A DNA stretch of 64,000 bases from Oceanimonas aquatica (GTDB lineage Bacteria; Pseudomonadota; Gammaproteobacteria; Enterobacterales; Aeromonadaceae): NCBI RefSeq assembly GCF_030732065.1, contig NZ_JAVBHX010000002.1, positions 245,904 through 309,903 on the forward strand, given 5' to 3'. Under the pieces are notes generated by a model. It saw only the letters and a list, made by a program, of their open reading frames with translations, ran no database searches and had not been told where the DNA came from. The first letter of the stretch is position 1; each line of letters begins with the position of its first letter. Both the position numbers and the translations under genes were made by a program. Shown piece by piece: positions 1 to 64,000 of the stretch.

Positions 1-7
1 CGAAAAC

Positions 8-83
8 TGGTGGACGCTACTGGGATCGAACCAGTGACCCCCTCCTTGTAAGGGAGGTGCTCTCCCGGCTGAGCTAAGCGTCC
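8..83 (-). tRNA. tRNA-Val (anticodon UAC)
   Basis: This is a 76-nt cloverleaf read on the minus strand, with encoded CCA end, an acceptor stem beginning GGACGCT, and anticodon TAC between CTT and AAG. It is the first copy of the GGACGC-type Val tRNA. The same gene recurs 287 and 574 bp further on. Confidence 0.96.
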
Positions 84-89
84 GGAATC

Positions 90-165
90 TGGTGGGTCGT
101 GCAGGATTCGAACCTGCGACCAATTGATTAAAAGTCAACTGCTCTACCAACTGAGCTAACGACCC
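90..165 (-). tRNA. tRNA-Lys (anticodon UUU)
   Basis: This is a 76-nt minus-strand tRNA with acceptor stem GGGTCGT/ACGACCC, encoded CCA, and anticodon TTT in the loop CTTTTAA. It lies six bases from the preceding Val gene. It corresponds to the lysT-type genes that follow cpoB in E. coli. Confidence 0.97.
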
Positions 166-187
166 GAATTGTAATCCACTTCAAAAG

Positions 188-263
188 TGGTGGGTGATAC
201 TGGGCTCGAACCAGTGACCCCCTCCTTGTAAGGGAGGTGCTCTCCCAGCTGAGCTAATCACCC
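188..263 (-). tRNA. tRNA-Val (anticodon UAC), second type
   Basis: This 76-nt minus-strand tRNA has the same anticodon arm (TAC) as the other Val genes but a different acceptor stem (GGGTGAT/ATCACCC). CCA is encoded. It is the Val type closest to E. coli valT. Confidence 0.96.
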
Positions 264-294
264 TGGGCTGTACTTTTAGCAAAAGCACGAAAAC

Positions 295-370
295 TGGTGG
301 ACGCTACTGGGATCGAACCAGTGACCCCCTCCTTGTAAGGGAGGTGCTCTCCCGGCTGAGCTAAGCGTCC
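295..370 (-). tRNA. tRNA-Val (anticodon UAC)
   Basis: This is the second copy of the GGACGC-type Val tRNA, identical over its 76 nt to the copy 287 bp away, with encoded CCA and anticodon TAC. Confidence 0.96.
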
Positions 371-376
371 GGAATC

Positions 377-452
377 TGGTGGGTCGTGCAGGATTCGAAC
401 CTGCGACCAATTGATTAAAAGTCAACTGCTCTACCAACTGAGCTAACGACCC
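377..452 (-). tRNA. tRNA-Lys (anticodon UUU)
   Basis: This is the second Lys copy, 76 nt, identical to the one 287 bp away, with anticodon TTT and encoded CCA. Confidence 0.97.
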
Positions 453-474
453 GAATTGTAATCCACTTCAAAAG

Positions 475-550
475 TGGTGGGTGATACTGGGCTCGAACCA
501 GTGACCCCCTCCTTGTAAGGGAGGTGCTCTCCCAGCTGAGCTAATCACCC
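475..550 (-). tRNA. tRNA-Val (anticodon UAC), second type
   Basis: This is the second copy of the GGGTGAT-type Val tRNA, 76 nt, identical to the copy 287 bp away. Confidence 0.96.
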
Positions 551-581
551 TGGGCTGCACTTTTAGCAAAAGTGCGAAAAC

Positions 582-657
582 TGGTGGACGCTACTGGGAT
601 CGAACCAGTGACCCCCTCCTTGTAAGGGAGGTGCTCTCCCGGCTGAGCTAAGCGTCC
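582..657 (-). tRNA. tRNA-Val (anticodon UAC)
   Basis: This is the third copy of the GGACGC-type Val tRNA, 76 nt, anticodon TAC, CCA encoded. Confidence 0.96.
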
Positions 658-663
658 GGATTC

Positions 664-739
664 TGGTGGGTCGTGCAGGATTCGAACCTGCGACCAATTG
701 ATTAAAAGTCAACTGCTCTACCAACTGAGCTAACGACCC
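664..739 (-). tRNA. tRNA-Lys (anticodon UUU)
   Basis: This is the third Lys copy and the promoter-proximal gene of the array, 76 nt, anticodon TTT. It starts about 40 bases after the -10 element of the promoter at 780-807. Confidence 0.97.
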
Positions 740-779
740 GGCTTGGTGGGTGACTGCTGCCCCCTGCCAACGGCGGCCT

Positions 780-807
780 ATAATACGGATTTAATTGTGT
801 GACGCAA
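780..807 (-). promoter_or_regulatory. Promoter of the tRNA array
   Basis: On the minus strand a -35-like TTGCGT (802-807) is followed after 16 nt by TATTAT (780-785) and then a GC-rich discriminator (GGCCGCCG). A GC-rich discriminator is typical of stringently controlled stable-RNA promoters. It lies between cpoB and the first tRNA-Lys. Confidence 0.6.
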
Positions 808-879
808 CAGCTAAATTGTCATTTTATTTTGTTTGCTCAAGGATCAAGCGACTCTCACAAAATTCCGCCAATCCGCCGT

Positions 880-1629
880 TTATTTCATCGCATCCAGGTT
901 TTCCCGAGCCAGCCGGGCGGCACCGCTGCCCCCGTATTCGCTCAGTACCTGCTCAAAATGCTGCCGGGCCTGACCATTATCCTGTTGCTCCCGGGCAATC
1001 AGCCCCAGCTTCAGCAGCGAATCGGCACGCTTGTTGGACTTGGGATAGGCTTCCACCACCCGGGCAAACTGCGCCTTGGACTGGTCAAAGCGTTTCTGGG
1101 CATAGAGCAGCTGTCCCAGCCAGTAGTGGGCATTGGGCACATAGGTGGACTGGGGATACTGGGTAATAAAGCGGGCAAAGGCCGGAATGGCGGCGTTGTA
1201 GTCTTTCTCCTGGAGCACCAGATTCACCGCCCGGTCGTAGGTGGCCTGCTCGTCGCCGGCAGGCTCGGCGGCAGCCGGACGGGCCGGCTCGGGCTCACTG
1301 CGACCGGCCGCTGTCTCCGCTGCCTTTGCCGGCGCCGGGGCCGCTTCCTGCTGGGCGGACAGTATCGAGCGCTGACGCTCTATCACCTGCTCCAGCCGGT
1401 AGCTCTGCTCTTCCAGCAAGCCGCGCAATTCACTCAGCTCCTGCTGCATGGCATTAAGCTGGCGTTGTTGATCGATCTGCGCCTGGCTGCGGGCGCTGAA
1501 GCCCCGCTCCAGCTCGGCCAGGCGCTCGTTGACGGAGCCGCTGCCACCCACGCTGACCACCGGGGCCTGAGCCCAGCTGGCGGTGGATAAAACAGCGGCC
1601 ATCGAAATGGCCGCGAATTTAATCATCAT
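880..1629 (-). CDS. cpoB: Cell division coordinator CpoB (YbgF)
   Basis: The 249-aa protein has an N-terminal signal peptide ending near AWA-QA (residue 20), then a heptad-rich coiled coil (about 30-90) that in this family forms the trimer contacting TolA. An alanine/proline linker follows, and then TPR-type repeats (about 130-249) with the YDRAVNLVLQEKDY and Y-x-L-G patterns. CpoB coordinates peptidoglycan synthesis with Tol-Pal outer-membrane constriction in the periplasm. It is the last gene of the tol-pal operon, 16 bp after pal. An AAGGA sequence lies rather far (13 nt) upstream of the ATG, so translation may partly depend on coupling with pal. Confidence 0.93.
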   Translation of the reverse strand: MMIKFAAISMAAVLSTASWAQAPVVSVGGSGSVNERLAELERGFSARSQAQIDQQRQLNAMQQELSELRGLLEEQSYRLEQVIERQRSILSAQQEAAPAPAKAAETAAGRSEPEPARPAAAEPAGDEQATYDRAVNLVLQEKDYNAAIPAFARFITQYPQSTYVPNAHYWLGQLLYAQKRFDQSKAQFARVVEAYPKSNKRADSLLKLGLIAREQQDNGQARQHFEQVLSEYGGSGAARLARENLDAMK

Positions 1630-1645
1630 GTAACCGAATCAGTCC

Positions 1646-2173
1646 TTAGTAAACCAGTACCGCGCGGCGGTTCTTGGCAAAACCGGCTTCGCTGCGTGAG
1701 GTATCAATCGGCTTTTCTTCACCGTAGCTGACGATGGCCAGCTGAGCACCGCTTACACCCAGGCTCTGCAGGTAGCTGGTCACGGCCTTGGCACGACGCT
1801 CGCCCAGGGCGATGTTGTACTCGGGGGTACCGCGCTCATCGGCGTGGCCTTCCACCAGAATGCTGACATTGGGGTTGGAACGCAGGAAGCTGGCATGGGC
1901 TTCCAGCACCTGGGCATAGTGGCCGGTCACTTCGTCCTGGTCGAACTCGAAGTAAATCACGTTTTCACGACGCAGGGCTTCGTATTGCTGACGCATCTGC
2001 TCTTCGGCGGACAGGGCGCCTCCGGTCTGAACACCACCAGTCTGAACGCCACCGTCCTGGTAGCTGCCGTCGGTTCCGGTCATGGCATCGGAATCGCTGG
2101 TCGAGCTACATGCAGCCAGGGTCAACATGGGAAGTGCTACCGCCAGACTCTGAAGCAGTTTTTTCATTTGCAT
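1646..2173 (-). CDS. pal: Peptidoglycan-associated lipoprotein Pal
   Basis: The 175-aa protein carries a lipoprotein signal with lipobox LTLAAC (lipidated Cys22), a Gly/Thr/Gln-rich linker, and a C-terminal OmpA-like peptidoglycan-binding domain (about 70-175). That domain contains the VEGHADERGTPEYN and LGERRA motifs. Pal anchors the outer membrane to the wall and binds TolB. The start ATG at 2173 has AAGGA seven bases upstream, so it is preferred over the ATG two codons later. The length matches E. coli Pal (173 aa). Confidence 0.96.
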   Translation of the reverse strand: MQMKKLLQSLAVALPMLTLAACSSTSDSDAMTGTDGSYQDGGVQTGGVQTGGALSAEEQMRQQYEALRRENVIYFEFDQDEVTGHYAQVLEAHASFLRSNPNVSILVEGHADERGTPEYNIALGERRAKAVTSYLQSLGVSGAQLAIVSYGEEKPIDTSRSEAGFAKNRRAVLVY

Positions 2174-2198
2174 GATTTTTCCTTAGAAAAAGCAATTT

Positions 2199-3500
2199 CT
2201 AGTTTAGAAACGGTGACCACGCCGGTGAGCGGACATCGCCGCTGCGCGCCGGCAGTCTGGCCTTGAATCGACCATCCATCGATACCAATGACAGCACCTG
2301 ACGGCCCTGATAGGTGGTACTGTAGATGATCATGGTGCCGTTGGGCGCCGGGCTCGGGGACTCATCCAGCCGTGTTTCAGTCAACACCTGCAGATAGCCG
2401 CCGTCCAGCTCCTGTCGGGCAATCCGGTATTGCCCCTGGGAACGGCTGACCAGCACCATGTTCTGACCGTCTGCCGTGACCCGGGGGCCCAGATTCATGT
2501 CTCCCTCAAAGGTCACGCGGCGGGCATTGCCGCTGCCCGGCTCGGTTTGGTAGACCTGTGGCCGCCCGCCCCGCTCGGAGACAAAATAAATACTTTTTCC
2601 GTCCGCCGACCAGGTCGGCTCGGTATCGATTGTGCGGTTATTGGTCACCCGGGTCAACTGGCGGCTGGCCAGATTGAGTACGTATACTTCGGGCTGACCG
2701 TCCCGGGACAACACCAGTGCCAGCCGGCTGCCGTCGGGCGACCAGGCGGGTGCGCCATTGATGCCCGGCTGGGAGCTCACCACCTGGCGCTGCTGGCTGT
2801 AAATGTCCTGTACCACTATCTCGGCCTTCTTGTTTTCAAAGGACACATAAGCCAGCTTGCGGCCATCCGGCGACCAGGACGGCGACATCAACGGCTCCCG
2901 GGAGCGCAGCAGCACCTGCTCGTTAAAACCGTCGTAGTCGGCGATCATCAGCTGATACGGATACTGGGTGCCATGCTGCACAGTCACGTAGGCGATGCGG
3001 GTAAGAAAGGCGCCCTTGATGCCAGTGAGCTTTTCAAACACGATATCGGCAATGCGGTGAGCATACTGGCGCAACTGGGCCGCGGGCACGGTGGCACTGC
3101 GGCTTTCAAGCAGTTTGGGACCGTTGCCGCCGAGCACGTCGGCCAGCTCAAAGCTGATGCGGTACTGGTTGTTGCCCGCCGGGGCAATGCTGCCCACCAC
3201 CACGGCTTCCGCCTGACGGGAACGCCACAGCATGGGGTCGAGCTGGTCGGCCCGGGAGACACGCTGGGGCAGGTTGTTGCGCTCCAGCGGGCGGAACATG
3301 CCGCTGTTGCGCAGGTCATTGCCGATCACTTCCGACAGTTCCTGAGGCGCAGCACCACCGCCGGTCCATTCAAAGGGCACCACCGCCACCGGCCGGGCAC
3401 TGTCTATGCCGCCGGTGATCACGATATCCAGCGCCGCCTGGGCCCGTCCTGCCAGCATCAGCAGTGGCAGCCATAACCACAACCATCGTTTTGTCATCAT
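2199..3500 (-). CDS. tolB: Tol-Pal system translocation protein TolB
   Basis: This periplasmic protein of about 433 aa has a Sec signal (hydrophobic [13 protein letters not shown], cleavage near AQA-A). An N-terminal TolB_N domain follows, which binds TolA or TolC-terminal partners. The C-terminal beta-propeller shows the repeated SWSPDG/AWSPDG/TWSADG motifs. The ATG at 3500 overlaps the tolA stop by one base (TGATG), and a GAGG sits 5 nt upstream; a second ATG follows directly. Translational coupling with tolA is therefore likely. Confidence 0.95.
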
Positions 3501-4564
3501 CAAAGCCTCGGTATCAGGGTTAAATTCAGATTTTGCAGCTGTTTGTTCACGGCCGGATCCTTGGGCATGGGCAGGGTACCGGTCTTGCGAATGGCAAGCG
3601 TTGCCGAGCGGCAGACCTCTGCATCGCCCTGCCCCTGCCCTATGGTCAGAATAAGACCATCGGACGCCACCCGCACATTAATACGGCACTGCTTGCCCAC
3701 CATGGTCGGCGCCACCAGCCAGTTGCGCTGAATGGCCGCAATGATCATGCCGGTGTAACGATCCACTTCCGCCGCCGAGGCGGCCGACGAAGAGCCCCCC
3801 GCCGAGCCGCCCATCAGCGCCTCCAGATCCTTCAGCGCCTGCTCGGCTTCCGCCTTTTTCTTTGCTTCTGCCGCCTTGCGGGCTGCTTCGGCCTCGGCTT
3901 TCTTTTTGGCCTCGGCGGCCTTGCGTTGCTGCTCGGCTTCGGCTTTTTTCTTCGCTTCCGCAGCCTTGCGCGCCGCTTCGGCTTCCGCCTGTTTCTTCGC
4001 TTCGGCCGCCTTGCGGGCCGCTTCGGCCTCCGCCTGTTTCTTGGCTTCCGCCGCCTTGCGTGCCGCTTCGGCCTCCGCCTGTTTCCTGGCTTCCGCCGCC
4101 TTGCGGGCCGCTTCGGCTTCCGCCTGTTTCTTCGCTTCGGCTGCCTTGCGGGCTTCTTCGGCCTTGCGTTGCTGCTCCAGTATCTGCTGGCGTTCCGCTT
4201 CGGCTTTGGCCTTTTGCTCGGCAACGGCTTTCTGCTGCTCCGCCTGGCGGGCCGCCTCGTCCGCTGCCGCTTTTTCTGCGGCCTTGCGCTCGGCTTCTTC
4301 GGCGGCCTTTTGTTCGGCATCGGCTTTCGCCTGGGCGGCGGCCTGCTCGGCATCCCGCTGGGCCTGCATCTCGGCCAGGCGCTCGGCCTGGGCCGCCACC
4401 ATGCCGTCGTCTATCATGGTGGCTTCAATAATGGAGGCCGCCTGGGTGGGTCGCTTGGGGGTAGTGAAATTCACCCCCACCAGGAACAACACGCCAATCA
4501 GCAGGTGCAGCCCCAGGGAGATCACCAGCGCCTTGCGAATACTGCCGTCTTCGTTTCTGAACAC
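3500..4564 (-). CDS. tolA: Energy-transducing inner-membrane protein TolA
   Basis: The 354-aa protein has a single N-terminal transmembrane segment with the S-L-G-L-H-L-L interaction motif (about 13-33). A long Ala/Lys/Glu-rich helical domain II (about 65-255) is built of near-identical 13-residue units of the type [13 protein letters not shown]. The C-terminal domain III (about 265-354) contacts TolB/Pal and is the site bound by some phages and colicins. The repeat region is also repetitive at DNA level, so it may vary in length between strains. It lies 3 bp after tolR. Confidence 0.95.
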
Positions 4565-4567
4565 GCC

Positions 4568-4993
4568 TTACTGCTCCGGTTGGGTCATCAGGCCCACACT
4601 GGGCACCCCGGCCGCCTTGAGCGTGGCCATTAACTGAATAACCGCGTCATAGCGCACATTGGCATCCCCCTGCACCACCACGGGCGCCTTGGGATTGGAG
4701 GCCAGCTTCTGCTGTACCATCTCGGCCAGGGCCAGCAGATCCACCGCCTCGTCCCGGCTTTCGCCCACGTCCAGGAAATAGCGGCCTTCGGCATCCACCG
4801 AGGCCACCAGGGGCGTCTCGCTGTCTTCCGGCAGCAGCTCGGCTTCTGCCTGGGGCAGATCCACCTTGACCCCCTGGGTAATCACCGGCGCCGTGGCCAT
4901 AAAGATGATCAGCAGCACCAGCATGACGTCGATATAAGGCACCACGTTGATTTCGGCCACGCGTTTGCGCCGCTTGCGCTGATAGCTCTGCAT
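4568..4993 (-). CDS. tolR: Proton-motive-force-linked protein TolR (ExbD family)
   Basis: The 141-aa protein has one transmembrane helix (about 18-38) that contains Asp22, in YIDVMLVLL. This is the conserved proton-path residue equivalent to E. coli TolR Asp23. A periplasmic ExbD/TolR domain follows. The start ATG overlaps the tolQ TAA (TAATG), which implies translational coupling. Confidence 0.95.
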   Translation of the reverse strand: MQSYQRKRRKRVAEINVVPYIDVMLVLLIIFMATAPVITQGVKVDLPQAEAELLPEDSETPLVASVDAEGRYFLDVGESRDEAVDLLALAEMVQQKLASNPKAPVVVQGDANVRYDAVIQLMATLKAAGVPSVGLMTQPEQ

Positions 4994-5673
4994 TACTGGT
5001 TACCCGTGGTCACTTGCCGGTTGAGAATGGTGGAAAACTCGTCCATGAAGTTGGCCAGGTGGTTTTCCAGCCGCTCAACCTGATAGCTGAAACGGTTATA
5101 GGCAATTACCGCCGGAATGGCGGCAAACAGACCCATGGCGGTGGCGATCAGCGCCTCGGCGATGCCCGGCGCCACCATGGCCAGGGTCGCCTGCTTGATT
5201 TCCGACAGGGCGATAAAGGCGTTCATGATGCCCCAGACGGTACCGAACAGACCGATATAGGGACTGATGGAGCCGATGGTGGCCAGCACCGACAGGTTGG
5301 TTTCCAGCCGGTCGACTTCCCGGGACAGGGCTACGCGCATGGTGCGGTAGGTGCCTTCGAGCATGGTTTCCTGGGGCCGGCCCTGCTTTTGCAGGCGCAC
5401 AAATTCGCGAAAGCCGGCATGAAAAATCTGCTCCATGCCCGCCAGGCTGTCGCGGCGGGCGTTGGACTCGTGGTAGAGGCGGCTGAGATCGGCGCCGGAC
5501 CAGAACTTGTCTTCAAACTTTTCGGCGTCGGCCCGAGCGGAGGTGAGCACCCGGCGGCGGTTGATGATCAGCGCCCAGCTCAGCACCGACATGCCCACCA
5601 GCCCCAGCATCACCAGTTTGACCAGCAGACTGGCCTGCAGAAAAAGACCTATAAACGAGATTTCAGCGTGCAC
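4993..5673 (-). CDS. tolQ: Motor subunit TolQ (ExbB/MotA family)
   Basis: The 226-aa protein has three predicted membrane helices: about residues 15-37, and two in the conserved [14 protein letters not shown] and GLFAAIPAV blocks. It forms the proton channel stator with TolR. The start is GTG at 5673, with GGAG nine bases upstream. This start lies inside the 3' end of ybgC (11-bp overlap), and the N-terminus aligns well with E. coli TolQ around [11 protein letters not shown]. Confidence 0.95.
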
Positions 5674-6073
5674 CCGACAATACTCCCATCAGTGGCTCAG
5701 GAATGGCAAAAGGCTTCATTCTGGCGATGTCGACACAGGCGATAACCACCTCGCCCCTCACCAGACAAAGGCCCGCATCATCCAGAATTTCCTGCTCAAA
5801 CACAATAGAGGCACGTTTGAGCATTTTCACCGTGACGGTGACCGTTAATGCATCATTGAAGCGGGCCGCCCGACGCAGGTCCATCTCGACCCGGCGCACC
5901 ACAAAGGCGATGCCGTCATTGAGCAGGCCATCCTGCTCAATGCCCAGATGCCGCAGCCACTCGGTGCGGGCCCGCTCCATGAATTTCAGATAGTTGGCGT
6001 TATAGACGATACCGCCGGCATCGGTATCTTCGTAGTAGATACGCACCGGCCAGTGAAACGGCGTTTGTGACAT
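5663..6073 (-). CDS. ybgC: Acyl-CoA thioesterase YbgC
   Basis: The 136-aa 4HBT-family hotdog thioesterase carries the signature [12 protein letters not shown], with catalytic Asp18 at the same position as in E. coli. It is the first gene of the tol-pal operon and overlaps tolQ by 11 bp, as in many gammaproteobacteria. It hydrolyses short- to long-chain acyl-CoA and has been linked to phospholipid metabolism. Confidence 0.95.
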
Positions 6074-6108
6074 GCAAATCCCGGGAATCCGGCCAAAAGG
6101 ATGGAATT

Positions 6109-6114
6109 ACTATA
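6109..6114 (-). promoter_or_regulatory. Possible -10 element of the ybgC-tol-pal operon
   Basis: TATAGT on the minus strand lies 35 bp upstream of ybgC. The -35 at 17-bp spacing (TTCTTT) is poor, so this is only a candidate. The rest of the ruvB-ybgC gap (6115-6307) has a 7-bp hairpin at 6263-6279 without a T-run and no convincing gene. Confidence 0.3.
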
Positions 6115-6307
6115 CCCAAGTCGACGCCGTGAAAGAAGAAGGCCGCGTCAGAGCACGACATTGGCTGACCCGGACAGGGCTGTGAGGGAAGAGGTGGAGC
6201 GCAGGTCTTGTCCCTGAAGAGGGGCTGCCAGCCTGCATCAGCGCCGCCAGGCGCTCAAGACATTGCCGCTGCGCGGCAAATTGCGGACAGGCTGCCCGCG
6301 CTCCAGG

Positions 6308-7315
6308 TCAAGCCTCGGGGAGATCAAAACCGAAGTGCAGGTAGGCACGCGGAGTGGCCATGCGACCGCGGGGAGTGCGCTGCAAAAAGCCCTGCTGAAT
6401 AAGGTAGGGCTCGATCACATCCTCGATGGTTTCCTTTTCTTCGCCGATGGCCGCCGCCAGGTTGTCGAGGCCCACCGGGCCGCCCATGAACTTGTCGAGC
6501 ACCGCCATCAGCAGCTTGCGGTCCATGTAGTCAAAGCCCTGCTTGTCGACGTCCAGCATGTCCAGGGCCTGCGCCGCAATGGCGGCGTCGATGGCACCAC
6601 TGCCCTTGACCTCGGCAAAGTCACGCACCCGTCGCAACAGCCGGTTGGCAATACGCGGTGTGCCCCGGGCCCGGCGGGCCATTTCCAGGGCGCCGTCGTC
6701 ATCGATGTCCAGACCCAGCTTGCCGGCACTGCGGCTGATGATATGGGCCAGATCCCCAACCTGATAGAACTCCAGCCGCTGCACGATACCAAAGCGATCC
6801 CGCAATGGTGAGGTCAGCGAGCCGGCCCTGGTGGTGGCCCCCACCAGGGTAAAGGGCGGCAATTCCAGCTTGATGGAACGAGCGGCAGGGCCTTCACCGA
6901 TCATGATATCGAGCTGATAATCTTCCATCGCCGGGTAGAGAATTTCTTCCACCACCGGACTCAGGCGGTGAATTTCATCGATAAAGAGCACATCGCCCGG
7001 CTCCAGATTAGTGAGCATGGCCGCCAGATCGCCGGCCTTTTCCAGCACCGGCCCCGAGGTAGTCTTGATGCTCACGCCCATTTCATTGGCAACAATGTTG
7101 GCCAGGGTGGTTTTGCCCAGCCCCGGCGGCCCGAAGATCAGCAAGTGATCCAGGGCTTCTTCCCGCCGCCGCGCCGCCTCGATAAAAATTTCCATCTGGC
7201 CGCGCACATGATCCTGGCCGCGGTAATCCGCCAGCGCTCGCGGGCGAATGGCCCGGTCGATGGCTTCTTCTTCCTGCCGGGGGGCCGGGTTAATAAAACG
7301 ATCCGCTTCTATCAT
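6308..7315 (-). CDS. ruvB: Holliday junction branch-migration helicase RuvB
   Basis: The 335-aa AAA+ ATPase shows Walker [10 protein letters not shown] (62-70), Walker B DEIH, sensor 1 GATTRAG, the arginine finger region and a winged-helix C-terminus ending in LHFGFD. It forms the hexameric motor that works with the RuvA tetramer in recombination repair. It follows ruvA by three bases, and its length matches E. coli RuvB (336 aa). Confidence 0.97.
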
Positions 7316-7318
7316 GGC

Positions 7319-7921
7319 TTATCCCATGCTTTTGAGGGCTTCGCGGATCAGCTGCTCCGCGTCCATGCCGGGCTTGGCGATTTTCTTCATCAGTTGCTCG
7401 GCCTGACCGGCCTTGTAACCCAGCGCCTGCAGTGCGGCCAGGGCCTCGTCTTTGGCACCCTCTCCTCCCGCCGCCATGGCTGACTCGGGAGCCGGATTAA
7501 ACAGATCGTAGCCGCCAAAGCCCTTGAGCCGGTCACGCATTTCCACCACCAGCCGCTCGGCGGTTTTCTTGCCCACGCCCGGCAGCTTGACCAGGGCGGT
7601 GATTTCGCCCTGCTCGACATTATGAATAAACTGATCGGCGGTCATGCCCGAGAGAATGGCCAGCGCCAGCTTGGGGCCCACACCGTTGGTCTTGATCAGT
7701 TCCCGAAACAACGCCCGCTCGGTTTTGGTGTTAAAGCCAAACAGCAGCTGGGCGTCTTCCCGCACTACAAAGTGGGTCAATACGGTGGCCGCCTGGCCCA
7801 CATTGGGCAGCTCGTAAAAGCAACTCATGGGCAGGGTGACTTCATAGCCGACGCCATTCACATCCAGCAGGATCTCCGGGGGCTGCTTTTCAACGATAAT
7901 ACCTTTTAACCGACCAATCAC
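7319..7921 (-). CDS. ruvA: Holliday junction DNA-binding protein RuvA
   Basis: The 200-aa protein has an N-terminal OB fold (MIGRLKG...), two helix-hairpin-helix motifs ([11 protein letters not shown] and [13 protein letters not shown]), and the C-terminal mobile domain that contacts RuvB. The start is GTG at 7921, with GGAG seven bases upstream. A LexA-type site precedes it at 7971-7986. Confidence 0.97.
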
Positions 7922-7970
7922 TGAGGCTCTCCGCTAACCCGAACAAAACTGGGCCAAGAATAATAAATAA

Positions 7971-7986
7971 CTGGATAAATATCCAT
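7971..7986 (-). promoter_or_regulatory. Probable LexA (SOS) box of ruvAB
   Basis: CTGGATAAATATCCAT matches the CTG-N10-CAG SOS consensus with one deviation in the terminal triplet. It resembles the known E. coli ruvA operator in core and position. It lies 50-65 bp upstream of the ruvA GTG, in the ruvC-ruvA gap. Confidence 0.65.
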
Positions 7987-7995
7987 GTACTTGCG

Positions 7996-8517
7996 TCAGC
8001 GCATGCGCCCGCGCACGGTGCCGCGCACCTGACCGGCCATGCTGATCAGGCTCTGACGGGTATGGCCGTGACACAGGGCCACCGCCAGGGCGTCGGCGGC
8101 GTCGGCCTGGGGGGTGCCCGGCAGACTCAGCAGTTTTACCACCATGTGCTGAACCTGACTTTTGTCGGCTCCCCCCTGCCCCACCACCGCCTGTTTGATC
8201 TGACGGGCGGAGTACTCCGCCACTTCCAGCCCGGCATTGGCGGCGGCCACAATGGCCGCGCCCCGGGCCTGACCAAGCTTCAGCGCCGAGTCGGGATTGC
8301 GGGCCATAAACACCTGTTCAATGGCGAACAGGTCCGGGCGAAACTGCAGCACGATTTCGCTGACCCCGTCGTAAATTTTCTTGAGCCGAGGCGCCAGTGC
8401 ATCATCGGTCATGCGAATGCAGCCGGAGCCCAGGTACTCCATTTTATTGCCGGTCTGGCGCACCACCCCATAACCGGTGATGCGCGAGCCGGGATCGATA
8501 CCGAGAATAATGGACAT
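7996..8517 (-). CDS. ruvC: Crossover junction endodeoxyribonuclease RuvC
   Basis: The 173-aa protein carries the RuvC/RNase-H fold acidic residues: Asp8 in GIDPGS, Glu in FAIEQVF, and the C-terminal pair in [12 protein letters not shown]. It resolves Holliday junctions held by RuvAB. No good Shine-Dalgarno is visible: a palindromic repeat element (8530-8631) ends 12 bp before the ATG and occupies nearly the whole yebC-ruvC gap. Confidence 0.96.
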
Positions 8518-8529
8518 AAAGAATTAATG

Positions 8530-8631
8530 GTCACCCCCGCGACGGCGGGGGTCCAGGGAAAAGAGGCACGGCCCTTCAGGCAAGGCATCGCCTGCAGAGC
8601 CGCACTGGATCTCCGCCTGCGCGGAGATGAC
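8530..8631. repeat. Short palindromic-end repeat element, copy 1 (short class)
   Basis: The element is 102 bp. It starts GTCACCCCCGCGACGGCGGGGGTCCAG-like and ends with the inverted complement pattern CTGGAT...GCGGAGATGAC. Each end is itself a hairpin. It fills the space between yebC and ruvC. Confidence 0.75.
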
Positions 8632-8641
8632 AAACCGTTGT

Positions 8642-9382
8642 TTAAAGCTGTTCCGCCAGTTCGTCGGAGATGTCACCGTTATGGTAAACCTCCTGAACGT
8701 CGTCCAGATCTTCCAGCATGTCGACGAGGCGCAGCAGCTTGGGCGCGGTGTCTTCATCCAGTTCCGACTTGGTTGACGGAATCATGGTCACTTCGGCGTT
8801 AACGGCCTCGAGGCCGCTTTCATCCAGGGCGTCCTTCACCGTACCGAACTCGTCCCACTGGGTGTACACGTCGATGGAGTCGTCCTCGTTGACCACCACA
8901 TCGTCGGCCCCGGCTTCCAGCGCCGCGTCCATCACGGTTTCCTCGTCCGCCTCGGCGTAGGTGATCACGCCCTTTTTCTCGAACAGGTAAGCCACCGAGC
9001 CATCGGTGCCCAGGTTGCCGCCGCTCTTGGAAAAGGCATGGCGCACTTCCGACACGGTGCGGTTGCGGTTATCGGTCATGCATTCCACCATGACGGCGGT
9101 GCCGCCCGGACCATAGCCCTCGTAGACGATGGTTTCCAGCTGCTGGCCGTCGAGCTCGCCGGCGCCGCGCTTCACTGCCCGCTCGACGGTGTCCCGGGTC
9201 ATGTTGTTGGACAGCGCCTTGTCGATGGCGGCACGCAGCCGGGGATTGGAAGCCGCATCGGATCCGCCTTCACGGGCCGCCGTGGTCAGTTCACGGATCA
9301 GCTTGGTGAAGATCTTGCCGCGCTTGGCGTCCTGAGCCGCCTTGCGGTGCTTGATGTTGGCCCATTTACTGTGACCTGCCAT
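8642..9382 (-). CDS. yebC: YebC/TACO1-family translation or regulatory protein
   Basis: The 246-aa protein begins [23 protein letters not shown], the strongly conserved family N-terminus, and has the three-domain YebC length. Family members have been described as transcription factors and more recently as relieving ribosome stalling at proline-rich stretches. AAGGAG stands nine bases before the ATG. It lies between nudB and ruvC as in E. coli. Confidence 0.95.
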
Positions 9383-9397
9383 AACGTCAGTCTCCTT

Positions 9398-9829
9398 TTA
9401 CTCTGTGTTTATCAGCCTGCCGATGGCATCCCGGTTGGTCCAGGAGCCGGCCCTGGCACGCGCCTCCTCAAAGGGCAGCCAGCACTGATCCAGGTGCTCG
9501 GTAAGCCGCACGGTTTGCGGCTCGGGCAGGCATAAACGAAATTCGTATTCCCAGTTGTGGGTGACCCCCGGCCGGTAGCGGTGCCGCCAGTGAGGGTAAA
9601 TTTCAAAACGCACCCGGTGCCCGGTTTCCACCAGTTGCAGGCCGTTGCCCACCACCAAACCGGTTTCTTCCTCCAGTTCGCGGGCGGCGGCCTGCATGCG
9701 ATTCTCCCCGGCTTCCAGGCTGCCGGTGACCGACTGCCAGAAATCCGGGTTGTCCTTGCGCTGCAGCAGCAGTACGCGATCCTCGGTATGAATGAGGATC
9801 AGTACCGACTCCGGGTGCTTGTGGGCCAT
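9398..9829 (-). CDS. nudB: Dihydroneopterin triphosphate diphosphatase NudB
   Basis: The 143-aa Nudix hydrolase has a complete Nudix box (GSLEAGENRMQAAARELEEE-TG pattern, about 36-58). In E. coli NudB removes pyrophosphate from dihydroneopterin triphosphate in folate synthesis. It is three bases after aspS, and the aspS-nudB-yebC-ruvC order is the basis for the specific name. Confidence 0.93.
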   Translation of the reverse strand: MAHKHPESVLILIHTEDRVLLLQRKDNPDFWQSVTGSLEAGENRMQAAARELEEETGLVVGNGLQLVETGHRVRFEIYPHWRHRYRPGVTHNWEYEFRLCLPEPQTVRLTEHLDQCWLPFEEARARAGSWTNRDAIGRLINTE

Positions 9830-9832
9830 GGC

Positions 9833-11596
<1,764 letters not shown>

Positions 11597-11648
11597 GGAG
11601 TCTTCCTATGATGTGCTTTGGCTGCGGCACCCGGCCGCAGGCTTGAAT

Positions 11649-11676
11649 TTGTCTGTAAACAGCGCGCTAGTATAAT
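11649..11676. promoter_or_regulatory. Overlapping divergent promoter candidates, aspS / yecE
   Basis: On the plus strand TTGTCT (11649-11654), a 16-nt spacer and TATAAT (11671-11676) point to yecE. On the minus strand TATACT (11669-11674) overlaps it and would serve aspS, with a weak -35. The two may compete. The remaining gap to yecE has AGCTGGAAG near 11711 and its inverted copy near 11816, with no gene. Confidence 0.45.
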
Positions 11677-11846
11677 CGGAAACCCGAACAGGGATCCAAC
11701 CGCTTAACAACAGCTGGAAGCTTGAAGCGGAAAGCTGAAAGCAGACCTGAATGGCCGGCAGGCATGGTGCCGTGTCTGCAACCCGACCGGGCGGGTGGCA
11801 GCATCCGGCTAATCACTTCCAGCTTGTATTTCGATGAAGGAGAAAC

Positions 11847-12689
11847 ATGCCGTTATATCTGGGTCTGAGTCAGTGGTCTCATGCCGGCTGGCCGGGCAGC
11901 CTGCTCGGCCGGGGGCTTAAAAGCACCGAGCATTTGTCCGACTATGCAAAGGTGTTCAATACCGTGGAAGGCAATACCAGCTTCTACGGCGTGCCCGACG
12001 CCCACAGCCTGACGCGCTGGGAGGCCATGACAGGCCCGGACTTTCGCTTTACCTTCAAGTTTCCGTCCGCCGTCAGCCATCAGGGCCGCCTCGCCGACAA
12101 TATCGCCCCGGCTCTGGCATTTATCGAGCAGTTAACCCCCCTGCATCACAAGCTGGGCATGCTGATGCTGCAACTGCCCGCCGCCTGCGGCCCCGAGCAG
12201 CTCAACGGCCTGGCGCATTTGCTGAACGCCCTGCCGAATAATTTTGAAATAGGCGTGGAAGTGCGCCATCCGGCGTTTTTTGCCAAGGGCGAAGCGGAGC
12301 GCCGGCTCAACCGGCTGCTGCTGGAGCACAACGCCAACCGTATTATCATGGACTCAAGGCCGGTATTTGCGGTGCCTCCTGCCACGCCGGCGCTGGCCGA
12401 TGCCCAGCAAAAGAAACCCAAAGTGCCGGTGCATATCATCAGCACCGGGAACGCGCCTGTGGTGCGCTTTATCGGCAACCCGGATCTGGCCGCCAACACG
12501 CCCTTCTGGCAACCCTGGCTGCCCCGCCTGCAAGGCTGGCTTAATGAGGGCAAGTCGGTGTATCTGTTTGTGCATACCGCCGACAACGTGGAAGCGCCCA
12601 TCCTGGCAGCTACAATCGCCGAAGCACTGGGTGCGTCCCTGCCCGCCTTTCCCGGTCAGGCACCCGAGCCGCAGGGCAGTTTGTTTTAG
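11847..12689 (+). CDS. yecE: DUF72 family protein YecE
   Basis: The 280-aa protein of the DUF72 TIM-barrel-like family has the conserved GLSQWSHAGWPGSL start, the FNTVEGNTSFYGVP block and FRFTFKFP. Its biochemical role is unknown. Its position beside aspS matches E. coli, where yecE lies close upstream of aspS. The start has GAAGGAG seven bases upstream. The C-terminus is shorter in conserved motifs and ends PEPQGSLF. Confidence 0.9.
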   Translation: MPLYLGLSQWSHAGWPGSLLGRGLKSTEHLSDYAKVFNTVEGNTSFYGVPDAHSLTRWEAMTGPDFRFTFKFPSAVSHQGRLADNIAPALAFIEQLTPLHHKLGMLMLQLPAACGPEQLNGLAHLLNALPNNFEIGVEVRHPAFFAKGEAERRLNRLLLEHNANRIIMDSRPVFAVPPATPALADAQQKKPKVPVHIISTGNAPVVRFIGNPDLAANTPFWQPWLPRLQGWLNEGKSVYLFVHTADNVEAPILAATIAEALGASLPAFPGQAPEPQGSLF

Positions 12690-12729
12690 AAGCCACACAT
12701 TGCTGACTGTTACATCGTATTATTCTGTC

Positions 12730-12830
12730 GTCACATCGGCGAAGTCGGGGTCCAGTGCGGGTCTGCAGACACGTAATATTGGCAAGTTCAGTGCACCATG
12801 CCCTGAATGCCCGTTTTCATTGGGCATGAC
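12730..12830 (+). repeat. Short palindromic-end repeat element, copy 2 (short class)
   Basis: The element is 101 bp, from GTCACATCGGCGAAG to GGGCATGAC, with internal GCGGGTCTGCAGACA. Its right-hand hairpin lies 22 bp beyond the gbdR stop and could also act as a transcription barrier. It occupies the yecE-gbdR convergent gap. Confidence 0.75.
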
Positions 12831-12852
12831 AGGGCCAGGGGCAATACCACCA

Positions 12853-13908
12853 TCAGAGCGTTACCGAGGCGAAGGTAGGTTCGCTGCGGGAGGTGTCGAG
12901 GCGGGCATTGAGGGCCAGGTCAGGCATGGCCGGCATGGCTTCTTCCGTGGCTTTGGGCACGGGGCGGCCACAGCGATCGTCCCGGGGCGGCACGCCAAAA
13001 CATTCCCGATAGCACTTGCTGAAATGGGGCATGGACACAAAACCGCAGGCGGTGGCGATGTCGATGATCGCCATTGAAGTCTGGCGCAGCAGCTGCCGGG
13101 CCCGCTTCAGGCGCAGGTTAAGGTAATAGCGCGACGGCGAGCATTTCACATGGCGCTGGAACAGCCGCTCCACCTGGCGACGTGACAGCCCCACGTAATG
13201 AGACAGTTCGTCCAGAGTAATGGGCTCTTCCAGATTGGCTTCCATCAGTGCCACTACTTCCGCCAGCTTGGGCTGGGCCGGCCCCACCAGATGGCGCAGC
13301 AACACTTTCTGCTCTTCCTGACCATCGCGAATGCGCTCACACAGGAACATGTCGCAAATGGCGGTGCTGAGCGCGCTGGAGTGCTCCTTTTCAATCAGGT
13401 GCATCATCATGTCGATGGGGGCCGTGCCGCCACTGCAGGTCAGCCGGTCACGGTCGATGCAATAGAGGGCATTACTGGTATCAAGGCGGGGAAAGGCTTC
13501 CTTGAAGGCGGCCATGTATTCCCAGTGAATGGTACAGCGGTAGCCATCGAGCACACCTGCATCGGCCAGCAGAAAACTGCCGGTACACACCGCACCCAGC
13601 TTGACCTTGCGATGGGCCAGTTGCTGCAGCCAGGTACGCAGATGACGGCTGCGGGCATTGGACACCCCTACCCCACCGCACAGCAGCATCATATCGAGAT
13701 GGCCACAGTCGTGGGTGGCGTGATCCGGTGTCACCAGCACACCATCACTGGCCCGCACCGGCTGGCCGGTTTCGGTCAGCATGACCCACTCGTACAGATT
13801 TTTTCCCGACAGCTGGTTGGCCATGCGCAGCGGCTCAATGGCCGAGGCCAGGGAGATCATGGTGAAATTCTCCACCAACAGAAAACCAACACGTTGCGGC
13901 TGACTCAT
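12853..13908 (-). CDS. gbdR: GbdR-like AraC/GlxA-family regulator of glycine betaine catabolism
   Basis: The 351-aa protein has an N-terminal GATase1-like (DJ-1/PfpI) sensor domain (about 8-180) beginning MSQPQRVGFLLVENFTMISL. The C-terminal AraC DNA-binding domain (about 225-330) has two helix-turn-helix units and the FSKCYRECFGVPP signature. In Pseudomonas GbdR senses betaine or dimethylglycine and activates gbcA, gbcB and related genes. The start at 13908 is chosen because GGAGGAG lies five bases upstream; the frame is open further upstream without a good site. The context (BCCT, gbcA/B) supports the assignment, but carnitine-type CdhR regulators are close relatives. Confidence 0.82.
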   Translation of the reverse strand: MSQPQRVGFLLVENFTMISLASAIEPLRMANQLSGKNLYEWVMLTETGQPVRASDGVLVTPDHATHDCGHLDMMLLCGGVGVSNARSRHLRTWLQQLAHRKVKLGAVCTGSFLLADAGVLDGYRCTIHWEYMAAFKEAFPRLDTSNALYCIDRDRLTCSGGTAPIDMMMHLIEKEHSSALSTAICDMFLCERIRDGQEEQKVLLRHLVGPAQPKLAEVVALMEANLEEPITLDELSHYVGLSRRQVERLFQRHVKCSPSRYYLNLRLKRARQLLRQTSMAIIDIATACGFVSMPHFSKCYRECFGVPPRDDRCGRPVPKATEEAMPAMPDLALNARLDTSRSEPTFASVTL

Positions 13909-14363
13909 TGCTACTCCTCCTGTCCTTGCCGAGCTACAAGGCGTAAGCCTTGTGTTATCGCTGGCCATCCAGCGCCACCGAAAGGGTGCATTTACATTAT
14001 TGATGCAAACATTTAAAAAATATATAACACCAGAGCGACATGCAACATCACTAAAAGCGGTTTTTTTCATGCCTCGAAAGCAAACTGTGAGCAAGCTCAG
14101 AAAGTGTACGCTTTACAGGTTAACAACCGGTCTTGTGAGTCAGAAAAAGTCACCGTGTCACACTCGCTTACGGTCAGATACGGCAACTTTCGTGCCAGCA
14201 CTCAAGGGGAAGATAAGCAATGAAAAATCGCCCGTTACGGGCGATTTTGTTAGCTAAAAGACGGGGGATACCGAGAAAAGGAGTCAAATAACAACATTGT
14301 TATCATTCAGAACTCCCTGTCTTGGGGCAGAGTCGCGGTGCCCTGCCCCGAAATGAGGCGGTG
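13909..14363. other. Intergenic region between gbdR and the BCCT gene
   Basis: This 455-bp gap holds the gbdR leader, an AT-rich stretch (13990-14060) with several possible -10 sequences, the terminator at 14219-14248, and a GC-rich inverted repeat (GGGGCA/TGCCCC, 14323-14349) just beyond the BCCT stop. No gene is supported. Confidence 0.6.
14219..14248 (-). terminator. Intrinsic terminator after the BCCT gene
   Basis: A perfect 11-bp stem (AAAATCGCCCG / CGGGCGATTTT, 14224-14248) has a 3-nt loop and is followed by T-rich sequence on the minus strand. It may work in both directions because both flanks are A/T runs. Confidence 0.85.
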
Positions 14364-15962
14364 TCAGGGCGCAGGCGGCAGCTTCACCGGCACCGTCACG
14401 GCCTCTTCAAAAGGCATTTCCTGATGCAGGGCCCGGAACAGGCCCCACATCATCACCATGATCACCGCCGAGAACGGGAACGCGGCAATAATGGCGGCGG
14501 TCTGCAGTGCCTTGAGCCCGCCCGCCAGCATCAGAATGGCCGCCACGGCGGCCACCGCCATGCCCCACAATACCCGCTGGCTGCGGGGCGGATGTTCATC
14601 CCCCAGCGACAGTATGGTGGTCACCACCAGAGTGCCGGAGTCGGCCGAAGTGATGAAATACAGCGCCACCAGCACGGTGGCCAGCACCGAGGCCAGATAC
14701 CCCATGGTACCGCCGTCCAGCAGGGTCAGGGTGGCATACAGTGCCGTGGTCACGTTTTCGCTTACCGCCGCCACAATGCCGGCCTGGCCAATGGCGGCGC
14801 TCGCCTCGCCCGCCGCATTGGTGAGGGAATGGGTCAGTTCCAGATAAAGGGCCGAGCCGCCAAACAGGGTCAGCCACAGCATGCCAAGCAGCGTCGGCAC
14901 CAACAGCACGCCACAGATAAATTCACGAATGGTGCGACCCTTCGAGATACGCGCAATAAACATGCCGACAAAGGGCGACCAGGACATCCACCAGCCCCAG
15001 TAAAACACGGTCCACCAGGACTGCCACTGGCCGTCTTTGCTGGCATCGGTCCAGGTACTGAGGGGTATCACATGAGCCAGGTAATCACCCACCCCCTGCA
15101 CATAACTTTGCAGCAGGTAGCGCGTGGGGCCATACACCAGCAAAAACAGCAGGATCGCCACGGTCAGCCAGATATTGATCTCCGACAGCCACTTCACGCC
15201 CCGGCCAATGCCGGACAGTACCGAAGCGGTAGCGATGGCCGAAATCACCAGGATCAGCAACAGCTGGTTACCGGTGCTGACTTCCACCCCGAACAGATGA
15301 TTCAGGCCGGTGTTGATCTGGCTGACGCCCAGACCCAGCGAGGTGGCCACGCCAAATACGGTACCAAACACCGCCAGGGTGTCGACGGCATGACCCATCC
15401 AGCCGTAAATGCGTTTACCGATAAGCGGGTACAGCGCCGAACGAATGGTCAGGGGCAACTTCAGCCGGTAGGAAAAATACGCCAGTGACAGGCCCACCAC
15501 CACGTAAATGGCCCAGGGGTGCAGGCCCCAGTGAAAGAAGGTAATGCGCATGGCCATTTCAGCCGCCTCAGGGGTCATTCCCTCGGCGATGAAAGGGTTG
15601 CTCTGAAAGTGATAAATGGGCTCGGCAATGGACCAGAACACCAGGCCAATGCCCATGCCGGCGCTGAACAGCATGGCAAACCAGGAAAACAGGCCATATT
15701 CCGGCCGATCGTCGTCGCTGCCCAGGCGCATCCTGCCAAACCGGCTGCAGGCCAGCACCACGCAGAACACCAGCATCAGCGCCACAATGGCGATGTAATA
15801 CCATTTGAAGTGAGACAATATGCCGCCCGACACACTGTCGAACAAACTGGCAGCGGCGTCCGGATACAGGGCGCCGCCCAACACAAACAAGGTAACGATC
15901 ATCATGGAGCTGATCGTTGCCGCCGGACTCATTCCTTTTAACACTCCATCTTTGCCAACCAT
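14364..15962 (-). CDS. BCCT-family betaine/choline/carnitine transporter
   Basis: The protein of about 532 aa has 12 predicted membrane helices and the BCCT signature around WWMSWSPFVGMFIARISKGRTIREF, with the Trp-rich substrate-box helix. It imports quaternary amines with Na+ or H+. The start is uncertain. MVGKDGVLKGMSP at 15962 resembles the usual family N-terminus, but the only GGAG lies ten bases upstream; an in-frame ATG at 16055 and one at 15932 remain possible. Proximity to gbdR and gbcAB suggests glycine betaine, choline or dimethylglycine as substrate. Confidence 0.9.
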   Translation of the reverse strand: MVGKDGVLKGMSPAATISSMMIVTLFVLGGALYPDAAASLFDSVSGGILSHFKWYYIAIVALMLVFCVVLACSRFGRMRLGSDDDRPEYGLFSWFAMLFSAGMGIGLVFWSIAEPIYHFQSNPFIAEGMTPEAAEMAMRITFFHWGLHPWAIYVVVGLSLAYFSYRLKLPLTIRSALYPLIGKRIYGWMGHAVDTLAVFGTVFGVATSLGLGVSQINTGLNHLFGVEVSTGNQLLLILVISAIATASVLSGIGRGVKWLSEINIWLTVAILLFLLVYGPTRYLLQSYVQGVGDYLAHVIPLSTWTDASKDGQWQSWWTVFYWGWWMSWSPFVGMFIARISKGRTIREFICGVLLVPTLLGMLWLTLFGGSALYLELTHSLTNAAGEASAAIGQAGIVAAVSENVTTALYATLTLLDGGTMGYLASVLATVLVALYFITSADSGTLVVTTILSLGDEHPPRSQRVLWGMAVAAVAAILMLAGGLKALQTAAIIAAFPFSAVIMVMMWGLFRALHQEMPFEEAVTVPVKLPPAP

Positions 15963-16264
15963 AGCAAGAGATCTCCGTCGGATTAATGGTGGGTCAGCCG
16001 CCACCCGGGCCTCCTCGTCCCCATGGCCCCGGTCGCGACTGCGGGTTGATAACATGGCGCCGGTCAGGCGCTCGTCGGTGAAGTACCGGCCCTTATAAAA
16101 ACAGCTAACGGCTGCTTAAAACTTCTTCAATGCGACACTGTATTAACCAGTTCCGCCTCGAGCGTCATATTCTGTTTCCATTGCGACAGCATGTCGCAAA
16201 TGGCCTTGTCGCCCGTGGCGGCCGGGATTAGCCTGAGCTTTTTCACCCTGAGAGGACCCACGCC
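15963..16264. other. Divergent intergenic region, BCCT gene / small protein gene
   Basis: This is about 300 bp. A dyad at 16182-16200 (TTGCGAC, 5-nt spacer, GTCGCAA) and a further TGCGACA at 16131-16137 are the notable signals and may be regulator half-sites. An A/T-rich stretch (16095-16150) could carry the BCCT promoter. Confidence 0.5.
16182..16200. promoter_or_regulatory. Dyad operator candidate upstream of the BCCT gene
   Basis: TTGCGAC-agcat-GTCGCAA has perfect 7-bp arms, and a third half-site (TGCGACA) lies about 50 bp nearer the gene. GTCGC-like half-sites also appear beside the inverted repeats in the gbcA-gbcB gap, so GbdR is a candidate binder. Confidence 0.45.
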
Positions 16265-16492
16265 ATGATGATCACCGAACTGATTGATCAACAGGATTTT
16301 CTGGCCCGGCTAAAGGCCTGGGGCCTGACCCCTCCGGAACGGCTGGCCGACTGTTCACCACTGCTGACCGACGCGCTGGCCGGCCCCGACGGCGACGTCT
16401 GGCGGGAACGGCTGGAGGCCCTGCTGGCCCAGCGGGCGCTGCTGCACCCGGAAGTGCTGGCGTTGGTGGAGGAGAGTTTGAAGCAGGAGTGA
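16265..16492 (+). CDS. Small hypothetical protein
   Basis: The 75-aa acidic, leucine-rich protein (MMITELIDQQDFLARLKAWG...) has no membrane segment, signal peptide or cysteine pair; it looks largely helical. AGAGGA stands eight bases before the first of two ATGs, and base composition resembles neighbouring genes, so it is probably real. I do not recognise a family. It is transcribed away from the BCCT gene and is followed directly by a repeat element. Confidence 0.6.
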   Translation: MMITELIDQQDFLARLKAWGLTPPERLADCSPLLTDALAGPDGDVWRERLEALLAQRALLHPEVLALVEESLKQE

Positions 16493-16502
16493 CCCAGTGT
16501 TC

Positions 16503-16650
16503 GTCATGCCCGTGTAAACGGGCATCCAGACATGGTGCACACTTGCCGGCAACAACGCCTGATCTGCAGACAGGCTCGGGCCTGCAACATCACCGCACAC
16601 AGCAGCATCCTCAGTCGTCGGCCCTGGACTCCCGTCTTCACGGGAGTGAC
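16503..16650 (-). repeat. Palindromic-end repeat element, copy 3 (long class)
   Basis: The element is 148 bp, GTCATGCCCGTGTAAACGGG... to ...CACGGGAGTGAC, with terminal inverted repeats of about 26 bp that are each imperfect hairpins and an internal CTGATCTGCAGACAG. Confidence 0.8.
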
Positions 16651-16703
16651 GAGCCACAACGCGGGAGTACGCTATCGCTCGTCATTTACGCAACCTAACC
16701 TTG

Positions 16704-16852
16704 GTCATCTCCGCGAAGGCGGAGATCCAGTGCATGGTGCACGCTTCCAGACAACAACGCCTGATCTGAAGACATGAGAGGGCCCGGCCTTTACCGCGTT
16801 AAAACAACATCCTCCCTCGTCTGCCCTGGACTCCCGCCATCGCGGAAGTGAC
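16704..16852 (-). repeat. Palindromic-end repeat element, copy 4 (long class)
   Basis: The element is 149 bp. It is collinear with copy 3 in the same orientation, sharing CAACAACGCCTGATCTG internally, with ends GTCATCTCCGCGAAGG and GCGGAAGTGAC. Confidence 0.8.
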
Positions 16853-16874
16853 GAAGTAAAGCCCGGGAGTGACA

Positions 16875-16904
16875 AAACAAAAAGGGGAGCCATCGGCTCC
16901 CCTT
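16875..16904 (-). terminator. Intrinsic terminator of the TRAP operon
   Basis: A 10-bp stem AAGGGGAGCC / GGCTCCCCTT (16882-16904) with a 3-nt loop is followed on the minus strand by TTTTTGTTTT. It lies 23 bp after the dctM stop. Confidence 0.9.
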
Positions 16905-16926
16905 CCCACTTATTCCATTTACGCCA

Positions 16927-18225
16927 TCACACAAACCCGAGCCAGCGGGGCAGAAACAGCGACAGCTCGGGCACAAAGGTGGTGACCAGCATCACCGGCA
17001 GGCCGACAAAGGCCATCAGTGCCAGGGCGGGTTTCACCGTTTTGTGTATCGACACCTTGCCGATGCGGCAGGCCATGTAGAGGATGGGGGCCACCGGCGG
17101 GCTGTTGGCCCCGATCACCACTGAGCAGGCGACAATGGAGGCAAAGTGCACCGGGTGAATGCCAGTGTCCACCATCAGCGGCAGGAACAGCGGCGCCACC
17201 ACCACAGTGACCGATACGTCATCCATGATCATGCCGGCGAAAATCAGGAACAGGTTAACCGCAATCAGGATCAGCAGCGGATTCTGAATAAAGGTGCTGA
17301 CCAGCTCGGTCAGATCCTGGGGAATACGCTCCGAGGCCAGAATACGGCCAATCATGAAGCTGAACAGCAGGATCAAAATCACGGTGCCGGTGGTTTCTGC
17401 CGCCGCCACCACGCTTCGAGCAAAACTTTTCAGGTTCATGTCGCGGTAGATGAAAAACCCGATCAGCATGGCCGAAAAGGCCGCCACCGCCGCCGCCTCG
17501 GTGGGCGTGAACACGCCGCCGTAAATGCCGCCGAGGATGATCACCGGCAACGACAGCGCCGGAAAGGCCTTGAGCGTGGCTTTACCCTTGCTCGGCAGTT
17601 TTTCCATTCCGTTGCCGGCGGCACTGCTCACCTCGTTGAAAAAGCGGCCCACGCCAAACCGGTTGGCGAGGATCAACCCCACTATCAGCAAAATGGCCGG
17701 CCCCACCGAGGCGGCAAAACAGGCGGCCACCGACTGCCGGGTGACCACGGCAAACAAAATCATGGTGATCGACGGCGGAATAAGAATGCCCAGCAATGAC
17801 GAAATGCCCAGCAAGGCCGAGGAATAACTGCGCGGATAGCCACGCTGCTCCAGGGGTCCGATCATGATGGTACCGATAGAGGCCACGGCGGCGGTGGCGG
17901 TGCCGGCAATGGCACCGAAAATGCCCGAGGCCATGACCATGGAGGCACCCATGCCGCCTTTGCGCTTGCCGATCATTACCTCAATAAAGTCCACCAGCCG
18001 TTTGGCAATGCCGCCGCTTTGCATCATGTATCCGGTAAGCACAAACAGCGGCAGGGCAATCAGGATCACCGAGTCGACCGAGCGATAGCCCTGCAGCATC
18101 AGGGTATTCAGGTTGGCGTCGTACACATACACCATGTATGCCAGCACGCCGGCAAAGGACCAGGCCACCGGCACACCGATGATCATCAACAGCATCAACA
18201 GGCCTACGGCCATGAAACCTTCCAT
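16927..18225 (-). CDS. TRAP transporter large permease (DctM)
   Basis: The 432-aa protein has about 12 membrane helices and the DctM family pattern (GIFGAIAGTATAAVASIGTIM, ...SLLGILIPPSITMILFA). It is the Na+-coupled channel subunit of a TRAP transporter. Its ATG follows the dctQ stop by one base (TGA-G-ATG), with AGAGGA eight bases upstream. Confidence 0.93.
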   Translation of the reverse strand: MEGFMAVGLLMLLMIIGVPVAWSFAGVLAYMVYVYDANLNTLMLQGYRSVDSVILIALPLFVLTGYMMQSGGIAKRLVDFIEVMIGKRKGGMGASMVMASGIFGAIAGTATAAVASIGTIMIGPLEQRGYPRSYSSALLGISSLLGILIPPSITMILFAVVTRQSVAACFAASVGPAILLIVGLILANRFGVGRFFNEVSSAAGNGMEKLPSKGKATLKAFPALSLPVIILGGIYGGVFTPTEAAAVAAFSAMLIGFFIYRDMNLKSFARSVVAAAETTGTVILILLFSFMIGRILASERIPQDLTELVSTFIQNPLLILIAVNLFLIFAGMIMDDVSVTVVVAPLFLPLMVDTGIHPVHFASIVACSVVIGANSPPVAPILYMACRIGKVSIHKTVKPALALMAFVGLPVMLVTTFVPELSLFLPRWLGFV

Positions 18226-18226
18226 C

Positions 18227-18757
18227 TCAGTGTTCCTCTTTCAGCTGGCGAGAGCCGGAGCCCGCGCCGCACAGGCCGGCAACGGCCTTCAGCAAATCAC
18301 GCAGCGAATAACAGCTGCATCCCACGGCCGCCAGCATGATGGACGCCTGGGGTAACCACAGCGGAATGCCCATGCCCGGGGTTGACTGAGGTCTACGCAG
18401 CCCCCAGGCCAGCATGCGGTAAGCCAGCACCACAAAGAACAGGCAGATCACAAAAGTGATCAGGGAGATCAACGTTCTGTGCAGAAACCGAATGCGATCA
18501 TCGGTGATCTGCAACTCCACGAAGTCCACCACCAGGTGCTCGTTGCGGCGGCTGGCGATCAGCGCCCCCAGCATGTACAGCCACATGCCAAACAGCATGA
18601 TCAGCTCCAGCAAGCCCACCACCGACCAGCCAAACACGTAACGCGCCAGCACCAGAAACAACATCAGTCCGACCACCAGCAGGCTGGCGGTGAAGGCGGC
18701 CGCTTCCAGCAACCAGCCCACCCGCCGGTCCAGTCCGGAAAAGAATCTGCTGCTCAT
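18227..18757 (-). CDS. TRAP transporter small permease (DctQ)
   Basis: The 176-aa protein has four membrane helices (about 15-37, 48-68, 92-112, 135-155) and the DctQ motif RRNEHLVVDFVE between helices 2 and 3. It pairs with the large permease encoded immediately downstream. AGGG lies eight bases before the ATG. Confidence 0.92.
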   Translation of the reverse strand: MSSRFFSGLDRRVGWLLEAAAFTASLLVVGLMLFLVLARYVFGWSVVGLLELIMLFGMWLYMLGALIASRRNEHLVVDFVELQITDDRIRFLHRTLISLITFVICLFFVVLAYRMLAWGLRRPQSTPGMGIPLWLPQASIMLAAVGCSCYSLRDLLKAVAGLCGAGSGSRQLKEEH

Positions 18758-18820
18758 TGATTACACCCTCTGAACGGACCGGCCCGATAACAGGCCGGTC
18801 GTGTTAAAACAATCCGCCGG

Positions 18821-19828
18821 TTACAGCTTGGTAGCGTTGGCACGAATGGTGTTCATGATGTCGGCGCCGATTTCCTTGTCCATCAGCGGCCAGACCTGCT
18901 CGCGGGCGGCGCGGGCAAATTCGCGCAGTTGCTCGTTGCTGGGCTCGAAGTACTTCATGCCGGCTTCCTGGGCCTTCTTGATGTAGAACTCGTCCTGCTC
19001 CTTGGCGGCCTTGAACTGCTCGTTCATGATTTCCACTGCCGCTTCCTGCACCACCTTCTGCTGGTCTTCGCTCATGCTGTCCCACACATCCAGGTTCATG
19101 GAGAGCACACCGGTCATGAAGAAGTGCTTGGTCTGCACGTAGTAGTCGAGCGAGTCACGGAAATACTCGTAATCCCAGTAGATGACGTTGCCGGCCTCAC
19201 CGTCGACCACGCCGGTCTGCAGTGCGGTGTACACTTCTCCCCAGTCAATGGCGGCGGTCTGGTAGCCAAGCGCCTGCATGGTTTGGGGAGCCGGGAACAC
19301 GGTCATGGTGCGCACCTTGAGGCCTTCGGCATCCTTGATATTGAGGGCGTACTTGTCGCGGGAACCCACGCCGTTAAAGCCTTCCGGCCAGGGGCCGAAG
19401 AACTTCAGGCCAATATCCTGATACACACCGCCGAGCAGGTTGTTGACCCAGCCGCCCGGGCTGTAGGCGTCCAGCGCTTCCTTCCACGACAGCGTCATGT
19501 AGGGGGTGTAAATCACGCCAATGCGCTTGTCGTAGGAGGTCATGGGCCAGTTCAGCATCACGTCCACATCACCGGCCACATGCAGGTCGAACACTTCCTG
19601 CTGACCGCCCAGCTCATTCTGATAGAAAACCTTGGTCTCGATGTCGCCACCGGATTTCTGCTCGATAAGCTCCCCCCATTTTTTCAGGGCTTCACCGGCC
19701 GGTGACCCCTGAGTGCCGGAGTCGGTGGCCAGCTTCAGGGTCAATGCCTGGGCGCTGGTGCTGACCAGGCAAGCGGCAGTGATGGCAGACGCCAGCAGGG
19801 TTTTGAAGTTGAGTCCGCGAGTTTTCAT
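18821..19828 (-). CDS. TRAP transporter solute-binding protein (DctP)
   Basis: The 335-aa periplasmic protein has a Sec signal (LLASAITAACLVSTSAQA, cleavage about residue 27). It shows the DctP-family pattern: GGQQEVFDLHVAG, DAEGLKVRTM with the ligand-binding Arg, and ALQTGVVDGEAGN. The ligand is not predictable from sequence. The neighbourhood suggests a compound of betaine or sarcosine metabolism, but a carboxylate is equally possible. The start at 19828 has AGGAAGG seven bases upstream. Confidence 0.92.
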   Translation of the reverse strand: MKTRGLNFKTLLASAITAACLVSTSAQALTLKLATDSGTQGSPAGEALKKWGELIEQKSGGDIETKVFYQNELGGQQEVFDLHVAGDVDVMLNWPMTSYDKRIGVIYTPYMTLSWKEALDAYSPGGWVNNLLGGVYQDIGLKFFGPWPEGFNGVGSRDKYALNIKDAEGLKVRTMTVFPAPQTMQALGYQTAAIDWGEVYTALQTGVVDGEAGNVIYWDYEYFRDSLDYYVQTKHFFMTGVLSMNLDVWDSMSEDQQKVVQEAAVEIMNEQFKAAKEQDEFYIKKAQEAGMKYFEPSNEQLREFARAAREQVWPLMDKEIGADIMNTIRANATKL

Positions 19829-19976
19829 GTGATTACCTTCCTGATGTGATGCCGTATGAACGGTGTGCAATTTCCTTTTGCAGAACCCGGGCGGGTGGCG
19901 TGCAACACTGGCGGTTGCTGCGCCCTCGCCTCGGCTGCAGGGCGATATCCATACTACGTTTGTGTGATTACGCCAT

Positions 19977-20066
19977 TGTCCCGATAGCGACGGGCCTTGC
20001 GCCAAATGCGGCGCGAGTCACGCCCCGTCAGCCTTGGGCTCCCGTCCCCGTCTGCACGGGGATGAC
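19977..20066. repeat. Degenerate palindromic-end repeat copy
   Basis: Only the right end (CTCCCGTCCCCGTCTGCACGGGGATGAC pattern) is well preserved; a GTCCCGATAGCGACGGG remnant about 65 bp away may be the left end. Confidence 0.45.
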
Positions 20067-20094
20067 GTGCCAGCGCGGGGGCGACACACTGTTC

Positions 20095-20240
20095 GTCATG
20101 CCCGTGCAGACGGGCATCCAGAGCATGCTGCACGGCATTAACTTTGGTGCGGGTCTGAAGAAATGACTGGGTTTGCAGTATCACCGCACCCGGCGGTCCT
20201 TCAGCCGTCTGTCCTGGGCCCCCGCCTCCGCGGGGGCGAC
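20095..20240 (-). repeat. Palindromic-end repeat element, copy 5 (long class)
   Basis: The element is 146 bp, GTCATGCCCGTGCAGACGGG... to ...CGCGGGGGCGAC, with the internal GCATGCTGCACGG segment of the long class. Confidence 0.78.
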
Positions 20241-20315
20241 GAGGGAACACAGGGGTGACGAAATGAAAGGCACGGGGGTAACAAAGCAAGGGGGAGTAGT
20301 AACGAAACAGCCAGC

Positions 20316-21593
20316 TTACTCCGGCAACTCAACCGACAGTGTCGGGCCTTCGGCGTTCGCCACCAGGGTGTCGGCATACCAGTTAACGAAGTTCACCACA
20401 CCAAACTCGTAGGTGGGTGAATAGGGGCCCGGCTCATAGGCCACGGAGTTAATGCCGCGCTGGTTTTCCTCGGCCAGGGCCCGGTCCTGGGCGTTGGTGG
20501 CATCCCATACCCGGCGCAGTTTTTCCACGTCGTAGTCGACGCCTTCCACCGCGTCCTTGTGCACCACCCACTTGGTGACCACCTTGGTCTGCTGGGGGCC
20601 GACCGGAATCACCTGAAAGGTGATCAGATGGTCGCCCTGACCGTGGTTCCAGGAGTTGGGCAGGTGCAGAATACGCAGGGAGCCCAGATCCCGGTTCTGC
20701 ACCCGGCCCAGATTTTTCTTGCACGCGGCGCTGCCGTCTATGGTCATGGCCACCTTGCCCTCGGCCAGGGGCATGCGCACCATGCGGTTGCGCAGGCCGA
20801 ACGACACATGCTCATGGGGAATGCCTTCGGCGTCCCACTCCGCCGCCTTGCGCGCCACATGGGCCTTGAAGGCGTCGGTGGCGCGGGGGTCGTTGGTGTC
20901 GTCCCATTCCAGCAGGGTGTTAAGCAGCTCGGGGTGCGAGCCGGCGCAGTGATAACACTCGCGGTTGTTCTCGATCACCAGCTTCCAGTTGGCCTCTTCC
21001 AGAATCTCGGACTGCACCGCCACCTTGGCGTTTTCCAGATCGTAAGGTTCCAGGTAACGGCCGAGTTCGGCAAGGAAGTCGTCAATTTCGGGCGGGTTGT
21101 CGGCCAGGCTGACAAAAATGTAACCGCCGGCGGTTTTGGTGTGCACCTTTTTCAACGGAAAGTCGGCCTTGTTGAACTGGTCGCCCATGTCGTTGCCGGC
21201 ATAAATCAGCTCGCCGTCCAGCTCGTAGGTCCACTGGTGATAGGGGCACACCATTTTGGCCACCTTGCCCTGCCTGGGCAGACAGATGCGCGAGCCGCGG
21301 TGCCGGCACACGTTGTGAAACGCCTGCACCTCCATCTGCTTGTTGCGCACTATGGTAATGGGATTGTTGCCCACTTCCAGGGTAATAAAGTTGCCGGGCT
21401 GGGGAATTTCACAGGTCAGCCCCACGTACAGCCATTCCTTGCAGAAGATTTGCTCCATGTCGGCGGCAAACACCTCGGGGCTGTTGTAACAGGCCTGAGG
21501 AAGGGAATAGCCGGGCCGGCGCTGGCGCAACAGCTGAACTGTGTCTGCCAGGCTGTTGACGGCTCCGATAACGGTGGTGTTGGTCTGCTCCAT
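20316..21593 (-). CDS. gbcA: Glycine betaine monooxygenase oxygenase subunit GbcA
   Basis: The 425-aa Rieske non-heme iron oxygenase has Rieske ligands Cys96, His98, Cys116 and His119 (CRHRG...CPYHQW). The catalytic iron site lies in WKLVIENNRECYHCAGSHPE. It fits the GbcA/stachydrine demethylase group, which oxidises one methyl of glycine betaine to give dimethylglycine and formaldehyde. The start MEQTNTTV at 21593 has AAGGAAG eight bases upstream. It is divergent from its reductase gbcB, as in Pseudomonas. Choline-type or carnitine-type oxygenases are less likely. Confidence 0.88.
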   Translation of the reverse strand: MEQTNTTVIGAVNSLADTVQLLRQRRPGYSLPQACYNSPEVFAADMEQIFCKEWLYVGLTCEIPQPGNFITLEVGNNPITIVRNKQMEVQAFHNVCRHRGSRICLPRQGKVAKMVCPYHQWTYELDGELIYAGNDMGDQFNKADFPLKKVHTKTAGGYIFVSLADNPPEIDDFLAELGRYLEPYDLENAKVAVQSEILEEANWKLVIENNRECYHCAGSHPELLNTLLEWDDTNDPRATDAFKAHVARKAAEWDAEGIPHEHVSFGLRNRMVRMPLAEGKVAMTIDGSAACKKNLGRVQNRDLGSLRILHLPNSWNHGQGDHLITFQVIPVGPQQTKVVTKWVVHKDAVEGVDYDVEKLRRVWDATNAQDRALAEENQRGINSVAYEPGPYSPTYEFGVVNFVNWYADTLVANAEGPTLSVELPE

Positions 21594-21690
21594 CTGTCTT
21601 GCTTCCTTTCTGTTGATGAGTGCCTGAGGTATCCCGGCGACAGCCGCCAGGGCCACGGTTGACCTTATTGTTGCCAAGGTTATGTAAACC

Positions 21691-21708
21691 GGATTGCCTG
21701 AAAGCGAC
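21691..21708 (-). promoter_or_regulatory. Operator candidate upstream of gbcA
   Basis: Read toward gbcA the site is GTCGCTTTCAGGCAATCC. It is the inverted partner of the site at 21789-21807, and both stand in the same orientation relative to their own gene, about 100 and 80 bp before the start codons. A shared activator such as GbdR is the likely binder. Confidence 0.6.
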
Positions 21709-21788
21709 GCTCGCCGCGCTTGTTTCCGACCTGCCCCGCCAGCACGGCTTTCGGCCGGCCTGTAAACGGGGTGAACGGATATGTCGGT

Positions 21789-21807
21789 GTCGTTTTCAGG
21801 CAATTCC
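21789..21807 (+). promoter_or_regulatory. Operator candidate upstream of gbcB
   Basis: GTCGTTTTCAGGCAATTCC differs from the gbcA-facing copy by one substitution and one extra T. It lies 76 bp before the gbcB ATG and is preceded by TGTCGG, a second possible half-site. Confidence 0.6.
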
Positions 21808-21882
21808 ATCCGGCCGTTCTCATCAAAAATGAAGCCATCAAGGAAAACAGGTCATTCACTTTACGCGCATCGGAGAACGGCG

Positions 21883-22989
21883 ATGAATCAGGACTTTCTA
21901 TCCCCCATCAATACCCAGACCTGGAGCAATGGCCGCCATCCGGTGCGCTGTGTGCGCGTGATCCAGGAAACCTGGGACGTACGCACCTTTTGCTTTACCG
22001 CGGAAAGCCCCTTGCTGTTTTTCTTCAAGCCCGGGCAGTTCGTAACCCTGGAGCTGGAAATTGACGAACAGACGGTGATGCGCAGTTACACCATCGCCTC
22101 CTCTCCTTCCGTGCCCTACAGCTTTTCCATTACTGTGAAACGGGTGCCCGGCGGCGTGGTGTCGAACTGGCTGCACGATAACCTGAAGGAAGGCGACGCC
22201 CTGGCGGCGCACGGCCCGGTGGGCAACTTCAACTGCATTGACTATCCCAACGAAAAAGTACTGCTGCTCTCCGGCGGCGTGGGCATTACCCCGGTGATGT
22301 CGATGCTGCGCTGGTGGTTTGATACCAACGCCGAGGTGGACATTCAGTTTGTGCACAGCGCCCGCACCCCCAAGGATCTGGTGTTTTACCGTGAGCTGCA
22401 GCACATGGACTCACGGCTGCCCAATATTCAGATGAGCCTGATCTGCGAACGCACCGACATTGGCGAAACCTGGAGCGGCTACCGGGGCTTTTTGAACAGC
22501 GCCATGCTGGCTCAGATTTCCCCCGACTTTATGGATCGGGAAGTGTTCTGCTGTGGCCCGGCGCCCTACATGAAGGCGATTCGCGACCTGCTGCAGCGAG
22601 CCGGCTTCGACATGGACCACTATCACGAAGAAAGCTTCGGTGCCACGCCGGTGGAAGTGATTGAGGATGTTGAGCAGCTGGCCCAGGAAGCCTCGGATCT
22701 GGCGGACGAGCTGGAGCACAGCGAAGACCGGCTGAACATTTCATTTCTGGAAAGCGATCTGCAGGCCAGCATTCTGCCCGGCGAAACCCTGCACAGCGCC
22801 GCCGCCCAGGTGGGCCTGCACATCCCCAAGGCCTGCGGCATGGGCATTTGCGGCACCTGCAAGGTGAAGGTCGCCAGGGGCAAGGTCAACATGGATCACA
22901 ACGGCGGCATTACCGACGAAGACATTGCCGACGGCTATGTGCTGAGCTGCTGCAGCGTGCCCGAGGAAGATGTGGACATCGCGTTTTAA
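21883..22989 (+). CDS. gbcB: Glycine betaine monooxygenase reductase subunit GbcB
   Basis: The 368-aa flavodoxin-reductase-type protein has an FAD domain with MRSYTIASSP, an NAD domain with LLSGGVGITPVMSML and CCGPAPYMKAI, and a C-terminal plant-type [2Fe-2S] ferredoxin domain (CGMGICGTCKVKV...SCCS). It passes electrons from NADH to the Rieske centre of GbcA. GGAG precedes the ATG at 21883 by seven bases; open frame upstream lacks a site. It is terminated at 23046-23076. Confidence 0.9.
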   Translation: MNQDFLSPINTQTWSNGRHPVRCVRVIQETWDVRTFCFTAESPLLFFFKPGQFVTLELEIDEQTVMRSYTIASSPSVPYSFSITVKRVPGGVVSNWLHDNLKEGDALAAHGPVGNFNCIDYPNEKVLLLSGGVGITPVMSMLRWWFDTNAEVDIQFVHSARTPKDLVFYRELQHMDSRLPNIQMSLICERTDIGETWSGYRGFLNSAMLAQISPDFMDREVFCCGPAPYMKAIRDLLQRAGFDMDHYHEESFGATPVEVIEDVEQLAQEASDLADELEHSEDRLNISFLESDLQASILPGETLHSAAAQVGLHIPKACGMGICGTCKVKVARGKVNMDHNGGITDEDIADGYVLSCCSVPEEDVDIAF

Positions 22990-23045
22990 CTGTTTGGTAC
23001 GGCTGGTCAGCCTGTTAGCAAGAACTCACAGGTAAGCCCGTTTTC

Positions 23046-23076
23046 GCCTGAGCCGGCATTCGGCTCAGGCTTTTTT
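23046..23076 (+). terminator. Intrinsic terminator of gbcB
   Basis: A perfect 10-bp stem GCCTGAGCCG / CGGCTCAGGC with a 5-nt loop is followed by six T residues, 57 bp after the gbcB stop. Confidence 0.95.
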
Positions 23077-23113
23077 GTTTTTACTGTTATTTACACGCTT
23101 GTTCCCCAACTCT

Positions 23114-23260
23114 GTCACTCCCGTGAAGACGGGAGTCCAGGGCAGACGGCTGACGGGTTGTCTGGTGCAGCCATGCTGTAACCCCAGCCCTGTCTTCTGC
23201 GCCGGAGTGGTTTCGGGTCATGTGCACCATGCTCTGGATTCCCGCCTTCGCGGGAATGAC
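23114..23260 (+). repeat. Palindromic-end repeat element, copy 6 (long class)
   Basis: The element is 147 bp, GTCACTCCCGTGAAGACGGG... to ...CGCGGGAATGAC, in opposite orientation to copies 3-5, with internal GTGCACCATG near its right end. Confidence 0.8.
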
Positions 23261-23312
23261 GGCACCGAAATCACTTCCGCGTTATTCCGTCACCTCAGCT
23301 TTTGATTTCTTC

Positions 23313-23412
23313 GTCACCTCCGCGAAGGCGGAGGTCCAGGGGATCTTCAGACAAAGCGTTGCTTTCAGATCAGCGCACCATGCCCTTGAATGCCCATCTT
23401 CATGGGCATGAC
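23313..23412 (+). repeat. Short palindromic-end repeat element, copy 7 (short class)
   Basis: The element is 100 bp, GTCACCTCCGCGAAGGCGGA... to ...ATGGGCATGAC. It lacks the roughly 46-bp internal segment of the long class. Confidence 0.78.
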
Positions 23413-23440
23413 GAATTAAGATCCAGCGTGGCTATCACAC

Positions 23441-23466
23441 AAAAACGCCGGCTTTCGCCGGCGTTT
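23441..23466 (-). terminator. Intrinsic terminator of the fdsGBA operon
   Basis: A 10-bp stem AAACGCCGGC / GCCGGCGTTT with a 4-nt loop carries a T-run on the minus strand, immediately after the fdsA stop at 23471. Confidence 0.9.
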
Positions 23467-23470
23467 CTAT

Positions 23471-26338
23471 TTAGTGCTCCTTCACCTGGTGATGGGCCTG
23501 CTCCGCATAGGCCAGTTGCTGCTCGGTAAAGGCCTCGAACCGGCGTTGCCAGTCCGACAGCGTCTGGTCGTTGGTGCCGGTGACCTGCACCGCCGTCACC
23601 TTGTATTCCGGACAGTTGGTGGCCCAGTCCGAGTTGTCGGTAGTGATCACGTTGGCGCCGCTGTGGGGAAAGTGGAAGGTGGTGTACACCACCCCGGGCT
23701 GCATGCGCTCGCTGTGTTTGGCCCGCAACACGGTACTGCCGGTGCGGCTGGCAATGGTGACCGGCTGGCCGTCGGCAATGCCCCGGGCAGTGGCGTCGTG
23801 AGGGTGAATTTCAAGCCAATCTTCCCCGTGCCAGACGTTGTTGTCGGTGCGCCGGGTCTGGGCACCCACGTTGTACTGGCTGAGGATCCGCCCCGTGGTC
23901 AGCAGCAGCGGATAGGCCTGGCTCACCTTTTCGGTGGTGGGAATAAACTCGGTCACCACCATACGGCCCAGGCCAATGGGGAAACTGTCGCCGTGCATCA
24001 CCGGCATGCCGGCCGGAAACTCATCGTTGCAGGGCCACTGAATGCTGCCCAGCTCTTCCAGCCGCTGATAACTGACCCCGGTAAAGGACGGCGTCAGGCT
24101 GGCAATCTCGTCCATGATCTCGGACGGATGCCGGTAGTTCATGGGGTAGCCAAGCGCGTTGGCCAGGGCCATGGTCACTTCCCAGTCTTCCTTGCCGGCC
24201 AGCGGCGCCATCACCTTGCGCACTCGGTTGATGCGCCGCTCGGCGTTGGTAAAGGTGCCGTTTTTCTCCAGGAAGGTGGCGCCGGGCAGCAGCACATGGG
24301 CAAACTTGGCGGTTTCGTTAAGGAAAATATCCTGCACGATCAGCAGCTCCAGCGAGCGCAGCGCCGCCTCCACGTGCTGGGTGTTCGGGTCCGACTGGGC
24401 AATGTCTTCACCCTGCACATACATGGCCTTGAAGCGGCCCTCGATGGCGGCGTTGAACATGCCCGGAATGCGCAGCCCCGGCTCGGCGTCCAGCTCGGCG
24501 CCCCAGACGTGCTCAAAGCGGCCGCGAATGGCGTCGTCGGTCACCGGCTGGTAGCCCGGCAGCTCGTGAGGGAAAGAGCCCATGTCGCAGGAGCCCTGCA
24601 CGTTGTTCTGACCCCGCAGCGGGTTTACCCCGACACCGGGCCGGCCAATGTTGCCGGTGGCCATGGCCAGGTTGGCAATGCCCATAACCGTGGTGGAGCC
24701 CTGGCTGTGCTCGGTCACGCCCAGGCCGTAATAGATGGCACCGTTGCCGCCGGTGGCATAAAGCCGGGCGGCGTCGCGCAGGCGCTCAGCGGGCACGCCA
24801 ATCACTTCACTCATGGCCTCGGGGGCATGGGCCGGGTCGAGAATAAATTCGCGCCAGGCGGCGTATTCCTCGGGGGCGCAGCGGGCGGCGATAAAGTCCT
24901 GGTCTTCCAGCCCCTCGGTCACAATCACATGAGCCAGGGCGTTCACCAGGGCCACGTTGGATCCCGGACGAATGGGCAGGTGCAGGGCCTGCTCGGTGTG
25001 CGGGGTTTCCAGCAAGTCGATATGGCGCGGATCCGCCACAATCAGCTTCGCGCCCTGGCGCAGCCGCTTGCGCAGCAAGGATCCGAACACCGGGTGGGCG
25101 TCGGTGGGGTTGGCACCAATCACCAGAATGGTGTCGGACTGCAGCACGGAGTCAAAGTCCTGGGTGCCCGCCGACTCACCCAGGGTCATTTTCAGGCCAT
25201 AGCCGGTGGGGCTGTGGCACACCCGGGCGCAGGTGTCGGTGTTGTTGTTGCCCAGCGCGGCACGCACCAGCTTTTGCACCAGGTAGGTTTCTTCGTTGGT
25301 GCAGCGGGACGAGGTAATGCCGCCCACGCTGTGTTTGCCGTGCTGTTGCTGCACCTCACGCAGGCGCCGAGCGGCAAAGCCGATGGCTTCGTCCCAGCTT
25401 ACTTCGCGCCAGGGCTGATCGATGCTGTCGCGGATCATGGGCTGTTTCACCCGGTCCTTGTGGGTGGCATAGCCAAAGGCGAAGCGGCCCTTGACACAGG
25501 CGTGGCCGTGGTTGGCCTGGCCGCCCTTGTACGGGGTCATGCGCACCAGCTGGTCACCCTTCATCTCGGCCTTGAACGAGCAGCCCACGCCGCAGTAGGC
25601 GCAGGTGGTTACCACGCTGTGCTCGGGCTGGCCCTGCTCGATCACCGATTTTTCGCTCAGGGTGGCGGTGGGGCAGCTTTGCACGCAGGCGCCGCACGAT
25701 ACACAGTCGGAGCTCAGAAAATCACTGCCCTTGCCGGTGGACACCTTGGACTCAAAGCCACGCTTTTCAATGGTCAGGGCAAAGGTGCCCTGCACCTCGG
25801 CGCAGGCGCGCACGCAGCGGGAGCAGAGAATGCACTTGCTGGCGTCAAAGGTGAAATAGGGGTTGGACTCGTCCTTGGGCAAATTCAGGTGGTTTTCGCC
25901 GGCAAAGCCGTAGCGCACCTCACGCAGGCCCACGTCACCGGCCATGTCCTGCAGCTCGCAGTCGCCGTTGGCCGGGCAGGTCAGGCAATCGAGGGGATGA
26001 TCGGAGATATACAGCTCCATGATGTTGCGCCGTAGTTTGGCCAGCGCCTCGGTCTGGCTGCGCACCAACATGCCCGGCGCTACCGGGGTGGTGCAGGACG
26101 CATGCATGCCGCGCCGGCCTTCAATTTCCACCGTGCACAGCCGGCAGGAGCCAAAAGCTTCCAGATTGTCGCTGGCACACAGCCTGGGGATGTTGATGTC
26201 CACCAGGGCGGCAGCGCGCATGACCGACGTGCCTTCTGGCACGGTCACTTCAACGCCGTCGATACTCAGGGTGACCTGCACCTCCGACTCCTTGGCCGGG
26301 GTGCCCAGATCCTTGTCCGGGAAACAATATTCAATCAT
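23471..26338 (-). CDS. fdsA: NAD-dependent formate dehydrogenase, molybdenum subunit FdsA
   Basis: The 955-aa protein is modular. It has an N-terminal [2Fe-2S] domain (Cys54, 65, 68, 82) and a His-ligated [4Fe-4S] site (His114, Cys118, 121, 127). Two ferredoxin-type [4Fe-4S] clusters follow (Cys169-179 and 212-222), then the cluster of the Mo domain (Cys246, 249, 253, 281). The bis-MGD domain has the molybdenum ligand Cys374 in CARVCHSPTG. A cysteine, not selenocysteine, is encoded. It oxidises formate to CO2 with FdsB and FdsG passing electrons to NAD+. The ATG overlaps the fdsB stop by four bases (ATGA), and GGAGGAG lies seven bases upstream. Confidence 0.95.
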   Translation of the reverse strand: MIEYCFPDKDLGTPAKESEVQVTLSIDGVEVTVPEGTSVMRAAALVDINIPRLCASDNLEAFGSCRLCTVEIEGRRGMHASCTTPVAPGMLVRSQTEALAKLRRNIMELYISDHPLDCLTCPANGDCELQDMAGDVGLREVRYGFAGENHLNLPKDESNPYFTFDASKCILCSRCVRACAEVQGTFALTIEKRGFESKVSTGKGSDFLSSDCVSCGACVQSCPTATLSEKSVIEQGQPEHSVVTTCAYCGVGCSFKAEMKGDQLVRMTPYKGGQANHGHACVKGRFAFGYATHKDRVKQPMIRDSIDQPWREVSWDEAIGFAARRLREVQQQHGKHSVGGITSSRCTNEETYLVQKLVRAALGNNNTDTCARVCHSPTGYGLKMTLGESAGTQDFDSVLQSDTILVIGANPTDAHPVFGSLLRKRLRQGAKLIVADPRHIDLLETPHTEQALHLPIRPGSNVALVNALAHVIVTEGLEDQDFIAARCAPEEYAAWREFILDPAHAPEAMSEVIGVPAERLRDAARLYATGGNGAIYYGLGVTEHSQGSTTVMGIANLAMATGNIGRPGVGVNPLRGQNNVQGSCDMGSFPHELPGYQPVTDDAIRGRFEHVWGAELDAEPGLRIPGMFNAAIEGRFKAMYVQGEDIAQSDPNTQHVEAALRSLELLIVQDIFLNETAKFAHVLLPGATFLEKNGTFTNAERRINRVRKVMAPLAGKEDWEVTMALANALGYPMNYRHPSEIMDEIASLTPSFTGVSYQRLEELGSIQWPCNDEFPAGMPVMHGDSFPIGLGRMVVTEFIPTTEKVSQAYPLLLTTGRILSQYNVGAQTRRTDNNVWHGEDWLEIHPHDATARGIADGQPVTIASRTGSTVLRAKHSERMQPGVVYTTFHFPHSGANVITTDNSDWATNCPEYKVTAVQVTGTNDQTLSDWQRRFEAFTEQQLAYAEQAHHQVKEH

Positions 26339-27879
26339 GCCTTTTCTCCTCCCTGGCGCTGAAAGTCCTCGGGGAACAGGGTGAGCGCACTTTTCACCGG
26401 GAACGGCGTCATGCCGCCCATGGCGCACAGTGAGCCCTGCATCATGGTGTCGCACAGATCGTCAAGCAGGGCCAGGTTGGCGTCGCGATTATCGTTGTTG
26501 ATAATGCGATCGATCACCTCCACCCCGCGCACCGCGCCAATACGGCAGGGCGTGCACTTGCCGCAGGACTCCTCGGCGCAAAATTCCATGGAAAACCGGG
26601 CCTGTTCGGCCATGTCGACGCTGTCATCAAACACCACCACGCCACCGTGGCCGAGCACGGCGCCGATGGCGGCAAAGGCTTCATAATCAAGCGGCGTGTC
26701 GAGCTGGGCCTCGGACAGGTAGGCACCCAGCGGGCCACCCACCTGCACCGAGCGCAGAGGCCGGCCACTGGCGGTGCCGCCACCAAAGTCTTCAATCAGC
26801 TCTCGCAGGGTATGGCCAAAGGGCAATTCCACCAGCCCCCCTTGAGCAATGTTGCCGGCCAGCTGGAATGGCAGTGTGCCCCGGGAGCGCTCCATGCCGA
26901 AACCGGCATAATGCTCGGGGCCGTCGCTCAGAATGGACGGCACCGCCGCCAGGCTGAGTACGTTGTTAACCACGGTGGGCTGACCAAACAGGCCCTCGAT
27001 GGCCGGCAGCGGCGGCTTGGCGCGCACCATGCCACGCTTGCCTTCCAGGCTTTCGAGCAGGGAGGTTTCCTCGCCGCAAATGTAGGCGCCGGCGCCCAGG
27101 CGCACTTCCAGTGCAAAATCGCGGCCGCTGTTCAGTAAATTGGTGCCGAGAAAGCCGGCGGCCTCGGCCCGGGCAATGGCCTGCTCCAGGCGCTCCTGGG
27201 CCAGGGGATATTCCTCGCGCAGGTAGATGTAGCCCTGGGTCGCGCCCACGGCAAGCCCGGCTATGGTCATGCCTTCAATCAGCATGTAGGGATCGCATTC
27301 CATCACCAGCCGGTCGGCAAAGGTGCCGGAGTCGCCTTCATCGGCGTTGCAGACGATGTATTTCTGCGCGCCTTTGGCGTCGAGCACCGTCTGCCACTTG
27401 ATGCCGGTGGGAAAGGCCGCCCCGCCCCGGCCACGCAGGCCGGAAGCCTTGACCTGATCCACCAGCTGCTGAGGAGTGCAGTCCAGCGCCCGCTTCAGGC
27501 CGTCAAAACCGCCGGTGGCCTGGTAGTCGAGCAACGACAGCGGATCGGTCACGCCCAGGCGGGCAAAGGTCACCCGCTGCTGACGCTGAAGATAGGCAAT
27601 CTCCTCGGTCGGCCCCAGGGCCAGGGGATGGTCGTCGCCAAAGTCGTGTTCAAATAGCGAGGCCACATCACCGGCTTCGACCGGGCCAAAGGCACGGCGG
27701 CCGCGACCGTCATCCACTTCCACCAGGGGCTCCAGCCAGAACAGGCCCCGGGAGCCGTTACGCACCAGCTCAATGCTGATGCCGCGGGCATCGGCTTCGC
27801 GCTTTATCAGGGTGGCCACATCGTCGGCGCCCACCGACAGCGCCGTGGTTTCGCTCGGAACAAAAATACGCAGGGTCAT
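26335..27879 (-). CDS. fdsB: NAD-dependent formate dehydrogenase, diaphorase subunit FdsB
   Basis: The 514-aa protein has an N-terminal thioredoxin-like [2Fe-2S]-type region and then a NuoF-like NADH/FMN domain (GLRGRGGAAFPTGIKW, CNADEGDSGTFADR). A SLBB domain and the C-terminal [4Fe-4S] site CAEESCGKCTPCRIG follow. It is the NAD-reducing module of the soluble formate dehydrogenase. Its start overlaps or abuts the fdsG stop at 27879. Confidence 0.94.
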   Translation of the reverse strand: MTLRIFVPSETTALSVGADDVATLIKREADARGISIELVRNGSRGLFWLEPLVEVDDGRGRRAFGPVEAGDVASLFEHDFGDDHPLALGPTEEIAYLQRQQRVTFARLGVTDPLSLLDYQATGGFDGLKRALDCTPQQLVDQVKASGLRGRGGAAFPTGIKWQTVLDAKGAQKYIVCNADEGDSGTFADRLVMECDPYMLIEGMTIAGLAVGATQGYIYLREEYPLAQERLEQAIARAEAAGFLGTNLLNSGRDFALEVRLGAGAYICGEETSLLESLEGKRGMVRAKPPLPAIEGLFGQPTVVNNVLSLAAVPSILSDGPEHYAGFGMERSRGTLPFQLAGNIAQGGLVELPFGHTLRELIEDFGGGTASGRPLRSVQVGGPLGAYLSEAQLDTPLDYEAFAAIGAVLGHGGVVVFDDSVDMAEQARFSMEFCAEESCGKCTPCRIGAVRGVEVIDRIINNDNRDANLALLDDLCDTMMQGSLCAMGGMTPFPVKSALTLFPEDFQRQGGEKA

Positions 27880-28370
27880 TATTTCAGCTCCAGCTTGTAG
27901 GTGGCGAGTTCATCCACCAGTTGATCGAAGCGGGCCGGCGTGGTGCGACTCTTGATGCACTTGCCCACCCGTACCGAGGGCCCGGTGGCGCAGTTGCCCA
28001 GGCAGTACACCGGCTTGAGGGTGATGTTGCGATCCGCCGTGGTCTGGCCATAGTCGATGCCCAGTCTGGCCTTGGCGTGGGCTTCCAGCTCCCGGGCGCC
28101 CCGGGCCTGACAGGCCTCGGCCCGGCACACTTCCACCACATGGCGGCCCGGCTGCTCGGAGCGGAAATAATGATAAAAACTCACCACCCCGTGCACGTCG
28201 GCGGCGGTAATGCGCAATGCCTTGGCGATAACGGGAATGGCGTCGTCGGGAATGTAACCCAGCTCGTCCTGAATACCATGCAGCATAGGCAGCAGCGCCC
28301 CCGGCTGGTGCCGAAGGGACGCCACGATACGCTCGATGGCGTGCATCCCTTTCACCTGTTTCTCATCCAT
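27879..28370 (-). CDS. fdsG: NAD-dependent formate dehydrogenase, gamma subunit FdsG
   Basis: The NuoE-like [2Fe-2S] subunit of 163 aa has the motif CRAEACQARGA and later YCLGNCATGPSV. The start at 28370 (MDEKQVKGM) is preferred because AGGTGG lies eight bases upstream. An ATG nine codons earlier falls inside the arm of a strong hairpin. It is the first gene of fdsGBA. The accessory fdsC (fdhD-like) and fdsD genes are not in the window. Confidence 0.92.
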   Translation of the reverse strand: MDEKQVKGMHAIERIVASLRHQPGALLPMLHGIQDELGYIPDDAIPVIAKALRITAADVHGVVSFYHYFRSEQPGRHVVEVCRAEACQARGARELEAHAKARLGIDYGQTTADRNITLKPVYCLGNCATGPSVRVGKCIKSRTTPARFDQLVDELATYKLELK

Positions 28371-28394
28371 TAGAAAGTCCACCTCATTAACGAT

Positions 28395-28423
28395 CATGGC
28401 GGCGGCCTGTTGCCGCCGCCATG
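28395..28423 (-). promoter_or_regulatory. Strong hairpin between fdhA and fdsG
   Basis: A perfect 12-bp inverted repeat CATGGCGGCGGC / GCCGCCGCCATG with a 5-nt loop has no T-run on the minus strand. It could be a processing or stability element, an attenuator, or a factor-assisted end of the fdhA transcript. Confidence 0.5.
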
Positions 28424-28479
28424 ATGGGGTCAGTGCCGCCAGTCATCCTGGCCGGCTATATCATCTTCAACCCTATCCC

Positions 28480-29679
28480 TCACGCGGGAATCATGCCATG
28501 GGGGTCGATCACAAATTTGCGGGCCACACCACCGTCAAAGTCGGCATACCCCTGCACCGACTCATCCAGGGTAATCACCTTCACGTTCACGGCCTTGGCG
28601 ATGTCGATCTTGTCGAACAGAATGGCCTGCATCAGCTGGCGGTGATACTTCATCACCGGGCACTGACCGGTGTGCAGAGAGTGGGACTTGGCCCAGCCCA
28701 GGCCAAAGCGCATGCTGAGCGCGCCTTCACGGGCCGCTTCGTCTACCGCGCCCGGATCTTCGGTCACATACAGGCCGGGAATGCCAATCTGGCCGCCGGC
28801 GCGGGTGATTTGCATGGCCGAGTTGAGCACGGTGGCCGGCGCTTCCTTGCCATGGTTGCAGCCACAGGCATGGGCCTCGAAGCCGACGCAGTCGACAAAG
28901 GCATCCACTTCCCGCTCGCCCAGAATGACTTCCAGCTTGTCTTCCATCGAGCCCTCTTCGCGCAGATCGATGGTCTCGCAGCCAAAGCTGCGAGCCTGGG
29001 CCAGGCGTTCCGGGTTCATGTCGCCCACGATCACACAGGCCGCCCCCAGCAACTGGGCCGAGGCGGCGGCCGCCAGACCCACCGGGCCGGCACCGGCGAT
29101 ATACACGGTGGAGCCCGGGCCCACGCCGGCGGTGACACAGCCGTGGAAACCGGTGGGGAAAATGTCGGAGAGCAGGGTGAGATCGCGAATTTTTTCCAGC
29201 GCCTGATCCGGGTCCGGGAACTTCAGCAGGTTGAAGTCGGCATAAGGCACCATCACGTATTCGGACTGGCCGCCGACCCAGCCGCCCATGTCGACGTAAC
29301 CGTAGGCGGCGCCGGGACGGGCCGGGTTGACGTTCAGGCAGATGCCGGTCTTGCCTTCCTTGCAGTTGCGGCAGCGGCCGCAGGCAATGTTAAAGGGCAC
29401 GGAGACGATGTCGCCCACCTTGAGGAACTCCACGTCCCGGCCGCATTCGATGATCTGGCCGGTGATCTCGTGGCCCAGCACCAGGCCTGACGGCGCCGTG
29501 GTGCGCCCGCGTACCATGTGCTGATCGCTGCCGCAGATGTTGGTGGACACCACCTTGAGGATCACGCCGTGATGGCAGGCCCGCTTGCCCAGGGACAGCT
29601 CGGGAAAGGCAATGGACTGTACCTCGACCTTGCCGGGCCCGGTGTAGACCACGCCTCTGTTACCGTGTATTGCGCACAT
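28480..29679 (-). CDS. fdhA: Glutathione-independent formaldehyde dehydrogenase
   Basis: The 399-aa zinc alcohol dehydrogenase family protein has catalytic zinc ligands Cys49 and His70. The structural zinc is held by Cys100, 103, 106 and 114, with the Rossmann fold motif GAGPVGLAAAA. This spacing is that of Pseudomonas putida formaldehyde dehydrogenase, which oxidises formaldehyde to formate using tightly bound NAD. It lies directly upstream of the formate dehydrogenase genes, so formaldehyde from betaine demethylation can be oxidised in two steps. AAGGA lies nine bases before the ATG. Confidence 0.93.
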   Translation of the reverse strand: MCAIHGNRGVVYTGPGKVEVQSIAFPELSLGKRACHHGVILKVVSTNICGSDQHMVRGRTTAPSGLVLGHEITGQIIECGRDVEFLKVGDIVSVPFNIACGRCRNCKEGKTGICLNVNPARPGAAYGYVDMGGWVGGQSEYVMVPYADFNLLKFPDPDQALEKIRDLTLLSDIFPTGFHGCVTAGVGPGSTVYIAGAGPVGLAAAASAQLLGAACVIVGDMNPERLAQARSFGCETIDLREEGSMEDKLEVILGEREVDAFVDCVGFEAHACGCNHGKEAPATVLNSAMQITRAGGQIGIPGLYVTEDPGAVDEAAREGALSMRFGLGWAKSHSLHTGQCPVMKYHRQLMQAILFDKIDIAKAVNVKVITLDESVQGYADFDGGVARKFVIDPHGMIPA

Positions 29680-29849
29680 AATTCAGCATCCTTGTCTTAT
29701 GACGAGTGTCGCGTTCGCCGCACGAACGCACCGGGCCTGGGGGCAAAATCATGCCTTCACAGGCCGGCTCCCAGTAGACTGCCGATGCCGTTTATGGGCA
29801 TTGCTGATTAAGACATGGTTTTGTCAGAACGAGACATGAAAGGGATTGG

Positions 29850-29934
29850 GCGGGGTTCGGTGCGGGTCTGCAGACAATGCAGGGGGTTAAGGATAGTGCT
29901 ACATGCCCTGGATGCCCGTCTTCACGGGCATGAC
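29850..29934 (+). repeat. Partial palindromic-end repeat, copy 8
   Basis: It has the internal GCGGGTCTGCAGACAATGC of the short class and a full right end (CTGGATGCCCG...GGGCATGAC); the left hairpin is missing or degenerate. Confidence 0.6.
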
Positions 29935-29947
29935 GGCGGCGTTTTCC

Positions 29948-30049
29948 GTCACCCCCGCCGCAGGCGGGGGTCCAGTGCGGGTCTGCAGACAATGCTGGGG
30001 ATTGAGACCCGTGCTCCATGTTCTGGATCTCCGCCTTCGCGGGAATGAC
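29948..30049 (+). repeat. Short palindromic-end repeat element, copy 9 (short class)
   Basis: The element is 102 bp, GTCACCCCCGCCGCAGGCGG... to ...GCGGGAATGAC, with internal GCGGGTCTGCAGACAATGC shared with copies 2 and 8. Confidence 0.8.
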
Positions 30050-30082
30050 AAAATGAAGGCGGGAATGACGGTATGACTGCGG

Positions 30083-31939
30083 TCAGGCAGACCGCCGCAC
30101 TATGGTGCCCCTATCGCCCACGGCGTAGACGGTGCCGTCCCGAGCGGCGCACACGGCGCGCAGGCCGGCCTCGGTGGGGGCGGTTTCACGCAGCCACTGG
30201 CCCTGCTCCAGCCTGAGCACCGTGCCCCGTCCGCCCACGGCAAACACGCCACCGGTGTCGTTGCCGGAGATCGACAACAAATCCTGCTGCAGCCGGGTGG
30301 GCATGGTGTGCCAGCGCTGGCCGTTGAAATGCACCACTGTGCCCGACAGGCCCACGGCGTAGATGTCGTTCAGTCCCCGGCCCCAGACGCTGTAAATAAA
30401 CTGCTCGGTGCCGGTGTTGAATTCTTTCCATTCCTTGCCGTTGTAGCGCAACGCCAGGCCGAAGTCGCCCACCGCCAGCAGGTGCTCGGCATCCAGGCCC
30501 CAGAGATCGTAGAGTGCTGACGTGGTGCCGCTAGCCATCCGCTGCCAGCCCAGGCCGTCGTAATGCAGCACCAGTCCCTCGTCGCCCACCGCATAAATGC
30601 AGTCGGGCCCGGTGCCCCACATCGCCAGTATGGTGGTGTGCAGGTGCAGATCGAAGTGAAGCTGCCACTGCTCGCCATTGAAGCGATAAATGCGCCCTTC
30701 CTGGCCGCCGGCCAGCAGGCCGCTGCCTTCACAGCTCCATAAACAGTGCACCGCCAGTTGCTCATCGGGCGCCGGCAGCGCCACCCACTGCTCGCCGTCC
30801 AGCCGCAGCACGGTGCCAACATCGCCGCAGGCATACATTTGGCCATCGTGGGCCTGCCACAGTCCCCACAGCTGACGCTGGGTGGGGCTTGCCATGGTTT
30901 CCCACCGGCTTTGCGCCGCCACTTCCCGGTGAGGAATGGCCAGCGCCTTTTCAAAGTCGGGCGCGGCGGTCATCAGGGTACCGAAGTCCCCCACCACCAG
31001 CGCCTCGCCGGAGCCCAGGGTAACGATGTCCATCAGATCGTGATGGGTGTTGCAGGCCAGCCTGTGCACCTTGTTGTTGTGCAGATACAGCAGGTGGCCC
31101 TTGTCGCCCACCAGCAGCACGCCGTCCTTGTAGGCACGCAGGGCCCTGAGCCGCGGCAGCCCCGCCTCGTGGGCCAGGTTGTGAAACTCGCCGTGGCGGT
31201 AATGCACCAGTTCGCCGCGAAAGCCGCCCTGATCCACAAAGTAACGCCCGCCTGCCAGCAGCAGCTCGTCGTCGTTCAGCACCAGCAGGGCATGAAAACC
31301 GGTACTTAAGGGGCAATCCATCGGTTGCCATTCACCATTCACGTCCCGGCACAGCAGGGTACCTTCGCCGCCGGCGGCATAGACCCGGCCGTTTGGTGCA
31401 CAGGCCACTGCCCGCAGGTTGATGCGAGTGCCCGAGGCCTCAGACTGCCAGCCCTCGCCGTTAAAATGCAGAATGCGGCCGTCGTCGCCCACCGCCCAGG
31501 CCTCGCCGGCCGTGTTGCCGTCGATGGCAAACAGCGGTGTGTTTTCCTCGCAGGAGGCGTAGCGACCGGTGTCATCGTTGACCACACCGCCCTGCACTCG
31601 CCGCCACTGCTCGCCGTCGTAATGCAGAATGCAGCCCATCCAGCCCACCGCGTGCAGACTGTCGGTCTGGTTGCCCCAGATACCGTGCAGGGGCAGCGGT
31701 ACCGGCGTGGCCTGCTCGTGCCAGCCCGGCTGGTCGGCGTTGAAGTGCAGAATGCGGCCCTCGTCGCCCACCACGAACACTTCGCCCGCTCCGGCCCAGC
31801 CGGACCAGAGCACGTCGCCATCGCCGGCATGGGCTTCCAGCACCGGGTGCCAGGGGGTGCCCACCGGCGTGGCCGCTTCTACCCGGCTGGCCAGCTGGCG
31901 AAAAAAATGCCGGCGGGAAGGGTTGTGTACTGAGCTCAT
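30083..31939 (-). CDS. Protein of about 14 beta-propeller-type repeats, last gene of molybdoenzyme operon 1
   Basis: The 618-aa protein consists of about 14 repeats of roughly 40 residues with the core (Y/W)AVG-x-x-G-x-(I/V)LH-(F/Y)-(N/D)G-x-x-W. This is enough for two seven-bladed propellers; the middle repeats (5 and 7) are irregular. The N-terminus has SRRHFFRQLASR, a twin-arginine-like pair, but no hydrophobic stretch follows, so export is doubtful and a cytoplasmic role is more likely. It starts 22 bp after the ATPase gene and is clearly part of the same operon. I know no function; a scaffold for enzyme assembly is a guess. Confidence 0.75.
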   Translation of the reverse strand: MSSVHNPSRRHFFRQLASRVEAATPVGTPWHPVLEAHAGDGDVLWSGWAGAGEVFVVGDEGRILHFNADQPGWHEQATPVPLPLHGIWGNQTDSLHAVGWMGCILHYDGEQWRRVQGGVVNDDTGRYASCEENTPLFAIDGNTAGEAWAVGDDGRILHFNGEGWQSEASGTRINLRAVACAPNGRVYAAGGEGTLLCRDVNGEWQPMDCPLSTGFHALLVLNDDELLLAGGRYFVDQGGFRGELVHYRHGEFHNLAHEAGLPRLRALRAYKDGVLLVGDKGHLLYLHNNKVHRLACNTHHDLMDIVTLGSGEALVVGDFGTLMTAAPDFEKALAIPHREVAAQSRWETMASPTQRQLWGLWQAHDGQMYACGDVGTVLRLDGEQWVALPAPDEQLAVHCLWSCEGSGLLAGGQEGRIYRFNGEQWQLHFDLHLHTTILAMWGTGPDCIYAVGDEGLVLHYDGLGWQRMASGTTSALYDLWGLDAEHLLAVGDFGLALRYNGKEWKEFNTGTEQFIYSVWGRGLNDIYAVGLSGTVVHFNGQRWHTMPTRLQQDLLSISGNDTGGVFAVGGRGTVLRLEQGQWLRETAPTEAGLRAVCAARDGTVYAVGDRGTIVRRSA

Positions 31940-31961
31940 GGCGCTCTCCTCATAACAGTGA

Positions 31962-33065
31962 TTAGCGATCGTTTTTCAGCCGGGCGCGCTCGCCGGCAAG
32001 CAGCGCTTCAAGGTCGCGCCGGGCCTGGTCCCTGTCTTCCTCGGGCAGGTCGTTGAGCATGGCTTCCAGATCGTCGGTATCGGCCACCATCACCGCCTGC
32101 AGCTCCTCGGTGGCGGCCTCAACACTGACTTTCCGGGCATGGTCAATACAGGCGTCCACCGCCGGTGCAAAGGCTTTCGCCTCGGGGCTGTCGGGCTGGT
32201 CCATGGTGAGCGGGGCGCCCGAGTCAGAGGCCGTGGCCAGCAGCGGCGACAACGGAATGCTGGCCAATGATTCCACCCCCAGCTCATCCAGCGCCTCGGC
32301 CAGGTGAGCCCGTGGGAACAACTGAAACTCGCCGCCGCAATGAGGGCAGGTCACCCCGGCCATGTTTTCCACCACGCCGATCAGCGGCAGGCCGCGCTCC
32401 TGGCAGAAGCGGATGGCCTTGAGGCTGTCCATCAGTGCCACTTGCTGGGGGGTGGTGGCAATCACCGCCGCCACCGCCTGCTGCTCCAGCAGATCGCTCA
32501 GGGTGATCAGCTCATTGCCGGTGCCCGGGGGCATGTCGACCACCAGAAAATCCAGCGGGCCCCAGTCAAAGCTGCCTATCAGGTGATGCATAAAGTCGTG
32601 CTTGTAGGCGTCGCGCCAGACGATGGGGGTGTCATCCCGCTGCATCATAAAGGCCAGCGAGCCCACCTTGACCGGATGCGGCAGCCGATCGCCGAAGCTC
32701 TCAAGGGTATCCAGGCCGCGCTCGCTGACCCGCACCCGCTGACCCACCTGGTCGAAAAAACGGCTCTGGTTGGGACCATGAATATCCGCATCGGCCACGC
32801 CTACGCGGAAGCCCCGTGCGGCCAGACCGGCGGCCAGGTTGGCCGAGACGGTGCTTTTACCCACGCCGCCCTTGTTGGCCATGACCAGAATGATCTGGCC
32901 AATGTCGGCCAGCCGGCGCTGCAGCAACCGCTGCTCGTGGTGGGGCTTGTCCAGGGTGCACTCCGGCTCTTTGGGGCAAAACTGGCAGGCATGGCCCCGG
33001 CCGCAGTCGGCCGGGCGCACGGCCAGGTCGTCGTCCTGGCCGGCATTAAATTGGTTTACCGTCAT
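31962..33065 (-). CDS. Mrp/Nbp35-like P-loop ATPase (Fe-S carrier type)
   Basis: The 367-aa protein has the deviant Walker A NKGGVGKS (64-71), the switch and Walker B region FLVVDMPPGTGNE, and a CPHCGG motif for a bridging [4Fe-4S] cluster. This is the layout of Mrp/ApbC/Nbp35 scaffold proteins. The N-terminus adds four cysteines (21, 27, 30, 36; C-x5-C-x2-C-x5-C), resembling the N-terminal cluster site of Nbp35. An acidic and basic C-terminal tail of about 80 residues follows. It lies 22 bp after the gamma-subunit gene. A role in delivering clusters to the five-cluster molybdoenzyme is inferred. Confidence 0.82.
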   Translation of the reverse strand: MTVNQFNAGQDDDLAVRPADCGRGHACQFCPKEPECTLDKPHHEQRLLQRRLADIGQIILVMANKGGVGKSTVSANLAAGLAARGFRVGVADADIHGPNQSRFFDQVGQRVRVSERGLDTLESFGDRLPHPVKVGSLAFMMQRDDTPIVWRDAYKHDFMHHLIGSFDWGPLDFLVVDMPPGTGNELITLSDLLEQQAVAAVIATTPQQVALMDSLKAIRFCQERGLPLIGVVENMAGVTCPHCGGEFQLFPRAHLAEALDELGVESLASIPLSPLLATASDSGAPLTMDQPDSPEAKAFAPAVDACIDHARKVSVEAATEELQAVMVADTDDLEAMLNDLPEEDRDQARRDLEALLAGERARLKNDR

Positions 33066-33087
33066 GATGAACTCCTCCCCTTGAGTA

Positions 33088-33870
33088 TCAGTGGCTGTTG
33101 TCCAGCAGGATCCAGTTGGGGGTTACCCGTTTGTCACCGTCACGCTGGTTGTGGTGGCCTTCCCAGACCGCGAACACCACGGGGATCTGAGCCCGGTCCA
33201 GATCGACCTGGTGCTTACCCTTGACCTCAAGCGGCCGGGACATCACCACATGCCACTCGCTGTCCTGCTGAATTTCTTCCGCCACCCAGGCACTGGCACC
33301 GTCAATCAGCTGATCCGGCAGGCGGGTGGTGCTGCCGTAACCGCCGGCGGCCAGATCTTCAATCTGCTCCCGATCCGCGCGCCAGTACCAGATATTGACC
33401 GGCTTGTCCGGGCCCGAGCCCATCATGTAGGAGGTGTCGGCGCCTTCGAGGGCAAACTGCACCGCCACGCCATCACGAAAGTCGTCTACCGTGGTGGCTC
33501 TGTCTTCGGTGCCGTCCTTCCAGCGTAGCCGCAGGTAAAACCGTTCGTCGGAGCGGGCCACCTGAAAATACATGTGCTTGGCCTCATAGGCCTGGTCCTG
33601 TTCAAAACGCAGCTTGACCGACTGATGCACCGGCGGGGCCGGATACAGACCAACGCGGTACATGGGCAGGCGGTCCCAGATCAGATCATCCGGATCATTC
33701 TGAGTGCGCAAATAGATGGTACCGGGAATGCGTGCCACCTTGACGGTATCGCCCGGCTGCACCTCGGTAACGTTGGGGTTCATCTCGCTGTGATCGGCCA
33801 GGGCGGTACCGGCCGTGGTCATGGCCAGTCCCAGCAGCATGGCCCGGTAAATGGACGTCATCGCTTTCAT
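33088..33870 (-). CDS. Type II molybdoenzyme gamma subunit (heme b), operon 1
   Basis: The 260-aa protein has a Sec signal (AMLLGLAMTTAGTALA, cleavage about residue 24). The ethylbenzene-dehydrogenase-type heme-binding domain has SYMMGSGPDKPVNIWYWRA, which contains a candidate Met ligand, and a Lys-rich segment further on. In DdhC/SerC/ClrC/EbdC this periplasmic subunit carries one heme b. The start MKAMTSIY at 33870 has GAGGA seven bases upstream and follows the chaperone gene by 13 bp. Confidence 0.87.
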   Translation of the reverse strand: MKAMTSIYRAMLLGLAMTTAGTALADHSEMNPNVTEVQPGDTVKVARIPGTIYLRTQNDPDDLIWDRLPMYRVGLYPAPPVHQSVKLRFEQDQAYEAKHMYFQVARSDERFYLRLRWKDGTEDRATTVDDFRDGVAVQFALEGADTSYMMGSGPDKPVNIWYWRADREQIEDLAAGGYGSTTRLPDQLIDGASAWVAEEIQQDSEWHVVMSRPLEVKGKHQVDLDRAQIPVVFAVWEGHHNQRDGDKRVTPNWILLDNSH

Positions 33871-33883
33871 TCTATGTTCCTCA

Positions 33884-34603
33884 TTATTCCCACATGCCTT
33901 CGGAATTGCCGGTCGCGGCGCGCTGGCCCGGTTGCGGACAGGGGCCAACCTGGTGCTCCAGCAACTCGCACTGGCGGGCGGCCCAGTCGGGCAGACGCTG
34001 CACCAGGCAGGCCAGGTTGGCGTCCAGGCCCTGGTCGGCTTCCCGGTTAAAGCGCTCACGCACAGCGCTTGCCATCGGCACCAGATAGCGGGTCAGAAAG
34101 TCCCGCAGTGCCCGCCGGGGCGAACCGACATCTCCCCCGCTTTCAAGCGCCTGCTGCTCCAGATGGCACAGCAGGGCGCAGAATTCGAGCATGGTGACCA
34201 GGTGATCCGGCTCGTCGATATGGCCTTCGTCATCGGTGGCGGCCTTGAGGCCGAAATGCCGGTAAAAGGCCTGTACGTTGAGCAGGTAACGGCCCGGGGT
34301 GTCGCCGGCCAGCAGCTGTTCGTAGGCGCTGGCCACCAGCGGCACATGGGGCCGGCCACGCCGGCCATGTACAAAGGTGGCCATGTAGCCCACTTCCAGC
34401 GCCTGCAGGTCACTGCTTGCCGGCAGGGCGGGCCAGGCGGGCTCGCCCTGTATCGCCATGGCCTGACTCAGCACCTGTGCCATGCGACCTTCGCGCAGGG
34501 CCTGCTGGGTTTCGGCCAGCGGGTAGTCCAGCATGGCGGCGGCCAGCCGGAACACGGTGCCCCGGGCCTGAACCTGGTCGGCGGTAACGGATTGGGTGTT
34601 CAT
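33884..34603 (-). CDS. TorD/DmsD-family chaperone of the molybdoenzyme, operon 1
   Basis: The 239-aa all-helical redox enzyme maturation protein of the TorD/NarJ group has the core E-x-x-x-P-D-H-L pattern as DEPDHLVTMLEFCALLCH. By analogy with DdhD/SerD/ClrD it would bind the Tat leader of the A subunit and help insert the cofactor. Only operon 1 has this gene, so it may serve both enzymes. Its first eight codons (MNTQSVTA) reappear at the start of the gamma gene in operon 2. Confidence 0.85.
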   Translation of the reverse strand: MNTQSVTADQVQARGTVFRLAAAMLDYPLAETQQALREGRMAQVLSQAMAIQGEPAWPALPASSDLQALEVGYMATFVHGRRGRPHVPLVASAYEQLLAGDTPGRYLLNVQAFYRHFGLKAATDDEGHIDEPDHLVTMLEFCALLCHLEQQALESGGDVGSPRRALRDFLTRYLVPMASAVRERFNREADQGLDANLACLVQRLPDWAARQCELLEHQVGPCPQPGQRAATGNSEGMWE

Positions 34604-34617
34604 GGGTAACCTCTCTC

Positions 34618-35598
34618 TCAGCTCAGCTTGAACATGTCAGCATGGTTATAGCCGATCAGCAGATCCATCAGCGCGCTCTCGCGGCCTTCGGCCTTGGCCT
34701 GGCGCTCGGTCTTGAGTGTTTCCAGCACCTCGCCCACCCGGGGGCCGAACAGGCTTTCCAGGTAGTCCAGCGGAATGCGCGGCTCTTCCAGAGTGCGGCC
34801 ATCGGAGCCGTATTTGGGCGACGACAGCGGCGGCACGTAGAATACATTGGGCTGGGTGCCCCACTCGGCGTGCAGCGGCAATGCCACCTTGAATTGCTCC
34901 ACCAGCTTGTGAATGGGACCTTCCTTGTCGTCCCGGTAGCCGACCCAGCGAATGCGACCCACACACTGACGGGCACAGGCGTTGGCCAGGCCTTTTTCGA
35001 TACGCGGATAACAGAAGATGCACTTCTCCGACTTGGAGATCTGCTCGTTGAAATACACCTTCTTGTAGGGGCAGGCGTTCACGCAATAGCGGTAACCGCG
35101 GCAGCGCTCCTGATCCACCAGCACAATGCCGTCTTCCTGGCGCTTGTAGATGGCGTTGCGGGTACAGGCCGCCAGGCAGCCCGGGTTGGCGCAGTGGTTA
35201 CACAGCCGCGGCAGATAGAAGTAGTAGCTGTTGGGGTAGTCCCCCTCGCCTCTGTCTTCGTCCCAGTTGGCGCCCCAGGTGGGTTTGACGTTGGGACGCA
35301 GCCAGGGATCGGTGCCGGTCATCAGCGCTTCTTCATAGTTGTATTCCCAGGGAATACCGTAGTCTTCCTGGCTGGGCTGGCGGCCCAGGCGCAGGGCGCC
35401 ATCCTTGTCGAAACCGCCGCCCATGTTCTGGTAGTCGCGGGGGTAGCCCAGCCCGGGCTGGGACTCCACGTTATTCCAGTACATGAATTCGCGGCCGTTG
35501 CGGTTGGTCCACATCAGCTTGCAGGCTGAGGTACAGGTCTGGCATCCGATGCACTTGTTCAGGTCCAGCACCATGCTGAGTTGGCGTTTGACAGCCAT
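34618..35598 (-). CDS. Type II molybdoenzyme beta subunit (four Fe-S clusters), operon 1
   Basis: The 326-aa ferredoxin-like subunit has four cysteine groups, at CIGCQTCTSAC, CNHCANPGCLAAC, CRGYRYCVNACPYKKVYFN and CIFCYPR...CARQC. This matches the NarH/DdhB/SerB/EbdB pattern of three [4Fe-4S] and one [3Fe-4S] cluster. It has no signal peptide, since it travels folded with the A subunit through Tat. Spacing is 13 bp after A and 14 bp before the chaperone gene. Confidence 0.92.
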   Translation of the reverse strand: MAVKRQLSMVLDLNKCIGCQTCTSACKLMWTNRNGREFMYWNNVESQPGLGYPRDYQNMGGGFDKDGALRLGRQPSQEDYGIPWEYNYEEALMTGTDPWLRPNVKPTWGANWDEDRGEGDYPNSYYFYLPRLCNHCANPGCLAACTRNAIYKRQEDGIVLVDQERCRGYRYCVNACPYKKVYFNEQISKSEKCIFCYPRIEKGLANACARQCVGRIRWVGYRDDKEGPIHKLVEQFKVALPLHAEWGTQPNVFYVPPLSSPKYGSDGRTLEEPRIPLDYLESLFGPRVGEVLETLKTERQAKAEGRESALMDLLIGYNHADMFKLS

Positions 35599-35610
35599 GG
35601 CAATCTCCTC

Positions 35611-38379
35611 TTAAACGGTCCGCGGGTCGGCGATGTCTTCCGGCTTGGCCAGCTCGATGTCGAAGCTGGATTCGTGCAGTAACTGGTTGGCGTTCCACAT
35701 GCAGTATTTGAAGCCCAGGTGACCCCAGCCGCCCACCAGTTCCAGCGGCTGCAGGAAGGTAGCCATGGAGTTGTTCATCGGCTTCTTGTGAATGTACTGA
35801 TGGGGCTCCCAGCCGTGCTCCATCATGATGGAATGCTTGGGAATGCTGGGGTAGAACTTGGCCTGGGCGAAAAAGTCGCCGGTGCCGTTGAACAGCCGCA
35901 CCCGGTCGCCGTCCTTGATGCCCCGCTCTGCTGCCAGCCCGGGGTTGATATAGATGTTGGGCTCGCCCCGTTGCAGCCGCAGCAGATACTTGTTGCTGCG
36001 CCAGTTGGAGTGCACACCCCAGCGGGCATGGGGCGAATAGAAGTGCAGCGGGTAGTTCGACGCCTCGGGGCCGGCATAAAGCCGGGCCGTGGGCACGGTG
36101 GCACCCAGCTTCATAAAGCGCGGGTGATCACAGTAGAAGGTGATGCGCCCGGTCAGGGTGTCGTAAGGCTTTTTGCCGTCGGTCTGGGCGGTGAACGGGT
36201 TGTAGGGCTCATCGGGTTTGAGCGGCTGGTTGGTGCCGGCGTGCTCGTTCATCACGATAAAGCCGCGTTCCACCGCCTCTTTCACGCTGACGCCGCCAAA
36301 CTCCGGCGAGTTCTCCACGATATAGGTGAACACGTCGAGATCGGTGTTGAGGGTACCGTTGCGGGTGAAGTCATCGTGAATGGTGTGCAGATCCCGGGTG
36401 ACATCACCGTCCTGAATGGGACCGACGCCCCGGGCGATGGCGCGCTCCTGAATCTTTTTGGTGAGCAGCGCCATGATGTCCCAGTCGGGCTTGGACTCGC
36501 CCACCGGCCGGACCGAACGGGTAAAGACGTTACAGAAGCGGTGATAGCCCTGAGTACGCAGATCCCAGCTCTCGTAATGGCCCGCCGCCGGCAGCACATA
36601 GTCGGCCCACTCGGCGGTGGAGTCCATGCGCACGTTCACGTTGACATAGAGCTCGCTGGCCTGGCGCAGGTGCTCGTCGCGGTAACGGTTGGCGAACTTG
36701 TTGCGGCGGAAGGTATTGTCGGCCACCGAGATCATGCCCTTGATCTCGCCGTGATACGGCATCCAGCCTTCGTCGATGGACTCCTTGATCATGGCGTCCA
36801 GGTCGTCGAGATCGAAGCCAACCCGCTCCTTGAGCTTCTTATTGTTGAAGTGCTCGCGGGCGCCTTCCATCATGCCGCCGCGCAGAAACTCGCCCAGACC
36901 ACCGGGCTCGTAGCGAGGCTTCTTGTCGCCGAACTCGGACAGCTCTGCCCATTTCGGGTGATTCCACACCACCCAGGAAGTGTCGAGGCCGCCGGTGCGG
37001 CCACAGTGGCCGGTGAGCGACAGCGCCAGCCCGTAGGCCCGGCCGATATGAATGCAGTTGGAATAGCCGGAGGTAATGTAACCCAGCATGACGATGGCCT
37101 TGCGGGCCTTGGCCAGGTAGCGGGCTTCCTGGCGCACCACGTCCGGGTGAATATTGGTGAGTTCAAAGGTGTCTTCCGGGCGGTATTTGGCCGCTTCCAG
37201 CTTTACCTGCTCAAACACTGTGGTGACCTTGATGCCGTCCACCTCAAACTCGCCCTCAATGGCCGGGTCGACGTTGCCGAGCTTCAGGGTCTTGTCATCA
37301 CTGCCCATGGAGCCCTTGGCCTTGACCGCCTGCTTGGTGTTCATGTCCCAGTGATAGAACACTTCATCGGAGCCCCCTTCCACCAGATCGGCCTCGCGCA
37401 GCAGCTTGCCGTTGTCACGGCGCACCAGCATGGGCAGATCGGTCTGCTCCTTCATAAAGTCAGGCTTGAACAGTTTTTCCTCGATAATGACGTTTACAAA
37501 CGACATGGCAAGGAAGGGATCCGAGCCCTGGTTGATGGGCATCCACAAGTCGGTGTGCACGGCACTGGTGTTGTGATCCGGGGCGGTGCTGGTAATGCGG
37601 GCGCCGTTGTACTTGGCCTCCCAGATATAGTGGGCATCGGGAATACGGGTGGCGTTGGGGTTGATCATGCCCATCAGAATATAATCGGCATCAAACCAGG
37701 CATCGGAGGTGAAGCTTTCCAATGGGTTGCCGTAGGTCAGATGAGCACCGGTATTGAGATCGCCCACCACGGTGAAACCGTCGAGCTGAATGCCGCCCAC
37801 CAGCGACGAGAAGCGGTTGGGACCGGAGTGACGCACCATGGTCTGGTTGCCGGAGCCCTGGTGGGTCTTGAGTTTGCCGGGGCCGTACTTGACGAAAATA
37901 TCGATGATCTTGTCAGCGATTTCCTCGGTCGCCTGATCCCAGGAAATGCGCTGCCACTTGCCCTCGCCGCGCTCGCCGGCCCGCTTGAGCGGATAGCGCA
38001 GCCGGTCGGCTTCGTACATGGCGGTGGAGTGAATGGCGCCCTTCTGGCAGCCACGGGGGTTGGCATCGGGCACATTCGGGTTGACCTGGGGATACTTGGC
38101 GATCTGCTCTTCGCGGACCACCAGGCCATCCTTGACGTAGACGTTCCAGGCGCAGTTGCCCATGCAGTTGATGCAGTGGGCGGCGTGGCCGATGTAATCC
38201 CAGTCCCATTCCTTGCGGTACAGGTCTTCCCAACTGCGGTAGGGATATTCGGTGGCGAGAGTGTCTGAGATGGGCTCCAGACGGTTGAGCGCCCAGCTTT
38301 TACTGCTTATCACGAGGCCGGCCCCGGTCAGGCCCAGCCCCTTGAGAAAGTCGCGGCGCTTGAGTGTAGACAATTGCAT
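35611..38379 (-). CDS. Type II DMSO-reductase-family molybdopterin oxidoreductase, A subunit, operon 1
   Basis: The 922-aa protein has a twin-arginine leader (LKRRDFLKGLGLTGAG, Arg8-Arg9). The FS0 cluster motif is His68-x3-Cys72-x3-Cys76 plus Cys111, and the molybdenum ligand is the Asp at position 207 in VVGDLNTGAH. His in the first ligand position and Asp on Mo define the type II group (NarG, DdhA, SerA, ClrA, EbdA). The periplasmic location and A-B-D-C order fit the ddh/ser/clr branch rather than NarG. The substrate cannot be read from sequence. The start at 38379 has AGGAGG eight bases upstream; an FNR box lies about 130 bp upstream. Confidence 0.9.
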   Translation of the reverse strand: MQLSTLKRRDFLKGLGLTGAGLVISSKSWALNRLEPISDTLATEYPYRSWEDLYRKEWDWDYIGHAAHCINCMGNCAWNVYVKDGLVVREEQIAKYPQVNPNVPDANPRGCQKGAIHSTAMYEADRLRYPLKRAGERGEGKWQRISWDQATEEIADKIIDIFVKYGPGKLKTHQGSGNQTMVRHSGPNRFSSLVGGIQLDGFTVVGDLNTGAHLTYGNPLESFTSDAWFDADYILMGMINPNATRIPDAHYIWEAKYNGARITSTAPDHNTSAVHTDLWMPINQGSDPFLAMSFVNVIIEEKLFKPDFMKEQTDLPMLVRRDNGKLLREADLVEGGSDEVFYHWDMNTKQAVKAKGSMGSDDKTLKLGNVDPAIEGEFEVDGIKVTTVFEQVKLEAAKYRPEDTFELTNIHPDVVRQEARYLAKARKAIVMLGYITSGYSNCIHIGRAYGLALSLTGHCGRTGGLDTSWVVWNHPKWAELSEFGDKKPRYEPGGLGEFLRGGMMEGAREHFNNKKLKERVGFDLDDLDAMIKESIDEGWMPYHGEIKGMISVADNTFRRNKFANRYRDEHLRQASELYVNVNVRMDSTAEWADYVLPAAGHYESWDLRTQGYHRFCNVFTRSVRPVGESKPDWDIMALLTKKIQERAIARGVGPIQDGDVTRDLHTIHDDFTRNGTLNTDLDVFTYIVENSPEFGGVSVKEAVERGFIVMNEHAGTNQPLKPDEPYNPFTAQTDGKKPYDTLTGRITFYCDHPRFMKLGATVPTARLYAGPEASNYPLHFYSPHARWGVHSNWRSNKYLLRLQRGEPNIYINPGLAAERGIKDGDRVRLFNGTGDFFAQAKFYPSIPKHSIMMEHGWEPHQYIHKKPMNNSMATFLQPLELVGGWGHLGFKYCMWNANQLLHESSFDIELAKPEDIADPRTV

Positions 38380-38508
38380 TCTGCTGTCCTCCTGGGCCCC
38401 GGCTGAACCTGCTTCGACGGGGCGCTTTTGGTGTCGCGAAAACATAACACCAGGCTCAAAATGCAGTCATTCGATAACTGGGCCAAAAGTACTTTAGTTC
38501 AATCTCGA

Positions 38509-38522
38509 TTGATGCAGATCAA
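38509..38522 (-). promoter_or_regulatory. FNR box upstream of molybdoenzyme operon 1
   Basis: TTGAT-GCAG-ATCAA is a perfect match to the FNR/ANR consensus TTGAT-N4-ATCAA and identical in its central four bases to the box before operon 2. It predicts activation without oxygen. Downstream on the minus strand AACTAAAGT aligns with AACTAAACT of operon 2. Confidence 0.85.
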
Positions 38523-38755
38523 CCATGCGCAACGAAGAAAACAACAGCAAAAGTTAAATCAAGTAACAATATCAAAACTTTAAACCAACAGAATACCCAT
38601 TTGAGGCTTATTCTTCTGCCTGGTGACACTACCAGACTCACCTGTGATGGACGTTAACAAGCCCGTTCATGTCAGACTCGAACTGCACCATCCGCAGGCG
38701 GACAGAGATCGGGAATGAAACCTTGATTCGAGGGATGAATAACAGCCGGGAGCGA

Positions 38756-38790
38756 CCTGCTCGGGGGAGCCGGTGTCCTCCGGGAGCAGG
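38756..38790 (-). terminator. Hairpin after molybdoenzyme operon 2
   Basis: CCTGCTC and GAGCAGG with inner GGAG/CTCC pairs form a stem about 20 bp past the gamma gene stop. There is no clear T-run, so termination may be partial. Confidence 0.45.
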
Positions 38791-38810
38791 CGCCTTTACT
38801 CTGATAACGC

Positions 38811-39599
38811 TCAGCCCTCACTGTTGTCCAGCAGGATCCAGTTGGGCGACACTCGCTTGTCGCCGTCGCGCTGGTTGTGGTGGCCTTCCCACACCGCGAA
38901 CACCACCGGGATCTGCTCCCGGGACAGATCGACCTGGTGTTCGCCCTTGACCTCAAGCGGCCGGGACATCACCACATGCCACTCGCTGTCCTGCTGAATT
39001 TCTTCCGCCACCCAGGCGCTGGCGCCATTGATAAGCTGATCTGGCAAGTGAGTGGTACTGCCATAACCACCGGCGGCCAGATCTGCAATCTGATCCCGAT
39101 CCGCGCGCCAGTACCAGATATTGACCGGCTTGTCCGGGCCTGAGCCCATCATGTAGGAGGTGTCTGCACCCTTGAGGGCAAACTGCACCGCCACGCCATC
39201 GCGAAAACCGTCCACCGTGGTGGCTCTGTCTTCCGTGCCGTCCTTCCAGCGCAGCCGCAGGTAAAAACGTTCGTCGGAGCGGGCCACCTGAAAATACATG
39301 TGCTTGGCCTCATAGGCCTGATCCTGTTCAAAACGCAGCTTGACCGACTGATGCACCGGCGGTGCCGCATACAAGCCTGTACGGTACATGGGCAACCGGT
39401 CCCAGATCAGGTCGTCCGGGTCATTCTGGGTACGTAAATAGATGGTGCCGGGAATACGTGCCACCTTGACGGTGTCCCAGGGCTTCACCTCGATGACATT
39501 GGGATTCACTTCGCTGTGATCGGCCAGGGCCCCGGTGCTGGTCATGGCCAGCCCCAGCAACAGGGCCCGGCAATGGGCGGTGACGGAATGGGTGTTCAT
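38811..39599 (-). CDS. Type II molybdoenzyme gamma subunit, operon 2, with chaperone-derived start
   Basis: The 262-aa close paralogue of the operon 1 gamma subunit has the same heme-domain motif MMGSGPDKPVNIWYW. Its first eight residues, MNTHSVTA, and the DNA before them match the start of the TorD-like chaperone of operon 1 (MNTQSVTA). From residue 10 on it matches the signal peptide of the gamma subunit (RALLLGLAMTSTGALA). This shows a deletion that removed the chaperone gene and fused its start to the gamma gene. The hydrophobic leader is kept, so export should still work. Confidence 0.9.
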   Translation of the reverse strand: MNTHSVTAHCRALLLGLAMTSTGALADHSEVNPNVIEVKPWDTVKVARIPGTIYLRTQNDPDDLIWDRLPMYRTGLYAAPPVHQSVKLRFEQDQAYEAKHMYFQVARSDERFYLRLRWKDGTEDRATTVDGFRDGVAVQFALKGADTSYMMGSGPDKPVNIWYWRADRDQIADLAAGGYGSTTHLPDQLINGASAWVAEEIQQDSEWHVVMSRPLEVKGEHQVDLSREQIPVVFAVWEGHHNQRDGDKRVSPNWILLDNSEG

Positions 39600-39613
39600 G
39601 GGTAACTTCCCCC

Positions 39614-40594
39614 TCAGCTCAGCTTGAACATCTCGGCGTGGTTGTAGCCGATCAGCAGATCCATCAGGGCGCTCTCGCGTCCTTCCGCCTTGGCCTGGCG
39701 CTCGCTCTTGAGGGTGTCGAGCACCTCGCCCACCCGCGGCCCAAACAGGCTTTCCAGATACGCCAGCGGAATGCGCGACTCTTCCAGTACGTCACCGTCG
39801 GGGCCGTATTTGGGCGGCGACAGCGGCGGCACATAGAACACATTGGGCTGAGTGCCCCACTCGGCGTGCAGTGGCAGTGCCACCTTGAATTGCTCCACCA
39901 GCTGGTGAATGGGGCCGTCCTCGTCGTCCAGGTAGCCAATCCAGCGAATGCGGCCCACACACTGGCGGGCACAGGCGGTGGCCAGGCCCTTTTCGATACG
40001 CGGGTAGCAGAAGATGCATTTCTCCGACTTGGAGATCTGCTCGTTGAAGTACACCTTCTTGTAGGGGCAGGCGTTCACACAGTAGCGGTAACCCCGGCAG
40101 CGCTCCTGATCCACCAGCACAATGCCGTCTTCCTGACGCTTGTAGATGGCGTTACGGGTACAGGCCGCCAGACAGCCCGGATTGGAGCAATGGTTGCACA
40201 GCCGCGGCAGGTAGAAGTAATAGCTGTTGGGATAGTCACCCAGGCCTTCGTCTTCGTCCCAGTTGGCGCCCCAGGTGGGTTTGACGTTGGGGCGCAGCCA
40301 GGGGTCGGTGCCGGTCATCAGCGCTTCTTCGTAGTTGTATTCCCAGGGAATGCCGTAGTCTTCCTGGCTGGGCTGACGGCCCATGCGCAGGGCACCGTCG
40401 GCATCAAAGCCACCCCCCATGTTCTGATAATCGCGGGGGTAGCCCTTGCCCGGCATGGTTTCCACATTGTTCCAGTACATGAACTCGCGGCCATTGCGGT
40501 TGGTCCACATCAGCTTGCAGGCCGAGGTACAGGTCTGACAGCCAATGCACTTGTTCAGATCCAGCACCATGCTGAGTTGTCTTTTTACAGCCAT
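39614..40594 (-). CDS. Type II molybdoenzyme beta subunit, operon 2
   Basis: The 326-aa protein is of the same length as the operon 1 beta subunit and nearly identical by eye, with all four cysteine groups (CIGCQTCTSAC, CNHCSNPGCLAAC, CRGYRYCVNAC, CIFCYPR) intact. It follows A2 by 12 bp and precedes the fused gamma gene by 14 bp. Changes cluster in the C-terminal third. Confidence 0.92.
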   Translation of the reverse strand: MAVKRQLSMVLDLNKCIGCQTCTSACKLMWTNRNGREFMYWNNVETMPGKGYPRDYQNMGGGFDADGALRMGRQPSQEDYGIPWEYNYEEALMTGTDPWLRPNVKPTWGANWDEDEGLGDYPNSYYFYLPRLCNHCSNPGCLAACTRNAIYKRQEDGIVLVDQERCRGYRYCVNACPYKKVYFNEQISKSEKCIFCYPRIEKGLATACARQCVGRIRWIGYLDDEDGPIHQLVEQFKVALPLHAEWGTQPNVFYVPPLSPPKYGPDGDVLEESRIPLAYLESLFGPRVGEVLDTLKSERQAKAEGRESALMDLLIGYNHAEMFKLS

Positions 40595-40606
40595 GACAGC
40601 CTCCTG

Positions 40607-43378
40607 TTAGATGGCCCTTGGGTCACTGATTTCATCGGGTTTGGCCAGCGCAATGTCATAGCTGCTTTCGTGGATCGTCTGGTTGGCGTTCCATTTGGCA
40701 TAGATGAACTTCAGATGGCCCCAGCCCCCCACCAGCTCCAGCGGGTGCAGCAGGGTGGCGTGCGAGTTGTTCATGGGCTTGCGATGTATGTACTGATGCG
40801 GCTCCCAGCCGTGCTCCATCATGATGGAGTTGACCGGAAGGCTGGGGTAGAACTTGGCCTGAGCGAAGAACTCGCCGTTGTCGTTAAACAGCTTGACCCG
40901 GTCGCCGTCCTTGATGCCCCGCTCCGCCGCCAGTTTGGGATTGATGTAAATATTGGGCTCACCCCGCTGCAGCCGCAGCATGTACTTGTTGCTGCGCCAG
41001 TTGGAGTGAATGCCCCAGCGGGTGTGCGGCGAGTAGAAGTGCAGCGGATAGTTGGACGCTTCCGGGCCGGCATAAAGCCGGGCCGTGGGCACGGTGGACT
41101 TGAGCTTGACGAAACGCGGATGGTCGACGTAGAAGGTGATGCGCCCGGTCAGGGTTTCGTAAGGCTTTTTACCGTCGGTCTGGGCGGTGAACGGATTATA
41201 AGGCTCATCGGGTTTGAGCGGCTGGTTCAGGCCGGCATGCTCGTTCATCACGATAAAGCCGCGCTCGGCCGCCTCTTCCAGGGTAACACCGCCAAATTCG
41301 GGCGAATTGTCGACGATATAGCGGCAGGCATCCAGGGCGGTATTGAGCTTGCCGTTCATGGTGTAGTCGTCGTGAATGGTGTGCAGATCCCGGGTGACGT
41401 CACCGTCCTGAATCGGGCCTATGTTCCGGGCGATGGCGCGCTCCTGAATCTTTTGGGTAAGCAAGGCCATGATGTCCCAGTCGGGCTTGGACTCGCCCAC
41501 CGGGGGCACCGACTCGGTAAACACGTTGCAGAAGCGGTGATAGCCCTGCGTACGCAGATCCCAGGCCTCGTAGTGGCTTGCCGCCGGCAGCACATAGTCG
41601 GCCCACTCGGCGGTGGAGTCCATGCGCACATTGACGTTCACATACAGCTCACTGGCCTGGCGCAGGTGCTCATCCCGGTAGTGCTCGGCCAGCTTGTTAC
41701 GGCGGAAGGTGTTGTCGGCAATGGAGATCATGCCCTTGATCTCGCCGTAATAGGGCATCCAGCCCTCGTCGATGGACTCCTGCATCATGGCTTCCATCTC
41801 GTCCACATCAAAACCGACCCGCTCCTTGAGCTTCTTGTTGTCGAAGTGCCGGCGAATGCCGTCCATCATGTCGCCGCGCAGCACCTCACCCAGGCCACCC
41901 GGCTCGTAACGGGCCGATTTCTTGCCGTCAAAGGTGGCCAGTTCGGTCCATTTGGGGTGATTCCACACCACCCAGGAGGTATCCAGGCCGCCGGTGCGGC
42001 CGCCGTGACCGGTGAGCGCCAGCGCCAGGGCATAGCCCCAGCCGATATAGAGGCAGTTGGAGTAGCTGGAGGTGATGTACCCCAGCATGATGATGGCCTT
42101 GCGGGAAGCGGCCAGGTGGCGGGCTTCCTGACGCACCACATTGGGGTGCAGGCCGGTTTGCTCTTGCGTGCTTTCCGGCGGATATTTGGCCGCCTCCAGC
42201 TTTACCTGCTCAAACACGGTGGTGACCTTGACCCCGTCGACCTCAAACTCCCCTTCCAGGGCCGGATCCACCTCGCCCAGTTTCAGGTCTTTTTCCTCAC
42301 TGCCCATGGAGCCCTTGGCCTTGACCGCGCTGTTGCTGTTCAAATCCCAGTGATAGAAGACCTCATCGGAGCCGCCTTCCACCAGGTCGGCCTCGCGCAG
42401 CAGCTTGCCGTTGTCCTGCCGAACCAGCATAGGCAGGTCGGTCTGCTCCTTCATAAAGGCCGGCTTGTACAGCTTTTCCTCGATGATGACGTTGACGAAC
42501 GATAACGCCAGAAAGGGGTCCGAGCCCTGCTGAATGGGCATCCACAAGTCGGTGTGAATGGAGCTGGGGTTGTAATCCGGGGCGGTGCTGATAATGCGTG
42601 CACCATTGTACTTGGCCTCCCAGATGTAGTGGGCATCGGGAATACGGGTGGCGTTGGGGTTGATCATGCCGAGCATGATGTAGTCGGCATCAAACCAGGC
42701 ATCGGAGGTAAAGCTTTCCAACGGGTTGCCGTAAGCCAGGTGCGCACCTGTACTGAGGTCCCCCACCACGGTAAAGCCGTCGAGCTGAATGCCGCCCACC
42801 AAAGAGGCAAAGCGGTTGGGGCCGGACTGGCGTACCATGGTCTGGTTGCCCGAGCCCTGGTGGGTTTTCAGCTTGCCGGGACCGTATTTGACGAAAATAT
42901 CGATGATCTTGTCGGCGATTTCTTCGGTAGCCTGATCCCAGGAAATGCGCTGCCACTTGCCCTCGCCCCGCTCGCCGGCTCGCTTGAGGGGATAGCGCAG
43001 CCGATCGGCCTCATACATGGCGGTGGAGTGAATGGCGCCCTTCTGACAACCCCGGGGGTTGGCATCGGGCACCCTGGGGTTGACCTGCGGGTATTTGGCG
43101 ACCTGCTCTTCGCGGATCACCAGGCCGTCTTTTACGTAGACGTCCCAGGCGCAGTTACCCATGCAGTTGATGCAGTGGGCGGCGTGGCCGATATGATCCC
43201 AGTCCCACTCCTTGCGGTACAGATCTTCCCAGCTGCGGTAGGGATAATCTGTGGCAAGGGGATCGGAAATGGGCTCGAGCCGGTTAAGCGCCCAGCCCTG
43301 CGGGCTGAACACCAGGCCGGCCCCGGTCAGGCCCAGCCCCTTGAGAAAGTCGCGGCGCTTGAGTTTAGACAATGACAT
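40607..43378 (-). CDS. Type II DMSO-reductase-family molybdopterin oxidoreductase, A subunit, operon 2
   Basis: The 923-aa paralogue of the operon 1 A subunit has the Tat leader LKRRDFLKGLGLTGAG, FS0 ligands His68, Cys72, Cys76 and Cys111, and the Asp at position 207 in VVGDLSTGAH. It is the same length within one residue and collinear throughout. The AGGAGG before the ATG and even the sequence around it are the same as in operon 1. The most divergent stretch is about residues 375-420, between the cofactor domains. Whether the two enzymes differ in substrate is unknown. Confidence 0.9.
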   Translation of the reverse strand: MSLSKLKRRDFLKGLGLTGAGLVFSPQGWALNRLEPISDPLATDYPYRSWEDLYRKEWDWDHIGHAAHCINCMGNCAWDVYVKDGLVIREEQVAKYPQVNPRVPDANPRGCQKGAIHSTAMYEADRLRYPLKRAGERGEGKWQRISWDQATEEIADKIIDIFVKYGPGKLKTHQGSGNQTMVRQSGPNRFASLVGGIQLDGFTVVGDLSTGAHLAYGNPLESFTSDAWFDADYIMLGMINPNATRIPDAHYIWEAKYNGARIISTAPDYNPSSIHTDLWMPIQQGSDPFLALSFVNVIIEEKLYKPAFMKEQTDLPMLVRQDNGKLLREADLVEGGSDEVFYHWDLNSNSAVKAKGSMGSEEKDLKLGEVDPALEGEFEVDGVKVTTVFEQVKLEAAKYPPESTQEQTGLHPNVVRQEARHLAASRKAIIMLGYITSSYSNCLYIGWGYALALALTGHGGRTGGLDTSWVVWNHPKWTELATFDGKKSARYEPGGLGEVLRGDMMDGIRRHFDNKKLKERVGFDVDEMEAMMQESIDEGWMPYYGEIKGMISIADNTFRRNKLAEHYRDEHLRQASELYVNVNVRMDSTAEWADYVLPAASHYEAWDLRTQGYHRFCNVFTESVPPVGESKPDWDIMALLTQKIQERAIARNIGPIQDGDVTRDLHTIHDDYTMNGKLNTALDACRYIVDNSPEFGGVTLEEAAERGFIVMNEHAGLNQPLKPDEPYNPFTAQTDGKKPYETLTGRITFYVDHPRFVKLKSTVPTARLYAGPEASNYPLHFYSPHTRWGIHSNWRSNKYMLRLQRGEPNIYINPKLAAERGIKDGDRVKLFNDNGEFFAQAKFYPSLPVNSIMMEHGWEPHQYIHRKPMNNSHATLLHPLELVGGWGHLKFIYAKWNANQTIHESSYDIALAKPDEISDPRAI

Positions 43379-43516
43379 GCTGCTGTCCTCCTGAGCCCCG
43401 CCCGAAGCGACTGAAGCTACTTTGGCGGGGAACTGCTGGCATCATTTAAAAATAACACCGGGGTAACAACCTGGTTACATTTTAGCCAGTTTCAGTGCAG
43501 TTTAGTTGACTCGGAG

Positions 43517-43530
43517 TTGATGCAGATCAA
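43517..43530 (-). promoter_or_regulatory. FNR box upstream of molybdoenzyme operon 2
   Basis: TTGATGCAGATCAA is perfect for FNR/ANR and identical to the box of operon 1. It lies about 140 bp before the A2 start codon, with TAAACT and TAAAAT candidates for a -10 between them. Confidence 0.85.
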
Positions 43531-43679
43531 GCGAAGAAAATATAAGAAATCGTTAAAAAATATTACAAATACAACTTATCTCAAGGTTTTATGCCTGATC
43601 TTGGTTCACTTGACACCTCCCTGTTCATGTGGACCCGGGGCGGATCGCCGGTTTTCGACGCCGGCGTGATCGACCCTAC

Positions 43680-43708
43680 TTTACAGCCATTGACGCAATC
43701 TTTATGGT
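43680..43708 (+). promoter_or_regulatory. Promoter candidate for the LysR gene
   Basis: TTTACA (43680-43685), a 17-nt spacer and TATGGT (43703-43708) lie about 70 bp before the GTG start. Confidence 0.45.
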
Positions 43709-43776
43709 CATGAGTGCCCTTTCAGGAAAGAAAGGGAACAACCACCAAGGGTAAACCAACGCAAGGATGTTGTAGC

Positions 43777-44682
43777 GTGAGCATGAATTTCAGATTCGAT
43801 CTGCGCCATATCAAGGCCTTTATGGCCGTGGCCGAGTCATTGCATTTCAAAAAGGCGGCAGACAGCCTGTTTATCACTCAGCCGGCACTGAGCCGGTTGA
43901 TCAAGGGGCTGGAAGAAGCCGTAGGCGTGGAGCTGCTGGCCCGCACCACCCGCCAGGTGGCACTGACCGAAGCGGGCCGGCTGTTTCTGGCCGAATGCCG
44001 GGAAGGCCTGCGGGTACTGGAGCGGGGCGTGCATCTGGCCCAGGCCGCGTCTCAGGGCGACATTGGCCATATCTCCATCGCTTACAACGACTTTTCCATC
44101 AACGGTGTGCTGCCCGATATCATTGAGCGATTCAAGGAAAAATTCCCCACTATCTCCATTGAACTCACCCACATGCCGTCTCACGAGCAGCACAGGGCGC
44201 TGCAGGACTGCAGCATAGACGCGGGCTTTATGATAGGTCCGCTCAACATGCCGGGCATTGAAACCATTTCCTGCGCGGTAGAAGGACTACTGGTGGTGCT
44301 GCCCCTGCGCCACCCGCTGGCCGGGCGCAGCAGCCTGAGCTTGAAAGATCTCCGGGATGAAAAGTTCATTCTGGGGGCGGACAACAGCTGGAAGGCGTTT
44401 CGCAGCCGCTTTCTGAAAAACTGCCAGCAGGCAGGCTTTTCTCCCAATATCGTCCAGGAAGCCACCACCAGCACCGGTATTTTCGGACTGGTGGCGGCCA
44501 ATATGGGCATTTCGGTATACACGGAATGTGTGCGCAAGTTCACCCGGGAAGACATTCACCTGATCCCGCTGCAGGGCATTGAACACCAGGTGGAAACCGT
44601 GGCGGCCTGGAACAGTGCCTTTATCAGCCCCAGCTTTGCCCACTTTATACGGCATCTGCAGGGCGAGGCCCTGCCCGCTTAA
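43777..44682 (+). CDS. LysR-family transcriptional regulator
   Basis: The 301-aa protein has an N-terminal winged helix (FDLRHIKAFMAVAESLHFKKAADSL...QPALSRLIKGLEEAVGVELLARTTRQV) and a C-terminal periplasmic-binding-like effector domain. GTG at 43777 is preferred because AAGGA lies nine bases upstream; the ATG two codons later is 15 bases away. It is divergent from molybdoenzyme operon 2 and is a candidate second regulator besides FNR. Its 3' end meets the convergent fabB within 3 bp. Confidence 0.88.
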   Translation: MSMNFRFDLRHIKAFMAVAESLHFKKAADSLFITQPALSRLIKGLEEAVGVELLARTTRQVALTEAGRLFLAECREGLRVLERGVHLAQAASQGDIGHISIAYNDFSINGVLPDIIERFKEKFPTISIELTHMPSHEQHRALQDCSIDAGFMIGPLNMPGIETISCAVEGLLVVLPLRHPLAGRSSLSLKDLRDEKFILGADNSWKAFRSRFLKNCQQAGFSPNIVQEATTSTGIFGLVAANMGISVYTECVRKFTREDIHLIPLQGIEHQVETVAAWNSAFISPSFAHFIRHLQGEALPA

Positions 44683-44684
44683 AC

Positions 44685-45896
44685 TCAATCGGCGCGGGTA
44701 AACACCAGGCTGGCGTTGGCGCCACCAAAGCCAAAGCTGTTGGACATGACGCAATTCACCGGCTCGTCATTCAGGGTATTAAGCAGAATAGGCGCGTCCT
44801 TGAGTGAGTCATCCAGTTGCTCAATATGATGCGAGGCAGCCAGAAAATTTCCGCGCATCATCAGCAGGCAATAAATGGCCTCGTGCACCCCCGCCGCCCC
44901 CAGGGCGTGGCCGCTCAGGGCCTTGGTGGAGCTGAACGCCGGCAGTGTGCCGCCAAAGGCATCCCGGGCCGCATCAATTTCCACCAGATCCCCGGCCTGG
45001 GTGCTGGTGCCGTGGGTATTGAGGTAATCCACCGGCAGCTCGCAACTCTCCAGCGCCATTTGCATGGCCCGCAATGCCCCTTCTCCCGAGGGCGAGACCA
45101 TGTCCTGCCCATCGGATGAAGTGCCGTAACCGACGATTTCACCGTAGATATGCGCCCCCCGAGCCAGGGCGTGTTCGCGTTCTTCCAGTACCAGCACACC
45201 GGCGCCGCCGCTGATCACAAAGCCGTCTCTGTGCTTGTCGTATGGCCGGCTGGCCCGGGTGGGATCCTCGTGATAGCTGGTGCTGAAGGCGCCCATGGCG
45301 TCGAACATGCAGCTCTGACTCACGTCTTCCGCCTCGGCGCCGCCGGCAAAGACGATGTCCTGCTTGCCGAACTGAATTTGCTCAAAGGCATGGCCAATGC
45401 AGTGGGCGCTGGTAGCACAGGCCGAGGCAATGGAGTAGTTAAGACCGCGAATATTGAAAAAGCTGGCGATACAGGCCGACACCGTGCTGGTCATGGTGCG
45501 CGGCACCCGGTAGGGACCGACCTTTTTCACCCCGGAACTTGCCAGCAGCTGGTTGGCTTCGACGATATCGCGGCTGGAGCCGCCTCCCGAGCCCATCACG
45601 CAGCCGGTTTTCACATGGGACACCTGCTCCTGATCCAGGCCGGCGTCGGCAATGGCGTCCTGCATGGCCAGATAGGCATAGGCGGCGGCATCGCCCATAA
45701 AACGCCGGTGCTTGCGGTTAATACGGCCGAAGTCCGCGTCCAGCATGCCGGAGACATGGCTGCGCAGGCCCGCTTCCCGGTAAGCGGGGTTGATATCGAT
45801 GCCGGAATAACCGTTTTTCAGTGACGAGGTCACCGCTTCCAGGCTGTTGCCAAGGCTTGAAACTATTCCCATTCCTGTCACTACAACTCGACGCAT
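44685..45896 (-). CDS. fabB: 3-oxoacyl-ACP synthase I (FabB)
   Basis: The 403-aa elongating ketosynthase has catalytic Cys160 in [12 protein letters not shown] and the two histidines in [11 protein letters not shown] and SGHALGAAG. It follows E. coli FabB closely over its whole length. ATG at 45896 is chosen (AGGTGA about five bases upstream) over the in-frame GTG three codons before. It condenses malonyl-ACP with acyl-ACP and is needed for unsaturated fatty acids. It stands alone among accessory genes, so it may be a second copy or simply a translocated housekeeping gene. Confidence 0.88.
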
Positions 45897-46011
45897 GTTG
45901 CTCACCTCTGCACTGTGTTTGGTGGTTTGTTATTGTCGAGTTAACGGTAACACGCCAGTATCGGGCCATTGATTGAATATAAACATCAATAAAACATGAA
46001 AAAGAAACAAT

Positions 46012-46035
46012 AAAAAAGGGCAAGAAAACTTGCCC
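46012..46035 (-). terminator. Intrinsic terminator after the NCS1 permease gene
   Basis: The stem GGGCAAG / CTTGCCC with a 4-nt loop is followed on the minus strand by TTTTTTATT, 30 bp after the permease stop. Confidence 0.93.
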
Positions 46036-46064
46036 AAAAGAGTACAGACAGGAATTAAAAAACA

Positions 46065-47552
46065 TTACTCATCGGACCTTATCCGCTGAAAAACGCGCAG
46101 GGATTTATCATAGTGCCAGTTAATGGCGCTGCTGGTACCAAGATAATGAGATCCGTTTTTATCCTCAATGTCTTTCTGGGGATAATAACGCAATATCCAC
46201 ACCTTCATCAGCAGCCAGTAAATAAACATGCCCGCGAACAGCCCCACCAGAAAGGCCCAGGAACCTGAGTAGAAGGCCAGGCCACCGGCGGCCAGCCAGG
46301 CAATGAGCCCTGCCGGATTCACCCCCTTGTAATAACGAAACTGCCCCTGAGTGGAATACAGCTCGGGCACATTCAGCCGCCGGTGTCGCAAAATAAAATA
46401 ATCGGCAATCATGATGCCACCAATGGCCGACAAAAAGGAGCCATAGGAAAACAAAAATGAAAACAGATTATCCAGTATCGCCCAGGGCATGGATAAAGTA
46501 CCCACCACACCGGCAATAAATACCGCCACCGGATATTTGATATAAGGTGCCCCCGCATTGACAAATGCCAGCGACGCCGGGATCAGATTGGCAGCATTAT
46601 TGGTGGACCACTGCGCCAGGATCACCAGCACCAGCAGCACGATCAGGCTGAAACCTTCACTCTGCCCCTGAATGACGGTGATCGGGTTCCAGTCGCCGGC
46701 AGCAATAAAGGAGACGGCGCCGATCAGCGCAATCCAGGCCTGGGTCACCGGCAGCGCCACCAGCTGAGCCAGAAAAATATTGCGGTTACGCGCCACAAAG
46801 CCCCGGGCTCCCGGCGTGGTTTTGACATAACGGGTGATATTGGGAATGTCGATGGCAAGGGTCGACCAAAACGCCACATTGGCCAGAAACAGCGTGAGAA
46901 TGGACACATCGGCCTCGCCGACAAAGGTCCAGATATTGATGCCCTGAGTCCAGGCCAACACGTCCAGAGTGAAATACATCCACACCGAAATCGCCAGTAT
47001 CGCCGGCGCGGCAATGGCCGCCAGCCGCTCCACCGACTTGATGCCCAGGGCGGTGTTGCCAATCTGCACCAGGGCAAACACCAGATACCACAAGGGCCAG
47101 CTGGAAAACCCGGTCAGGTACTCCACTATGCCGTTCAGCGCCAGGGCCCCCAGATAGGTCTGAATGCCAAACCACACCGCCGCGATCAGCCCTCGAAAAA
47201 TCGAGGGAATATGGGTGCCGTACACGCCGAACGGCGCCCTCAGGTACACCGAGAACGACAAGCCATGCTCGGTGCCGATGTCGGCGGTGAGGGTCATCAG
47301 TGACGCCAGGATCACGTTGGCGATCAAAATGGTCAGGATCACCTGCCACAATGGCAGGCCGGTAACCCCGTTGGCACCCAGCTGAAAGGTGGCGATGATG
47401 ACCGCGATGCCCACCCAGATCCACACAAAGCCCCAGGCACCGATGGTTCTGCGCTGCTGGCGCACCGGCAAAATCGACGACTCCAACAGGTGGTTGGTAT
47501 GATGCCCGGCAGCCGTGTCGGGCGAAGTGACCACTTGCTCATTTGCATTCAT
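46065..47552 (-). CDS. NCS1-family permease, probable hydantoin/N-methylhydantoin transporter
   Basis: The 495-aa protein with 12 predicted helices is of the nucleobase:cation symporter-1 family. It has the substrate-site stretch RGLIAAVWFGIQTYLGA typical of the allantoin/hydantoin (PucI/Mhp1) branch. The start MNANEQ at 47552 has AAGGA seven bases upstream. It is the last gene of the amidase-hyuA-hyuB-permease unit, 87 bp after hyuB. The substrate is inferred from this neighbourhood; cytosine, uracil or allantoin remain possible. Confidence 0.87.
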   Translation of the reverse strand: MNANEQVVTSPDTAAGHHTNHLLESSILPVRQQRRTIGAWGFVWIWVGIAVIIATFQLGANGVTGLPLWQVILTILIANVILASLMTLTADIGTEHGLSFSVYLRAPFGVYGTHIPSIFRGLIAAVWFGIQTYLGALALNGIVEYLTGFSSWPLWYLVFALVQIGNTALGIKSVERLAAIAAPAILAISVWMYFTLDVLAWTQGINIWTFVGEADVSILTLFLANVAFWSTLAIDIPNITRYVKTTPGARGFVARNRNIFLAQLVALPVTQAWIALIGAVSFIAAGDWNPITVIQGQSEGFSLIVLLVLVILAQWSTNNAANLIPASLAFVNAGAPYIKYPVAVFIAGVVGTLSMPWAILDNLFSFLFSYGSFLSAIGGIMIADYFILRHRRLNVPELYSTQGQFRYYKGVNPAGLIAWLAAGGLAFYSGSWAFLVGLFAGMFIYWLLMKVWILRYYPQKDIEDKNGSHYLGTSSAINWHYDKSLRVFQRIRSDE

Positions 47553-47639
47553 ATTACCGTCCTTAGCGTTAAAAAAGCGCAAAAAAAGGGGCGGATAACC
47601 CGCCCCGAGCAAAGCTGTACTCAATGACGATGTTATTGT

Positions 47640-49406
47640 TTAGCCGGCGCGGCCGAGCAGCTCCCGGCGGTCCAGAGTGGCCACCATGTCGAGCTCAAGG
47701 GCCTCGTCCAGCACCACGCCATACACTTCAAAGGCGTGCTCCCGGGTACAGAAGTCGTCCAGCACGTCTTCCCGCACCTGCTCCGCCGGGCGCTCCAGCG
47801 GGTTGCCGTAGCCGCCACCGCAGGGGGAGTAATAGGCCATCACGTCTCCGGCCCGAGTGGCGTGGCCGGAAAACTTGGAGTGCATTGGCGTCACTCGCTC
47901 CGGCGTGGCCTGGTTGTAGATCTCGGTCTTGCCCACGGTGCCGTCGGTGCCGCCGAACCCCCCCCAGGGCACGTCGAAATGGCGCTCGCTCTCGTGAGTG
48001 ATAAAGCCCGGTGTCAGTACCCGCTGGGCCTTGACCACGCCAATGCCCCCCCGGTATTTGCCCGCGCCGGGCATGACGTCGTCGCGCAGCTCGTAGCGGT
48101 CGCAGATCATCGGCAGGTGCATGCCCAGATCCTCAATGGGGTTGTTGCGGGTATTGGCCATCAGGTTGTCGATGCTGTCGGGCCCGTCGGAGTGGGGCCG
48201 GCCACCGTAGGCGCCTTCGTTCACCTCCAGGAACACCCAGTAGTCACCGTCGTCCTTGACCCCGGAGTAGGAAGCAAAGGAGATGGAGGCCGAGCTGCCG
48301 GCGATCACCCTATCGGGCATGACCGGCGCCAGCGCCTTGATGATGAGATCAATCATGCGGTTGCACTGGGTAAAGCGGGCCTCGGCCGCCGCCGGAAACA
48401 CGGGGTTAAAGATGGAGCCTTTGGGCGCCACCACATTGATGGGCCGGAACGAGCCCTCGTTGGAAGGCACCGGCACATCCATGGTGTAGGTGTCGAGCAA
48501 CAGCTTGCGAAAGGCGGCATAGGCGGCCACCTTGCACGAGCCCTCAAAGGGCACGTTGTAGGCGGTGGGCGTCTGGGGCGCCGAGCCGGTGAGATCCACC
48601 GTGATGCTGTCGTCTTCCACCTTCACCGTCACCACCACCGGCAACCGTTCTTCCCGGTTGCGGCCGTCATCGTCGAGAAAGCCCTCGGCCTTGTATTCGC
48701 CGTTGGGCACCTCGCGGATTTTCTGGCGCAGTATGCTCTCGGAGTAGTCGATAAGCTGATCCACGGCGGTAAAGGTGGTGTCCTTGCCGTAGCGGTCCAG
48801 CAGTTCCTTGAAGCGCTTCACCCCGAGCTGGGCCGAGGCCACCTGAGCATCGATGTCCCGCAGCAGCTGGGTGGACGCCCGGCTGTTCTGGGTGATCATC
48901 TGGGCCAGGGCCTCATTGCGTACGCCCTTTTCATAGAGCTTGATGCCCGCCAGCAGCATGCCCTCGGCATAGACGTCGCCCACGTCGATAATCAGCCCCG
49001 GGGTAGCGGCGCCAATGTCGATGTGGTGAGCCGTGTTGCCGGAAAAGCCCACCAGCTCGCCTTCGTAAAACACCGGAATGATCACCGCCAGATCCGGCGA
49101 ATGACTGGAGCCGTAATAGGGATGGTTGTGGATCACCACGTCCCCTTCGTGCCATTCCCCGCCCTGCAGCGTCTGCTCAACACCTCGCAGGTAGGCGGGA
49201 ATGGAGCCGATGTGCATGGGCGTGGACTCCGACTCGCAGATGGTCTGGAAGTTGGTGTCAAACAGCCCCGCCCCCAGATCCTGGGATTCACGAATAATGG
49301 AAGAAAAGGACATGCGGTAGAGAATGTGGCCCATTTCTTCGGCAATGGTTTTCAGGGCACCGTTAATGACCTGCAGGGTAATGGGATCGACCTGTGTCTG
49401 GTTCAT
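47640..49406 (-). CDS. hyuB: Hydantoinase/oxoprolinase subunit B (HyuB), probable N-methylhydantoinase
   Basis: The 588-aa HyuB-family protein has the conserved start DPITLQVINGALKTIAEEMG, an ESQDLGAGLFD block and a C-terminal GGGGYGNPLER motif. With HyuA it forms an ATP-dependent amidohydrolase (N-methylhydantoin or hydantoin ring opening; 5-oxoprolinase is a relative). ATG at 49406 is preferred (AGAGG nine bases upstream); it starts 13 bp after hyuA ends. Confidence 0.9.
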   Translation of the reverse strand: MNQTQVDPITLQVINGALKTIAEEMGHILYRMSFSSIIRESQDLGAGLFDTNFQTICESESTPMHIGSIPAYLRGVEQTLQGGEWHEGDVVIHNHPYYGSSHSPDLAVIIPVFYEGELVGFSGNTAHHIDIGAATPGLIIDVGDVYAEGMLLAGIKLYEKGVRNEALAQMITQNSRASTQLLRDIDAQVASAQLGVKRFKELLDRYGKDTTFTAVDQLIDYSESILRQKIREVPNGEYKAEGFLDDDGRNREERLPVVVTVKVEDDSITVDLTGSAPQTPTAYNVPFEGSCKVAAYAAFRKLLLDTYTMDVPVPSNEGSFRPINVVAPKGSIFNPVFPAAAEARFTQCNRMIDLIIKALAPVMPDRVIAGSSASISFASYSGVKDDGDYWVFLEVNEGAYGGRPHSDGPDSIDNLMANTRNNPIEDLGMHLPMICDRYELRDDVMPGAGKYRGGIGVVKAQRVLTPGFITHESERHFDVPWGGFGGTDGTVGKTEIYNQATPERVTPMHSKFSGHATRAGDVMAYYSPCGGGYGNPLERPAEQVREDVLDDFCTREHAFEVYGVVLDEALELDMVATLDRRELLGRAG

Positions 49407-49419
49407 GTCACTCATCCTC

Positions 49420-51513
49420 TTACGCGTCCTTGGAAATAAAGAGATTGCCATGGCGGGAAATCCGGGCCTGCCATCCGGGCGGCACCAGTGAAGTGGAATC
49501 CCGTTGCACCAGCAGCGCCGGCCCCGGCACTCGCTGTCCGGCCTTCAGCGCCTTGCGGTCATAGCGCGGGGTCACGCATTCCTGACCGTCGTCAAACACG
49601 GTTGTGCGCTCATACAGCAGCGCCTTGGCCAGATCGTCCGGGCCGGCTTCTTCGCTTAACGGCCATTCGAGCTTGCGCGACTCGGCATTGCCGATCACCC
49701 GCAGGGTCACCAGCTCCACCACCGCATCCTGGAAGCAGTAGCCGTAATCCGCCTCGTGGGCCTGGTGGAAGGCCTCAATCACCTGCTGCACACCGTCGCG
49801 GGTCACTTCGCCGGCGGGAATGGTGGCCCTCAGCTCAAAGCCCTGGCCGTAGTAGCGGCATTCCGCCAGCCGGGTGAGCACCATGTTTTCCGGCTCGACG
49901 CCGTCGTCCTTCAGTTTCTGAATAATCTCGGTTTCCAGCAGCGACAGGTTATGCTGCAGCCGCGTCAGGCCATCGTCGGCAATGGTGTTGAGATCGCACA
50001 GCATGGAGCGGGTGGCTTCATACTGCAGGTTGGTGGTCAGCAGACCGGCGGCGGCGGTAATACCCGGTGCCGGTGGCACGAACACCGCCTTGGCGTTCAC
50101 TTCTGCCGCCAGCGCCGGGCCGTGCACCGGGCCGGCGCCGCCAAAGGGCATCAGCACAAAGTCGCGCGGATCCACGCCTCGGGCCACCGAGTTGGAGCGA
50201 ATGGCCAGGGCCATGTTGTTGTTGACGATCTTGAGAATGCCCAGCGCAGCATCTTTTACGCTGAGGCCCAGGGGCTCGGCGATCTTCTCGCGAATGGCAC
50301 GCTCGGACAGCGCCGGGTCCAGGTTGAGATCCCCCCCCAGCATGCGGTCCGGATCCAGCCGGCCCAGCACAATGTTGGCATCGGTGACCGTGGGCTCGGT
50401 ACCGCCCCGGTTGTAGCAGGCCGGGCCGGGGTTGGAGCCCGCTGACCGCGGCCCTACCTGAAAGCCGCCGGCCTCGTCGATATAGGCGATGGAGCCGCCA
50501 CCCGCCCCTATGGTGATGAGATCAATCATCGGCACCATCACCGGGTAGCCGGCCACGTAGGAATCCCGCGGGTTCATGATCTTGATGCCGCCGTCGGACA
50601 GGGTGGAAATGTCCGCCGAGGTACCGCCGATGTCCACGGTAATGATGTTCTGCTCGCCGTCGAGCTGGGCGAAGTGGTGACCGCCAATCACGCCGCCGGC
50701 GGGGCCCGACATCAGAATGTTGACCGGGCGCTCGCAGCAGCTTTCCACCGTGGCCACGCCGCCGTTGGACTGCATGATGCGCAGATCGGCGTCAATGCCG
50801 TGTTCCCGCAACTGGCTGGAAAGATGGGTCAGGTAACTGGAGGTGCTGGGGCCCACATAGGCGTTCATGGCGGTGGTGGAGAAGCGCTCATACTCGCGCA
50901 TCACGTCCACCACTTCGCTGGAGCAGCAGACAAAGGCGCCGGGCATCATTTCCTGCACAATTTCCCTGGCTTTTTGCTCATGCTCCCGGTTCAGGAAGGA
51001 ATAGAGAAAGCCGATGATCACCGCCTGCACGCCCCGGGCCTTGAGGGTGGTCACGGCGTCGCGCACTTCCTGCTCGTCGAGGGCGGTTTCCACGGTGCCA
51101 TGGGGCGGCAATATGCGTTCGTTGATGGGAATACGGTTGCGGCGTTTGACCAGCGGAGAAGACTGCCAGGGAGCGTCGAAGTGCAGAGAGAAATTGTGCG
51201 GGCGCTTGTGGCGGCCGATATGCAGTATGTCGCGAAAGCCCCTGGTGGTCAGCATGCCCACTTCGGCGCCGTTCTTTTCAATGGAAATATTGGTGGCCAC
51301 CGTAGTGCCGTGCACAATCAGGTCGATTTCGCGCTTGTCGAGCCCGGCCTTGTCACAGATTTCCACTATGCCCTGCATCACCGCGATGGACTGATCTTCG
51401 GTGGTGCTGGGCACCTTGTGTTCAAAAATCCCCCTTCCGATTGAGTCCCTTTCCGTGGTTTCCAGTATCAGGTCGGTGTTGGTACCGCCTACGTCTACGC
51501 CGATACGTGCCAT
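49420..51513 (-). CDS. hyuA: Hydantoinase/oxoprolinase subunit A (HyuA), probable N-methylhydantoinase
   Basis: The 697-aa ASKHA-fold subunit has the nucleotide-binding motifs MARIGVDVGGTNTDL and TVDIGGTSADIS. The RGVDPRDFVLMPFGGAGPVHG stretch and a C-terminal domain of oxoprolinase type follow. The split HyuA/HyuB organisation and the adjacent N-carbamoylsarcosine amidase favour N-methylhydantoin as substrate, giving N-carbamoylsarcosine with ATP use. AAGGAG lies six bases before the ATG. Confidence 0.9.
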   Translation of the reverse strand: MARIGVDVGGTNTDLILETTERDSIGRGIFEHKVPSTTEDQSIAVMQGIVEICDKAGLDKREIDLIVHGTTVATNISIEKNGAEVGMLTTRGFRDILHIGRHKRPHNFSLHFDAPWQSSPLVKRRNRIPINERILPPHGTVETALDEQEVRDAVTTLKARGVQAVIIGFLYSFLNREHEQKAREIVQEMMPGAFVCCSSEVVDVMREYERFSTTAMNAYVGPSTSSYLTHLSSQLREHGIDADLRIMQSNGGVATVESCCERPVNILMSGPAGGVIGGHHFAQLDGEQNIITVDIGGTSADISTLSDGGIKIMNPRDSYVAGYPVMVPMIDLITIGAGGGSIAYIDEAGGFQVGPRSAGSNPGPACYNRGGTEPTVTDANIVLGRLDPDRMLGGDLNLDPALSERAIREKIAEPLGLSVKDAALGILKIVNNNMALAIRSNSVARGVDPRDFVLMPFGGAGPVHGPALAAEVNAKAVFVPPAPGITAAAGLLTTNLQYEATRSMLCDLNTIADDGLTRLQHNLSLLETEIIQKLKDDGVEPENMVLTRLAECRYYGQGFELRATIPAGEVTRDGVQQVIEAFHQAHEADYGYCFQDAVVELVTLRVIGNAESRKLEWPLSEEAGPDDLAKALLYERTTVFDDGQECVTPRYDRKALKAGQRVPGPALLVQRDSTSLVPPGWQARISRHGNLFISKDA

Positions 51514-51592
51514 TTGCTTCTCCTTCAATCCATTAAGGAGCTGGTGGAAGACGTTTTATCCGGCTCCGCCTTCCACCGAGCCGAGGGTGATA

Positions 51593-52282
51593 TTACTGCT
51601 TTTCAAGCTTGTTCAGGTAGTCCACACAGGTGTCGACGGTTTCCACGTCGCCGAACTTGGCGTCGATGTCGAACAGGTTCCAGGCCACGGCACCGGGAAT
51701 ACGGTCGCCGATACACTCCTTCACCGCGATGGGGCGGAAACCTTCGGCCATGGCGTCACAGATGGTGGTACGCACACAGGCAGACGCAGTCACCCCGGTC
51801 ACCAGCACAGTGTCAACACCGGCGGCGCGCAGGAAGCCGGCCAGGTAGGTCCCTTGAAAGGAGCTGGCGTGCTTCTTGATGAGGACCTGCTCGCCCTCAA
51901 TGGGCGCAATACGGTCGTCGATGGCCCACAGCTCTTCGTTGTCCTGGGCGCAGAAGTCCACCGGGATCTTGTTGTGCCACAGGCCCATGTCGGTGTTGGG
52001 GTTGTTGCGGTCGTTCACCTGATAGCAGGTGGTGACGTGCACAACCGGCAGGTTCTTGGCGCGGAACGCTTCCAGCAGGCGCTGCATGCCGGGAATGATC
52101 TCGTCGTCAATCTTGTCACAGGTGAAGGGATTGCCGGGCTGAGTCCAGGCGTTGGCCAGGTCGACGCTGATCAACGCCGGCTTTTTACCGAAACCGACAC
52201 GGCGCTGAAAGCCGTTTTGCTGATATAGGGAAGTGGCTTCATCAAATGCCTGGTTCAGCATGCTCATTAAATCCTTGGACAT
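51593..52282 (-). CDS. N-carbamoylsarcosine amidase, copy 1 (isochorismatase family)
   Basis: The 229-aa cysteine hydrolase has the catalytic triad Asp41 (SVDLANAW), Lys137 (IKKHASSF) and Cys169 (TASACVRTT). Its sequence resembles Arthrobacter N-carbamoylsarcosine amidohydrolase, including DMGLWHNKIP, IDDRIAP, IGDRIPG and the DIDAKFGDVE end. The reaction is N-carbamoylsarcosine to sarcosine, CO2 and ammonia. The start at 52282 has GGAG seven bases upstream. It heads the unit with hyuA, hyuB and the permease, 79 bp before hyuA. A near-identical second copy lies 3.9 kb away. Confidence 0.9.
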   Translation of the reverse strand: MSKDLMSMLNQAFDEATSLYQQNGFQRRVGFGKKPALISVDLANAWTQPGNPFTCDKIDDEIIPGMQRLLEAFRAKNLPVVHVTTCYQVNDRNNPNTDMGLWHNKIPVDFCAQDNEELWAIDDRIAPIEGEQVLIKKHASSFQGTYLAGFLRAAGVDTVLVTGVTASACVRTTICDAMAEGFRPIAVKECIGDRIPGAVAWNLFDIDAKFGDVETVDTCVDYLNKLEKQ

Positions 52283-52378
52283 GGTTGTTCTCCGTTTTTT
52301 TGCTGATAAAAGTCGAATATCCCGGCTCATTCGCGCCGTTTTCTTCGTTGGCAAATACAGAGTAACCAGCCAATTTAT

Positions 52379-52398
52379 TAACATCCAATTCACTTTTT
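52379..52398 (-). promoter_or_regulatory. Conserved 20-bp promoter block, amidase copy 1
   Basis: AAAAAGTGAATTGGATGTTA is identical to the block before amidase copy 2, at the same distance (97 and 98 bp) from the ATG. Its TTGGAT can act as a -35, with TTACTC after 17 nt. Confidence 0.65.
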
Positions 52399-52447
52399 TA
52401 AAGGATTAATAACCTGAGTGGAATAATCTTGCGCTGTGTTTCGGCCA

Positions 52448-52475
52448 TAAAAAAACCGGCATTTCGCCGGTTTTT
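52448..52475 (-). terminator. Intrinsic terminator after the second TRAP operon
   Basis: The stem AAAAACCGGC / GCCGGTTTTT with a 5-nt loop has T/A runs on both sides. It lies 28 bp beyond the dctM stop and could act in either direction. Confidence 0.9.
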
Positions 52476-52502
52476 AGTACCTATCGCTACACATTCATTC
52501 CG

Positions 52503-53789
52503 TCAGCCAAAGCCGGGCAGCCACAGCACCAGCCCCGGGAACAGGGTGTACAAACCCACCGCCCCCAGCAGGATCAGCCAGTAAGGCAATGAAGCCCAGG
52601 CCGCCTCGGTGAGGTTGACCTCGTTACGGGTGATCGAGGTCAGCACAAACAGGTTGAGCCCCACCGGTGGCGTGATCATGCCGATTTCCATCAGCAGGGT
52701 GACAATGACCCCGAACCAGATGGGATCAAACCCCAGACTCATCACCATGGGAAAGGTAATGGGCAGGGTCATCAGCAACAGGGAGATGCCGTCAAAAAAG
52801 CAGCCCAGCACTATGTAGACCAGCACGATCATCAGCAATATGCCGTAGGGGCCAAAGCCGATTTCCGAGATGGCCGCCACCGCTTCCCGGGGCAGCGCCA
52901 GCATGCTCACCGCCTGGGACAGTATGGCCGTGCCCAGCATAATAAAGGCGATGGCGCTGAACATGATGGTGGAGCGCTTGAACGCCTGCCACAGCTTGCC
53001 AAAAGTCAGATCGCCCCAGGTAAAGCCCAGCCCGATGCTGGCCATGACTCCGAGCGACGCCGCCTCCGTGGGCGTGGCAATGCCCAGATAAATGGTGCCC
53101 AGCACAAAGAAAATCAGAATGGGCAGCGGCCAGATCTGGGTCAGCCCCCGGCGCACCTCGGCCCAGTCCATGGCCTCGCGGCCTTCCGGTACCACTCGGC
53201 TGCCAATGTTCGAGCGAATGATGATCCAGGCAAAAAAGGCCGCAGAGATCATCAGCCCGGGCAAAATGCCGGCGAGAAACAGCTTGCCGATGGACACATG
53301 CTGAGTGGCACCATAGATGATCAGCGCCAGACTGGGTGGAATAAGCAGCCCGAGGGTGCCGCCCGCCGCCAGGGTGCCCACCACCATGCTGGGGGAATAA
53401 CCCCGCCGCTTCAGCTCCGGATAACCAATGGAGCCGATGGCCGCCGCCGTGGCCGAGCTGGAGCCGCTGACCGCACTGAACAGGGTACAGACCGCAATGT
53501 TGGTGTGCAGCAGCTGGCCCGGAATACGCCGGAACAACGGCGTGAGGCCGTTGTAAACCCGGGTCGACACGCCGCTTGCCAGCAATATGTCACCGAGAAA
53601 GATAAACAGCGGCACCGCCGTCAGGGAGAACCCGGTGAGCAGGTTCCATACCGAATTAATGGCAAGGGACGTAGCACCGCCTCCCTGGAAGTGCAGCAAA
53701 ATCAGCCCCACCAGGCCCAGGGCGGCCCCCAGCAAGGCACCGCTGCCGAGCAGCACCAGCAGGCCGGAACTCAGAATAAGCCAGCTCAT
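52503..53789 (-). CDS. TRAP transporter large permease (DctM), second system
   Basis: The 428-aa multi-helix DctM-family protein has AVSGSSSATAAAIGSIGYPELKRRGY and GGTLGLLIPPSLALIIYG. Its ATG overlaps the dctQ stop (TAATG). It belongs to the unit headed by amidase copy 2, so its cargo may be a sarcosine precursor. Confidence 0.93.
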   Translation of the reverse strand: MSWLILSSGLLVLLGSGALLGAALGLVGLILLHFQGGGATSLAINSVWNLLTGFSLTAVPLFIFLGDILLASGVSTRVYNGLTPLFRRIPGQLLHTNIAVCTLFSAVSGSSSATAAAIGSIGYPELKRRGYSPSMVVGTLAAGGTLGLLIPPSLALIIYGATQHVSIGKLFLAGILPGLMISAAFFAWIIIRSNIGSRVVPEGREAMDWAEVRRGLTQIWPLPILIFFVLGTIYLGIATPTEAASLGVMASIGLGFTWGDLTFGKLWQAFKRSTIMFSAIAFIMLGTAILSQAVSMLALPREAVAAISEIGFGPYGILLMIVLVYIVLGCFFDGISLLLMTLPITFPMVMSLGFDPIWFGVIVTLLMEIGMITPPVGLNLFVLTSITRNEVNLTEAAWASLPYWLILLGAVGLYTLFPGLVLWLPGFG

Positions 53790-54304
53790 TACGCCACCTC
53801 CACAGACTGGTCGTCATCGGAATGGGCATTCACGTCCGGGTAGCGCAAGCCGTGGCGCAGCTGTACCAGCATGCACAGCACAAAGGACAGCGGCATCAGT
53901 GCCATCCAGGGCCACAGCAGCAGGCCGCTGATATCAGACCGGGATTCGATCTCCCGGGAAAACACCATGAAATCCCAGGACTCATAAATAACGATGGCGG
54001 AAAACAGGATCAGCACCAGACCGGCAAAGGTCTCGGACAGGCGCGCCGCCCGTGCGGACAGACTGCGGGTAATGAGGTCGATGCGAATATGCCGGCCACT
54101 GTTGAGTACATGAGGAATGGTGAGAAAGGTCAGGGAAAAAAACAATAAACCGGCAAGTTCGTTGGAAAAATGGATGGGGCTGCCAAACAGGTAGCGAAGC
54201 AGGGTACTGGCGAACACGGTAATGGTCATCAGTATGCCGCCGGCGACCCCGACGAGAAACAGGCCGTAACATAGCCTGTCGACTGTTTTTGTGAACAGGG
54301 ACAT
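53789..54304 (-). CDS. TRAP transporter small permease (DctQ), second system
   Basis: The 171-aa protein has four membrane helices and the DctQ-type motif LNSGRHIRIDLI after helix 2. A short acidic cytoplasmic tail (NAHSDDDQSVEVA) is present. It is 60 bp after dctP, and its stop overlaps the dctM start by one base. Confidence 0.9.
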   Translation of the reverse strand: MSLFTKTVDRLCYGLFLVGVAGGILMTITVFASTLLRYLFGSPIHFSNELAGLLFFSLTFLTIPHVLNSGRHIRIDLITRSLSARAARLSETFAGLVLILFSAIVIYESWDFMVFSREIESRSDISGLLLWPWMALMPLSFVLCMLVQLRHGLRYPDVNAHSDDDQSVEVA

Positions 54305-54364
54305 GGTGATTCACCCTCCTGGTGAGCCACAACCGGGGCGGCAGCCGCCGCTCCGGTGCAGCGC

Positions 54365-55408
54365 TTACTTGTTGGCCAGCGCGCTGAGCTTGCCGGTCAC
54401 TGTGTCGTAAATGGTTTCGCCGTCCGGGCCGGCCCGCTCGGCAATGGTATGCCAGGCCGACATGGCCGCCTGCTGGAAACTGGCCACATCCTGGGCCGAA
54501 AAGTCGTCCAGCATGGTGACCCCGAGAGACTCACGACGGGCCCGGGCGATGGCTCCCCGATCCGGGTCCACGGCGGCGCTGCGGGTTTTTTGCCACAGCT
54601 TTTCACCGGCCTGCTGTAATACCTGCTGCTGCTTCTCGCTCAGCTTTTTCCAGCTGCGCTCGCTGATACCGAACAGGGCCGGCACCGCTGCCCAGGGATG
54701 CAGATAGGCTTCGTAATCGGTGACTTCGTGCAGGGAAACGGTTTCGGCCACGGTGGAAAGGTAATAGGCGCAGTCCACGACCCCGGTCTGCAACGCCATG
54801 TACATGTCGTTCTGGGGAATGACCTGAGCGGAAATATCGAGTTTGCCAAAGGCGTCGACCAGCTGAGCCGACCACACCCGCACCTTTTTGTCCTTGAGCC
54901 CGTCCAGGCTGTTGATGGGCTCCTTGCAGTGCAGGCCCACGCTGAACACCGGCGAGACAATGCCACCGATGGTCTTGATGTTCCATTTGGCGTAACCCTG
55001 CTCGTAAGTGTCGCGAATGGTGGGAAGGATCTGGAGATGCTGCTCGGGTTCGGTAATGGCGCCCTGAGCGTAAACGGCGGCCAGCTCGGGCGCATCACGG
55101 GTGTAATACTCGCCATAGAGCAGGGCCATGTCCACCGAACCCCGCTGCAGTATACGCAGCACATCGGGCTCGCTCAGCCCCAGTGAGGCGGCATGAAACA
55201 CGTCCACTTTCAGGTCGCCACCGGACAGCTGCTCCACGTCCTTGGCAAATTCGTTGAGGTAACCGGCTTCCGGCCGGGATTCGGCGTAGCCGCTGTGAAA
55301 CTTGAGTACGGTGGGCGCGGCCTGCGCCATGGTGGAAAGAAAGGGCGTGACCGTCAGAGCGGCGGTCAGCGCCAGGGTAAGCCTGGTTGGTTTGAGCGCT
55401 TTCATCAT
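54365..55408 (-). CDS. TRAP transporter solute-binding protein (DctP), second system
   Basis: The 347-aa protein has a Sec signal (about 1-30, cleavage near AQA-A). The DctP fold shows LKDKKVRVWSAQLVDAFGKL with the conserved Arg, followed by ALQTGVVDCAYYL. It is only distantly similar to the first DctP in this window (18821-19828), so the ligands probably differ. It lies 72 bp after amidase copy 2. Confidence 0.92.
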   Translation of the reverse strand: MMKALKPTRLTLALTAALTVTPFLSTMAQAAPTVLKFHSGYAESRPEAGYLNEFAKDVEQLSGGDLKVDVFHAASLGLSEPDVLRILQRGSVDMALLYGEYYTRDAPELAAVYAQGAITEPEQHLQILPTIRDTYEQGYAKWNIKTIGGIVSPVFSVGLHCKEPINSLDGLKDKKVRVWSAQLVDAFGKLDISAQVIPQNDMYMALQTGVVDCAYYLSTVAETVSLHEVTDYEAYLHPWAAVPALFGISERSWKKLSEKQQQVLQQAGEKLWQKTRSAAVDPDRGAIARARRESLGVTMLDDFSAQDVASFQQAAMSAWHTIAERAGPDGETIYDTVTGKLSALANK

Positions 55409-55480
55409 ATATCCCTATATTTGAGGACCGGCGCCGGACAACGGTCGGTGCCGGTCCTGATTTCAGCTATCAGTACCTAA

Positions 55481-56179
55481 TTACTGACGTTCCAGCTTGT
55501 TCAGGTAGTCCACACAGGTGTCGACGGTTTCCACGTCGCCGAACTTGGCGTCGATGTCGAACAGGTTCCAGGCCACGGCACCGGGAATACGGTCACCGAT
55601 GCATTCCTTCACCGCGATGGGGCGGAAACCTTCAGCCATGGCGTCACAGATGGTGGTACGCACACAGGCAGACGCAGTCACCCCGGTTACCAGCACGGTG
55701 TCAACACCGGCGGCACGCAGGAAGCCGGCCAGGTAGGTCCCTTGAAAGGAGCTGGCGTGCTTCTTGATGAGGACCTGTTCGCCCTCAATGGGCGCAATAC
55801 GGTCGTCGATGGCCCACAGCTCTTCGTTGTCCTGGGCGCAGAAGTCCACCGGGATCTTGTTGTGCCACAGGCCCATGTCGGTGTTGGGATTGTTGCGGTC
55901 ATTCACCTGATAGCAGGTGGTGACGTGCACAATGGGCAGGTTCTTGGCGCGGAACGCTTCCAGCAGGCGCTGCATGCCGGGAATGATCTCGTCGTCAATC
56001 TTGTCGCAGGTAAAGGGGTTGCCGGGCTGAGTCCAGGCGTTAGCCAGGTCGACGCTGATCAACGCCGGCTTTTTGCCGAAACCGACACGGCGCTGAAAGC
56101 CGTTTTGCTGATACAGGGAAGTGGCTTCATCGAACGCCTGGTTGAGCATGGTCATCAGATCCTGGGACTCTTTGGACAT
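55481..56179 (-). CDS. N-carbamoylsarcosine amidase, copy 2 (isochorismatase family)
   Basis: The 232-aa protein differs from copy 1 by a three-residue longer start (MSKESQDLMTM against MSKDLMSM) and a few conservative changes (KNLPI for KNLPV, LERQ for LEKQ). The triad is Asp44, Lys140 and Cys172. Identity extends to most synonymous sites, so the copies arose recently or are kept alike by gene conversion. It heads a unit with dctP, dctQ and dctM. AGGAG lies seven bases before the ATG. Confidence 0.9.
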   Translation of the reverse strand: MSKESQDLMTMLNQAFDEATSLYQQNGFQRRVGFGKKPALISVDLANAWTQPGNPFTCDKIDDEIIPGMQRLLEAFRAKNLPIVHVTTCYQVNDRNNPNTDMGLWHNKIPVDFCAQDNEELWAIDDRIAPIEGEQVLIKKHASSFQGTYLAGFLRAAGVDTVLVTGVTASACVRTTICDAMAEGFRPIAVKECIGDRIPGAVAWNLFDIDAKFGDVETVDTCVDYLNKLERQ

Positions 56180-56276
56180 GGTTATTCTCCTGATTTCACT
56201 ATAAAAATGGTTGAGCTCCGGCACCTTTTCCGGCGCTTTCCCCCTTGGGTGATTTCAAGTTAACAACCGTCACAAA

Positions 56277-56296
56277 TAACATCCAATTCACTTTTT
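56277..56296 (-). promoter_or_regulatory. Conserved 20-bp promoter block, amidase copy 2
   Basis: AAAAAGTGAATTGGATGTTA matches the copy before amidase 1 in all 20 bases. TTGGAT followed after 17 nt by TTAACT could be -35 and -10. Confidence 0.65.
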
Positions 56297-56300
56297 GGTG

Positions 56301-56327
56301 CGATTGATAACATAGAGTTAACAATCG
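56301..56327. promoter_or_regulatory. Dyad operator candidate upstream of amidase copy 2
   Basis: CGATTGATAAC-atagA-GTTAACAATCG is an 11-bp inverted repeat with one mismatch just upstream of the conserved promoter block. A direct copy of one arm (GTTAACAACCG) lies at 56259-56269. The form suits a LysR-type or GntR-type activator. Confidence 0.5.
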
Positions 56328-56338
56328 AATTGTGTGCC

Positions 56339-57220
56339 TCAGGATCGCTCGGGGTCATCCCAGTACGGCGGATCGCCGAAATAGCCATCCATAAAATCGA
56401 CAAAGCTGCGGATCTTGCCCGGCATCAGAGTGCGGTGGGCGTAGACCGCGTACAGCGCCATGGGGAGCGGCGCCTGTTCGGGCAAAATTTCCACCAGCCG
56501 GCCGTCGGCCAGGGCCGGGCCCGCGATAAAACTGGGCTGAATCACGATGCCGGCACCGTGAATGGCCGCGCCCACCAGCACGTCGCCGTTATTGCAGGAG
56601 AATACCGCCTCGCCGGGCAGGCCGGTGTCGTGCTCCATGTAGCTGTAGTGCAGGCAGCGGTGCTGCTCAAGATCCGAAATACTGGCGGGGGTGCCGTGGC
56701 GTTCCAGGTAGGATGGCGAGGCGCAGATCACCAGGCGTATGGGCGCCATCCGCCGGGCGATCAGCGACGAGCTTTTGAGATGACCGATACGCAGGGCCAC
56801 ATCGAAGCCTTCTTCCACGATATCCACCTTGCGGTCATTAAGCTGCAAATCGACGCTAACCTGCGGATAAGTGCGCTGATAGTCACATAACAAGGGAGCC
56901 AGGTGGCGGCTGGCGAAGGACACCGGTGCACTCACCCGCAGGCGCCCGTGGGGGTGGTGACGGGCATCACTCAGTCCTTGCTCCATCTCGTCGATGTCAT
57001 TCAGTATTTGCCGGGCCCGCTCGGCATAACGCAGGCCGGCCTCGGTCGGACTCACTCTCCGAGTGGTGCGGTTAAGCAACCGGGTGCCCAGTTGCTGTTC
57101 CAGCCGGGCGATAGACTTGCTCACCAGCTGGGGGGAATGGCCAAGCCGCTCGGCGGCGCGGGTAAAGCTGCCCTCGGTCACGATGGTAACGAAGGCACGC
57201 ATGGCATCGATGCGATCCAA
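56339..57220 (-). CDS. LysR-family regulator, divergent from doxX
   Basis: The 293-aa protein has the CrgA/PA2206-type N-terminus MDRIDAMRAFVTIVTEGSFTRAAERLGHSPQLVSKSIARLE and LLNRTTRRVSPTEAG. The start is a TTG at 57220, chosen because AGGAG lies six bases upstream and the family usually begins MDRIDAM. It is divergent from the DoxX gene, with a perfect palindrome between them. It may also act on the amidase 2 promoter that lies directly downstream, but this is unproven. Confidence 0.88.
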   Translation of the reverse strand: MDRIDAMRAFVTIVTEGSFTRAAERLGHSPQLVSKSIARLEQQLGTRLLNRTTRRVSPTEAGLRYAERARQILNDIDEMEQGLSDARHHPHGRLRVSAPVSFASRHLAPLLCDYQRTYPQVSVDLQLNDRKVDIVEEGFDVALRIGHLKSSSLIARRMAPIRLVICASPSYLERHGTPASISDLEQHRCLHYSYMEHDTGLPGEAVFSCNNGDVLVGAAIHGAGIVIQPSFIAGPALADGRLVEILPEQAPLPMALYAVYAHRTLMPGKIRSFVDFMDGYFGDPPYWDDPERS

Positions 57221-57240
57221 AACCGGACTCCTGCATATCA

Positions 57241-57263
57241 ATTATCAACATTTTGTTGATAAT
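57241..57263. promoter_or_regulatory. Perfect palindrome in the LysR-doxX gap
   Basis: ATTATCAACA-TTT-TGTTGATAAT has 10-bp perfect arms and is centred about 30 bp before the LysR start. It is the probable binding site for autorepression and control of doxX. Confidence 0.65.
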
Positions 57264-57369
57264 AAAACAACGACAGCCCGATTAATCCATTAATCTGATG
57301 ATAGTAAAGTGGTCTCCATACTCTCGTTGCTCAAACGGGAACAGCCATTATCCTGAGGAGGAGACCACC

Positions 57370-57837
57370 ATGAACACGCGACTGACTCATACCCTGCTGC
57401 ATTCCAATGCCGGCCTCGCCGCCCTGGCGCTGCGTGTGCCCACCGGGCTTATTCTGGCGGCCCACGGCGCCCAGAAACTGTTTGGCTGGTTTGGCGGCTA
57501 TGGCCTGGAAGGTACCGGCCAGTGGATGGCGAGCATTGGCCTGGCCCCCGGCTACCTGATGGCCCTGCTGGCCGGCAGCGCCGAGTTCTTTGGTGGTCTG
57601 GCGCTGTTGCTGGGGCTGCTGACCCGGCCGGCAGCCGTAGTCACGGCCTTTACCATGCTGGTGGCCCTGTTCAGCGTGCATATCGGCAACGGCCTGTTTA
57701 TGGCCAACAATGGTTACGAGTATGCCCTTACGCTGTTTGCGGTAAGCCTGGCCCTGGCCATTCAGGGGGGCGGACGCCTGGCCCTGGACAACTGGCTGCT
57801 GACCCGGCTGGGTGCGGTGAAGCCCGCCCTTGCCTGA
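57370..57837 (+). CDS. DoxX-family membrane protein
   Basis: The 155-aa protein has four membrane helices and the family motifs RVPTGLILAAHGAQKLFGWFGG and [19 protein letters not shown]. DoxX proteins are linked to quinone/thiosulfate or redox stress, but no activity can be assigned here. GGAGGAG lies six bases before the ATG. It is followed 57 bp later by ygiD, a common pairing under a LysR regulator. Confidence 0.85.
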   Translation: MNTRLTHTLLHSNAGLAALALRVPTGLILAAHGAQKLFGWFGGYGLEGTGQWMASIGLAPGYLMALLAGSAEFFGGLALLLGLLTRPAAVVTAFTMLVALFSVHIGNGLFMANNGYEYALTLFAVSLALAIQGGGRLALDNWLLTRLGAVKPALA

Positions 57838-57894
57838 CCCATAAAATGCAGGCAGGCCGCCTTGCAGCGGCCTGCCATTTTGCAGGAGAACCCT

Positions 57895-58542
57895 ATGGCT
57901 TCATCCCCCGATATTCTGTTTATTTCCCATGGCGGCGGCCCGCTGCCACTGCTGGGTGATCCCGCTCATGCCGACATGGTCGCTCAGCTTGCCCGGCTGG
58001 CCGCCGAGCTGCCGCGGCCCGATGCCATTGTGCTGATCAGCGCCCACTGGGAAGAAAACGAACCCACCGTCACCGCCGGAGCCACGCCCGGGCTGATTTA
58101 CGACTATTACGGCTTTCCGCCCGAGTCTTATGCCATTGACTACCCCTGCCCCGGCGAGCCCGCCCTGGCGCAGCGGGTACAGCAGGCGCTGGTAAAGGCC
58201 GGCCTGCCCTGCCGGCAGGACCCGCAACGGGGCTTTGACCACGGCCTGTTTGTGCCCCTGAAAATCATGTACCCCGACGCCAACGTTAAAAATCAGGCCT
58301 TTGAGCACTGGCTCGAGCAAACCTGTTGCGATGCCACCTTAAGCGAGGCCGAGCGGCGGCAACGCCTGCAGCACTGGGAGCAGGCCCCTTACGCCCGCTT
58401 TTGTCATCCGCGGGAAGAACACCTGTTGCCCCTGCAGGTGTGTGCTGGCCTTGCCGGCCGGGCCTGCGATCGCCACCTGTCCCTCAACATACTGGGCAAG
58501 CAATCGGGCTTTTTCTGCTGGCATGGCAATACGGCCGAGTAG
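57895..58542 (+). CDS. ygiD: DODA-type (LigB-fold) dioxygenase YgiD, internally deleted
   Basis: The 215-aa protein has metal-site and catalytic histidines His12 (SHGGGP), His51 (SAHWEE), His116 (FDHGLFVPLKIMYPDA) and His176 (PREEHLLPL). Family members are usually about 260 aa. Here MYPDA joins directly to NVKNQAFEHWL, so about 45 residues are missing, including the GSG-x-S-x-HN segment that supplies another metal-ligand histidine. The frame is intact. The enzyme is probably inactive or altered. AGGAG lies six bases before the ATG. Confidence 0.8.
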   Translation: MASSPDILFISHGGGPLPLLGDPAHADMVAQLARLAAELPRPDAIVLISAHWEENEPTVTAGATPGLIYDYYGFPPESYAIDYPCPGEPALAQRVQQALVKAGLPCRQDPQRGFDHGLFVPLKIMYPDANVKNQAFEHWLEQTCCDATLSEAERRQRLQHWEQAPYARFCHPREEHLLPLQVCAGLAGRACDRHLSLNILGKQSGFFCWHGNTAE

Positions 58543-58623
58543 ACGGTTTTGCCACCGGGCGCACGGCAAACGCGCGGGTTCGGTGCCACCATGGTGGGCA
58601 TAAATACACCACAGGAGAGCACC

Positions 58624-58887
58624 ATGGCAGGAGGATGGTCACGGGACGGCGCCGTGCAGGATCAAATAGACGCCAGTGTGGAAGACGCGGTGCAAAGCGC
58701 CCGCAGCCGGCTGGGTGCCGGCGACAGCCTGAGCCACTGCGAAGAGTGCGATGCCCCCATTCCCGACGCCCGCCGCCGAGCGGTGCCGGGCGTGCGGCTA
58801 TGCATTGAATGCCAGAGCCAGCAGGAAAAACAGCGCGAAAGCAGTGGCATTAACCGCCGCGCCAGTAAAGACAGTCAGTTACGGTAA
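58624..58887 (+). CDS. ybiI: DksA/TraR-type zinc-finger protein YbiI
   Basis: The 87-aa protein MAGGWSRDGAVQDQI... has a four-cysteine zinc site (CEECDAPIP...CIECQ) and the conserved tail INRRASKDSQLR. It matches E. coli YbiI in length and ends. It lacks the long DksA coiled coil. Its function is unknown. AGGAG lies six bases before the ATG. It is convergent with the ABC transporter genes. Confidence 0.88.
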   Translation: MAGGWSRDGAVQDQIDASVEDAVQSARSRLGAGDSLSHCEECDAPIPDARRRAVPGVRLCIECQSQQEKQRESSGINRRASKDSQLR

Positions 58888-58888
58888 C

Positions 58889-59659
58889 TCAACTCGCCAG
58901 CCGCGGGTGTACCAGCAGGCTGCCGTCGGGGCCGGTGAGCAGGTCGGCCTCAACCCCGTACAGGGTATGCACCAGTTCCGGGCTCAGGCACTGGTGCAGC
59001 GGGCCATGGGCCTGCAGGCTGCCGTTTTTTACCGCCAGCACATCGTCGGCGGTGCGTGCCGCCAGGTTGAGATCGTGAATGGCCACCAGGGTCACCATGT
59101 TCTGCGATTGAGTCAGCCGGCGCAGCACCGCCATGATATGCAGCGAATGGTAGAGATCCAGGGCACTGGTGGGCTCATCAAGCAGCAATACCGCCGGCTT
59201 GCGGATCAGCGCCTGGGCGATGGCCACCAGTTGGCGCTGGCCACCGGAAAGCTGCTCCAGATAACGGGCAGCCAGTGGCTCTATGCCGAGCTCCTTCAGC
59301 ACGCCGTGTACCGCCGCCAGATCCGCCTCGGTCACCCGCACCGCACCGTGCACCTTGAGCGCCATCAATATCGCCTCAAACACGGTAATACGGGCACCAC
59401 CGGGGCTGATTTGCGGCAGATACACCACACTGCCCGCCCGGCGGGCGCGGCTCAGGCCGGCCAGATCCTCACCGTTCAGCAGCACCCGGCCCTGTCTGGG
59501 CGCCAGCAGGCCGGCAATGCCCTTGAGCAGGGTCGACTTGCCGGTACCGTTTGGGCCCAGCAGCACGCACAGTCGCCCGGCGTTGGCGGCAAGATCAAGC
59601 TCATTGACGATCAGTTCCCGGCCATAGCCCAGGCTGAGTTGTTCCAGTGTCAGGCTCAT
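58889..59659 (-). CDS. ABC transporter ATPase, FecE/FepC type
   Basis: The 256-aa protein has Walker A GPNGTGKST, signature LSGGQRQL, Walker B VLLLDEPTSALD and the H-loop VAIHDL. It is the ATPase of an iron-siderophore/heme type importer, overlapping the permease stop by four bases (ATGA). Confidence 0.93.
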   Translation of the reverse strand: MSLTLEQLSLGYGRELIVNELDLAANAGRLCVLLGPNGTGKSTLLKGIAGLLAPRQGRVLLNGEDLAGLSRARRAGSVVYLPQISPGGARITVFEAILMALKVHGAVRVTEADLAAVHGVLKELGIEPLAARYLEQLSGGQRQLVAIAQALIRKPAVLLLDEPTSALDLYHSLHIMAVLRRLTQSQNMVTLVAIHDLNLAARTADDVLAVKNGSLQAHGPLHQCLSPELVHTLYGVEADLLTGPDGSLLVHPRLAS

Positions 59660-60729
59660 GACCCGCTCCTTCTACGTACCACCACCAGCAGAAAGACAAA
59701 AAACGGCACGCCAATCAGCGAGGTGGTAATGCCGATGGGCAGCAGAACGCCGGGAATAATGCTCTTGGACAGCATTTCGGCAATAGTCAGCAAAATGGCA
59801 CCAAACAGCATGGAGCCGGGCAGGAAAAAGCGCTGATCTTCCCCCAGCAGCATGCGCGCCATGTGCGGCCCCACCAGCCCGACAAAACCAATGATGCCCA
59901 CGAAGGCCACCGCCACCGCAGCCAGCAGCGACGACAGCATCAGTACCACCAGCCGAATGCGGCTGACGTTCACCCCCATGGCCTCGGCGGCTTCATCGCC
60001 CATCCGCAGGGCGGTCAGCCGCCAGGCACTGCGCCAGAGCAAGGCACAGGCCAGCGCCAGCAGGGCCGCCGCCACCCCCACCTTGGGCCAGGTGGCGCGC
60101 CCCAGTGAGCCCATGGCCCAGAACACGATCTGCTGCAGGGTTTCGGCGCTGGCGGCAAACTGCAGCATGGCGTTCAGCGCCGAAAACACAAACAAAATGG
60201 CAATGCCGGTGAGGATCATGGTTTCCTGGGTGGCGCCGCGCAGCCGGCTCACCAGAAAGATCACCAGGGCACTCAGGCTGGCAAACACAAAGGCGTTGAG
60301 AGTAATGATGTAGCCCTGGGCCCACTCCCAGGGCAGCAGGCCGGTGCCAAAGGCAATGGCCAGGGCCGCGCCAAAGGCGGCGGCATGAGACACCCCCAGG
60401 GTAAAGGGCTCGGCCAGCGGATTGTTGAGAATGGTCTGCATCAGGGCGCCGGCCCCGCCCAGGGCCGCGCCCACCAGTATGGCCATCAGTGCCACCGGCA
60501 GGCGAATGTCCCACACAATAAAGCGGGACTTGATATCCGCCTCATTCGGGCTTAACAGGGTATTCAGCACCTGCCCCAGCCCCAGATGGCCCGGCCCCAG
60601 TGTCATGTCGAACAGAAAAATGCCCAGTAACAGGGCAGCCCCGAGGGCCACCCATTGTCTGCGTCTTCCCTGATGTCGCTGATAGTGAAATGGCGCATCC
60701 GGCGCCGTCACCATAGCGTGCTCACTCAT
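59656..60729 (-). CDS. ABC transporter permease, FecCD family
   Basis: The 357-aa protein with about ten membrane helices has the BtuC/FecCD patterns GAALGGAGALMQTILNNPLAEP and GIIGFVGLVGPHMARMLLGED. It carries a cytoplasmic N-terminal extension of about 28 residues. Start and stop overlap the neighbours by four bases each, giving a tightly coupled three-gene operon. Confidence 0.93.
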   Translation of the reverse strand: MSEHAMVTAPDAPFHYQRHQGRRRQWVALGAALLLGIFLFDMTLGPGHLGLGQVLNTLLSPNEADIKSRFIVWDIRLPVALMAILVGAALGGAGALMQTILNNPLAEPFTLGVSHAAAFGAALAIAFGTGLLPWEWAQGYIITLNAFVFASLSALVIFLVSRLRGATQETMILTGIAILFVFSALNAMLQFAASAETLQQIVFWAMGSLGRATWPKVGVAAALLALACALLWRSAWRLTALRMGDEAAEAMGVNVSRIRLVVLMLSSLLAAVAVAFVGIIGFVGLVGPHMARMLLGEDQRFFLPGSMLFGAILLTIAEMLSKSIIPGVLLPIGITTSLIGVPFFVFLLVVVRRRSGS

Positions 60730-61841
60730 TGCATTTTCACCCAGAAGTGGCCTTCGTAGGCAAAGGGCATGAAGCGCTCGTGGTATTCACGCAGATCGAC
60801 ATCGGCATCAATGCCCCGCATGCGCTCCGGGTGCATCCAGCCGGCCATGGCTTCTACTGCCGCAAACCAGGCCGGGTGATTGTAAAACTGGTGCCAGATG
60901 CCATAGAACTGCTTGTTGGCCACGGCGTCAATGGCGGGCCAGCCGGGCCGCTGGCTGAGCGCGGCCAGACCCTGTTGCAGATTGTCGCTGTCGGCCTGGT
61001 AGCCCAGGTTGATGCTGGTGGCTTCAGGGTAGGCCGCCTGCCAGTTGGCACCGGTGCCGACGATCAAGTCAAAGGGCTCGGTCACCAGCGACTCGGGGTT
61101 GATGTCCAGCGACAGCGCCTGGGTCTTGTCGCTGCCCCAGTTGCGGCCACCGGCCAGCTCCACAAAGTGGCCGAAGTTGTTGGGACCAAACACCCGGCAG
61201 CAGTCGCCCATGCCGGAAGCCCGCTCCATTAGCACCAGCGGCCGCTGTTCATCACCAAGATCCTGCAGACGCTCGGTAACCCGGGCCATTTTCTGCTCGA
61301 TAAAGGTGTTAACCGCCTCGGCTTCCTGCTCCTTGTGAAGCACCTCGCCGAGAATGCGAATGCTGGGGGCGGTATTGGCCACCGGTTCATCGCGAAAATC
61401 CACAAACAGCACCGCAATGCCGGCCTTATTCAACTTGTCGAGGGTGCCGTTTTCTCGCCAAAGCTGATAATAGGCCTGATTCACCACCACCAGCTGGGCA
61501 TCCAGGGTCAGTGCCTTTTCCACATTAAAAGTGACCTTGCCCGGATGACCAAAGCGCGGCAGGTTTTCGACGATGCCGGGAAAGGTTTCGGCCAGCTTGG
61601 CATAGGTGTCGGGATCGGCCCGCTCCATGTCGTCCGACCAGGCCACCACATGGGCAAAGGGATCATCCTTTTGCAGCGGCATCAGTATGTACATCAGACG
61701 GGCTTCGGAAAGAATAATACGGTCAACCTGATCAGGCAGGGTCACGGTGCGCCCCAGCAGATCGGTGATCTGGCGTTCACCGGCCAGGGCCGGCACGGAC
61801 ATCAGGCAGGCACACAGAAGCAGCAGGCATTTTCTGAACAT
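60726..61841 (-). CDS. ABC transporter periplasmic binding protein, iron-complex type
   Basis: The 371-aa protein has a signal peptide (LLLLCACLMSVPALA-G). The TroA-like fold has the FecB-type opening ITDLLGRTVTLPDQVDRI and the long interdomain helix. It is the first gene of the operon. The ligand (ferric siderophore, heme or another metal chelate) is not determined. A TTTACA...TACCAT promoter candidate lies 45-75 bp upstream; I could not identify a convincing Fur box. Confidence 0.87.
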   Translation of the reverse strand: MFRKCLLLLCACLMSVPALAGERQITDLLGRTVTLPDQVDRIILSEARLMYILMPLQKDDPFAHVVAWSDDMERADPDTYAKLAETFPGIVENLPRFGHPGKVTFNVEKALTLDAQLVVVNQAYYQLWRENGTLDKLNKAGIAVLFVDFRDEPVANTAPSIRILGEVLHKEQEAEAVNTFIEQKMARVTERLQDLGDEQRPLVLMERASGMGDCCRVFGPNNFGHFVELAGGRNWGSDKTQALSLDINPESLVTEPFDLIVGTGANWQAAYPEATSINLGYQADSDNLQQGLAALSQRPGWPAIDAVANKQFYGIWHQFYNHPAWFAAVEAMAGWMHPERMRGIDADVDLREYHERFMPFAYEGHFWVKMQ

Positions 61842-61945
61842 GAACGTTCTCGACTAAGGGTAAGTAAAAGAGCAGTAATGGTATTGCGAATTATTGCTTT
61901 TTGTAAACCATTGCTTTTCCCGTTACCGCACTCAACCGCCGGCCA

Positions 61946-61973
61946 TTACAAGCGTCCCGCTTTCTTATACAAT
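61946..61973 (+). promoter_or_regulatory. Promoter of the DEAD-box helicase gene
   Basis: TTACAA (61946-61951), a 16-nt spacer and TACAAT (61968-61973) place the transcript start near 61980. Confidence 0.5.
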
Positions 61974-62035
61974 ACTGGCCAATTATGCAGGCCGGTTCTC
62001 GGCCTCTCATTTCCCGAACTTCCCGGAGCAGCGAC

Positions 62036-63421
62036 TTGGCGCAAAATAACGACACTTTCCGCGATTTTGGACTGGATACCCGTCTTGTTCGAGCACTGGA
62101 TCACCAGGGGCTCGAGACCCCCACCGAGATCCAGCTCAAGGCCATTCCCGTGGTGCTGGCCGGTCATGACCTGCTGGCATCCTCCAAAACCGGATCCGGC
62201 AAAACCCTGGCCTATCTGCTGCCGGCGCTGCAGCGGCTGATGAAAAGCCGGGCCCTGAGCAAACGGGATCCGCGCGCGCTGATCCTCGCCCCCACCCGCG
62301 AGCTGGCCCGTCAGGTCTATGTGCAGCTGCGCTCTCTAGCCGGCAGCAGCTTTAATATCGCCCTGCTGCTGGGCGGCGAGAACTTCAACGATCAGCTCAA
62401 GTCGTTGCGCCGCCAGCCGGATGTGATTGTGGCCACCCCGGGCCGGCTGGCCAACCACCTGGATACCCGCTCATTGATGCTGAACGGCCTGGAACTGCTG
62501 ATCCTCGACGAAGCCGACCGCATGCTGGATCTGGGTTTTGCGCCCCAGCTTGAACGCATTCACCGGGCCGCCGACCACCGTCGCCGCCAGACCCTGATGT
62601 TTTCCGCGACCCTGGATCACGCCGAGGCCAACACCATGGCCGCCACCCTGCTCAAGTCTCCCAAACGGGTGGCAGTGGGTGAAGCCCATGCCGAGCATCA
62701 GGACATTGAGCAGCGCTTTGTACTGGGTGATCACCTGGATCACAAGCAGGCATTGCTGGAGCATCTGCTGGCCAACGAGTCCTACCAGCAGGCCATTATC
62801 TTTACCGCCACCCGTGCCGACACCGAGCGCCTGGCCGGCCACCTGCAGCAACAGGGGCTGGCCACGGCGGCGCTGCATGGCGACATGAGCCAGGCCGAGC
62901 GAAACCGCATTATGGATGCCTTTGCCCGGGGCCAGCACAAGGTGCTGATCACCACCGACGTGGCCTCACGCGGGCTGGACCTGCTGCAGGTCTCACTGGT
63001 GATCAACTTCGACATGCCCAAGCAACCGGAAGAATACGTACACCGCATCGGTCGCACCGGTCGGGCCGGCGCCAGCGGCACCGCCGTTTCGCTGGTGGGT
63101 CCGCGCGACTGGGATGCCTTCAAGCGGGTGGAGAAGTTTTTGCAGCGGGCCGTCAGCTTTACCGAGATCGAGGGGCTGCCGGGCAAGTTCAAGGGGCTGC
63201 GGCCGCCGGCGCGCAAGCACGGTTTCAAGGGCAAGCCCGGCGACAAACCCGGTACGGTTCAGGGCAAGAGCCACAAGCCGGGGGCCAAAAAGCCGGGCCG
63301 CAAGCCGGCGCCCAAACGCCCGAAAGGCTTTACCGGTCAGGGCCTGGGCCCGGCGGCAGGCGCCGGCGACGATGGCATGGCGCCGCTCAAACGCAAAAAG
63401 CCAAAGCCCGAGCAGGAATAA
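62036..63421 (+). CDS. DEAD-box ATP-dependent RNA helicase
   Basis: The 461-aa protein shows the Q motif (TFRDFGLDTRLVRAL...PTEIQ), Walker A SSKTGSGKT, PTRELA, LDEADRML, SAT, and the C-terminal HRIGRTGRAG. A basic tail rich in Lys, Gly and Pro follows (about 380-461), which probably binds RNA. The start is taken as TTG at 62036 because GGAG lies seven bases upstream. An ATG 17 codons earlier would sit within a few bases of the predicted transcript start. It belongs to the RhlE/SrmB-like group; the exact orthologue is unclear. Confidence 0.9.
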   Translation: MAQNNDTFRDFGLDTRLVRALDHQGLETPTEIQLKAIPVVLAGHDLLASSKTGSGKTLAYLLPALQRLMKSRALSKRDPRALILAPTRELARQVYVQLRSLAGSSFNIALLLGGENFNDQLKSLRRQPDVIVATPGRLANHLDTRSLMLNGLELLILDEADRMLDLGFAPQLERIHRAADHRRRQTLMFSATLDHAEANTMAATLLKSPKRVAVGEAHAEHQDIEQRFVLGDHLDHKQALLEHLLANESYQQAIIFTATRADTERLAGHLQQQGLATAALHGDMSQAERNRIMDAFARGQHKVLITTDVASRGLDLLQVSLVINFDMPKQPEEYVHRIGRTGRAGASGTAVSLVGPRDWDAFKRVEKFLQRAVSFTEIEGLPGKFKGLRPPARKHGFKGKPGDKPGTVQGKSHKPGAKKPGRKPAPKRPKGFTGQGLGPAAGAGDDGMAPLKRKKPKPEQE

Positions 63422-63440
63422 CCACGGCTTGGCGACATGA

Positions 63441-63472
63441 GGGCGGTGCCGTTTTTCGGCACCGGCCCTTTT
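63441..63472 (+). terminator. Intrinsic terminator of the helicase gene
   Basis: The stem GGTGCCG / CGGCACC, extended by GGGC/GGCCC pairing, has a T-rich loop and is followed by TTTT. Confidence 0.85.
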
Positions 63473-63490
63473 ACATTTGCTAATCAAATG

Positions 63491-63509
63491 TTAATAATAA
63501 GATTATTAA
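63491..63509. promoter_or_regulatory. Palindrome upstream of the last LysR gene
   Basis: TTAATAAT-AAG-ATTATTAA is perfect over 8-bp arms and lies 26 bp before the ATG, suited to autoregulation. Confidence 0.5.
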
Positions 63510-63534
63510 CCTTTTAAATGGCCGCACTTCAAGA

Positions 63535-64000
63535 ATGAAGAACCTACCCACGGATTTGCTGCGTACCTTTGTCACCATTATCCAGCTGGGGGGCTTTACC
63601 CAGGCCGGCGAGCGGCTGGGCCGTTCCCAGCCCGCCGTCAGCCTGCAGATGAAGCGGCTGGAAGAGCTGCTGGATGTGAAACTGTTCAATCGCGGTCAGG
63701 GCCTGCAACTCACCGAAGAAGGCCAGTTGCTGCTGACCTGCGCCCAGCGCATGCTGGAACTCAACGACACCCTGATCTCCCGCCTGGGCACCCCCAGGGT
63801 GAGCGGCTCGGTGCGCCTCGGCATTCCCAATGACTTTGAAGTGTCCTTCCTGGCCACCACCCTGGGGCGGTTTTCCCAGGCCTATCCGGAGGTGACCCTG
63901 GACGTAAGCAGCGACATCAGCGCCAACCTGCTCAGCGACTACAAAAAGGGCGCCTACGATCTGGTGATGGCCATCGAGGAAAGCCGCCCCAATCACCCGC
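63535..64000 (+). CDS. LysR-family regulator, truncated by window end
   Basis: About 155 residues are visible, starting MKNLPTDLLRTFVTIIQLGGFTQAGERLGRSQPAVSLQMK. This is a standard LysR winged helix, followed by the start of the effector domain (SGSVRLGIPNDFEVSFLA). The frame is open to the last base. It resembles the LrhA-like group. The Shine-Dalgarno is weak (AAGA), so another start just downstream is possible. Confidence 0.85.
   Translation, partial: MKNLPTDLLRTFVTIIQLGGFTQAGERLGRSQPAVSLQMKRLEELLDVKLFNRGQGLQLTEEGQLLLTCAQRMLELNDTLISRLGTPRVSGSVRLGIPNDFEVSFLATTLGRFSQAYPEVTLDVSSDISANLLSDYKKGAYDLVMAIEESRPNHP

Follow-up and report, generated by a model that had tools for sequence, protein, structure and literature searches.

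The 64,000-nucleotide stretch of Oceanimonas aquatica DNA analyzed here (the window) contains a six-gene operon in which the genes for a molybdoenzyme (A, B, and C) and its chaperone (D) are joined by two further genes, encoding an Nbp35/Mrp-type P-loop ATPase (MRP) and a propeller protein (PROP). Judged by its sequence, A-B-C is a molybdoenzyme of the type II DMSO reductase family. We consider it fairly probable that D, MRP, and PROP are cytoplasmic and mature A-B of the presumably Tat-exported enzyme before export, acting as a client-specific Fe-S and assembly module. Among the matches listed for the open-access literature, we found no description of this six-gene operon.

Cluster delivery to complex Fe-S/Mo enzymes ahead of folded export is poorly understood in bacteria, and a passage of PMC6345978 puts the number of bacterial Mrp targets known in 2019 at one. 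Here, the client is defined and comes with its own ATPase and, in most lineages, with a putative scaffold, which makes client-specific Fe-S targeting directly testable, and natural gene losses separate the enzyme genes from the assembly genes. The operon also marks an uncharacterized clade of respiratory enzymes found largely in marine and saline genera, including Halomonas, Marinobacter, Marinobacterium, and Oceanimonas, with named strains as hosts.

Gene organization

All six genes were found where the original prediction had placed them, on the minus strand and in the order A-B-D-C-MRP-PROP. The catalytic molybdenum subunit A1 (35611..38379) is followed by the Fe-S subunit B1 (34618..35598), the NarJ/TorD-type chaperone D (33884..34603), the heme b subunit C1 with its signal-peptide-like start (33088..33870), MRP (31962..33065), and the 618-amino-acid PROP (30083..31939). 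The successive intergenic gaps measure 12, 14, 13, 22, and 22 bp. No terminator was predicted within the 22-bp gaps, terminator-like sites in the region were not above shuffles, and the promoter and terminator scans of the region as a whole gave no excess over shuffled sequence.

The assignment of A, B, and C to a type II molybdoenzyme, as originally claimed, is borne out by the NCBIfam models for the alpha (TIGR03479), beta (TIGR03478), and gamma (TIGR03477) subunits, whose cut-offs of 984.75, 480.7, and 169.85 bits are passed by A1 (1216.1 bits), B1 (583 bits), and C1 (192.1 bits), respectively. D matches PF02613 (62 bits) and has the type II chaperone model TIGR03482 as its best match, but at 119.8 bits it stays under the cut-off of 152.3. 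MRP matches the NUBPL P-loop family PF10609 with 241 bits.

Directly upstream of the six-gene set lies a second, smaller one (43378-38811, minus strand), which the original prediction had omitted. It consists of A2 (40607..43378; TIGR03479 at 1237 bits, 85% identical to A1), B2 (39614..40594; 93% identical to B1), and C2 (38811..39599; 90% identical to C1), without D, MRP, or PROP. An open reading frame that we named by eye as a LysR-type regulator (43714..44682, plus strand) diverges from A2; its 5' region is also found upstream of A1 in a relative (L055), with 82% identity over 140 bp.

The enzyme and its clade

A1 starts with the Tat signal KRRDFLKGLGL, and its FS0 ligands H68, C72, C76, and C111 are, like D207, invariant in all seven aligned A sequences. 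Counted along pairwise alignments, in which the match to A1 is continuous for PcrA, split into two segments for EbdA, and split into four for NarG, D207 falls in the same column as PcrA 170, EbdA 223, and residue 222 of the 1246-residue NarG chain, positions that we take to be those of the Mo-ligand Asp. The loop preceding this Asp reads LDGFTVVGD in A1, PDATSMTGD in the Clr type, and FYDWYCD or FYDWYGD in NarG and PcrA. In the C subunit, M150 and K247 are present in every one of the 71 aligned hit segments (of which some come from the same genomes), which matches the Met and Lys that ligate heme b in EbdC.

In a tree of 95 A rows, A1 and A2 fall inside a clade of 43 rows with an SH-aLRT support of 100. 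This was a quick IQ-TREE run with SH-aLRT as the only support measure, midpoint-rooted for drawing, carrying a long-branch warning and leaving out A spans shorter than 700 amino acids. On the midpoint rooting, the sister of the clade is a group of 20 rows that contains ClrA (Ideonella, Alicycliphilus) and an enzyme of Sedimenticola selenatireducens. A1 and ClrA share 44.5-44.6% identity, and SerA is 83.6% identical to ClrA according to a passage of PMC12724226; Ser/Clr is therefore near to the window enzyme without being the same group. Membership of A1 in the SerA/ClrA clade was discarded, given an identity to ClrA of at most 44.6% and a separate clade with full support. Among the characterized enzymes compared, Ser/Clr is the nearest group by sequence, yet it is distinct from the window enzyme. 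A search of plasmid records for A returned five records, all below 60% identity and none of them a close relative.

Regulation and electron partner

The perfect FNR box that had been claimed is indeed present: the motif scan places TTGATNNNNATCAA 143 to 130 bp upstream of A1 (38509..38522, minus strand). A second perfect FNR-type box lies upstream of A2 (43517..43530, minus strand); read on the window strand, both boxes are TTGATGCAGATCAA. In a scan of rows above 600 bits, a perfect box within 400 bp upstream of A was found for 10 of 35 clade copies, five of which belong to the window's own genus, versus 2 of 3500 shuffles; when at most one mismatch is allowed, the counts become 14 of 35 and 52 of 3500. 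Such boxes are not peculiar to the clade: of 15 upstream regions from outside it, two contain a perfect box and six a box with at most one mismatch. These sequence matches make FNR-type control likely for part of the clade. The originally suggested preference for an anaerobic reductase over a dehydrogenase is based on this box and is thus tentative.

A gene for a small one-heme cytochrome c recurs in 10 of the 33 clade loci among the best 80 of 108 A relatives (the survey is described below), and in eight of these 10 a signal-and-motif scan locates it at most 0.8 kb upstream of A. The same scan revealed a similar one-heme cytochrome c in L074 and none in three loci from the window's genus (L068, L069, and L088), while L090 and L092 have a two-heme cytochrome c downstream. 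A cytochrome c is a likely partner of the enzyme.

Distribution and gene loss

A profile search with the A alignment provided the locus survey, in which the best 80 of 108 relatives correspond to 78 distinct loci. In all 33 loci with an A at least 54% identical (L068-L099 and L103, the clade loci), the genes are ordered A-B-D-C-MRP, and PROP comes next in 29 of them, split into two broken pieces in L072. For A sequences of at most 46% identity (Ser/Clr-like and others), neither MRP nor PROP was detected in any of 45 loci at E 1e-5, several of these loci being cut by contig ends. PROP is missing in L087 (Rhodospira), L090, and L092, and would thus be dispensable for some clade enzymes. In L097 the contig ends about 0.6 kb past MRP; together with L087 it is one of the two alphaproteobacterial loci, in neither of which PROP was seen. 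With classes presumed from the record names, MRP is kept in gamma-, beta-, and alphaproteobacterial loci; PROP is kept in the first two of these classes, at PROP identities as low as 36-38%.

In the Halomonas family, to which Halomonas alimentaria (L070) belongs, 12 of 171 genomes contain A (E<=1e-150), and the identical 12 contain MRP (E<=1e-60) and PROP (E<=1e-30), with no exception either way (Fisher 1e-18, ignoring kinship). Likewise, four of 61 relatives of the window genome carry A, and exactly these four carry operon-type MRP and PROP; the loci L068, L069, and L088 of the survey apparently belong to the relatives G387, G371, and G377 and hence are not independent of this set. The two extra genes had been predicted to accompany the enzyme as what looks like a dedicated assembly module, and this co-occurrence upholds it: across the 171 and 61 genomes, they were not found mostly without the molybdoenzyme.

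At greater distance, MRP was found at E<=1e-75 in the window genome only, phylum-wide among 398 genomes. Six other genomes of the class have TIGR03479 matches without MRP or PROP nearby. One of them (G120; locus L059, A 57% identical) lies within the clade. Its A-B-C genes have neither D nor MRP nor PROP in their vicinity, and the MRP matches across this genome (E 2e-44 and 3e-43) score like general Mrp proteins. An ATPase with a similar N-terminal Cys motif is encoded on another contig of this genome. A full PROP match was confined to the window genome in a class-wide scan of 369 genomes, in which 42 other genomes gave partial repeat matches (E 2e-36 to 6e-6). The two best of these (L066, only 4.4 kb long, and L067) have no operon gene nearby. 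The nearest protein outside the window genome is a repeat protein (G138), on a 4.4-kb contig of a genome without a TIGR03479 match, which is 29% identical over PROP residues 53-614.

The genes also diverge together. Over 29 shared loci, leaving out L072 with its broken PROP, the pairwise gene distances correlate for all 15 pairs, and none of 999 permutations reaches any of these correlations. MRP and PROP show the highest Spearman value (0.933), followed by B and PROP (0.901). Part of this co-divergence comes from the common ancestry of a single operon. In six loci (L075, L086, L091, L095, L096, and L103), MRP and PROP overlap by 4 bp, the start codons being script-chosen.

Tandem copies in the window's genus can be read as natural deletions. 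One genome (G377) has two complete six-gene operons, whereas the second copy in another (G387) retains A-B-D-C, keeps no more of MRP than the first 74-89 residues, and lacks PROP. In the window, the first eight codons of C2 resemble the start of D, which points to an apparent deletion fusing D to C. Both reduced arrays keep A, B, and C and have lost PROP, most or all of MRP, and, in the window, D as well, a pattern that assembly factors able to work in trans would leave.

The ATPase

The description of MRP as Nbp35-like is backed by two sets of conserved cysteines in an alignment of 21 sequences (the window and 20 of the 33 clade loci). The N-terminal motif C21-x5-C27-x2-C30-x5-C36 is invariant in all 21, as are H25, F29, and P31 and both Cys residues of C240-PH-C243. 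Nbp35 proper has C-x13-C-x2-C-x5-C at its N-terminus; the last two intervals agree with those of MRP, and the first is shorter in MRP (x5 versus x13). The P-loop NKGGVGKST, likewise invariant in 21 of 21, matches at every position but the first the deviant Walker A motif GKGGhGK[ST] that a passage of PMC6345978 gives for Mrp/NBP35 ATPases. The structural model of MRP (mean pLDDT 79.1) has a helical C-terminal tail at residues 300-365.

Both by sequence and by fold, the closest solved relatives of MRP are nucleotide-binding proteins of the AF_226/AF_2382 type, Cfd1, and ApbC. The fold matches also include MinD, and Desulfovibrio MrpORP is located at a cell pole according to a passage of PMC6345978, two points in favor of a role other than Fe-S delivery, namely that MRP and PROP serve the insertion of the Mo cofactor or a MinD-like positioning at the membrane, with the propeller as an adaptor. 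We regard this as improbable, since the top matches (ApbC, Cfd1, and the AF_226 type) are iron-sulfur carriers and since C21, C27, C30, C36, C240, and C243 are invariant throughout the alignment. Fe-S delivery by MRP is the role that we prefer.

MRP appears to be dedicated rather than general, as the clade genomes carry another, general-type Mrp as well. All eight clade genomes compared have the operon MRP (E 3e-159 to 3e-195) and a separate Mrp (E 2e-64 to 1e-58), one of these separate genes containing an internal stop, and the window genome also has a general-type Mrp besides the operon MRP. A ninth genome, Sedimenticola, gave three weaker matches only (3e-58 to 4e-49), and a Thiorhodococcus MAG has two operon-type MRPs, the second within another complete six-gene operon. 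Among the best 80 of 108 relatives, MRP measures 359-387 amino acids in 27 PROP-bearing loci and 311-317 in four without PROP. A rule that the MRP tail goes with PROP was reduced to a correlation by L095 and L096, which have PROP and a short MRP (328-329 amino acids).

The propeller protein

PROP matches the Pfam model PF23366 with 31.7 bits (cut-off 27) and two other propeller models, both under cut-off. An AlphaFold2 model (mean pLDDT 87.0, pTM 0.53), built from the window sequence and those of 19 of the 29 loci with PROP (20 in all), shows a strand pattern of 14 blades in two groups of seven, in line with the roughly 14 propeller repeats counted originally. From the model, PROP reads as two seven-bladed beta-propellers, at about residues 30-328 and 346-618, whose mutual placement is uncertain. 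Its fold matches are likewise double propellers, AIP1 among them, with TM scores below 0.4 over the whole length; the sequence search against PDB chains gave no match at E 0.1.

At its N-terminus, PROP reads RRHFF, with the Arg-Arg pair invariant in the 20 aligned sequences. The pattern RRx[FL][FL] is present in 30 of 31 PROP sequences (the 29 loci plus two that duplicate genomes already counted); it is missing only from L072, where the frame is broken. No hydrophobic core was found past the Arg pair: the maximum hydropathy over 15 residues is 0.77, compared with a minimum of 0.93 in 37 A rows. A typical Tat substrate was thus rejected for PROP, the twin-arginine motif being there and the hydrophobic core absent by hydropathy. 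That the stretch after the Arg pair is not hydrophobic speaks for a cytoplasmic location of PROP, with the motif as a signal-like tag. RRxFF could alternatively be a weak Tat signal.

The near-universal motif and the fact that many bacterial propellers are periplasmic would suit a different arrangement, in which the Tat pathway exports PROP to the periplasm, where it binds the mature enzyme or its cytochrome, and MRP alone performs the maturation. We give this arrangement little credence because the hydropathy of PROP stays under the minimum of the A rows, because PROP co-diverges most with MRP, an Mrp-type ATPase expected in the cytoplasm, and because both reduced tandem copies lose PROP yet keep C.

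A model for enzyme maturation

Returning to the preferred reading of a cytoplasmic assembly module, A-B-C would be a Tat-exported periplasmic molybdoenzyme that probably exchanges electrons with a c-type cytochrome. By analogy with ethylbenzene dehydrogenase, as described in a passage of PMC8840923, A may hold one Fe-S cluster and B four, with heme b in C. D would hold the signal peptide of A and aid the insertion of the Mo cofactor, and MRP would load Fe-S clusters onto A-B. PROP could be the scaffold that joins MRP, D, and the apo-subunits, its RRxFF peptide docking on D and the tail of MRP docking on PROP.

That MRP and PROP are mere passengers on a mobile operon without a role for the enzyme would fit its patchy presence (12 of 171 and 4 of 61 genomes) and the absence of PROP from at least three clade loci, and is very improbable given that MRP is kept across three proteobacterial classes and PROP across two, down to 36-38% identity, in a fixed gene order and with a stop/start overlap in six loci.

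Comparison with known systems

ClrABDC and SerABDC share the gene order A-B-D-C with the window. They differ in that Clr belongs to a separate A clade with other residues around the Mo Asp, and neither MRP nor PROP is found in the two clr records and related loci. That Ser/Clr-type loci manage without the two proteins counts against the preferred reading.

The original prediction had held that type II operons end with the gamma or chaperone gene, and this does not hold in general: clrABDC continues with cytochrome c and mobB, and three haloarchaeal operons continue to genes for a HEAT repeat protein and a P-loop NTPase. The latter operons, from plasmids of Haloferax, Halarchaeum, and Halomicrobium, make up all three archaeal matches of the plasmid search with A, and we take them to be probably nitrate reductase operons. 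A passage of PMC8301774 fits this identity. Their genes run in the order Rieske, cytochrome b, (in two of them) a small gene, A, B, gamma, TorD-like, hypothetical, HEAT repeat, and P-loop NTPase. As in the window, A-B-gamma and a TorD-type chaperone are thus followed by a repeat protein and an Mrp-family ATPase (3/3). On the other hand, Rieske and cytochrome b precede A, the chaperone stands after gamma, and the repeat protein is a HEAT protein where that of the window is a propeller. The NTPase, 35-39% identical to MRP, combines FeS_assembly_P, the NUBPL P-loop, and DUF2249 in all three. The haloarchaeal A is 33-36% identical to A1, and the one that was placed in the A tree lies far off; the HEAT/ATPase module appears to have been recruited independently.

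Desulfovibrio MrpORP, for which a passage of PMC6345978 proposes an Mrp/NBP35 carrier serving one metalloprotein complex, is the best NCBIfam match of MRP, yet the score of 243.6 bits falls short of the cut-off of 450. The best stretch covers only positions 2-265 of the 365 in the profile, and the Cys motif differs.

The likeness extends to the eukaryotic CIA pathway, which, like the window, pairs an Nbp35-type ATPase bearing an N-terminal Fe-S site with a beta-propeller. Cia2 is a FeS_assembly_P protein. According to a passage of PMC6006210, the pathway relies on Nbp35-Cfd1 and uses a propeller (Cia1) and a HEAT protein (MMS19) for delivery to its targets. PROP was rejected as a Cia1 homologue, having no PDB sequence match at E 0.1 and general double propellers as its fold matches; without sequence homology between the two, the likeness is one of working parts and not of membership.

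Arguing by analogy, we tentatively raise the possibility that prokaryotes have built client-specific CIA counterparts more than once in respiratory molybdoenzyme operons. The bacterial version would use an Nbp35-type ATPase and a double propeller in a Cia1-like role, and the haloarchaeal one a FeS_assembly_P-Mrp fusion and a HEAT protein in Cia2- and MMS19-like roles. In bacteria, RRxFF, a signal-peptide mimic lacking a hydrophobic core, might let the propeller bind the NarJ-type chaperone or compete for it, holding back export until the clusters are in place. In contrast to CIA, the putative module of the window is client-specific and encoded in the operon of its client, and its propeller is a double one.

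Related loci in other genomes

L090 and L092 are two related operon loci that carry the Nbp35/Mrp-type ATPase gene MRP without the propeller gene PROP. In both, a two-heme cytochrome c, a histidine kinase, and a response regulator (all recognized by eye) are encoded 3' of MRP, adjoining the operon. The cluster formed by these response regulators also includes members from L091 and L097, likewise MRP-bearing loci.

Genome G120 contains two genes matching TIGR03479, the NCBIfam alpha-subunit model of the type II DMSO reductase family, both on contigs other than L149. On L149, itself a G120 contig, visual inspection found a further P-loop ATPase (7819-8958) whose N-terminus bears the motif C-x3-C-x2-C-x5-C; YCF48-like and transporter-like proteins are encoded on this contig as well. 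Four type II alpha-like matches lie on the Chloroflexota contig L145 (85-12424), the last being cut by the contig end.

Other features of the window

Genes named by eye at 12853-29679 make up an apparent glycine-betaine and one-carbon oxidation island, with an AraC-type regulator, BCCT and TRAP transporters, a Rieske oxygenase and reductase, an NAD formate dehydrogenase, and a formaldehyde dehydrogenase. Elsewhere, two nearly identical isochorismatase-type hydrolase genes (51593-52393 and 55481-56224) flank a TRAP transporter set, and hydantoinase-like genes adjoin this group, all again named by eye. Finally, an interspersed repeat of ~40-100 bp, inverted in part of its copies, occupies intergenic DNA at 29852-30049, 12746-12830, 20092-20135, 23114-23413, 16502-16743, and 8530-8634.
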